A stretch of 29,362 bases of DNA. Source: a virus. Made by a program: the position numbers and the translations under genes. Under the pieces are notes generated by a model. The model was not told where the DNA came from, did no database searches, and saw only the letters and a list, made by a program, of their open reading frames with translations. The stretch lies in IMG/VR virus record IMGVR_UViG_3300051212_000254, positions 1-29,362 of that record; one strand, written 5' to 3'. Positions within the stretch are counted from its first letter, which is position 1. Each line of letters opens with the position of its first letter. Positions 1-29,362 of this stretch are shown piece after piece.

Positions 1-3000
1 GAAGATCCATTCTATCTTCAACACGCTGTGCTGCCACAGCAGTATTCTTAACAATGTCTACTAATTTTTCTTTCAAATACTTAAATGCTTCAACAGTTGC
101 ATCCTTCTGTGCACCTACTACCTTACTGGCTTGGGCACGGAAATATGCACGAGCAGCAGTAATTGTACGGAAGTTACTGTTAAACATCATGTCAAAACGT
201 ACTGCATCAATAATACTAACAATATCTTCTTGACAATCAGCTACACTATAATCAAGTGTTGGGAAGCGATCATTAATATAAGTTGTGATAGCTAACTTAA
301 CAGTATTTTCAGCATTGTTCATTAAAGTACTTGCTGCTACAAGATCTGGATCTACCCAAGTTGTTGTAGCTAATGTTTCAGTTGGATCAGATAAAGTGTC
401 ATCAATATATTTTACAATATCAAGTATACGATCTCTTGCATGATCAGCCGCAGTAGAGTCACCTGCACTGCCACTCTTATTCTGTTCAAGAGTATACAGA
501 GCTACTTTTTCAAGTATGGCGTCTCTTACTTCTTCAAACACAGCAATACTTGCATCCTTTTGATTAGCTAATACTGCTTGAGCACCTGCAATACCACGAT
601 AGTATGCATTAGCTGCTAATTGAGATCTATAATTACTACCAAACATCATGTCAAAACGTACTGCATCAATTACTGCATCAATGTCTTGATTACACTCATC
701 TTGAATGCTTGTACCATTTTGTGTTGGAGCTGTTCCACCAACATTTAAGTAATTAATACTTGGGAATTTGTCTGCCATTAATGTTGTAACATTATTTTTA
801 ACTGCGGTTCTAAATGAACCAGCATCTATAGCAGTGCTCACAGCTACTAAAGTTGAATCAACCCAAGCTGTTGAGGGCTGTGCTAATGCTGTTGGAACTG
901 TTCCTGCATCATCATCGATCTTAGCAATTACAATGTCTACAATCAATGACTTTGCCTTAGCGGATGCTGTACCTGCTGCATCTGCTGTACCAGCACGCTG
1001 AACTTCTCTATTTTGCTGTTGACTTCTTGTAAATGTTAGACCAGTTGTTGAACCTTCCACTGTGGCAATAGCTGTACCGTCAAGATTAACTAATTTAAAC
1101 TCTGTTGTACTAGCTACACTTAACACCTTATAAGACTTTGTAGTAACTGTAACTTGATCAGTTAGGCCTACAATAGCTGCTGCGCCACTGAAAGTGCCTG
1201 TCTTAGCAACTGTAATTCTATCACCTGGTAACAATTCAACTGCTACAGAAGTAGTAAATGTACCATCTGTAGTGAGAGCCTTAGCTTCTACCCCTGTTAA
1301 TGTTGAACTTGCTAACTTAGTTCCTGATCCAACTACCTTTAATACATTAGCCAAATATTTAAATGCTGCTTTTGTTGCATTTAATTCATCTGTATCATTA
1401 CCAAGAGCAGCATTTGCATCTGCACCTACTGCATATGCATCACCTGCAATATGAGTAGCTTGATTACCACCATATGTAATATCATATAGTACTGCATCAA
1501 TTAATAGTTCAACATCTCTCTCGCACTTAACTTTGTTATAGCCAGATGGAGGACTATTGTTTTCAATATATGCTGTAGTTTCTGCAACAAGGAATCTTCT
1601 ATTACTGCTAATGTTTTTAACAGCATGGAAGTAATTTGCATCACCTGCATGAGTACCTGTAGCAGTTGGTTTTGGCATTAAGAATGGTCTTTCTGGAGTA
1701 AAACCTTGTCCATCTTTAATTATTTTATTTAGAAGATCGAAACTTGCATTTATTCTATTCTTAGCCTCAAACTTATTACCACTTGGTTTTACATCTTTCA
1801 GTTGTACAACCTGTGCAACCACTTCCTTAAGTCTTTCATAAGCAGCCACAGTTTGAATGACCTGCTTTGGAATTGTTGACTTAGGAGTTACTGCACCGTC
1901 AAAGTAAGCAATAGCTGCCTGTGTTGTATCAACATTACCACCATATAACAAATCATAACATAGTGCGTCAATTAAGAAACCAACGTCACGACTACATTTA
2001 TCTTTGTTATAGGCATAATTCATGTCTACAAAATCACTTACAGCATTTTTTAATTTGTTAACTGTAGCTGTTGCTGCTAATAATGTATTAAACTTAAGAA
2101 TATTAGCATCAACCCATGCTGTATCTGGTGTGTCAACTGAATGTGGTGTTTGATGAATATTAGTTGTAAAATCAAAATTACTTGGGTTATCAATATAATC
2201 TCTGATCAAATCAACTAATGCCACTGCACGAGCTGCATCTGTACCTGCACCTGCTGTAATCTTAGCAAAGGCCACTGTACCTGCTGCTGCTGTTGCACCT
2301 GCACCTGCTGCTGTGGCTACAAATACTTCACCAACTGCTGGATCAGCATCTGCACCAAGATTAGTCCAATCTGCATCACTGGTTGTTCCCTTGTCTACGA
2401 TTCTATAAGTCTTACCTACTACAATCTTGTTTAGAGGATAAACTTGAGTATTACTTGTGTTTAATAACGCAGCATCACCTTCAGCAACTTGTTCAATAAA
2501 TGTCTTAAATTGTTCGTAAGCATCTCTTGTTAAAGTTTGCTCATTTGAGCCAAGTGCTAATAATACATCACTATTACCACCGTAATATGCACGGGCTGCA
2601 ACTAATGTTTCAAGATTACCACCATAAGTTAAATCATAATATACAGCATCTAAAATATATTCAATGTCACGACGGCAAGCTGTTTGATCATATGATACAC
2701 CACCTTTGTTTAACTCAATCCAAGTGATTAATCTGTCTTCTAAGAACTCACGATTAGCTTCAATTGTGTCACGCACAGCCTTAATATCTGCAACAAACGC
2801 ATTGTCTGTACCAGCTGTTGGTAATGGGAAGCTATAAACTGGTTCAACTGCTGGACCATTCTCAAGTATACTAAGAATAATATCCATGCTACGACTTACA
2901 CGTTGAATGCTTGCGCTTTCTGCTGTTGTTGGATTATCTGGATCTACAGCTTTAACAATTTCTAATAACTTAGTTTTCAAGTATTGGAAACTGGCTAATG

Positions 3001-6000
3001 TAGCAACTTTCTGATCCTTAACCACTGTGCTTGACATAGCACGATAGTAGCTGCGACCAGCAACAATACTACGGAAGTTACTGTTAAACATCATATCATA
3101 GCGTACAGCTTCTACAACATAGCCTACATCACGACGACATTTTTCTCTGTCATAACCAAATAATACATAGTTGTCATTAACGTAATCAGTTACAGCAGTT
3201 TTTGTAGCTTCTTTACCTGCTTGTAATTGAGCAAAACTCTTAGCAAGAGCTGGATCCACCCAATCAATAGCTGGTGTGCTAGCTACAGTTGTCTTATCTG
3301 TAACCGCTGGACTTTCATTTACACTGTCGTCGATAATCTTGATTATTAAATCAACACATGTGCCCATTTCCTTGGCTGCTGTTGCACTACCATCACTACC
3401 ATTTGGACTGCGTACTTGAGTAGTAATATTACCAACTGTTGGAGTCCATGTTAAATCTTGTGCTACATTTTGTACTACTGTCTTAAGATATTCATATGCT
3501 CTTAATGTGGCACTTACTTCATCCATTTGTGTTCCACTTGGATCAAGTTGACTTACTGTGCCAACCACATAACTTTGACCAGCTACGAAACTTTCAAGTG
3601 TACCACCATAAGTTGTGTCATAATATAAAGCATCTAAAATCAAGTTAAGATCACGTCTGCATTTTTCTACATCAAATCCAGCTGGTAAAGAATAATCTGC
3701 TGGAACAATCTTTTCAAATCTCATGGTTGTTGTTAGACCTGATGTACTGGTTGTAAGTACTGCACTGCCATCAAGGTTAACAATCTTAAAACCAGGTGTG
3801 TAAGAATAAACAACACCATTGACTGTTACGTTGCTGGTATCTTCTACTGTGGCAACCTTGTACACACTTGGACTATTATATCCACTGATTGTGGCACCAG
3901 AGAACATTTTTCCACTTATTCTAATCAAATCACCAACTGCAAGAGTTGTAAATGTAGTTTGACCAGTTACTGGATTTATACTAAATGAACCATCTGTTGA
4001 GAAAGCACCTACTGTGCCTTTAAACTTCACACCACCTTTGAGTAACTCAAGTCCTGGGGTATTGATATATGTAAGTACATCATCAATAATGAACTCTCTA
4101 TTCTTTTCAACAAGATCACGTGAACGCTTATATTCTACTGCACGACCTTTCTCAGGGAATGGCATTCTATATTTAGGAGTAACATCCGCACCATTATCTA
4201 ATATATCAATAATGATGTCCATATTGCTTTGAACACTATTGACTGCTAAAGAATTACTCTTAACGAGCTCAGTGACTAATTTTCTTAAGTGTTTGAATGC
4301 ACCAATAGTAGCTAATTTCTGATTACCTGTTACTGTCTTAGCATTTGCTCTTAGATATGCACGACCAGCACTAATACTACGGAAGTTACTGATAAATGCA
4401 GTATCATAAGATAGTGCGTCCATGATAAATTCAACATCACGAGCACACTTATCTCTGTCAAATTCATTTAAAGTGAAGTTCGCATCAATAAAGGCTGTAA
4501 TTTCGTCTTTAATGAATTCTACGTTGTTACGTAAAATATTTACAGCGGTCCAACGATCAAGGTCTTCCTCATTATTTCTAACTGGAATTGGATATGTTAA
4601 TGCTGTACCATAGCCATCAATTGGGCTATAAGCTGTATTATTAACAAGAGCATTAGTCACAATCTGACCAAGATCATTAACTCTTGCACCGTCAAGAATA
4701 GCAATAACGATATCAAATCTTGTGCTAATTTCTGTCTTTGCACTTGGAGCTACAATTCTTGCTAAAGTAATAGCTTTGGCTGCTTTTAAGCTGGCAACTG
4801 TTTGTACTTTCTGTGCACCAACTACTTCACTGGCATAAGCACGTAGATAGCTAATAGCTGCTGTAACTGTTTTATAGTTACTACCAAAAATCATATCGCT
4901 TAAAATAGCGTCAAGAATTAAACCAACGTCTCTGTAACATTTTGGCTTGTTAAAGCTAAAGTTATCAAAGAAGCTGTTAGCCATAAACTTAATTGTTTCT
5001 GTCTTAATCTCTTCTTTAGCTGCAAGTACTGCATCACGAATAGCCTTGTAACTGGTTGGCTGATATGTAACTGTTGGATAACCAGTTGTTGTTGTACCAA
5101 GTGTTAGTTCTGTCGCTGTGTTAACACGAGCGAACTTGGTATCACCATCGCTAATTGTATACCAATTTTGATTGATATAAGCAATCATTTCAGCACGAAT
5201 AAAATCTCTATTAGCCATCAATAAATCAAATGCACGAATCTTATTAACGTCTGTACTGGCTACAAGTTGAATTGGCTGCTTGAGTCTTTGAACACTGTCT
5301 TCAGCATTGTTTGGACCTTCTACAAGAATTTCATTAATGATATCAACAAGATTACCAAGAGCTACAACTTCTGCACTGGTAGCAGCTGGGAAATCTGTAC
5401 GCTGTGGTACAGCTTCTTGCCAAGGATTTGGAGTTGGGCTACATGTAATCACATCACGTACAAGTTCCTTCAAATACTTGTAAGCATTTACAGTCTGCTT
5501 AATCTGATTTGGAAGTACGCTCTTAAGTACATTTGTTTCCTCATTAAAGTCATAATAGTAAATGCCTGCTGTAACAGCTTGACGATTGCCACCATGTACG
5601 AGGTCAAAACAAATACTGTCAACAATAAAGCCAACATCACGAGCACATTTTACTCTGTCATAATCAAATCCAGGAAATGCTCTACCTAAATATGTGATCA
5701 CATCATCCTTGATGTTTGACTTGTTAGCTTGAAGTGTATCAAATGCAGCTTCAAGGTCAGTATCATTTAAACGTTTGCCGTTTGGTTGAATAAAGTCACT
5801 TGTTCCTACAATTTCATTCTCTAAACCTTTTAGGAATACACTGAACAAACCACCAAGCTTGTTAACTTGTGTTTGATTTGTTGGTGTTAAACCCACCTTA
5901 ACCTGTGGTGTATTTGTAGCTGCTTCAATTGTATCTAAAATTACTACACGTTGAGCAAATAATTGAGCACGACCATAAGCATCAATAGTAGCAGGAATTT

Positions 6001-7993
6001 CCTCTGATGCTAAAAGTTGACTTAAACCACTAGCATAATTGTAATAACGCTTTGCTGCATCCACTGTTTGACTATTACCACCATAAGTAATGTCATAGCA
6101 AATAGCATCAATAGCATATCCAATATCTCTACCACAGGTAGCTTGTTTAGCTTCATTAAAACCATAAACTACAATTTGTGGCCAATTTTTCTTAACATAA
6201 TCTATAACTTCAGCAATAACAAATTTCTTATTTTTCTGTAAATTATTAACAAGATCTAATACAGCTTGATCAGTATCTTGTAAACCTGGATATGTTAGAG
6301 CATACGCTGCATCTGTTGGATCAAGTAATTTATTTAGATATGTAACACCTGTAGTTGCACTATCTGGTAATAGAGCTGTTGTTATGATGCCAAAATTAGT
6401 TTGAACTCTTGCTAATAGTGTAGCATCTTCTTGTACGATAGGAGCAATTTGATCTCTTACAAATCTGTATGCTTCAATAGTTTCTGTACGCTGATCATTA
6501 ACTCCAACAAGTTCTGCTGCATTACTCTTTAGATATGTGATAGCAGCTTTAATTGTTTGATAATTTGTACCAAGTATAATATCATTAGCTACTGCTTCAA
6601 TAACATAACCAATATCACGTTTGCACTTTGATGTAATATAAGCAAGATTTGGATAGGAACGCTTAAGGAAATCAATTGTAGCATCCTCAATTTGAGCCTT
6701 TCTATCTAAAATAGTTTGTCTTAAAATTTTCCACTCTGGTTCTGCTGCATCAAGATCAGGTCCAATGATTAATGTTGGACTTAAAGGACCTTCTTCAACA
6801 ATTCTGCTAATAATACTAAATTCTTCTTTAACTATTCGCTTGGCTGTAGCTGATGCACTGGCAGCTGTCAACACTGTAGCGGCAGCTACCTGAGCACGTT
6901 TGATAGCAGCGGCTGTTTGAGCCTGTTGTTGTATACCAGTTGTAATATCATCTTTAGCCCAATAACGTAGACCAGCAAATGTACTTTGAGTAGCACCTTC
7001 ATATAATAAGTCAAATGCTAAACTGTCTACCACAAGACCATTGTCTCTGTCACATGTAGTTTGGTTGTAGTTGGCAAATAATACACCATCACCAATGTTT
7101 GGACGCTTGGCTAAATTCTTAAATGTGATCTGACGACCAGCTGACTTCTTAACAACACCACGATATAGTGGATCACTGGCTCCACGACTTACAAGACCGT
7201 AGTTACCAAATGAGCTGTTTGACAAGTTAACTGAACAGAAACCACCGTTCTCACACATAAAGCTAATGTCACAGCAAATTGTAAAAATAGATACAAGCTG
7301 AGTATTACCTCTGTTCAACATGTGAATACCAATACCACCTTGATTGTACTGAGTAAACGCATCACAAACCATTGAACGTAGACCAGTTGTCACTGCACCG
7401 TCAACACGCATACCTGTACCAGTGGTTGTAATACTTGTTACCGCTTGGGTGTATGGTGATGTTACGATCTCACCAGCACTACCGTCTGGTGGGAAACATA
7501 CTGCCGCACTTGGGGCAATATGGCCTTTAAAATTCATACAGAAGATATAAGCGCCATTGTATACCCAGAAGATATCCTTGGTTGGATTCTTTGGACGTAC
7601 TGTGGTATTACGCAAGTTGTCACCAACAACTGACACACGAGCTGGAACACGCAATGGATTGTCTTCAATATATTCCCCACTCTTTAAGAATATAGTTGTG
7701 CCAGGTGTCGCTATGCTCAGTGCCTTCTTTAGTGTCAAAAAAGCCTGACCTAATGTCTTTCCGCTGTTGCTATCATCACCATTTTTAGCCACATAAAGTA
7801 CATTAGGTACTTCCATTGCTCCAATTTCAATGATTTTCTGAATAGCTGCGAAGCCTTCTGGTTGTTTAATTTCTTGTTTTGTAAACAGTTTACCATCGGC
7901 GGTGTTAAGTGCTAATTCGCCAAGGTCAATGCTATCTAGTGATGGTACTTTGCCAGGTATATCACTACGCTTAAATCTAATATTTGTGCTCAT
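1..7993 (-). CDS. Giant virion fibre/adhesin-like protein, C-terminus beyond window (at least 2664 aa)
   Basis: The reading frame is open from an ATG at 7993 to the left edge. I checked it at 13 conserved Cys codons from 7054 to 235, all in the same frame. The start follows AAAGGA at good spacing. Residues 1-40 (FKRSDIPGK, DLGELALNTADGKLF) look like phage fibre N-termini. Residues 65-300 look like a pectate-lyase-type beta-helix (NGDDSNSG, PGTTIFLKSGEY, VVGDN). From residue 314 onward there are at least 13 repeats of 143-277 residues. Each is headed by C-x-[RQE]-D-[VIL]-x(3)-[IVA]-[IVLM]-[DE]-[AS] and usually F/Y-G-[GS]-N, followed by Ala-rich helices (A-G-x-A-Y, a helical KxLK stretch, VDIV..ILD). 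Long units carry beta-rich inserts. It is the last leftward gene, behind two other fibre genes. A tail fibre or adhesin role is inferred; I do not recognise a named family for the repeat. Confidence 0.85.
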   Translation of the reverse strand, partial: MSTNIRFKRSDIPGKVPSLDSIDLGELALNTADGKLFTKQEIKQPEGFAAIQKIIEIGAMEVPNVLYVAKNGDDSNSGKTLGQAFLTLKKALSIATPGTTIFLKSGEYIEDNPLRVPARVSVVGDNLRNTTVRPKNPTKDIFWVYNGAYIFCMNFKGHIAPSAAVCFPPDGSAGEIVTSPYTQAVTSITTTGTGMRVDGAVTTGLRSMVCDAFTQYNQGGIGIHMLNRGNTQLVSIFTICCDISFMCENGGFCSVNLSNSSFGNYGLVSRGASDPLYRGVVKKSAGRQITFKNLAKRPNIGDGVLFANYNQTTCDRDNGLVVDSLAFDLLYEGATQSTFAGLRYWAKDDITTGIQQQAQTAAAIKRAQVAAATVLTAASASATAKRIVKEEFSIISRIVEEGPLSPTLIIGPDLDAAEPEWKILRQTILDRKAQIEDATIDFLKRSYPNLAYITSKCKRDIGYVIEAVANDIILGTNYQTIKAAITYLKSNAAELVGVNDQRTETIEAYRFVRDQIAPIVQEDATLLARVQTNFGIITTALLPDSATTGVTYLNKLLDPTDAAYALTYPGLQDTDQAVLDLVNNLQKNKKFVIAEVIDYVKKNWPQIVVYGFNEAKQATCGRDIGYAIDAICYDITYGGNSQTVDAAKRYYNYASGLSQLLASEEIPATIDAYGRAQLFAQRVVILDTIEAATNTPQVKVGLTPTNQTQVNKLGGLFSVFLKGLENEIVGTSDFIQPNGKRLNDTDLEAAFDTLQANKSNIKDDVITYLGRAFPGFDYDRVKCARDVGFIVDSICFDLVHGGNRQAVTAGIYYYDFNEETNVLKSVLPNQIKQTVNAYKYLKELVRDVITCSPTPNPWQEAVPQRTDFPAATSAEVVALGNLVDIINEILVEGPNNAEDSVQRLKQPIQLVASTDVNKIRAFDLLMANRDFIRAEMIAYINQNWYTISDGDTKFARVNTATELTLGTTTTGYPTVTYQPTSYKAIRDAVLAAKEEIKTETIKFMANSFFDNFSFNKPKCYRDVGLILDAILSDMIFGSNYKTVTAAISYLRAYASEVVGAQKVQTVASLKAAKAITLARIVAPSAKTEISTRFDIVIAILDGARVNDLGQIVTNALVNNTAYSPIDGYGTALTYPIPVRNNEEDLDRWTAVNILRNNVEFIKDEITAFIDANFTLNEFDRDKCARDVEFIMDALSYDTAFISNFRSISAGRAYLRANAKTVTGNQKLATIGAFKHLRKLVTELVKSNSLAVNSVQSNMDIIIDILDNGADVTPKYRMPFPEKGRAVEYKRSRDLVEKNREFIIDDVLTYINTPGLELLKGGVKFKGTVGAFSTDGSFSINPVTGQTTFTTLAVGDLIRISGKMFSGATISGYNSPSVYKVATVEDTSNVTVNGVVYSYTPGFKIVNLDGSAVLTTSTSGLTTTMRFEKIVPADYSLPAGFDVEKCRRDLNLILDALYYDTTYGGTLESFVAGQSYVVGTVSQLDPSGTQMDEVSATLRAYEYLKTVVQNVAQDLTWTPTVGNITTQVRSPNGSDGSATAAKEMGTCVDLIIKIIDDSVNESPAVTDKTTVASTPAIDWVDPALAKSFAQLQAGKEATKTAVTDYVNDNYVLFGYDREKCRRDVGYVVEAVRYDMMFNSNFRSIVAGRSYYRAMSSTVVKDQKVATLASFQYLKTKLLEIVKAVDPDNPTTAESASIQRVSRSMDIILSILENGPAVEPVYSFPLPTAGTDNAFVADIKAVRDTIEANREFLEDRLITWIELNKGGVSYDQTACRRDIEYILDAVYYDLTYGGNLETLVAARAYYGGNSDVLLALGSNEQTLTRDAYEQFKTFIEQVAEGDAALLNTSNTQVYPLNKIVVGKTYRIVDKGTTSDADWTNLGADADPAVGEVFVATAAGAGATAAAGTVAFAKITAGAGTDAARAVALVDLIRDYIDNPSNFDFTTNIHQTPHSVDTPDTAWVDANILKFNTLLAATATVNKLKNAVSDFVDMNYAYNKDKCSRDVGFLIDALCYDLLYGGNVDTTQAAIAYFDGAVTPKSTIPKQVIQTVAAYERLKEVVAQVVQLKDVKPSGNKFEAKNRINASFDLLNKIIKDGQGFTPERPFLMPKPTATGTHAGDANYFHAVKNISSNRRFLVAETTAYIENNSPPSGYNKVKCERDVELLIDAVLYDITYGGNQATHIAGDAYAVGADANAALGNDTDELNATKAAFKYLANVLKVVGSGTKLASSTLTGVEAKALTTDGTFTTSVAVELLPGDRITVAKTGTFSGAAAIVGLTDQVTVTTKSYKVLSVASTTEFKLVNLDGTAIATVEGSTTGLTFTRSQQQNREVQRAGTADAAGTASAKAKSLIVDIVIAKIDDDAGTVPTALAQPSTAWVDSTLVAVSTAIDAGSFRTAVKNNVTTLMADKFPSINYLNVGGTAPTQNGTSIQDECNQDIDAVIDAVRFDMMFGSNYRSQLAANAYYRGIAGAQAVLANQKDASIAVFEEVRDAILEKVALYTLEQNKSGSAGDSTAADHARDRILDIVKYIDDTLSDPTETLATTTWVDPDLVAASTLMNNAENTVKLAITTYINDRFPTLDYSVADCQEDIVSIIDAVRFDMMFNSNFRTITAARAYFRAQASKVVGAQKDATVEAFKYLKEKLVDIVKNTAVAAQRVEDRMDL
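182..211. repeat. 30-bp direct repeat, copy 1
   Basis: An exact 30-bp match to 641-670, 459 bp away, covering the codons of the V-R-F-D-M-M-F motif in the last two units visible in the giant gene. A partly overlapping 25-bp stretch (166-190) also recurs exactly at 3070-3094. Identity at synonymous positions suggests recent duplication or conversion between F-x-S-N units. Confidence 0.9.
235..7054 (-). repeat. At least 13 protein repeats headed by C-x-R-D inside the giant gene
   Basis: The Cys codons of successive units start at 7054, 6625, 6136, 5647, 4939, 4447, 3661, 3139, 2677, 1996, 1525, 694 and 235 (residues 314, 457, 620, 783, 1019, 1183, 1445, 1619, 1773, 2000, 2157, 2434 and 2587). 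Spacing is mostly 143-174 residues, with 227-277 where an extra domain is inserted. Two flavours recur: one with YGGN (for example YDLTYGGNLET at 2677) and one with F-x-S-N-[FY] (for example YDMMFNSNFRS at 3139). DNA identity is low except between neighbouring or same-flavour copies, so most of the array is old. Confidence 0.9.
641..670. repeat. 30-bp direct repeat, copy 2
   Basis: Second exact copy of the 30-bp stretch at 182-211, in the repeat unit whose Cys codon starts at 694. Confidence 0.9.
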
Positions 7994-8053
7994 TTATTTT
8001 CCTTTAACATGAAAATTCATACTTTATATTTACCAAAAATGCAGAAAATATGT

Positions 8054-9721
8054 TTAGTACTCCCCACAATCAATGGTTGTGTCTATTAACTTACCACCCT
8101 TAATATAACCTTTTACATTAAGGTCTTTTGAAATATTTGTGTCGCCCTCAACTTCTAATTCTCTCTGAACTTTTACACTATCTTCAACCTCCAAGCTCTG
8201 GCTAACTCTTGCTGAAGCTTCAACATACAAGTTGTTGTCTACTGCAAAGTTACCTGCGATAGCTAAATCTCTATTAATTTGTAAATTTCCATCTACTGAC
8301 AAATTATTATTAACATTGGTAACACCTTCACTGCTACCAATTTCAATATTCGTTGCCTCACCTGCAAAGTTAACAGTCTTAGCTGTGGTATTTGCAAGAT
8401 TAAACTCTGTGGTGCTAACTGTTAAATCACCACCATCAATGTTGACATCACCGTCTACATCTAAATTTTGACCTACATGAACATTTGCATCTACATCTAA
8501 ATTTTGACCTACATTCATGTCCAAGTTTACTTCTAAATTATTATTAACGTTTGTAGTACCTGTTGTTGCTCCAATCTCAATTGTTGTGGCAGCACCTGCA
8601 AAGTTTACTGTAGTTGCCATGGTATTAGCCAAATTAAAAATTGGTTGGCTTACAGTTAAATCCCCACCATCAATGTTAAGATCACCGTCTACATCTAAAT
8701 TACTGTTTACAGTCAAATTACCATCAACATCTAAGTTATTACGAACATTAGTAGTACCTGAAGTGGCTCCTACAATAAGATTTGTAGCAGCACCTGCAAA
8801 GTTAACAGTTTCAGCAGTGTCAGGAATTAAATTAAATGTTGTAGTGGTTACTTTTAAATCACCCCCATCAATAGTAACATCTCCATCTACTTCAAGATCA
8901 TGATTAATATTTGTTTTACCAGTTGGAGCTCCTATTTCTACGAGTGTAGCTGCTCCAGCAAAATTAATTGTTTGAGCATATGTGTTTAACAGATTAAACA
9001 CATTTTGATTTGTTGTTAAATCACCACCTTGTATTTCTAAATCCTTAGTAACAGTTAAATTTTCTGCTACAACTGCGTCACCTTTCAAAGTAATAAGAGT
9101 TGGCAACCCTACAATACCAGTAGCGTCCTGTCTCATTATTGATGAATCTATCTTAAAGGCGTAATCAAAACCTTTTGGACCTACATATCTATAACCAAAT
9201 ACATAGATAACATGACTGCCTGTCATACCAGTTGGTATACTATTACCATAAAAATGTAGTATGCCAGCTTGATAGTCAAAATACCATTCACCAGTACCTA
9301 ATATACCATCAGCAAATATCTGTGTACCACCACTATTGCTTGGGTCTGTTAGACCACTTGCTCCATAGTAAACTTTTACTCTATAACTATTTGTAACATT
9401 AACAGTATCAAACTCTGGTGGTATCCAATCTGTTAGACCTGTTTTCCATGTTGGATATACACTGCCACTCATTCTTTGACTGGTAGTATCTGCTGTACAT
9501 TCTACTCTATTGTTTTGTAGGTATCCTGTAACAGTGCCTATAGTTGCATTGGCTGTGGCAGGGACCAAATAGGCATTGAGCCACAGACTATCCCCTCTAT
9601 TAAGAGTAGGACTGGCTATTGACTCATTACTTACACTCTTGTTGGCAGCTGTATCAGTTTTAGCTACACCTGATAACTTCTTTAATAATAAATCAACTTT
9701 GGTTGCGTCAGTTACGGCCAT
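8054..9721 (-). CDS. Repetitive tail-fibre-like structural protein, 555 aa
   Basis: Starts at 9721 after AGGAT, 12 nt beyond the end of the preceding 933-residue gene, so the two are probably co-transcribed. Residues 90-210 form a head domain (DWIPPEFDTVNV, GTGEWYFDYQAGILHF) of a kind seen in fibre proteins of marine T4-like phages. Residues 215-500 hold four copies of a unit with FNLxNTxAxTVNFAGAAT, IGAxxGxTNVxNNL and VDGDxxIDGGDLTV, with NFAGAAT near residues 253, 307, 373 and 451. The short Gly/Asn/Asp-rich strands suggest a trimeric beta-helical shaft. The C-terminus is a run of LEVEGD/LNVKG strands ending in DTTIDCGEY. No enzymatic motif is visible. It is probably a fibre or a baseplate-attached shaft; the exact role is unknown. 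Confidence 0.8.
   Translation of the reverse strand: MAVTDATKVDLLLKKLSGVAKTDTAANKSVSNESIASPTLNRGDSLWLNAYLVPATANATIGTVTGYLQNNRVECTADTTSQRMSGSVYPTWKTGLTDWIPPEFDTVNVTNSYRVKVYYGASGLTDPSNSGGTQIFADGILGTGEWYFDYQAGILHFYGNSIPTGMTGSHVIYVFGYRYVGPKGFDYAFKIDSSIMRQDATGIVGLPTLITLKGDAVVAENLTVTKDLEIQGGDLTTNQNVFNLLNTYAQTINFAGAATLVEIGAPTGKTNINHDLEVDGDVTIDGGDLKVTTTTFNLIPDTAETVNFAGAATNLIVGATSGTTNVRNNLDVDGNLTVNSNLDVDGDLNIDGGDLTVSQPIFNLANTMATTVNFAGAATTIEIGATTGTTNVNNNLEVNLDMNVGQNLDVDANVHVGQNLDVDGDVNIDGGDLTVSTTEFNLANTTAKTVNFAGEATNIEIGSSEGVTNVNNNLSVDGNLQINRDLAIAGNFAVDNNLYVEASARVSQSLEVEDSVKVQRELEVEGDTNISKDLNVKGYIKGGKLIDTTIDCGEY
8454..8514. repeat. 25-bp direct repeat pair within the fibre shaft
   Basis: A 25-bp sequence at 8454-8478 recurs exactly at 8490-8514, offset by 36 bp (12 codons). 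It encodes V-G-Q-N-L-D-V-D and adds one shaft strand pair in frame, which looks like recent slippage or duplication. Confidence 0.9.
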
Positions 9722-9733
9722 TATATAATCCTA

Positions 9734-12535
9734 TTATTGATCGCTCACATCTAAATACAAACTTGTCATTGATTGACCTTGATTTAATCTAATTCTTATC
9801 CATATCTCATTATTAGTAGCATTAGTTGAACTTAAAATTCCAAAACTTATATTAACTTGTCTTGTTCCACTACTTGTTGGAAGATTACCACCTAATGCAC
9901 ATCCACCTGCTAAACTATTATCTATACTTGCACTTAGCCAACCATTAACATGACCTGATTTTAAACTTGTACCATTTGCACCAGGCATAGCTGCCCATAT
10001 ACCAGCAATACCTGATGGTGTAGTCCAACGTATTCTAAACTTGCTAACACCACTTCTAACAAATCTAAATGTAAAATACTGTGGATTAGCTGCTGTTCTT
10101 GTGCTTAAATTTGGACCTGCTGGCAAATAGCCTGTTGAATAATTTGTTACATCGTGCTTAAGACTATTAACACCTGTACCTGTTCCAACTACAGTAGCAT
10201 CAGTAGCCAACAGTGAACTTGTTTGACTGTTAAACAAATTGCTACCTGCTGTAAATGTTGGATTGTCTGTACTGGCTACTCCGGCATCTGGATTCTCACA
10301 TCTTGTAGCGCCAGTAGTGCTTCCACCAACTGCTGCATTGAAGAAAATATTTGTCTCATCAAGAAAAGTTGTACTACTGGTAGTTCCAGTCTTGTATAAA
10401 ATAATTGCATTTAAAGGTGGTAAAGCACTTTGAGCTGTAGTATAACTATTATCTGCCGTGTAAACAGGCACGGTAGTTATTGTAGTCCAAGCACCAAATC
10501 CTGCTACTACATTTACATCAAATACAGTAGCGTTTGGACCACTACCAGATAGCACATTTGAAATAGTCGGTAATGTTGTGTAAGCAAAACTATTATATGA
10601 TTTATTACCAGCGTTAGTCCAAGGTCCAGTGGCTGCTGTTGTTAAAATATTTGTAGCTTGATTAGCATGACCTGTTTTACCTGCATTCCAAGTTACATCA
10701 AAACCAATACTGTATACTGTGCTACTATTGTAATGCGGTATAGTACTGGTATAAGTTATAGCACTGGTTTTTAGTGCAAAAGTTTGATTACTGAAAATAG
10801 GTATGTTAGTTGATGAGTCATCATAATACCAAATACCAATATTAGATACATTAGAACCTATAGTAGTATTACCTGCTTCACCATGTAATACCTCAACTGT
10901 GTTCCAACCTGAAGGTACATTAAATCCATTAACTGAAATATCAATAACTTCATGAAATCCAGGTGTTGTTAATGGAAAGGCAATATTATTTGACAGCACA
11001 AGATTCGTATTATTGCTTGTATAAGTTCCAACATCTGTTATTGTGCTAAATGCTAAACTTCCAGATCCATTACTTGCTCCAACAAATGGAGTACCCACTT
11101 GACCTGTCACAGTATTGTACGTAGACATTTTGATAAATTTTGAAGTAATAGCAGTAATAATAAATGTGTCATTAAGATTAAGACCGCCAAAAGTCGTACC
11201 TGATGCAGCAATTTTAATCAAATATCCAGGAACTAATACACCTGCACTGGGTTGATTATATCGAACTTCTTGACTACCAACTGATGTTGATGTAAACACT
11301 GTGGTTATAACCTGTGTACTATTACCATAAGTCAATACCTTGGTAACTGCTGAAAGTGTATTTCTTTTTACTGTAAGTGTTCCTCTATTACCTGGCCCTG
11401 TATCTTGTATTATATTTGTATTAAAACTATTAGTACGTGCCACATAAACTACAGTACCCGCAGCTGGAGCGGTTATTGTATTGCCGTTCAATACTTGACT
11501 AGCTGTATCTACATTGAGTATACGTTGAGTAAGACCACTAATTAATAAATCATTACCATTAGGAAAACTTGGCGGGGCTGGAGGTACTAAAAGTGTTAAA
11601 GTTAAATTCAGCTGGGCAACACCATCTGTTAGACTGGTTTGAGGAGTCATTTCTACAGCACCATCTAAAATACCGTATTCAGGATCTCCTATCAAGATGT
11701 AATTAGCATTATCTGTAGCTACATCACCTAACACATTTAAATCGTTGTGTACACGAGTATCATTAATAAGTTCAATAAGGCCATTATTATTTGACGCCAA
11801 AGTCAAATGACCGTTACTAAACGTATTACTCATCTTCGTATAATTTTGAGGATTATCTATACCTGTAAATGTTTTAGCTGGTAGTGTTCCAGATCCAGGA
11901 ACTTGAGTTTGAGCAAAATTATAGTTATCCCCTACTTCTGGACCACCCAATCTCATATCGTCTACATAGAGTTGACGCCAAGATTGAGTTAATGTACCCA
12001 AGTCATAAGTATCATCTATATCAGGAATAATATTACTTACAATATCTGCCTTAAATTCAATAGCGTCTGTGCTATCATCACCTAAGACTAAATTTCCATC
12101 AGCAGTTATACTGCCGGTAGCATGTATATTGCCATCGACTTCAAGATTACCTCGTAGATCTAATCTACTATAACCGTTTACGACATCAATTGTGCTTAGT
12201 TTAAATGTTTTATTATTTGAAAATGTTATAAAATCGTTAGGTGTAGCACCTTGAAAATTTAATGTGCCAAACTTAGATTTTATTATATTACCATCAATAT
12301 CTACATTATCAATAGTAAGTTTTTCACCTAAAAAGTTTGTACTGCGAGTAGTTCCATTTACATCTAATTCGTATAAGGGAATATCTTTTTTAATGCCAAC
12401 ACCAACGACCTTTGTGGGTTCGTTAGAATCTGGTACTGACAAGTAAAGTAAGTTATCCTCAAAAGCAAGATCCTCCCCATGTCTAAGAAGATTCTTCCTT
12501 AAGAGGGAACCTGATATACGACCTACATTGGCCAT
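9734..12535 (-). CDS. Large tail-fibre-like structural protein, 933 aa
   Basis: Starts at 12535 after a strong GGGGAG site. The N-terminal part (residues 40-200) has fibre features: LYELDVNGTTRSTNFLGEKL, LDLRGNLEVDGNIHATGSIT and DDTYDLGTLTQSWRQLYVD, typical of beta-strand shaft repeats that precede receptor-binding parts. The middle and C-terminal two thirds are Thr/Ser/Asn-rich and beta-rich. The last 100 residues (FRFVRSGVSKFRIRW, IRIRLNQGQSMTSLYLDVSDQ) may be a tip domain. No catalytic motif is recognised. It sits directly upstream of the 555-residue fibre gene and is likely a tail fibre or adhesin. I cannot assign it to a specific T4 gene product. Confidence 0.75.
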   Translation of the reverse strand: MANVGRISGSLLRKNLLRHGEDLAFEDNLLYLSVPDSNEPTKVVGVGIKKDIPLYELDVNGTTRSTNFLGEKLTIDNVDIDGNIIKSKFGTLNFQGATPNDFITFSNNKTFKLSTIDVVNGYSRLDLRGNLEVDGNIHATGSITADGNLVLGDDSTDAIEFKADIVSNIIPDIDDTYDLGTLTQSWRQLYVDDMRLGGPEVGDNYNFAQTQVPGSGTLPAKTFTGIDNPQNYTKMSNTFSNGHLTLASNNNGLIELINDTRVHNDLNVLGDVATDNANYILIGDPEYGILDGAVEMTPQTSLTDGVAQLNLTLTLLVPPAPPSFPNGNDLLISGLTQRILNVDTASQVLNGNTITAPAAGTVVYVARTNSFNTNIIQDTGPGNRGTLTVKRNTLSAVTKVLTYGNSTQVITTVFTSTSVGSQEVRYNQPSAGVLVPGYLIKIAASGTTFGGLNLNDTFIITAITSKFIKMSTYNTVTGQVGTPFVGASNGSGSLAFSTITDVGTYTSNNTNLVLSNNIAFPLTTPGFHEVIDISVNGFNVPSGWNTVEVLHGEAGNTTIGSNVSNIGIWYYDDSSTNIPIFSNQTFALKTSAITYTSTIPHYNSSTVYSIGFDVTWNAGKTGHANQATNILTTAATGPWTNAGNKSYNSFAYTTLPTISNVLSGSGPNATVFDVNVVAGFGAWTTITTVPVYTADNSYTTAQSALPPLNAIILYKTGTTSSTTFLDETNIFFNAAVGGSTTGATRCENPDAGVASTDNPTFTAGSNLFNSQTSSLLATDATVVGTGTGVNSLKHDVTNYSTGYLPAGPNLSTRTAANPQYFTFRFVRSGVSKFRIRWTTPSGIAGIWAAMPGANGTSLKSGHVNGWLSASIDNSLAGGCALGGNLPTSSGTRQVNISFGILSSTNATNNEIWIRIRLNQGQSMTSLYLDVSDQ

Positions 12536-12551
12536 TCTGCTCCCCTATACC

Positions 12552-12564
12552 CCGTGTTTCACGG
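12552..12564 (-). other. Small hairpin in the 149-bp gap upstream of the 933-aa gene
   Basis: A 5-bp perfect stem with a 3-nt loop (CCGTG / CACGG) lies 17-29 bases before the start codon, just upstream of the GGGGAG site. No T-tract follows, so it is not a convincing terminator. It may be a structured leader. The rest of 12536-12684 shows no gene. Confidence 0.3.
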
Positions 12565-12684
12565 TTAACCAAATTTGAACGCTCGCTCGCATCCCTTTCG
12601 GGCTCTTTGCTGGTTTACCACAGTTTGATGTGATACTCACAGAATCATGAGTACCAATCTTATTTAGCTATATTTGGGAAAAGT

Positions 12685-13398
12685 TTAGTCAAACCCGTGA
12701 ATTACAGTCACAGTTTTACCTAAGGGTGGTGGACTTTCAAATTTTAAATATTTACCTGGAGAAGGATAGCTCTTGCTAGCTCCCACAATATCATCAACGT
12801 CCACAATTATGTAATTTGTAAATGGTATTTGAAATACATTCTCTACATATACAAAAATATTGGCTGCACTAAATGGATTTTTTGCAAACCTATCTCGTAT
12901 AGGACCAAAATAAATTTCTTCACCATCAACAAAACTTACATGATCTACATCAATCTCAGTTTCAAATCCTATTGCTTCATTTTCTTGATATGTTTCTTCT
13001 CCTGCTTCAAGATTAGGAATGTCTAATGGTCTTGCTCCAAACCTTTGTACAGTAATTTTAGCAGGCTCTTTGGCTCTTAACTGTACCCAAATTCCGTTGG
13101 TCAATACTTCCAAAGCTTCTAATGTTGTGTTATACCTTATCAAACCATTAGTATCATACCAATCATCTTCTCTAGGCCTTTCATTAGCTGCTGTTCCAGC
13201 ATTAGCCTGAGGATCACCTGTACCTGTTGGAATACGTAATGCCCTTAAAATAGGCATGGTACTTGGCCTTGTGTCAGTAGGATCATTTGGGTCTTTTTCA
13301 TATGGAATATCCATAATAATTTGACCATCTTTTAGATAAGTTAATTCCAAACTTTTAGGACTATTCTTATTAAGTTTTAATTTTTTGTAAAACTTCAT
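12685..13398 (-). CDS. Virion structural protein, 237 aa
   Basis: The start ATG at 13398 overlaps the stop of the upstream 128-residue gene by one base (TAATG), so it is probably translationally coupled. Around residues 80-110 the segment GLIRYNTTLEALEVLTNG, followed by IWVQLR, matches a motif widespread in phage fibre and baseplate proteins (G-x-[IL]-R-Y-N...G-x-W). The C-terminus is beta-rich (YVENVFQIPFTNYIIVD, then SPPPLGKTVTVIHGFD), a pattern I associate with structural proteins of marine T4-like phages. The exact location in the virion is unknown. Confidence 0.7.
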   Translation of the reverse strand: MKFYKKLKLNKNSPKSLELTYLKDGQIIMDIPYEKDPNDPTDTRPSTMPILRALRIPTGTGDPQANAGTAANERPREDDWYDTNGLIRYNTTLEALEVLTNGIWVQLRAKEPAKITVQRFGARPLDIPNLEAGEETYQENEAIGFETEIDVDHVSFVDGEEIYFGPIRDRFAKNPFSAANIFVYVENVFQIPFTNYIIVDVDDIVGASKSYPSPGKYLKFESPPPLGKTVTVIHGFD

Positions 13399-13784
13399 TA
13401 AGCTACTCTCACAATACTTAATACAGCATTTAAAGATGATGCCTTATCACAACTACACCAAATAGCATCATTATCAGCTAAAATAATCTTTTCCGTATCA
13501 AATGCAAACGTATCACCAGGACTTATATTCATTTCTTGAATAATAATATTTGACAATGAAGGACTATCTAATTTAGGAACCATATAAATCGTTAAATTTA
13601 CTGGATCAGTTGATCTATTACAAAAAAACATAGCTGTTATTGCATAGGCTGTACCTGGAAAAGTTAAAGAAAATGGAAGTACATTAACTTTAAAAATTGG
13701 AGACTGAGCTCCACCTATGATTGTGCCTCCTGCACCATCAGAAACTGAAGTAAGAACTGGAACTACTGATGTTAAAAGAGCCAT
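13398..13784 (-). CDS. Small conserved-looking phage structural protein, 128 aa
   Basis: Starts at 13784 after AAGGAA. It is predicted to be all-beta, with alternating hydrophobic residues (AYAITAMFFCNRS, VNLTIYMVPKLD, AIWCSCDKAS). No signal peptide or enzyme motif is visible. It lies in a tight run of virion genes (10 nt after the 383-residue gene; one-base overlap with the 237-residue gene), so a minor virion, neck or fibre-attachment role is likely from context only. Confidence 0.65.
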   Translation of the reverse strand: MALLTSVVPVLTSVSDGAGGTIIGGAQSPIFKVNVLPFSLTFPGTAYAITAMFFCNRSTDPVNLTIYMVPKLDSPSLSNIIIQEMNISPGDTFAFDTEKIILADNDAIWCSCDKASSLNAVLSIVRVA

Positions 13785-13794
13785 TTATATTTCC

Positions 13795-14946
13795 TTAAAA
13801 TATTAATCCATATACAAGAGCATTAGCAGCACTGCACAATTCTCCTACTGATGTAGAATTAGCAAAATATAATCCTGTACCTCCAGACCCTTGATCAGTT
13901 CTACTAAAAATTACATTTTCTGCACTTGTTGGAACAGGATTTGGTAGAGCCCCATTCAAATGTTCTATCTTTAATACTGATTTTAAAATAAGATTTCCTG
14001 TTGATGGTTGTATAGTTAAGTCAGCATTTTCAGTTTTAATTTGAAGTTCTGCTGAGGAGTCATCTCGAGAAGTTCTTAAAATTTTAATATTTTTTTGAGA
14101 AGGATTACCTGGACCTACTAATAAGCCAAATTGATTATTACTAAATCTTCCCATGCGTGCAATCTGATCTGCATTGTTTTCCTCACGTATAGGATCATAA
14201 TCTCCTACACCTGCTAAGAATTGTACACCACTAAATTCATCATTAGCTGTAACATCCTTAGCTTCAGCACCAGACCAAGTTATTTCATTTGTTTCTGTAT
14301 ATCTATAAAACTTTTCAATAACAGCTTCACCAGCTTCAGCTCTAACATACTCTTTAATAAACTTTAAATTTGGTATACCTTTATCTGCTTCTGTAGGATC
14401 GAGAGTATTTAAAACCTGTAATCTTGTATGATATTCTACAGGCGTAATAGTTGTAGGACCAATACTTAAAGGTCCTGGAATTTCTACTTTTAATAAACCT
14501 TCAAGTCCAGTGAAAAAAGTAAGATCCTTATTTGGTGCAGCACCATAAGTTTGTATTCTGCTTGTAGTAATAGGAACAAGACTATTATCACTACCTTTAA
14601 AAGTAAATGAAGGTTGTAATAAGTTTTCAAATGAATTATTGACAGGTTGATATGGAATTTCATCAAACACCATGAGTACGTCAGCGTTGCCTCGTTCTAT
14701 TTCTAAACCAGACATTCTTTTCATGTTTTGAGGAGTTATAGTATTTGCAGTTTCATTACGATTTAATTTAATTATACGATCTTCAATCTGTAAATCACTA
14801 ACATTTATATAAGTCAATCCACCGTCAACAACAAGGTTACCAGTAACGGTGACTTGACCAGATGGACCTGAGTCAAGTCTAATCTCGCTACCAGATTCGG
14901 CTATTATTTTATAGCCACCTTTTTGTATCCTCAATACTTTGGACAT
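13795..14946 (-). CDS. Virion structural protein with fibre-type N-terminus, 383 aa
   Basis: Starts at 14946, one base after the end of the 125-residue gene. Residues 1-60 (GSEIRLDSGPSGQVTVTG, NLVVDGGLTYINVSDLQIED) match a beta-stranded module common in fibre or surface proteins of T4-like phages of marine bacteria. The middle is mixed (RIIKLNRNE, ADKGIPNLKFIKEYV). The C-terminus (ILRTSRDDSSAELQIKTENA, NLILKSVLKIEHLNG) is again beta-rich. No catalytic residues are recognised. It is probably part of the fibre/adhesin set that fills the left half of the window. Confidence 0.7.
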   Translation of the reverse strand: MSKVLRIQKGGYKIIAESGSEIRLDSGPSGQVTVTGNLVVDGGLTYINVSDLQIEDRIIKLNRNETANTITPQNMKRMSGLEIERGNADVLMVFDEIPYQPVNNSFENLLQPSFTFKGSDNSLVPITTSRIQTYGAAPNKDLTFFTGLEGLLKVEIPGPLSIGPTTITPVEYHTRLQVLNTLDPTEADKGIPNLKFIKEYVRAEAGEAVIEKFYRYTETNEITWSGAEAKDVTANDEFSGVQFLAGVGDYDPIREENNADQIARMGRFSNNQFGLLVGPGNPSQKNIKILRTSRDDSSAELQIKTENADLTIQPSTGNLILKSVLKIEHLNGALPNPVPTSAENVIFSRTDQGSGGTGLYFANSTSVGELCSAANALVYGLIF

Positions 14947-14947
14947 T

Positions 14948-15325
14948 TTAAACCTGTGTTAGTTTAATAACATCTCCACTACTATCTTCGTACTGTGTAA
15001 GGAACCATGTATAACGATTTCCACTAAAATCTGTGGCAATACGCTTGGTTAATTTAGCAATGCTGATGTTTCCTGGACTAGTTCCGTCCCCGCTACCTGT
15101 AATTAAAATATCACCGTTATCATTAATACTTTCTTTTAAAACTCCAACAAAATACTGTGAACCATCACGAGTTACAACGTAAGTTCTTGCTCCACGCTGT
15201 TTCACAATATAATAATCATCATTGGTATTACCATCAAATCTGCCTGTTACTTTAATACCTGCACCACTGCTAAATGGTCCAATTACTTTTACTCCATTTA
15301 CATCTTTGCTTAATGGACGACCCAT
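14948..15325 (-). CDS. Small virion-associated protein, 125 aa
   Basis: Starts at 15325 after a strong AAAGGAG site. It begins MGRPLSKDVNG, and the central segment IVKQRGARTYVVTRDGSQYF resembles small beta-rich proteins next to gene 23 in marine T4-like phages (recalled from family knowledge, not searched). It could be a decoration, neck or fibre-base protein. Its place at the head of the run 15325 to 8054 suggests it is the first gene of that operon. Confidence 0.65.
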   Translation of the reverse strand: MGRPLSKDVNGVKVIGPFSSGAGIKVTGRFDGNTNDDYYIVKQRGARTYVVTRDGSQYFVGVLKESINDNGDILITGSGDGTSPGNISIAKLTKRIATDFSGNRYTWFLTQYEDSSGDVIKLTQV

Positions 15326-15337
15326 TGTTTTTCTCCT

Positions 15338-15373
15338 TTATGGCGTTTTAGGCCTACGGGGCGGGTACCCCAT
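15338..15373 (-). CDS. Possible 11-aa leader peptide upstream of the 125-aa gene
   Basis: The ATG at 15373 is preceded by AGGA with 4 nt spacing and encodes MGYPPRRPKTP. Its stop TAA overlaps the AAGGAG site of the 125-residue gene, an arrangement that would couple the two. The peptide is Pro/Arg-rich and the DNA here is locally G+C-rich (GGGGTACCCGCCCC can fold). It could be chance. Confidence 0.2.
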   Translation of the reverse strand: MGYPPRRPKTP

Positions 15374-15407
15374 AATTCCTGTATATCAACTTTATTTACC
15401 TTAAAAA

Positions 15408-16106
15408 TCAATTTAATAAACTGACGTTTCTTAAATGTTCTGGATTTTTACCGTCTGTATGAAAGATAGTGGGAGGATGACCTCGAGGCCCATATATTGC
15501 TCCACGAATAGGACTACTGGTCAAATATTCTTCTAATCCATATTCACGACCAAATCCAACATAATGTGCATGTTTAGCTGCTTCTGCATGCCATCTTTGA
15601 CGATTAATAATATGAGGATTATTACTTACAGCATTTACCATACTATAGGGAAATACACTACCTTCATAGTCCACCCAATCCATATCATGACCAAAACTGG
15701 CATGTGCGTCAGGATGATTACCATGCACTTTTCGATTAAATCTCATGTGTAGAATGTTGTCCTTACGCATTCCATCAACTATTTGATCTAAACTGTGCAT
15801 GATACGATCACTATAAAATTGCCAATCATGCTCAAGCATGAATAAAAATTCAGATTTACTTTCAAATACAGCAAGGTGATAACCGTGACTGAGACCTCCT
15901 ACTTCATGATTTACCTTAGGAAAAATTTTACCTAAAGCATCTATATATTCAAATGCTTTTTCTTGATTAGGGTTTTTGTCACACCAAACAGTTACTGGAA
16001 TGTCTACTTTAAATGTATCTTTGAAACTTTGATATGTTGTTTCTATGTGCCAAGTATCAGGCGCATTAATTGTTGAATTTGTAAAAATATGCAGTTCTAT
16101 ACTCAT
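15408..16106 (-). CDS. Glycosyltransferase-like protein (GT-A type), 232 aa
   Basis: Starts at 16106 after AGGAACC. The order of elements fits a small nucleotide-sugar glycosyltransferase of the GT-A fold: a beta-alpha start (IELHIFTNSTINAPDTWHIE), VTVWCDKNP, a Gly-rich turn (VGGLSHGYHLAVFES), and then FLFMLEHDWQFYS at residues 87-99, where E-H-D-W sits where the metal-binding D-x-D is expected. A region with HIINRQRWHAEA follows, and then GLEEYL. It lies just after the gp23 terminator and before the fibre genes. It may decorate capsid, fibres or host glycan; the substrate is unknown. Family membership is inferred from pattern only. Confidence 0.55.
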   Translation of the reverse strand: MSIELHIFTNSTINAPDTWHIETTYQSFKDTFKVDIPVTVWCDKNPNQEKAFEYIDALGKIFPKVNHEVGGLSHGYHLAVFESKSEFLFMLEHDWQFYSDRIMHSLDQIVDGMRKDNILHMRFNRKVHGNHPDAHASFGHDMDWVDYEGSVFPYSMVNAVSNNPHIINRQRWHAEAAKHAHYVGFGREYGLEEYLTSSPIRGAIYGPRGHPPTIFHTDGKNPEHLRNVSLLN

Positions 16107-16137
16107 ATAGGTTCCTAAATAGTAGCATATTTAATAA

Positions 16138-16163
16138 AAAAGGCACCGTAAATGGTGCCTTTT
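16138..16163 (-). terminator. Intrinsic terminator after the major capsid gene
   Basis: A perfect 10-bp inverted repeat (AAAAGGCACC / GGTGCCTTTT) with a 6-nt loop. On the minus strand it is followed by TATT after the TTTT. It lies about 25 bases beyond the gp23 stop, as expected for a high-level capsid transcript. Confidence 0.8.
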
Positions 16164-16188
16164 AATAAAACAAATTACTTGGGAAATC

Positions 16189-17367
16189 TTAGCTAAATTT
16201 AACGTTAGCTGTTGTAATTCCAACTTTGCCCAAATAGTCTTGAGCATTACCAAGAGAACTTGCTGTATTTGTCAACTCTACATAACCATAACGTGTCATA
16301 AATGATACGACTGGTTCGAATGTAGCTGGATCTAATACAACACCACTGCTCATCAATGGAATGTATGGGCAGTAGAATGCAGCAGCATCACTCTCACTTG
16401 TACCTTTGTAACCAACAAGGATAGGTGATGTGTCACTTGCATATGTGTTTACATAAATCTTCATTGCGCTATTAAGTGTACCAACAAGTTTTGTATTTGT
16501 TGGAGCTTCGAACGTACCTTCTGTTGTACGAGCGAATGCACTTGTTGTTGCACTTTGTAGGATTGTTAATACAAATGGACTTACAACTGCCCAATTTGCA
16601 GCACCACGACGTGTACGTTGTGCAATGATGTTTGCTACACGATTGATTAAAACTGCTAAAGCAGCATGTTCATCACCAACAAATGTAGCTGTACCACTTA
16701 CTGTAGCCTGATCAAAATTAGCTAATGGTAGACCTGCCAAGCTGTTTAGGCTGGCAAGAATTTCCTGATCAATTTCAGCTGTAATTTCTTGAGCAAGAGC
16801 AGCCATAATTTCTGCTTCTACATCAATACCATGCTGACTTTGCATATCTTGAGCTGCCTCAAATGTCCAGCGAGCGCTTAACTTACGAGTTTTCGCTTCA
16901 ACTGTTTGCTTGAGGATTTGAATGCTCATTCTACGACCAGGAATACCTTCCATTGTCGCTGTACTTGCAGCCTTACCGGAATTAGCACCGGAATACTGCT
17001 CAGCAATCTTGAATGGGCTTAATGCCTCTTCACCAGCTGTTGTTCCAACGATATCGCCGTTTGCGCCAACTGTATCAGCGTAACGTACTCTCAATGTATG
17101 GATTTGACCAACTGGTCCAGTTAGTGGTTGTACACCAACCAACTCGTTTGCAATAACGGTTGGCATGACACGACGGATCACTGGAAGGATCACGCGGTTT
17201 AATGTTGCGACGTTGCCAGCAGAAGTTGTACCAGCGGAAGCACTTTCTGCGAGATACTTACGAGTATTCTCTAAAGTTACACCCATCACTGATTTTTTTG
17301 TGCCTTGGAGGCCTTCGAGTAGAGCCTCTTTTGTCTCCTGCCAACGCTTTGTTAGTAGTTCAGACAT
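16189..17367 (-). CDS. gp23: Major capsid protein, T4 gp23-like, 392 aa
   Basis: Forms the hexamers of the icosahedral head. It starts at 17367 after AAGGAG. Sequence segments fit gp23: a basic/acidic N-terminal delta-like region, then VILPVIRRVMPTVIANELVG, VQPLTGPVGQIHTLRVRYAD and later RTRRGAANWAVVSPFV, ILVGYKGTSESDAAAFYCPY and FMTRYGYVELT. Prohead protease sites in T4 have the form [LI]-x-E; Y-L-A-E at residues 38-41, just before SASAGTTSAG, is a plausible maturation site. At 392 residues it is shorter than T4 gp23 (521). Its position directly after scaffold gp22 and protease gp21 matches the T4 order. Confidence 0.95.
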   Translation of the reverse strand: MSELLTKRWQETKEALLEGLQGTKKSVMGVTLENTRKYLAESASAGTTSAGNVATLNRVILPVIRRVMPTVIANELVGVQPLTGPVGQIHTLRVRYADTVGANGDIVGTTAGEEALSPFKIAEQYSGANSGKAASTATMEGIPGRRMSIQILKQTVEAKTRKLSARWTFEAAQDMQSQHGIDVEAEIMAALAQEITAEIDQEILASLNSLAGLPLANFDQATVSGTATFVGDEHAALAVLINRVANIIAQRTRRGAANWAVVSPFVLTILQSATTSAFARTTEGTFEAPTNTKLVGTLNSAMKIYVNTYASDTSPILVGYKGTSESDAAAFYCPYIPLMSSGVVLDPATFEPVVSFMTRYGYVELTNTASSLGNAQDYLGKVGITTANVKFS

Positions 17368-17377
17368 TTCTTTCTCC

Positions 17378-18478
17378 TTAATTAAGTCCAGCTAGGCGAC
17401 GGATATCAACGATGTTACTATCGGGTTCGCTGCTGTTTGTCTTTGCTGTGGTAACCTTGTTACCGGTAATTTCTTTTGCCTCTACAAGTGCCTGTCTTTT
17501 CTTGGTTGTACCAGCACTACCTTCTATAATAGTTGGTAGATACTTGTTAAAACTTTCTGTTAGTCGTGTTGTCTGTACGCTCTCTAAAAGTTCACTCATA
17601 ATTCCCTTTTGTTCTGCGTTTAATGGAGCAAGTAGCTCACCCATAACTTCTTTGCGACGGGCTGCTTCTTTTAGACGACGAATTTCCATATCCTTGCTTT
17701 CTATGACTCTCTGTGCCTTCACTGCTACTGTATTAGCCATCGTAATAGCGGAGTCTTTCTTGTTTATAACCTTGAGCAATTTACTTGTTTCTGATTTCTC
17801 ATTTAAGTAACTATTCTGGTATTCGTTGCTAAATGCTTCAAATATCTTACGACCAAAGTCTGCTCTGCGGGCTGCTTCAATGTCTTCTTTTAGTTGTACA
17901 AGTTCATTGTTTAAATTACTTGTAACAACCTGTTCCACCATTACTGCGGCACGCTTTACAAATTCTTTCTTCATTTTTGCTAACTGGCTACGACCTTCTT
18001 TGATCAATTTTACCTTAGTGTTAGCAAGATCCTTCTTATCTGCATAAAATTCTGCAATTTCATTAGCGAGTGCTTCTACCACAAACTCTTCAAGTTTGAA
18101 GAATTTTTTTGCCATAGATTTTTGATCTTCATGCAATTCCACTACTTCTTTGGCAAGACTACGCACGATAAATTCTTTTAAAACTGCGGTATCACGCTTC
18201 ATCTTCATTGCATATTTGGCTTTGGCTTCAGCTAATTGTTTACGATCTTCTGCGAACTCAGCGATTTCAGGAGCAAGCTGATCTGCTACCATTCTGTCAA
18301 TGGCTTCAATCATTACTCCACGATCATGCTCATAACGTTGAGCAAACTCTTCTCTTAATTGCTGACTAACTTGTTCGCGATTTTCGGCTACACGGGCTTC
18401 CCATGCTTCCTCAATCTGAGTACGAATATCTTCGCTAATCACATTGTTTTCAAATAAGCTTTTTAATACATCCAACAT
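17378..18478 (-). CDS. gp22: Prohead core scaffold, T4 gp22-like, 366 aa
   Basis: Forms the internal core on which the prohead shell assembles and is later degraded by gp21. It is almost wholly alpha-helical and charged, with coiled-coil character (residues 20-320). Four helical repeats carry L-[AN]-x-E-[IVL]-x-[EQ]-[FL] near residues 68, 108, 137 and 189. Several [LI]-x-E tripeptides could serve as cleavage sites. The start at 18478 follows AGGAGA, and the gene lies 10 nt before gp23 and 16 nt after gp21. Identification rests mainly on composition plus position in the 21-22-23 order. Confidence 0.85.
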   Translation of the reverse strand: MLDVLKSLFENNVISEDIRTQIEEAWEARVAENREQVSQQLREEFAQRYEHDRGVMIEAIDRMVADQLAPEIAEFAEDRKQLAEAKAKYAMKMKRDTAVLKEFIVRSLAKEVVELHEDQKSMAKKFFKLEEFVVEALANEIAEFYADKKDLANTKVKLIKEGRSQLAKMKKEFVKRAAVMVEQVVTSNLNNELVQLKEDIEAARRADFGRKIFEAFSNEYQNSYLNEKSETSKLLKVINKKDSAITMANTVAVKAQRVIESKDMEIRRLKEAARRKEVMGELLAPLNAEQKGIMSELLESVQTTRLTESFNKYLPTIIEGSAGTTKKRQALVEAKEITGNKVTTAKTNSSEPDSNIVDIRRLAGLN

Positions 18479-18494
18479 TGTGATTCTCCTCTTG

Positions 18495-19121
18495 TTATCG
18501 GAGCTTGCCTATTACTGCTAATAGGCTCTCTTTAATGTACTTCTGCGCCTTGGGGTCTTTCTTCACTTCCTCCGCTATGCGTAAGGCTCTATGCCCACCA
18601 CGATTGTTCATCAAGTGTTCATAAATTGGTGTTGGATAAGCCCCTGGGGCACTGGGTTGAGCTACCACATCCACTGTGATAATCTCAAAATCACTGACCT
18701 TGCCAGTACCATCTCCACTGACATTGCCGGATCCTCTACTGCTTACTCCCAACTTTACTCCACTTTCCAACATTGTTCTAACAAGTTGTCCCATGGGTGT
18801 TGGCAGTATCTTAAACTTGCCATAACCATTTGGACCGTCCATCCACATTTCTGTAATCATGTGGCTGACACGATCCAAATTGATCTTTAGGTCATCTGGA
18901 TGATCTACTTCACCTAATACGCTGTATCCTCCTGAGATCTGATCGTTCAAGGTTTTGACAGCTCTTTCTATCTCGTCTACAGGATATATTCTCTGGTTGG
19001 CATTTTTGATACCTCCCTGAATACAAATACCTTTCATGTAAAGGTCTTTGCCGTTCTCTCCATGACTTTCGACCACGACACGTGCCTGGTCGAAACTCAA
19101 GTTTTCTCGTAAGTAGCTCAT
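18495..19121 (-). CDS. gp21: Prohead maturation protease, T4 gp21-like, 208 aa
   Basis: Serine protease that digests the scaffold and trims the capsid proteins inside the prohead. The likely catalytic His is H74 in G-E-V-D-H-P-D. The Ser is in L-G-V-S-S-R-G-S-G (S127/S128), and an Asp (D151) lies in F-E-I-I-T-V-D-V-V, the arrangement of the T4 gp21/herpes assemblin-like fold. Length matches T4 gp21 (212 aa). The SD before 19121 is weak, and the upstream gene ends 10 nt earlier, so translation may be coupled. Confidence 0.93.
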   Translation of the reverse strand: MSYLRENLSFDQARVVVESHGENGKDLYMKGICIQGGIKNANQRIYPVDEIERAVKTLNDQISGGYSVLGEVDHPDDLKINLDRVSHMITEMWMDGPNGYGKFKILPTPMGQLVRTMLESGVKLGVSSRGSGNVSGDGTGKVSDFEIITVDVVAQPSAPGAYPTPIYEHLMNNRGGHRALRIAEEVKKDPKAQKYIKESLLAVIGKLR

Positions 19122-19131
19122 CTATGTGTGT

Positions 19132-20169
19132 TTACTTGGCTCTTTTTGGTGCGCCGTTTAGTGGACTCTTTGTGTTTAATCCACCAACTTGACCTGCTGC
19201 ACCACCTGTGCCTGCACCCCAAGCCTTACCTTCTGCTTCACCTTTCTTCTCTGCACCATGACCAGGCTCTTTCTTCTTAAAGCCTGTTTTACCAGCATTA
19301 CCACCTGGCTTGTTTACATTGCCAAAATCTTCAATTTGTGGCTTGCTCTGCTTAAAAACACCGTTGCCTTGTATTGTACGACCTGCACCTACTTCTACAG
19401 GAGCTGCACCATTACGGCCACTTAAAATGTTTTGATTTGTACCACCCATGTCATTTTTCATGTTGTCGATGATACTTTTTGTGTTGACACCATCATCACC
19501 CATCTTACCCCAAGTGTTATAGTTGCCACCACCTACTTTTTCTACATATTCACGGATGAAGTCTTCATCTGTCTGTTCATCATCTGAATCATCTTTTTCA
19601 TCGTCATCATCACGTTTTTCAAAGGCCATGGCATCTTTAACATCGTCAGCTGGGCCTTCATCATCCATACCCATGTCACCGCCCATGTCACCGCCCATGT
19701 CATCACCACCTAACTCATCACCTTCTTCACCGCCTAACTTGGCTTCTAATTCATCTTTAATAGCTTCGATTTCAGCTTCGAGATCATCAAGACGATCTGT
19801 TACATCGCCTTCATCACCGAACTCATCTCCGCCCATATCCATTTCATCATCACCACCTAGATCATCCAAGCCGCCTTCTTCATCATCGGCACCAACATCG
19901 CCTAACATGTCATCTGATGCATCCGCGCCAAATGCTTCCATTCCTGCATTAGGATCTTCCATATCCATGTTTTCTTCAGTAGAATCATCATCATCATCAT
20001 GCTGTGATTCATCTGTTTCTTGATTTTCATCAAAATCATCGGCTAATAAATTCTCATAAATTTCGCGGCTTTTTGCCACTACGATATCGTGAAATAATTC
20101 ACGTGCTTTAGCTTCCTCATCGTTAATAAGGTACTCAAGCATCTGTTCGAACTTTGAACGATCTCCCAT
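19132..20169 (-). CDS. Acidic prohead core protein, gp67/gp68-like, 345 aa
   Basis: Starts at 20169 after AGGAG. Residues 1-45 (EYLINDEEAKARELFHDIV, then SREIYENLL) are helical and recall the N-terminus of T4 core protein gp67 (D-x-x-x-A-x-x-L-F). Residues 45-200 are very rich in Asp, Glu, Gly and Met (DDLGGDDEMDMGGDEFGD), another gp67 feature. The C-terminus is Gly/Lys-rich and basic (EKKGEAEGKAWGAG). It sits between the portal and protease genes, where T4 keeps genes 67 and 68, but at 345 residues it is far longer than either. A core/scaffold role is likely; exact orthology is uncertain. Confidence 0.6.
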   Translation of the reverse strand: MGDRSKFEQMLEYLINDEEAKARELFHDIVVAKSREIYENLLADDFDENQETDESQHDDDDDSTEENMDMEDPNAGMEAFGADASDDMLGDVGADDEEGGLDDLGGDDEMDMGGDEFGDEGDVTDRLDDLEAEIEAIKDELEAKLGGEEGDELGGDDMGGDMGGDMGMDDEGPADDVKDAMAFEKRDDDDEKDDSDDEQTDEDFIREYVEKVGGGNYNTWGKMGDDGVNTKSIIDNMKNDMGGTNQNILSGRNGAAPVEVGAGRTIQGNGVFKQSKPQIEDFGNVNKPGGNAGKTGFKKKEPGHGAEKKGEAEGKAWGAGTGGAAGQVGGLNTKSPLNGAPKRAK

Positions 20170-20246
20170 TTTGTTCTCCTATAGGTAATGAGCTGTCAAG
20201 TAGTATTTACATATAACTTAAAAAAATAGTGTCTAATGGTAGAAAA

Positions 20247-20858
20247 TTAACGAATTTTCTGCCATTCCTCCTTGATTTCTTTAAATTTTTCATATGTCAT
20301 TTGGTAATAGTTATCATACCTCCAATTAGTATCGAAAAAATTTGGAATCGTCACTCTATAGTATTTTATAGAAGGATTAGTTTTTATAATAAAGTCAGTT
20401 TGTTTTAACCAGTTTCCATAATATACTGCCGCTTGATCACTGCCTTTATAGTTAGGCGTGTCAGCAAATACATTATTAACTTTACCATCTAATCCTTGAT
20501 AATCAAAACCAAAAATATAAATTTCATTGGCACCTTGAGTTGATGCTAAGTTAAGAGCTGTTGGTCCAGAACTCCAGCCGTGATTCGGCTCTATGTAATT
20601 AAAATGCTTGTACCATGCTTTCTTCTGACCGATATAAGTCCATACACTATGATTTTTTGGATAATCTGTAGCGTTTATCTCCTCCAACATCTTTCTATCA
20701 ACTGCTATAAGATAATCAGGAGCATATTCCCTATAGACTGCGTTACAAGCATACACAGCACCATAGGGTTTTACATCATCAAATTCAATGTTTAGTCGTG
20801 TTTTACCATTGCCAAACACGAAATATCTAACTACATTGGTTTTCTGCGACACATCCAT
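20247..20858 (-). CDS. DUF115/GT29-like glycan-modification protein, 203 aa
   Basis: Segments recall the DUF115 / sialyltransferase-like fold: VFGNGKTRLN at residues 14-23 (nucleotide-binding turn), VYACNAVYREYAPDYLIAVD at 35-54, and GWSSGPTALNLASTQ followed by EIYIFGFDY at about 93-122. These families transfer or bind CMP-activated sugars. The start at 20858 lies 28 nt inside the end of the methyltransferase-like gene and lacks a clear SD, so translation is probably coupled. It is set among head genes, where T4 has none. It may glycosylate a virion protein or host surface; substrate unknown. Confidence 0.5.
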   Translation of the reverse strand: MDVSQKTNVVRYFVFGNGKTRLNIEFDDVKPYGAVYACNAVYREYAPDYLIAVDRKMLEEINATDYPKNHSVWTYIGQKKAWYKHFNYIEPNHGWSSGPTALNLASTQGANEIYIFGFDYQGLDGKVNNVFADTPNYKGSDQAAVYYGNWLKQTDFIIKTNPSIKYYRVTIPNFFDTNWRYDNYYQMTYEKFKEIKEEWQKIR

Positions 20859-21436
20859 GCTACACTTTGAAACTCATCACGCATATAGACTTCTAATTGA
20901 TTTCTATCAATAGTTTCTTGTATATCAGCGTCAGTGATCTCACACCAATTCCAGATACGATGATTAATAGCTTCCTCAAAATATTCCACATTTCTAACAT
21001 AATCGTGTGCCATAACAAAGTCACCAGGTTTCAAATGGTCTGTTAATAAATTAACTTCCATTTTCTTCAATCCACCATCACAAAGCAATACTGTAGTTCC
21101 AGGACGTTGTAAATGTCCTACTATTTCATCTCTGTTACTTTCACGAATATTTTGATAATCATCTGTAAAAAGATTACAAATTCTAACAAGAATACCTTCA
21201 TTACTCAGCATACTATACCATCCTTGCGGATGTAATTCGTAACTGATCATTTGATATTCATGTCCCACTTCTTTTAAAATTCTATTAAGAGCAAGACTAG
21301 TGGCTCCTTGCCCTATACCAATTTCTACAACTGTTGTAGGTTTTACTTCATTAAAAAATTGACGAAAAGGATGCTGAAAATCCTTATGCTGTTGACAAAT
21401 TAATCCATCAATAGGACCGTGTTCGAATGGTTGCAT
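20831..21436 (-). CDS. Class I SAM-dependent methyltransferase-like protein, 201 aa
   Basis: Starts at 21436 after AAGGAA. TTVVEIGIGQGATSLAL at residues 34-50 is a Rossmann motif I for S-adenosylmethionine. It is followed by MISYELHPQGWY (acidic motif II), GTTVLLCDGGLKK and GDFVMAHDYVRNVEYFEEA, a pattern close to the CmcI/cephalosporin-hydroxylase-like and related small-molecule methyltransferases. The substrate could be a sugar, given the DUF115/GT29-like gene that overlaps its end, but this is inference. The cassette separates the portal and its small neighbour from the core proteins. Confidence 0.65.
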   Translation of the reverse strand: MQPFEHGPIDGLICQQHKDFQHPFRQFFNEVKPTTVVEIGIGQGATSLALNRILKEVGHEYQMISYELHPQGWYSMLSNEGILVRICNLFTDDYQNIRESNRDEIVGHLQRPGTTVLLCDGGLKKMEVNLLTDHLKPGDFVMAHDYVRNVEYFEEAINHRIWNWCEITDADIQETIDRNQLEVYMRDEFQSVAWMCRRKPM

Positions 21437-21456
21437 ATTTGTTCCTTATAAATGAT

Positions 21457-21699
21457 TTAGGCGGCAGGCTGTGCAGGCTCAGTACCATACATTTTCTGTA
21501 CGAATTCCATTTCATCTTCGGAATCCAAAATGTGCGCTTCAGAAGCCTTACGTAAATCATTTATCTGTCTTAGTGTCAACCTGGTTTTTCTTGTGTCACT
21601 ACGCTGTAATTCTTCAATATCCCGTGAGGCATCAAATCTAAAATCATTAGAAATTTTCTGTGTTTCAGGATTAAGATAAAATAGTTCTCGAAGAATCAT
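21457..21699 (-). CDS. Small protein between portal and core genes, 80 aa
   Basis: A short, charged, probably helical protein (FRFDASRDIEELQRSDTRKT, LRQINDLRKASEAHI) ending in an acidic stretch and QPAA. It starts at 21699, 10 nt after the portal stop. No SD is visible; instead AATAAATA ends 4 nt before the ATG. T4 gene 67 has the same position and length (80 aa) but a different composition. It is in the right place for a portal- or core-associated factor, but I do not recognise the family. Confidence 0.6.
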   Translation of the reverse strand: MILRELFYLNPETQKISNDFRFDASRDIEELQRSDTRKTRLTLRQINDLRKASEAHILDSEDEMEFVQKMYGTEPAQPAA

Positions 21700-21709
21700 A
21701 GTGTATTTA

Positions 21710-23437
21710 TTACATTGGAGCTGGAGCTGGAGCGGCTGTCATACCCATGCCTGTATCCATACCAGGCACAGCCCCTGGCGCCTGGGTCATATCTTCTGGA
21801 CCGGCTGTATCAGCAGCCATTTCAAGATCGCTGTCAATACCTGCTGCACTAAGTCCGGCACCACGTAGTTCACCGCTGGCATCTGTGCCAGTAATAGGTG
21901 CCATACCTTTTTCCTGACGCCATAGGTTTTCATTTTCTGCCATCTCTTCCTCACTTAATCCGAGGAATCTTTTTAGTGCAAAACGCTTACTAATATATGG
22001 AACTTGTTGTATCGTATTAAATGTGTTGATACGTTGTCCATCTACTTCTGCTTGACGATAAGCAGCAAAGTTTTGTGGAGGTTGAAATTTTAACTCAAAT
22101 AAACTGGTATCAATATTGACACCTTTGTAGTATAAAAATCTTTTAAATTCCTCATCAAATACACTGGTTAGTAGACTCTGCAAACGCATACAATAATTAT
22201 TAAAACGTAGTTCTTGAATATACGCTGTACCTACACGACCATCGTTATATTGTTGCTGTCCATCATCAGCACCAGTAGGTAGATAACTACTGGGTATACG
22301 CAATGCTCTAAATAATTTATTTGTAAAATATTTTAAATCTTCAATTTCACCAAGATTGGTGCCTCCTGGAAGTGTTTCTACTTTACTGCCTCTACCACCT
22401 TCAGTTTGTGGAAAGAAATAATCCTCATTAATACTCAACGGGTTGTAAGCACTGTCAATAATATTCATACCACCGCCATTTTGACTTGGAATACGACGTT
22501 GATGTATTTCATTCTTTACACGCTCAACAAAAGCCATGGCCATATGTGATGGCATATTTCCTACATCAATATAAAAAATTCTACGTTCTGGAGCACGCTG
22601 TATACGATAGATTAAAATAGCATCTTCAAGTAATTCTTTTTGTTTGTATACCTTAAATACTTGTTCAAGTAAACTGGTTCCAAAAGGATAATTGTTATCA
22701 AGTCCCTCACTTAAACTTAAATGAACCACATGAGCTGCATCGATAGCTACCTCATTTTCATTAATACTAAAACGATCTCCATATTGAGTAGGGTAAGCAC
22801 CAGTAGCACCTCGGGCCATTCCTCCACCAGCTACATAATTACTACCTCTTGTGTTACTTTGATATGGACTATTTTGTATTTGAGTAGCTACAAGATTTTG
22901 AAAGTTTGGGTTTAAATCACGTATTACATACTGTTCTGGCTTTTTTCCATCACTTTCATTAACAATAATCTTGGTTAATTTAGCTGGATCGACATAAAAC
23001 CATTTTTGAGTTTCTGGATCTCTAATAAAAATTGCATCACCAAATTTAAATGTATTTCTTACTATTCTAAAAAATCTTGTGTCAAATTGTTGTAGTTTAA
23101 ACCACTGTTGTAAGTATTCACGCAATACACGAATTTCACTATTAGTAGCTCTATCCTTAAAACTTAAACTAAATGTTGTATTATTTTCTCTATTTTTTTG
23201 AGTACAAAATTCAGCAAGAATATCTAGTGCAGCATTAACTTCAGGATCCATGTCCATAGTGTCATATTGCATGTAACGTTCAATTCTATTTGGGCTACCT
23301 GTATAAATGTCAGGTAGAAAGCTACTATAATTGCTACGAGCTGGTCCTGGTTTATTGCCATTACTTAGTCCACTAATTACGCTTAAACCAGATTGATTAC
23401 TTGTATCAACTGGAGTAAAATATCTTCGCCAACTCAT
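21710..23437 (-). CDS. gp20: Portal vertex protein, T4 gp20-like, 575 aa
   Basis: Forms the dodecameric ring at the head-tail vertex through which DNA is packaged and ejected. Recognisable portal segments are YMQYDTMDMDPEVNAALDIL near residue 55, FRIVRNTFKFGDAIFIRDP, HVVHLSLSEGLDNNYPFGTS, LLEQVFKVYKQKELLEDAI, YRIQRAPERRIFYIDVGNMP, then KYFTNKLFRALRIPSSYL and LTSVFDEEFKRFLYYKGV. Length is near T4 gp20 (524 aa), with an extra Ala/Pro/Met/Gly-rich tail (residues 520-575). Starts at 23437 after AAAGGG, 3 nt after the stop of the tape-measure-like gene. Confidence 0.96.
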   Translation of the reverse strand: MSWRRYFTPVDTSNQSGLSVISGLSNGNKPGPARSNYSSFLPDIYTGSPNRIERYMQYDTMDMDPEVNAALDILAEFCTQKNRENNTTFSLSFKDRATNSEIRVLREYLQQWFKLQQFDTRFFRIVRNTFKFGDAIFIRDPETQKWFYVDPAKLTKIIVNESDGKKPEQYVIRDLNPNFQNLVATQIQNSPYQSNTRGSNYVAGGGMARGATGAYPTQYGDRFSINENEVAIDAAHVVHLSLSEGLDNNYPFGTSLLEQVFKVYKQKELLEDAILIYRIQRAPERRIFYIDVGNMPSHMAMAFVERVKNEIHQRRIPSQNGGGMNIIDSAYNPLSINEDYFFPQTEGGRGSKVETLPGGTNLGEIEDLKYFTNKLFRALRIPSSYLPTGADDGQQQYNDGRVGTAYIQELRFNNYCMRLQSLLTSVFDEEFKRFLYYKGVNIDTSLFELKFQPPQNFAAYRQAEVDGQRINTFNTIQQVPYISKRFALKRFLGLSEEEMAENENLWRQEKGMAPITGTDASGELRGAGLSAAGIDSDLEMAADTAGPEDMTQAPGAVPGMDTGMGMTAAPAPAPM

Positions 23438-23440
23438 AAA

Positions 23441-26400
23441 TTACCCTTTGTATAGATTACCGCTTAAAGATTTAACGGCACTGATCTGTTGTCTGGAAGT
23501 TTCGTCAACCTTAGTGACTAAGGACCTCATGCTACTATTTAATGTATCTAAACTTTTGACCACATCGTCCAGAGTTTTTTGTTCCTTCTTATTTGTAGAA
23601 GTAGTCGTCTCTGTGGATTTTTTATCCTTATCTGATTCTTTAGTGTCTTTCTTAGATTTATCATCCTTAGCTGCATCTACTTTTTCATCTTTCTTAACTG
23701 CACCTGGAATTGACTTTGCATCAGTTTTTGGTTTAGCAACAGGCAACCCATCTGGGCCTAAGGTAAATCCATCCATTGTTATAGGTTCAAAATTACTTTT
23801 AGTCACAGGTTCCTTAGCTGTGTTTGCTTTAGAACTTACAGCAAAGTCAATTCCTGCTACACTAGCATCACCTGGTCCAGATGCATAAGCAGCATCCTCT
23901 GCCATACTATCAGTTGGTATCTGATTTCTTAATTCGTCAAGTAAATTTGTACCACTATAATCATCCCCTGCATCATCACCACCTATAGATTCACCGCCTT
24001 CGCCATATTCATCTTCTTCAAATTCTTTGAGACCGTGAACTTGATCCATAAGATTTTGTACAGCATCATTTACTGCTTCACCGCCTTGGCCGTATTCATC
24101 CTCAGCAAAACTACTATCTAACTCACCACCAATAGCTTCACCACCTTCTCCGTATTCATCCTCTTCGAACTCTTTTAGTCCCTGTATTTGATTTGTTAAA
24201 TCTTCAAGAGCACCATATTCATCTTCAAGAAAGGCACTATCCATTTCTCCACCAATAGCTTCACCACCTTCCCCATACTCATCCTCTGCAAATTCATCAC
24301 GATCAGGCATATCGAACATTTCATTTATTTCCATCATAAATGTTTCTCTTGCCTTTTCTGCTGCATCCGTGACACCGCCCATGTCACCAATCAATTCTTG
24401 ATTAGCCATCATAAATTGTTCATTTAACAAATCATGAGCTGCCTTTGATATATCAAGCTTTTCCTCATCAGCACCTTTCATTAATTCTAATTCTTTACGT
24501 GCTTGTTGGTCTAATCTTTCAAGTTCTAAATCATCAGCTAAAATTTCTATATTTTTAATCATGTCAAGTTGTTCTTGACGTTTGGCATAATCTTCTTTAG
24601 CTCCTGCGCTGATCATTTCACTTTCAGCAAGACGAGCTTCTTCTTCCTCTGTTAGTTCCCTTTCGTTTTTCTTTTTCTGTAAATCTGCTACAATTGCATC
24701 ATGCTTTTCTATAATTTCAGCATCAATACCATGTTGACGTTTTAGAGCAAATGTCATAAATTCTTGATTATCCTTACTCATACCTTGATAATCTTCTATA
24801 AATTTTTTCTGTTCATCTGTGAATTTACTCTTAAATTCACTTTGCTGACCCTGCATTTCTTGGATAGGAATCATTTCCTTAAATACACCTTGGAATTGTT
24901 CAGCAGCTTTTTCTAATTCATCTTCTTGATCTTTTACAAACATATTAACAAGACTTGGTAATTCTTTTTCTATCATATTATCCACTGCTCTTACACTGGC
25001 TTGCGTAGGAATTTGTTTGTTTAATTCTATTTGATTATCCACTGCTCTTACACTGGCTTGCGTAGGCTTCGTTTCAGTCTGTTGACCTTCAATGGCCATT
25101 CTACGTACTTGATCTGCTGTAAGTTTAGGAGCTTCCTTTTCTTTAGCTTTTTCTGCCGTAGTCTTATCTTTATCCTTATCTTTATCCTTGTCTGTACCTG
25201 ATGTATCTTTCTTATCAGCTGGTTGTGGACTAGCAGCTACTTGTGTTAAAGTTTTAGGCCAATTAGTAATTTCTACCTTGCTTGTAGTTGTAGCAATATC
25301 TTTAGCTATTTTTTGTAAATCAATACCTGCTAACTTGCCCATCTCAGGTTGCTTGCCCGTAGAAGTTGTTGTCATCAGCTTGTTTAATACTTCAGCCATT
25401 GCGTCTGATCTAACATTACTAATCAAAGTTTTTTGTTGTTCAGGAGTAAGTACAGTTTCGCCTTTGTGCAATAAAGCCATTATGTCCTTAGGTTCTACAG
25501 CCATACCTGTTTCACCTAAGGTACCACCAGCACGACCAGTTTCAGGTTTTTTCTCAGCTATAAGTTCTTTTATATTTGCTGTATCTATTTTAACTTCCTT
25601 AGCATTGATCATATTACCAGCTAATCCTAATGAACTACTAGCAAAACTTGTAATACCTTTAATCAATTCACTGCCTACTTCGCCTGCCACTTTCTTTATA
25701 ATAAAATCGCCGCCACCTTTGCCTAACATAGCCTCATATGCTTCCTGATATGTACGTGGAGCTTTATCAGGACCACCTAATTCTTTTTGTCGAGCTTGAG
25801 CTAAACTTTGCCTTGCCATTATATCCTTAGGATCATCAGTGGGTTTAGTTGTACTAAACTTGTCAGAAGCAGCTAATAAAGCTTGATTAAGTTTGGGATC
25901 TTTGTTTACTCCACCTACTATTCTATTCATAAAAGCAGCATTGGCAGCTTCTAATTGTTGTTTACCAGTAATTAAGGCTGAAGTAATACCTACTCTTGCT
26001 TCTTGTTCTGCTTTTATAGCAGCCTTTTGTTTGTTCAATGCCTCTGTAACATTTTCTCTGGCTATGCCTTCTTCCTTCATAGTTTTCTGCATACCATGAT
26101 AGGCTGCGTCATTGGCCTTCATCAAGCTTCGTGAAGCTTCTCCTACATCACCAGTAGCATAAATTGTAGCCCGAAGAAAAGCTTTATCACGCTGCAACTT
26201 CATCATTTCTATTCCAGCACGTTCAGTATAAGTTTTACTGAGTTCCCCGTTACCTTTAGCTAATTCTTGAGCACTCTTAGCAGCTTCTTGACCAGCTTGA
26301 CCACTCATAGCAAATTGTGCCTGAGCTCCTTTGCTCATCACTGTACCAGTAGCTACTAACTCCTTGTACATATCCCCCATGCCTTTTGCAGCCATCTGAG

Positions 26401-27049
26401 CATAGTTATTCTTAAATGCTTCTCTTGCTTCTGCTTCTTTTTCTGCACCTTGTTCTAAGCCTATTTCTCTAAACTTAGCTTCAAGTTTCATATCAGCTTG
26501 GGCTTTTTTAAGATTATCTTCTTGTTCTTTTCTTGAAACTCCAGTTAATTGAGTAAGTTGATCTAACTCTAAAGCAAACTGTGCAGCACTGGCCGCTGCC
26601 TTCTTCTGTCCTTCAACACTGTTATCAAATGTACTTTTTTGGAATCCGACTTGTAAAGCTAAAATTTCATTAAGTTCACCAGCAGTAAATCCCATCTGTC
26701 TAAGATTTTCTGCTACTCCACTGGTATGAAATTCCTTGGCAAACTTGACAAATTCTTGACTACCTTTGCTTACACTACCACCAAAACTGGCAAATACTTC
26801 TGCATTATCCTTGAGCAATTCAGTGAATTTGTCCAATGGCATGCGTACATCAGACGCAGCAATAGCAATTTTTAACATATCATTGCCAAATCTATTGCCA
26901 GTATTGCTTAACTGCTCAAAGGTATTCATCAACTGCTGTACTGGTGCTACAGCCTGTTTTGCCTTTTCTCCAAACTTAGAGGCACCATCACTTGCAGATT
27001 TAAATCCGCCAGCTAATTTGTCCATCATTCCTTTATCTGGTTCTGCCAT
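23441..27049 (-). CDS. Tape-measure-like tail protein, 1202 aa
   Basis: Likely sets tail length and sits inside the tube. The first 450 residues are long alpha-helices rich in Ala, Lys and Glu (GKLAGG-like start, FEQLSNTGNRFGNDMLKIA, LDQLTQLTGVSRKEQED). Near residue 520 is A-L-L-H-K-G-E-T-V-L-T-P, a [LV]-H-x-G-E-x-V motif frequent in phage tape measures and tail-tip proteins. After a Lys/Asp linker (DKDKDKDKDK, about residue 620) comes a 19-residue tandem duplication (about 661-691), then coiled coils. Four acidic EDEYG-type repeats follow at about 919-1023, then a Lys-rich tail. Start at 27049 with a weak SD. A tail-assembly chaperone gene lies divergently next to it. Alternative: another large internal tail protein; gp29 orthology is not shown. 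Confidence 0.6.
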   Translation of the reverse strand: MAEPDKGMMDKLAGGFKSASDGASKFGEKAKQAVAPVQQLMNTFEQLSNTGNRFGNDMLKIAIAASDVRMPLDKFTELLKDNAEVFASFGGSVSKGSQEFVKFAKEFHTSGVAENLRQMGFTAGELNEILALQVGFQKSTFDNSVEGQKKAAASAAQFALELDQLTQLTGVSRKEQEDNLKKAQADMKLEAKFREIGLEQGAEKEAEAREAFKNNYAQMAAKGMGDMYKELVATGTVMSKGAQAQFAMSGQAGQEAAKSAQELAKGNGELSKTYTERAGIEMMKLQRDKAFLRATIYATGDVGEASRSLMKANDAAYHGMQKTMKEEGIARENVTEALNKQKAAIKAEQEARVGITSALITGKQQLEAANAAFMNRIVGGVNKDPKLNQALLAASDKFSTTKPTDDPKDIMARQSLAQARQKELGGPDKAPRTYQEAYEAMLGKGGGDFIIKKVAGEVGSELIKGITSFASSSLGLAGNMINAKEVKIDTANIKELIAEKKPETGRAGGTLGETGMAVEPKDIMALLHKGETVLTPEQQKTLISNVRSDAMAEVLNKLMTTTSTGKQPEMGKLAGIDLQKIAKDIATTTSKVEITNWPKTLTQVAASPQPADKKDTSGTDKDKDKDKDKTTAEKAKEKEAPKLTADQVRRMAIEGQQTETKPTQASVRAVDNQIELNKQIPTQASVRAVDNMIEKELPSLVNMFVKDQEDELEKAAEQFQGVFKEMIPIQEMQGQQSEFKSKFTDEQKKFIEDYQGMSKDNQEFMTFALKRQHGIDAEIIEKHDAIVADLQKKKNERELTEEEEARLAESEMISAGAKEDYAKRQEQLDMIKNIEILADDLELERLDQQARKELELMKGADEEKLDISKAAHDLLNEQFMMANQELIGDMGGVTDAAEKARETFMMEINEMFDMPDRDEFAEDEYGEGGEAIGGEMDSAFLEDEYGALEDLTNQIQGLKEFEEDEYGEGGEAIGGELDSSFAEDEYGQGGEAVNDAVQNLMDQVHGLKEFEEDEYGEGGESIGGDDAGDDYSGTNLLDELRNQIPTDSMAEDAAYASGPGDASVAGIDFAVSSKANTAKEPVTKSNFEPITMDGFTLGPDGLPVAKPKTDAKSIPGAVKKDEKVDAAKDDKSKKDTKESDKDKKSTETTTSTNKKEQKTLDDVVKSLDTLNSSMRSLVTKVDETSRQQISAVKSLSGNLYKG
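23981..24292 (-). repeat. Acidic EDEYGEGGE repeats in the tape-measure-like protein
   Basis: Four copies of [EA]EDEYG[EQ]GGE[AS][IV] are encoded at about 24245-24292, 24121-24169, 24071-24112 and 23981-24025, with a shorter EDEYGALEDL at about 24209-24235. They alternate with helices of the type LMDQVHGLKEFEEDEYG. The unit is strongly acidic and Gly-rich, unlike the Lys-rich flanks. Confidence 0.9.
24977..25066. repeat. Exact 33-bp tandem-type repeat (period 57 bp)
   Basis: 24977-25009 and 25034-25066 are identical over 33 bp. The 57-bp period is 19 codons and duplicates T-Q-A-S-V-R-A-V-D-N in the tape-measure-like protein. Perfect DNA identity points to a recent in-frame duplication. Confidence 0.92.
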
Positions 27050-27073
27050 ATTTTTAACCCAGTTTTCAGCGTA

Positions 27074-27081
27074 TATAAATA
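27074..27081 (+). promoter_or_regulatory. T4-type late promoter (TATAAATA) for the gp26-like gene
   Basis: Exact TATAAATA, the consensus read by the T4 gp55 late sigma factor, 32-39 nt upstream of the start codon. Transcription would begin near 27087-27089. It is the only exact match in an intergenic position that I noticed in the window. The surrounding CGTATATAAATACG is a near-palindrome shared with the divergent tape-measure-like gene. Confidence 0.7.
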
Positions 27082-27112
27082 CGTTCCATATACTTTATTT
27101 ATTGGAGCTATG

Positions 27113-27952
27113 ATGACTGGTCCAAATCCATTACAAAAATACTTTCGCCAACCTAAAATCTATATTGATTTACCCAGTAAAGGCATTTTCTACAACAAGG
27201 AAAGTTTAGATGGTATAGCTAATAACATACCAGTTTTTGGTATGACTGGTATGGATGAAATCATCATGAAAACTCCTGATGCTCTTTTCAGTGGCGAAAG
27301 TACTGTAAAGGTTGTTCAAAGTTGTTGCCCTTCAATAAAAAATGCTTGGGATATGCCCAGCATTGACGTTGATGCTTTATTAGTCAGCATAAGGATAGCC
27401 AGCTACGGAGCTAAAATGGAAGTTAATCATAGATGTCCTAATTGTCAAGCCATAAATGATTATGATATAGACCTAAGTTCTGTTCTTGGATATTTGACTA
27501 GTTTAACTTACGATGGAAGAATACAATGCGATGATATTACCATAGTGATTAGACCATTACGCTATGAAGAAATAACAAAATTTAATATTGAAAATTATAA
27601 ACTACAAAAAATGCTTAATCAATTGGCTAAGATGGAAAGTTCAGGTGATGATAATGGTACAATTAAAAAACAAGACGAAGTGTATGCACGCATTGCAGAA
27701 ATGCAATTGGAACTATTTGAAATAAGCGTTGTAAGAATTGAAACACCTGAAGGTATAGTTGACAACAAAGAATTCATACAAGAATGGATTCGTAATTGTG
27801 ATAAAGAATATTTTAAAACTATAAAATCAAAATTAGAAACTAATAAAAACCAGTGGGATATACCGTCTCAAACTGTAGAATGTCCAGAATGCAATCATCA
27901 TAGTGATGTAGTTATTACAATGGATCAAGCCAGTTTTTTCGGAAGAGGCTAA
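27113..27952 (+). CDS. gp26: gp26-like baseplate/tail assembly factor (0-frame product, 279 aa)
   Basis: T4 gp26 acts in baseplate hub assembly and in tape-measure handling. The N-terminus KIYIDLPSKGIFYNKES and the central INDYDIDLSSVLGYL-type region fit the T4 baseplate gp26 family. Two Cys pairs, C-P-N-C (C109/C112 counting from 27110) and C-P-E-C-N-H-H (C258/C261), could form a zinc ribbon. The start at 27113 is preferred over the ATG at 27110 because TGGAG then sits 5 nt upstream. The frame ends at 27952, but a slippery T TTT TTC at 27934 joins it to the next frame. It is the only rightward gene, driven by its own late promoter. Confidence 0.75.
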   Translation: MTGPNPLQKYFRQPKIYIDLPSKGIFYNKESLDGIANNIPVFGMTGMDEIIMKTPDALFSGESTVKVVQSCCPSIKNAWDMPSIDVDALLVSIRIASYGAKMEVNHRCPNCQAINDYDIDLSSVLGYLTSLTYDGRIQCDDITIVIRPLRYEEITKFNIENYKLQKMLNQLAKMESSGDDNGTIKKQDEVYARIAEMQLELFEISVVRIETPEGIVDNKEFIQEWIRNCDKEYFKTIKSKLETNKNQWDIPSQTVECPECNHHSDVVITMDQASFFGRG

Positions 27953-28173
27953 TTTTCATCCCGGATTCTGAGTTAGAAGTTTTTTTTGACACTTACGAAC
28001 AACAAATTAAAAGACTTAAGGATGACATTTTTACCATAAGTTGGTATATGCGTGGAGGTGTAACTGCACATGAATTATTTCATATATACACTTCAGAAGA
28101 TCGTAGCATAATGAATGCTTTAATTAAAAGCAATATAGAGTTAACTAAGAAAAGTGGACTGCCTTTAGTCTAA
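27113..28173 (+). CDS. gp26-gp51-like -1 frameshift fusion (extension of the gp26-like gene)
   Basis: After decoding T-TTT-TTC (27934-27940) and slipping back one base, translation continues from 27940 for 77 codons to the TAA at 28171. The extension (RLKDDIFTISWYMRGGVTAH then ELFHIYTSEDRS) carries W-Y-M-R-G-G-V, which I recall from T4 gp51, the product of the gene that follows 26 in T4. The -1 frame is open from 27907, and I find no ATG, GTG or TTG ahead of the Met inside W-Y-M-R-G-G-V, so independent initiation is unlikely. Fusion length is about 353 residues. This mirrors the gpG/gpGT frameshift of lambda tail assembly genes. A sequencing error in the T run is the main alternative. Confidence 0.65.
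27934..27940 (+). promoter_or_regulatory. Slippery heptamer T TTT TTC (-1 frameshift site)
   Basis: It has the X XXY YYZ form in the frame of the gp26-like gene (...AGT TTT TTC GGA...), 9 nt before its stop. Both tRNAs can re-pair after a one-base slip. I could not define a convincing downstream pseudoknot; CTAA (27949-27952) and TTAG (27973-27976) are only a 4-bp pairing. Confidence 0.7.
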
Positions 28174-29099
28174 TCAAAAGACTTAGTTATAGTTTTAGGT
28201 CTATCAGTTTTATCAAACGGGTCTGCGAAACCTCCACCAGGAAGACCTTTACCTGTAAAATAGTTAACAGCACCTTTAGCCATTGTTGCTATACCCTGAA
28301 CAGCTTCTGTTCCAAATTCTATTACCTTTTCTAATGCGTATCCTGCTGATGTAAATAAACCCATGATTACTGGAAAAGTTTCAGCAAACCATTTTTTACC
28401 AGCATCAGTACGAAACCATGCCATAGCAGCAACTTCGCCTACACGGGCAACATGTCCCAACCAACGTCTACTAACTTCAGCAGCTATAGGAAATCCAGTA
28501 GCCTGTATCATTTTTGCTATAGTTTTACTACCAATTTTACCTATAGCCCCAACAACTTTGGGCATAATAAGTCCCATAATAAATTCACCATTAAGTTTGG
28601 CCAATTGTTCTTCATAATTTGGGTCTTTAGGATCTAATGCCCACCTACTCATCAAATAGTCATAAGTTCCATAAAGTACACTTGCTGTTGTAGCAATTGT
28701 TATACCTAAGTTAGCCAGTTTTTCTTGAGCTGCTGTAGCTGCCTGCATATTATTCACTATAGCTGCTTGATGATTTTTTGCTCCTTGCCTTATTATAGCT
28801 TTTTTCATACTATCAATACGCCACTTACCAACAGTTGAATTTTGACTAAAGCCAATTTTATTCCACCAAGTACCAGCATATTGTTGTGCTGCTTGTCTTT
28901 GAGCAGCTACTTGTCCAGGTATTTTAGGTATAGGAACTCGTGAAACATTTGCAGGTAGTGTACGTGATCCACGCCATAATCCACCTAAAGCTCTAGCACC
29001 CGCACCAATCAGTTTACCAGTTCCGATAGCAGCTCCAGCAGCTAACGTTCCTATGACTTCATCTAATTCTTCTTCTGTCAACAAATCATTGATCTTCAT
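28170..29099 (-). CDS. Hydrophobic glycine-rich protein with capsid-targeting-like N-terminus, 309 aa
   Basis: Begins M-K-I-N-D-L-L-T-E-E. In T4, internal (ejected) capsid proteins carry a roughly 10-residue targeting sequence ending in [IL]-x-E, such as that of IPIII (MKTYQEFLAE); L-T-E at residues 7-9 fits. After it come Gly/Ala-rich hydrophobic stretches at about 13-42, 128-149, 172-197 and 243-261 that could insert in or contact a membrane, and the tail is polar (DPFDKTDRPKTITKSFD). No enzyme motif is visible. Its stop codon overlaps the end of the frameshifted gp26-gp51 frame on the other strand (convergent). The SD is weak; AATAAATA ends 4 nt before the start. Alternative: a membrane or baseplate protein. 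Confidence 0.65.
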   Translation of the reverse strand: MKINDLLTEEELDEVIGTLAAGAAIGTGKLIGAGARALGGLWRGSRTLPANVSRVPIPKIPGQVAAQRQAAQQYAGTWWNKIGFSQNSTVGKWRIDSMKKAIIRQGAKNHQAAIVNNMQAATAAQEKLANLGITIATTASVLYGTYDYLMSRWALDPKDPNYEEQLAKLNGEFIMGLIMPKVVGAIGKIGSKTIAKMIQATGFPIAAEVSRRWLGHVARVGEVAAMAWFRTDAGKKWFAETFPVIMGLFTSAGYALEKVIEFGTEAVQGIATMAKGAVNYFTGKGLPGGGFADPFDKTDRPKTITKSFD

Positions 29100-29103
29100 C
29101 TTA

Positions 29104-29111
29104 TATTTATT
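29104..29111 (-). promoter_or_regulatory. Near-consensus late box AATAAATA upstream of the 309-aa gene
   Basis: One mismatch from TATAAATA, ending 4 nt before the ATG. The 80-residue gene at 21699 has the same box at the same distance (21704-21711). As a promoter it would give a leaderless message, so it may instead be an A+T-rich start context. Confidence 0.3.
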
Positions 29112-29115
29112 TAGG

Positions 29116-29142
29116 AGAGTGAAGCTACGCTCACTCTTTTTT
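29116..29142 (+). terminator. Plus-strand terminator hairpin 1
   Basis: A 7-bp stem (AGAGTGA / TCACTCT) extended by 2 bp past a bulged A, loop TAC, followed by TTTTT at 29138-29142. It lies upstream of and antisense to the 309-residue gene start. Confidence 0.6.
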
Positions 29143-29169
29143 AGGACTTGTCGTCCTAAAAACTTTTTT
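29138..29169 (+). terminator. Plus-strand terminator hairpin 2
   Basis: A perfect 10-bp stem (TTTTTAGGAC / GTCCTAAAAA) with a 5-nt loop, followed by C and six T. It directly adjoins hairpin 1, whose T-tract is its left arm. It would end any rightward transcript running out of the gp26-like gene antisense to the 309-residue gene. Confidence 0.75.
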
Positions 29170-29218
29170 CTTTCGTCTTTGTTTTTTTTTTTAATATTAT
29201 GCAGATTGTGACGTCATA

Positions 29219-29239
29219 CTTCGCCCACGCAGGGCGAAG
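29219..29239. other. Perfect 8-bp hairpin in a G+C-rich patch
   Basis: CTTCGCCC / GGGCGAAG with a 5-nt loop. No T-tract follows on either strand. It lies in the 29200-29335 patch of about 50% G+C (70 of 139 bases by my count), clearly higher than the flanks. Function unknown. Confidence 0.7.
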
Positions 29240-29243
29240 AACA

Positions 29244-29318
29244 TTATGCGAGTTGCTTAGTCATTAGCGTTAGTGCATTACAGAGGCGGTTGTCCGGTAC
29301 CTCGAGCACAGTCTTCAT
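29244..29318 (-). CDS. Possible 24-codon mini-ORF in the G+C-rich end region
   Basis: The ATG at 29318 to TAA at 29244-29246 encodes a peptide starting MKTVLEVPDNRLCN and ending TKQLA. No SD is visible, and the frame is closed just upstream. The 8-bp hairpin follows 4 nt after the stop. It could be chance or part of an RNA element; only its compositional contrast makes it worth recording. Confidence 0.2.
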   Translation of the reverse strand: MKTVLEVPDNRLCNALTLMTKQLA

Positions 29319-29362
29319 ACAACGGCGGCTTTACAAACATACGCTAACATATTTGTAAAACG

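What the first reader, a model, noticed from the sequence alone, without database searches (positions are those of the whole stretch)
235..7054. Giant protein built of a C-x-R-D-headed helical repeat array
At least 13 units of about 143-277 residues follow a beta-helix N-terminus, and the array runs on past the edge. The invariant Cys, the R-D pair and the Y/F-G-[GS]-N element are more constrained than the rest. I know of no named family for this repeat. The Cys residues could form disulfides or a metal site only if paired between units.
Basis: seen in the sequence. Interest (0 to 1): 0.7.

Follow-up and report, generated by a model that had tools for sequence, protein, structure and literature searches.

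The report
Phage tail fibre of phycobiliprotein-like domains
A giant tail-fibre protein of an aquatic jumbo phage is a string of about 13 (about 35 in full-length relatives) copies of the domain that holds the coloured bilin pigments of cyanobacterial light antennae. Each copy keeps the pigment-attaching cysteine, which offers a first concrete answer to why aquatic phages carry pigment-making genes.

Summary
In detail: window 2-7993 (minus) is one open frame, 2664 aa and cut by the window edge. A beta-helix N-terminus is followed by 13 C-x-[RQE]-D-headed units. Full-length relatives in IMG/VR are 5995-6904 aa with about 35 units.

"No named family" is wrong. The unit is a phycobiliprotein-like (bilin-binding globin) domain. 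PF00502 hits above its gathering cut-off; the unit profile finds alpha-phycocyanins first in the PDB, with the repeat Cys on bilin-binding Cys84 and R/D on Arg86/Asp87; the AF2 model (pLDDT 91) matches only phycobiliproteins in its top 50 rows, Z 15.4-16.5. CXRD is the published bilin-attachment motif (PMC10151467).

Cys is in 151 of 155 non-redundant units. Among cultured phages, tblastn finds the array only in cyanophages (145 of 145 records). The 400-kb relative encodes adjacent heme oxygenase and bilin reductase; all 8 reductase-bearing contigs of 150 kb or more examined carry the repeat.

Proposed: a tail fibre of tandem biliprotein domains, chromophorylated with phage-made or host bilins. 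Fold and homology are near certain; bilin attachment in virions is inferred. I found no report of this. Counter-evidence: P-SSM4 units lost Cys, and Mosig and P-SSM2 have reductases but no array.

The parts
2..7993 (-). Giant tail-fibre-like ORF (2664 aa here, 3' end off the window)
   Evidence: PHROG tail fiber/virion structural families E 1e-118 to 1e-42
7087..7993 (-). N-terminal module with beta-helix (DUF1565-like), shared with cyanophage tail fibres such as P-SSM2 (44% over aa 1-285)
   Evidence: (PF07602)
6788..7075 (-). Unit 1 (CDRD), lacks helices A/B, abuts the beta-helix
6371..6760 (-). Unit 2 (CKRD)
5813..6289 (-). Unit 3 (CGRD); overlaps the stretch that matches PF00502 above gathering score
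5312..5767 (-). Unit 4 (CARD)
5126..5257 (-). Partial unit: A/B helices only
   Evidence: aa 913-956, 19.8 bits
4688..5077 (-). Unit 5 (CYRD)
4187..4567 (-). Unit 6 (CARD)
3320..4141 (-). Unit 7 (CRRD), A/B-helix stretch (4058-4141) separated from the E-H part (3320-3682) by an insert
   Evidence: aa 1285-1312 and 1438-1558
2852..3274 (-). Unit 8 (CRRD), the unit modelled by AlphaFold2
2186..2797 (-). Unit 9 (CRRD) with an insert of ~60 aa before its last helix
1706..2128 (-). Unit 10 (CSRD)
   Evidence: phycocyanin alpha NCBIfam TIGR01338 E 6e-4, below cut-off
1283..1651 (-). Unit 11 (CERD)
398..877 (-). Unit 12 (CNQD: Arg replaced)
5..367 (-). Unit 13 (CQED: Arg replaced), cut by the window edge
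8054..9721 (-). Neighbouring fibre-like structural ORF (555 aa)
   Evidence: phrog_6002 virion structural protein E 7.5e-35
16189..23437 (-). T4-type head block (MCP, scaffold, protease, portal) placing the gene in a virion-structure region of a jumbo myovirus

Best explanation
The gene encodes a giant tail fibre whose shaft is a tandem array of phycobiliprotein-like domains (CXRD bilin-binding globins). Shown: the domain identity; the conservation of the bilin-ligating Cys with the ligand-contacting Arg and Asp; the array's restriction, among cultured phages as seen by tblastn, to cyanophages; and a heme oxygenase plus bilin reductase cassette in the most complete relative. Inferred: during assembly each domain takes up a linear tetrapyrrole through a thioether to its Cys. 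In non-cyanobacterial hosts the bilin would come from the phage's own HemO and PcyA/X-type reductase, in cyanobacteria mainly from the host. No phage-type lyase was found in the freshwater phages, so attachment there would be autocatalytic, as in BBAGs; cyanophages could use their CpeT-type lyases. The virion would then carry dozens of bilins on its fibres. Their use (light-dependent adsorption, photoprotection, or rigidifying the shaft) is open; I favour light-responsive fibre behaviour or stabilisation. Sub-confidences: phycobiliprotein-like fold and homology 0.96; virion tail fibre 0.88; bilin covalently bound in the freshwater phages 0.55; a light-related role 0.3.
For: Family: PF00502 E 3e-6, 27.7 bits over cut-off 22.2; 24 of 146 single units hit PF00502, next family 2; the unit profile finds R-phycocyanin first in the PDB (E 2e-4), the top 26 hits are phycocyanin alpha chains, and Cys/Arg/Asp fall on Cys84/Arg86/Asp87; hhalign against 10 phycobiliproteins, 112 columns, E 3.4e-7, probability 93; true phycobiliproteins outscore their reversals, 9 of 10 above every reversal. 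Fold: AF2 pLDDT 91, six helices; VIA Z 15.4-16.5, all 50 rows phycobiliproteins; Foldseek probability 1.00 to the ApcE bilin domain, phycoerythrin and smURFP. Binding triad: Cys 97%, Asp 99%, Arg 86% in 155 units below 65% identity; 36/36 Cys in ten Synechococcus phages; the adjacent Asp is lost only together with Cys (4/12 vs 0/325) while the structural Asp+14 is not. CXRD is the stated bilin-attachment motif of phycobiliproteins and BBAG-1/-3, and BBAGs take up bilins without lyase (PMC10151467). Bilin supply: HemO and bilin reductase adjacent in the 400-kb relative; 8/8 reductase-bearing contigs of 150 kb or more carry the repeat, while the DnaK-selected reductase-negative 236-kb contig and the cultured non-cyano phages Phosso, 2.275.O, 121Q, Atu_ph07 and T4 carry neither. 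A freshwater phage HemO/PcyA pair is biochemically active and makes PCB (PMC11480375). Specificity: units hit 145 phage records, all cyanophages.
Against: P-SSM4 encodes PcyA and CpeT, yet its three repeat units lack Cys. Pelagibacter phage Mosig (PcyX and HemO) and P-SSM2 (bilin reductase, heme oxygenase) have no detectable repeat, so the reductase does not require the array. Arg is E/Q/K in ~14% of units and D/T in syn9. Reductase-positive contigs of 138 and 141 kb lack the repeat, possibly because they are fragments. Several of the 8 contigs look closely related (G028/G040 share near-identical layouts), so they are fewer than 8 independent cases. Two repeat-bearing contigs of 160-168 kb lack a detected reductase. 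No CpeT or CpeS lyase in the freshwater phages. Identity to phycobiliproteins is only 7-16%. No bilin, colour or virion spectrum was observed.
Confidence: 0.55

Rival explanations
1. The phycobiliprotein-like fold was captured by phages and is used only as a stackable structural module of the fibre. No bilin is bound; Cys, Arg and Asp are kept by descent or for packing.
For: P-SSM4 and a few distant units lost Cys and keep the fold signature. Some phages with bilin genes have no array. Inserts and partial units suggest modular building use.
Against: Cys is 97% conserved among units that are otherwise under 65% identical, and the adjacent Asp is lost only when Cys is lost, whereas a purely structural Asp (+14) is retained. 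The array is found only in cyanophages among cultured phages and in reductase-bearing jumbo contigs.
Confidence: 0.33
2. The Cys serves inter-unit disulfides or a metal site.
For: One conserved Cys per unit.
Against: Only one conserved Cys per unit, at the bilin-ligating position of the fold; no conserved His or second Cys among the 22 most conserved positions; assembly takes place in a reducing cytoplasm (general knowledge).
Confidence: 0.04
3. The array mimics phycobiliproteins to interact with host phycobilisomes, bilin lyases or NblA-type degradation, or acts as a bilin sink during infection rather than in the virion.
For: Restriction to cyanophages among cultured phages; CpeT lies near the repeat-bearing tail gene in S-CAM3.
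Against: The gene sits among virion structural genes and carries tail-fibre modules at its N-terminus; the freshwater jumbo phages lack psbA in the sequence at hand and are not related to cyanophages by capsid.
Confidence: 0.06
4. The similarity to phycobiliproteins is convergence of a short helical motif, not homology.
For: Low pairwise identity, 7-16%.
Against: Independent agreement of Pfam, PDB profile search, hhalign over 112 columns, whole-domain structure (Z about 16, top 50 all phycobiliproteins) and functional residues at the same place; PF00502 also rings in other repeat-bearing phages and not in phages without the repeat.
Confidence: 0.03

Closest known systems
Light-harvesting phycobiliproteins (PF00502: phycocyanin, allophycocyanin, phycoerythrin)
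   Same: Globin-like helix order A-B-E-F-G-H; Cys84-x-Arg86-Asp87 triad in the same place; conserved N, Y, G around it
   Different: Phage domains are fused in tens in one chain, lack strong alpha/beta subunit identity and part of the N-terminal X/Y helices, have Asp instead of Arg93, and sit in a tail fibre
BBAGs (bilin biosynthesis-associated globins, PMC10151467)
   Same: CXRD bilin-binding globins of non-photosynthetic bacteria associated with HO and bilin reductase; self-assemble without lyase
   Different: BBAGs are single-domain cellular proteins; phage units are virion-type repeats; placement in the BBAG tree not tested
T4-like cyanophage tail-fibre / virion structural proteins (PHROG 5342, 4527, 701, 18802; T4-GC 830, 397, 507)
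   Same: Same repeat recognised by profile in S-PM2, syn9, S-CAM3, P-HM2 and others; BFVD models share the fold
   Different: Cyanophage members carry 2-6 recognised units; the freshwater jumbo-phage protein is almost entirely repeat (about 35 units)
smURFP and ApcE bilin domain
   Same: Foldseek matches; autocatalytic bilin attachment known for these (general knowledge)
   Different: Cellular or engineered single domains

Membership tests
Phycobiliprotein / bilin-binding globin superfamily (PF00502) | Profile match above curated cut-off | tested here: met
   PF00502 27.7 bits vs 22.2 for the window protein; G009:361396 30.6 bits. Most single units are below cut-off; 24/146 match at E<=1
Phycobiliprotein / bilin-binding globin superfamily (PF00502) | Globin-like helical fold of phycobiliproteins | tested here: met
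   AF2 pLDDT 91; Z 15.4-16.5 to 50 phycobiliprotein entries
Phycobiliprotein / bilin-binding globin superfamily (PF00502) | CXRD motif with bilin-ligating Cys84 and Arg86/Asp87 | tested here: met
   Aligned residue for residue; Cys 97%, Asp 99%, Arg 86%
Phycobiliprotein / bilin-binding globin superfamily (PF00502) | Covalently bound bilin | not testable with these tools
   Needs protein chemistry
Light-harvesting phycobiliproteins proper | Alpha/beta heterodimers forming trimers and hexamers in phycobilisomes | not testable with these tools
   Tandem fusion in a tail fibre and Arg93 replaced by Asp speak against; 3-unit AF2 model is too weak (pLDDT 68) to give the inter-domain arrangement
BBAG | Association with HO and bilin reductase genes | tested here: inconclusive
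   Same genome, not same cluster: G009 array at 104-123 kb, HO/reductase at 340 kb; Mosig and P-SSM2 counterexamples
BBAG | Phylogenetic placement in the BBAG-1/BBAG-3 clade | not tested
   No BBAG sequences fetched; identity too low for a reliable tree
Heme globins | Proximal His and heme-globin profile match | tested here: not met
   No heme globin among profile hits to E 10 in the PDB; no conserved His among the 22 most conserved positions
T4-like phage tail-fibre proteins | Match to tail-fibre / virion structural PHROGs and fibre N-terminal module | tested here: met
   phrog_5342 E 3.9e-118, phrog_17885 E 7.8e-64; 44% to P-SSM2 tail fiber over aa 1-285

The most novel reading that the evidence does not exclude
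Virions of aquatic myophages are pigmented: their giant tail fibres are covalent biliprotein arrays carrying tens of bilins, made by the phage's own heme oxygenase and bilin reductase or taken from the cyanobacterial host, and the bilins give the fibre a light-dependent function such as gating adsorption (adsorption of several marine cyanomyoviruses is reported to be light-dependent, PMC2984593; S-PM2's fibre keeps CxRD in 5 of 5 units).
Probability: 0.3. Interest if true: 0.96.

Novelty: new variant of a known kind. Interest (0 to 1): 0.86.

Why it matters
The role of phage-encoded bilin reductases was called a mystery in 2010 (PMC3037559), and the co-occurrence of phage heme oxygenase and bilin reductase genes "still enigmatic" in 2024, when bilin-binding globins were named only as a possibility (PMC11480375). 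A phage-encoded acceptor protein with dozens of intact bilin sites gives a concrete, cheap-to-test answer. It also extends phycobiliprotein-like domains to virus particles, suggests a source of self-assembling fluorescent repeat proteins, and offers a molecular candidate for light-dependent cyanophage adsorption.

Tried and rejected
Disulfide or metal site: rejected, one conserved Cys per unit at the bilin position. Heme globin: rejected, no profile hit and no conserved His. Cyanophage identity of the window: not supported; capsid and portal are closest to jumbo myoviruses of Sinorhizobium, Vibrio, Salmonella and E. coli, and no psbA was found in 12 relatives; host unknown. Strict pairing of array and reductase: rejected (Mosig, P-SSM2). 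Strict rule "Prochlorococcus phages lose Cys": rejected, P-HM2 keeps two CxRD units. S-CREM2 long tail fibre as virion-proteome proof: its 4971-aa fibre has no repeat by profile. Lyase search (CpeT, CpeS) in freshwater phages: nothing, but lyases of the HEAT type (CpcE/F) were not searched. DnaK-selected control set: 0/18 repeats but mostly fragments, so weak. 3-unit AF2 model: domains seen, arrangement unreliable. A residue-level pocket comparison in 3D was not possible (no coordinates available). Paper searches for phage phycobiliprotein-like virion proteins: none found in the open library; subscription papers not covered.

Full report
WHAT IS THERE. The window (29,362 b, a virus record) is a minus-strand T4-type structural block: MCP, scaffold, protease, portal, and a baseplate hub protein on the plus strand. 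At its low end lies an ORF of 2664 aa, open at the edge (window 2-7993, minus). It begins with a tail-fibre N-terminal module containing a DUF1565 beta-helix, 44% identical over aa 1-285 to a P-SSM2 tail fibre. Relatives in IMG/VR (L002-L010) are complete: 5995-6904 aa with 36-38 profile matches (a few partial) of a 141-position repeat, closed by a conserved ~100-aa cap. PHROGs label the matching families tail fibre or virion structural protein.

WHAT THE UNIT IS. Pfam gives one recurring hit, PF00502 Phycobilisome: E 3e-6 and above gathering score for the window protein, and 24 of 146 separate units against 2 for the next family. A profile of 146 units searched against the PDB returns phycocyanin alpha chains as its first 26 hits (best E 2e-4), and the alignment puts the repeat's Cys, Arg and Asp on phycocyanin Cys84, Arg86 and Asp87: "akCeRDvgliidAvryDltyggN" over "[23 protein letters not shown]". 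Profile-profile comparison with ten phycobiliproteins taken from cyanobacterial plasmids aligns 112 columns, E 3.4e-7, probability 93; reversed phycobiliproteins score below nine of the ten real ones. An AlphaFold2 model of unit 8 has pLDDT 91 and six helices. The second-look aligner gives Z 15.4-16.5, and all 50 rows are phycobiliproteins; Foldseek lists globin-coupled sensors, the ApcE bilin domain, phycoerythrins and smURFP at probability 1.00. Independent predicted models of cyanophage tail proteins (S-PM2, S-CAM1, S-H9-1 and others) share the fold. Rockwell et al. 2023 (PMC10151467) state that CXRD holds the Cys needed for covalent chromophore attachment, that BBAG-1/-3 of non-photosynthetic bacteria share it, and that BBAGs take up bilins without lyases.

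IS THE SITE UNDER CONSTRAINT? In 155 units below 65% identity: Cys 97%, Asp+3 99%, Asp+14 100%, Tyr+30 99%, Arg+2 86%. In the window's clade 268/270 units have Cys; ten Synechococcus phages 36/36; P-HM2 (Prochlorococcus MED4) 2/2; P-SSM4 0/3. Where Cys is lost the neighbouring Asp can go too (4/12 against 0/325 with Cys; not corrected for relatedness), while the structural Asp+14 stays (0/12 lost). This pattern fits a ligand site better than a packing role, but relatedness weakens the count.

WHERE IT OCCURS. tblastn of the units over 50,697 phage records hits 145 records, all cyanophages. The profile finds nothing in cultured jumbo relatives (Phosso, Vibrio 2.275.O, 121Q, Atu_ph07), T4, HTVC008M, Mosig or P-SSM2. 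In a scan of one genome per 84,980 bacterial and archaeal species only three loci in a single MAG turned up; the one examined is phage-fibre-like. So the array appears phage-specific at the sensitivity of that scan.

BILIN SUPPLY. The longest relative (G009, 399,796 b) encodes, in one direction, DnaK, Hsp20, ClpS, heme oxygenase and a bilin reductase. Its reductase finds 331 stretches in IMG/VR. Of the contigs of 150 kb or more in the set searched (G009, G018, G028, G029, G040, G041, G047, G054) all eight carry the repeat; at 128-141 kb two of four do. Several look closely related, so this is fewer than eight independent cases. A DnaK-bearing 236-kb contig without reductase lacks the repeat. 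Exceptions are real: Mosig and P-SSM2 have bilin reductases without the array; P-SSM4 has PcyA and CpeT but Cys-less units; some repeat-bearing contigs of 160-186 kb show no reductase, possibly as fragments. CpeT was found only in syn9 and P-SSM4 of the set, CpeS in none; in S-CAM3 a CpeT gene lies close upstream of the repeat-bearing tail gene, and in P-SSM2 a heme oxygenase lies two genes upstream of a tail fibre with the same N-terminal module. A HemO/PcyA pair from a freshwater phage has been shown to make PCB, its purpose "still enigmatic", with bilin-binding globins suggested as one possibility (PMC11480375).

MECHANISM. Shown: domain identity, intact ligation triad, phage context, bilin genes in the same genome as the array in the 400-kb relative (the window itself is too short to show them). 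Inferred: thioether attachment of a bilin in each domain during infection, giving a pigmented fibre. Speculative: light-dependent behaviour; adsorption of several marine cyanomyoviruses is reported to be light-dependent (PMC2984593) and S-PM2's fibre keeps CxRD in 5/5 units, a coincidence worth testing, not evidence. The main rival is that the fold is only a building block.

NOVELTY. I found no paper describing phycobiliprotein-like domains in virion proteins; the library lacks most subscription journals. The domain family is known; tens of copies in one phage fibre is a new variant. If the bilins are there, it is a kind of virion I know no description of.

Noticed in passing
L288 15935-16405 and 17437-28458 (Synechococcus phage S-CAM3): A CpeT-type chromophore lyase gene lies just upstream of the 3.7-kaa repeat-bearing tail protein, separated by an endonuclease V gene and tRNAs.
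   Followed up: partly
L187 10836-13854 (P-SSM2): Heme oxygenase lies two genes upstream of a tail fibre that shares the window protein's N-terminal module.
   Followed up: no
L181 (Pelagibacter phage Mosig): Heme oxygenase, PcyX, a ferrochelatase-like gene and several 2OG-Fe(II) oxygenases form one run next to neck and tail genes, with no repeat array found in the genome.
   Followed up: partly
L020 (G009 334000-347000): DnaK, Hsp20 and a ClpS-like adaptor lie directly upstream of heme oxygenase and bilin reductase in the 400-kb phage; a porin-like ORF is nearby.
   Followed up: no
window 20247-20858: ORF weakly matching a sialyltransferase family (phrog_4603) sits inside the T4-type head block, with other small enzyme-like ORFs at 15408-16106 and 20831-21436.
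   Followed up: no
window 9734-12535: 933-aa structural-looking ORF of unknown-function family phrog_8578 next to the giant gene.
   Followed up: no
L271-L273 (Rhodobacteraceae MAG Water_Bin34): The only 'bacterial' carriers of the repeat; L271 holds a giant phage-fibre-like ORF, so these are likely phage contigs binned into a MAG.
   Followed up: partly

Follow-up and report, generated by a model that had tools for sequence, protein, structure and literature searches.

Reportedly, the tail assembly chaperones of T4-like phages have been identified as the products of genes 26 and 51, in work ascribed to Vladimirov, Gautam and Davidson (2022, Virology 566:9). PMC12846349 credits Vladimirov 2022 with poly-T slip sites in T4-like TAC-N genes, and frameshifting is described in other T4-like groups. 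Some T4-like phages do without the frameshift and encode the two forms in a short gene and a long, fused one (PMC10885494). The tail assembly chaperone locus of phage Adele (Vandenendeviridae/Andersonviridae) has a conserved poly-T (GTTTTT) slip site and an uninterrupted -1 frame, with the downstream ORF annotated as a separate gene (PMC12846349). In phage lambda, many short (gpG) and few long (gpGT) chaperones sit on the tape measure, and neither is found in the virion (PMC5009743).

The stretch of viral DNA analyzed here (the window; IMG/VR record IMGVR_UViG_3300051212_000254, 29,362 nucleotides) contains a gp26-like gene that very probably encodes a tail assembly chaperone in two forms, the short TAC-N and, through programmed -1 ribosomal frameshifting, the long TAC-NC (Table 1). 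The gp26-like ORF matches PF12322 (E-value 8.6e-19; 68.5 bits against a cut-off of 24.5) and the phrog_150 "baseplate hub" family (E-value 7.5e-20), and by these matches the N-terminal part of the long form is a member of the gp26 family. Its cysteines are invariant among relatives. The AlphaFold model of TAC-N, built from 39 aligned sequences, has a pLDDT of 87.6. Foldseek returned no PDB match for this model at an E-value below 0.001, and only chance matches came from sequence searches of solved structures with the profiles of gp26 and the extension. Superposition of the HK97 tail assembly chaperone (2ob9_B) on residues 1-105 of the model gave a Z score of 5.9 over 90 residues with an rmsd of 6.8, which is within the background range, and a fold shared between 2OB9 and the N-terminal part of TAC-N is only suggestive.

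The last codons of the gp26-like ORF are AGT TTT TTC GGA AGA GGC TAA, in which the heptamer occupies the X XXY YYZ phase and 12 nt separate it from the end of the stop codon. Upstream of the slip site the -1 frame is closed by a double stop about nine codons away; from the slip site it is open for 79 codons, to a TAA at 28171-28173. No ATG, GTG or TTG occurs in this frame before the ATG at 28048. The initial annotation had given the end of the gp26-like frame and the position and phase of the heptamer correctly to the base, and its description of a -1 frame that is open to 28173 and carries a W-Y-M-R-G-G-V motif with no start codon ahead of it was verified in the sequence. A T8 run inside the extension (27980-27987), unseen in relatives, is a possible second slippage site.

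Table 1. Features of the predicted chaperone locus and its flanking genes in the window
Feature	Coordinates	Strand	Basis or remark
gp26-like gene, putative short tail assembly chaperone (TAC-N), 280 aa, two CxxC pairs	27110..27952	+	PF12322, phrog_150, invariant cysteines, AlphaFold
0-frame TAC-N stop	27950..27952	+	9 nt beyond heptamer
Slippery heptamer T TTT TTC, in gp26 phase	27934..27940	+	same heptamer and phase across relatives
-1 frame extension (TAC-C), 79 aa; predicted long form (TAC-NC) of ~353 aa	27934..28173	+	pN/pS, AlphaFold
W-Y-M-R-G-G-V motif, holding the first -1 frame start codon (ATG 28048)	28042..28062	+	W, M, R, G, G invariant in 38 non-redundant extensions
Divergent neighbor, 1202 aa, candidate tape-measure protein (inferred)	23441..27049	-	position, length variability of relatives' counterparts, virion detection of CBB counterpart
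Convergent ORF, 309 aa, no family match	28170..29099	-	overlaps stop of extension by 4 nt

A tblastn search with the gp26-like protein returned 62 records, nearly all from large phages, at less than 35% identity, and a search of named phages with the extension alone recovered Atu_ph07 and Phosso, where the match occupies the corresponding position and likewise lies in the -1 frame. Eleven isolated jumbo phages were compared (Atu_ph07, Phosso, PA5oct, BF, Munch, XaC1, PBECO4, RaK2, SCTP-2, CBB and Vibrio 2.275.O), with identities of 23-30%. All eleven genes contain a single TTTTTTC, which is in slip phase and lies 6-36 nt ahead of the last base of the stop codon. The -1 extension begins with F-F-R in ten of them and with F-F-Q in PA5oct, and a P-E-E or similar motif follows about 10 residues into the extension in most. 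A profile scan of viral contigs yielded 80 loci, 78 with a complete gene; every one of these 78, like the window, has an in-phase TTTTTTC and an open -1 extension, which is 78-79 aa long wherever the contig allows. When the extension alone served as the query, TTTTTTC was in phase at its first residue and a gp26 frame lay upstream in 33/33 loci, some on contigs shared with the gp26 profile scan. The initial annotation had named as contrary evidence a run of five or seven T that gives one continuous frame, and no continuous single-frame fusion was found among the relatives. The conservation of T TTT TTC, which it had proposed as a check, was seen in all but the most distant relatives examined.

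The closest contig with a gp26 gene measures 399,796 bases. Among more distant phages, the extension of LIS04, SP-15, BRock and immuto (L096-L099) seems to lie in the +1 (or -2) frame just past the gp26-like stop, without TTTTTTC in slip phase, and the tape measure gene is adjacent in three of the four; the direction of the frameshift may have changed during evolution. Two slip variants were seen, T TTT TTT in Stenotrophomonas phage CM1 (L101, near 3244-3307) and T TTT TTA in RHph_I1_18 (L100, near 3072-3112), both with an open -1 extension. A "frameshift" match in phage PaBG was discarded, as it concerned dnaX.

The window encodes a T4-like portal protein, gp20 (21710-23437, minus strand; PF07230, E-value 5.5e-112), which places it in a T4-related large phage. 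A further minus-strand ORF (2-7993) continues past the edge of the window; its product has at least 2664 aa and matches tail-fibre and virion structural families (phrog_5342 and phrog_4527) in many repeated stretches. Counterparts of the 1202-aa divergent neighbor occupy the same place in relatives and are long (~626-2202 aa), and in the excerpt of the CBB virion proteome its counterpart CBB_251 is represented by 29 peptides. From its position, this length variation and the detection in CBB virions, the product of 23441-27049 is likely the client of the chaperone. Apart from a marginal match to Pfam Phasin_2 the protein has no family match, and BLASTP and phmmer detected no homology to known tape measures or to the RaK2 counterpart. 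Near its C-terminal third the protein contains internal repeats that are acidic (about F-x-E-D-E-Y-G-E-G-G-E). On the other side of the locus, the initial annotation had stated that the extension ends within 4 nt of the convergent stop, which agrees with the 4-nt overlap, but its suggestion that this spacing is tuned was rejected, as about ten relatives have the same overlap and it reflects ordinary compact packing.

The database name of gp26, "baseplate hub", would fit a different role, in which both forms are made by frameshifting and serve as part of the baseplate hub rather than as tape-measure chaperones. We consider this role unlikely. The gene lies close to the annotated tape measure gene in several phages; the latter is directly downstream in LIS04, one small ORF intervenes in SP-15 and immuto, and two intervene in RHph_I1_18. 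T4-like 26/51 have reportedly been re-assigned as chaperones. In addition, the CBB proteome excerpt lists CBB_251 and does not list the gp26-like CBB_250, an absence shared with the portal protein CBB_252.

Selection on the -1 frame bears on whether the downstream ORF is instead a separate small gene that is translated from its own start by re-initiation or coupling. Between the gp26 stop and the first start codon, pN/pS is 0.31 in the -1 frame and 1.18 and 1.35 in the other two; past M39 the -1 frame value is 0.18. Stop codons within this interval occur in 0/40 sequences in the -1 frame and in 38 and 40 sequences in the other frames. Judged by this pattern of substitution, the stretch evolves as protein in the -1 frame only. 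Several database records do annotate a separate gene, and an ATG overlaps or adjoins the gp26 stop in Atu_ph07, Phosso and a few contigs. However, no start codon falls within the first 14 extension codons in 33 of 52 non-redundant loci (clusters at 90% identity), and both the universal TTTTTTC and the conserved FFR..L residues ahead of nearly all starts would be left unexplained. The AlphaFold model of the extension (pLDDT 89.1; 38 aligned sequences) has helices at residues 2-8, 11-38, 45-50 and 54-74, and initiation at 28048, which is residue 39, would remove the long, conserved helix 11-38. With no start ahead of 28048 in the window and protein-level selection on the stretch, entry from gp26 is the only route by which it could yield a conserved protein there. 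The separate start that the initial annotation had named as evidence against a frameshift is missing from the window, although some relatives do carry an ATG near the slip site. Independent translation of the downstream ORF is very improbable. A Pakpunavirus protein of 64 aa (D4N451) was listed in the fold search, and in PAK_P1 an ORF of 64 aa closely precedes the tape measure; neither is used as evidence here.

A shifted message could also arise by transcriptional slippage at the T6 run, since any homopolymer can slip with the same genetic result. Polymerase slippage usually needs longer runs, and the T8 run in the window's extension has no equivalent in relatives. The run always consists of exactly six T and then a C, and its codon phase is fixed, which is a signature of tandem slippage; the T of the adjacent codon is also kept: in the 52 clusters the codon before TTT TTC specifies seven amino acids (N, S, H, G, R, D and Y) and always ends in T. 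Based on the codon usage of the same genes, xxT TTT TTC would occur by chance throughout 16 clusters at below 50% identity with a probability of ~1e-16, treating the clusters as independent, which is true only in part. We give transcriptional slippage slightly less credence than a separate start. Assemblies often contain erroneous indels in T runs. A sequencing error, or gene decay through a single-base indel in the homopolymer, has virtually no chance of accounting for the locus and is refuted by the relatives: dozens of independent assemblies and isolated phages share the arrangement, purifying selection acts on the -1 product, and the gp26 product is conserved as well.

Possible stimulators of the shift were sought on both sides of the heptamer. 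In many loci the downstream sequence folds more strongly than its shuffles, with a mean z of -1.83 and z below -2 in 25/52 loci. One clade (L056, L057, L058, L059, L060, L062, L063, L065, L068, L074, L076 and L084) has a 10-bp hairpin that starts 6 nt past the heptamer (6-54 nt after it), with 96.7% of cells paired and three pairs changed on both sides in compensatory fashion. Its covariation score was reached by 0/500 shuffles and is above all slid controls. The same region is protein-coding, and part of its conservation is that of the coding sequence; the hairpin is a candidate frameshift stimulator, which the lineage of the window lacks. In the window no convincing stimulatory structure was found (z of +2.05 for 70 nt and -0.18 for 157 nt), so that slip efficiency there may rest on the slip site alone. 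An SD-like motif upstream of the slip was not found in 46/52 loci.

We hypothesize that most ribosomes would stop at 27952 and release TAC-N, while a minority would shift by one base backward at T TTT TTC, with the tRNAs on TTT and TTC re-pairing with TTT TTT. The slipped ribosomes would read CGG AAG AGG onward and produce TAC-NC with its predicted helical C-terminal domain of 79 aa. With an in-phase TTTTTTC that is conserved and a -1 frame under purifying selection, the locus would belong with the long forms made by -1 slippage. If the locus works as lambda gpG/gpGT does, the tape-measure protein would be coated with many copies of TAC-N and few of TAC-NC, the C-terminal domain would recruit the tail-tube protein, and both forms would leave before the tail is finished. 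We infer that the shift occurs, and with it some efficiency and a TAC-N:TAC-NC ratio, and that the products act as chaperones. Conservation lends strong support to the claim of the initial annotation that a programmed -1 shift, as in lambda G/GT, joins the gp26-like protein and a domain encoded downstream.

For T4-like phages this mechanism has been published before, and the window gene is a further case. The addition here is its uniform, base-exact conservation in RaK2/Atu_ph07-like jumbo phages, in whose records the locus is entered as two genes or the second one is left out. A further addition is the covarying downstream hairpin of one clade, lacking in the window. In most jumbo-phage records the second ORF is annotated from a later ATG, with loss of the F-F-R.. 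residues, or is omitted (RaK2 and PA5oct). Giant phages that are very divergent have kept a recoding signal unchanged to the base, and in many deposited jumbo-phage genomes (RaK2, PA5oct, CBB, Atu_ph07 and PBECO4) the annotation of an assembly protein is truncated or missing. The natural variants (slip sites with or without a hairpin, and lineages using another frame) provide a test set for relating slip efficiency to chaperone ratio and tail length.

The T4-like TAC-N/TAC-NC genes belong to the same family (PF12322/phrog_150), and in them, too, a poly-T slip site close to the 3' end leads into a -1 extension. T4 itself has two separate genes, 26 and 51, whereas the window phage and its jumbo relatives have one shifted gene with a WYMRGG-type extension. 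T4 gp51 is a paralogue of gp26 (BLASTP, 2e-6), is encoded on the opposite strand, divergent from gene 26, and matches phrog_150 nearly end to end, making it a full chaperone copy with its own TAC-N domain; TTTTTTC is absent from both T4 genes. The window extension holds no TAC-N copy, unlike the second gene of a T4-type pair. Alignment of the extension with the C-terminus of T4 gp51, which the initial annotation had proposed as a check, found no significant similarity (hhalign probability 0.6%, 23 columns, E-value 0.093), and a structure search of the extension lists ZZ1 gp51 at a TM score of 0.47 and an E-value of 5.4. The extension, which the initial annotation had labelled "gp51-like", has its true counterpart in the small "gp51" ORF of cyanophages; T4 gp51 is more than an extension. 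Syn9 and P-SSM4 have the identical TTTTTTC in phase and the same -1 frame, with an FFR start and an extension annotated as "gp51". Past the first 11 residues, similarity of the cyanophage extension to the window type is undetectable, and a long same-strand gene directly follows it; hhalign gave no significant match between the jumbo-phage extension and that of cyanophages or of T4 gp51. It is an even bet whether a T TTT TTC frameshift in the gp26 chaperone is ancestral and almost invariant in RaK2/Atu_ph07-type jumbo phages and their environmental relatives, as in cyanophages, with the covarying hairpin 6 nt downstream helping some clades, the separate 26/51 genes of T4 derived, and SP-15, LIS04, BRock and immuto having switched to the +1 or -2 frame.

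The Adele group and the window phage represent different families, and their likeness is one of locus layout (PMC12846349). Lambda gpG/gpGT are likened to the window gene by arrangement, with short and long chaperones made by -1 frameshifting beside the tape measure gene. To our knowledge no sequence relation between them is to be expected, and the lambda slip heptamer differs from that of the window. The lambda genes also lie upstream of their client, whereas the window gene is divergent from its presumed client.
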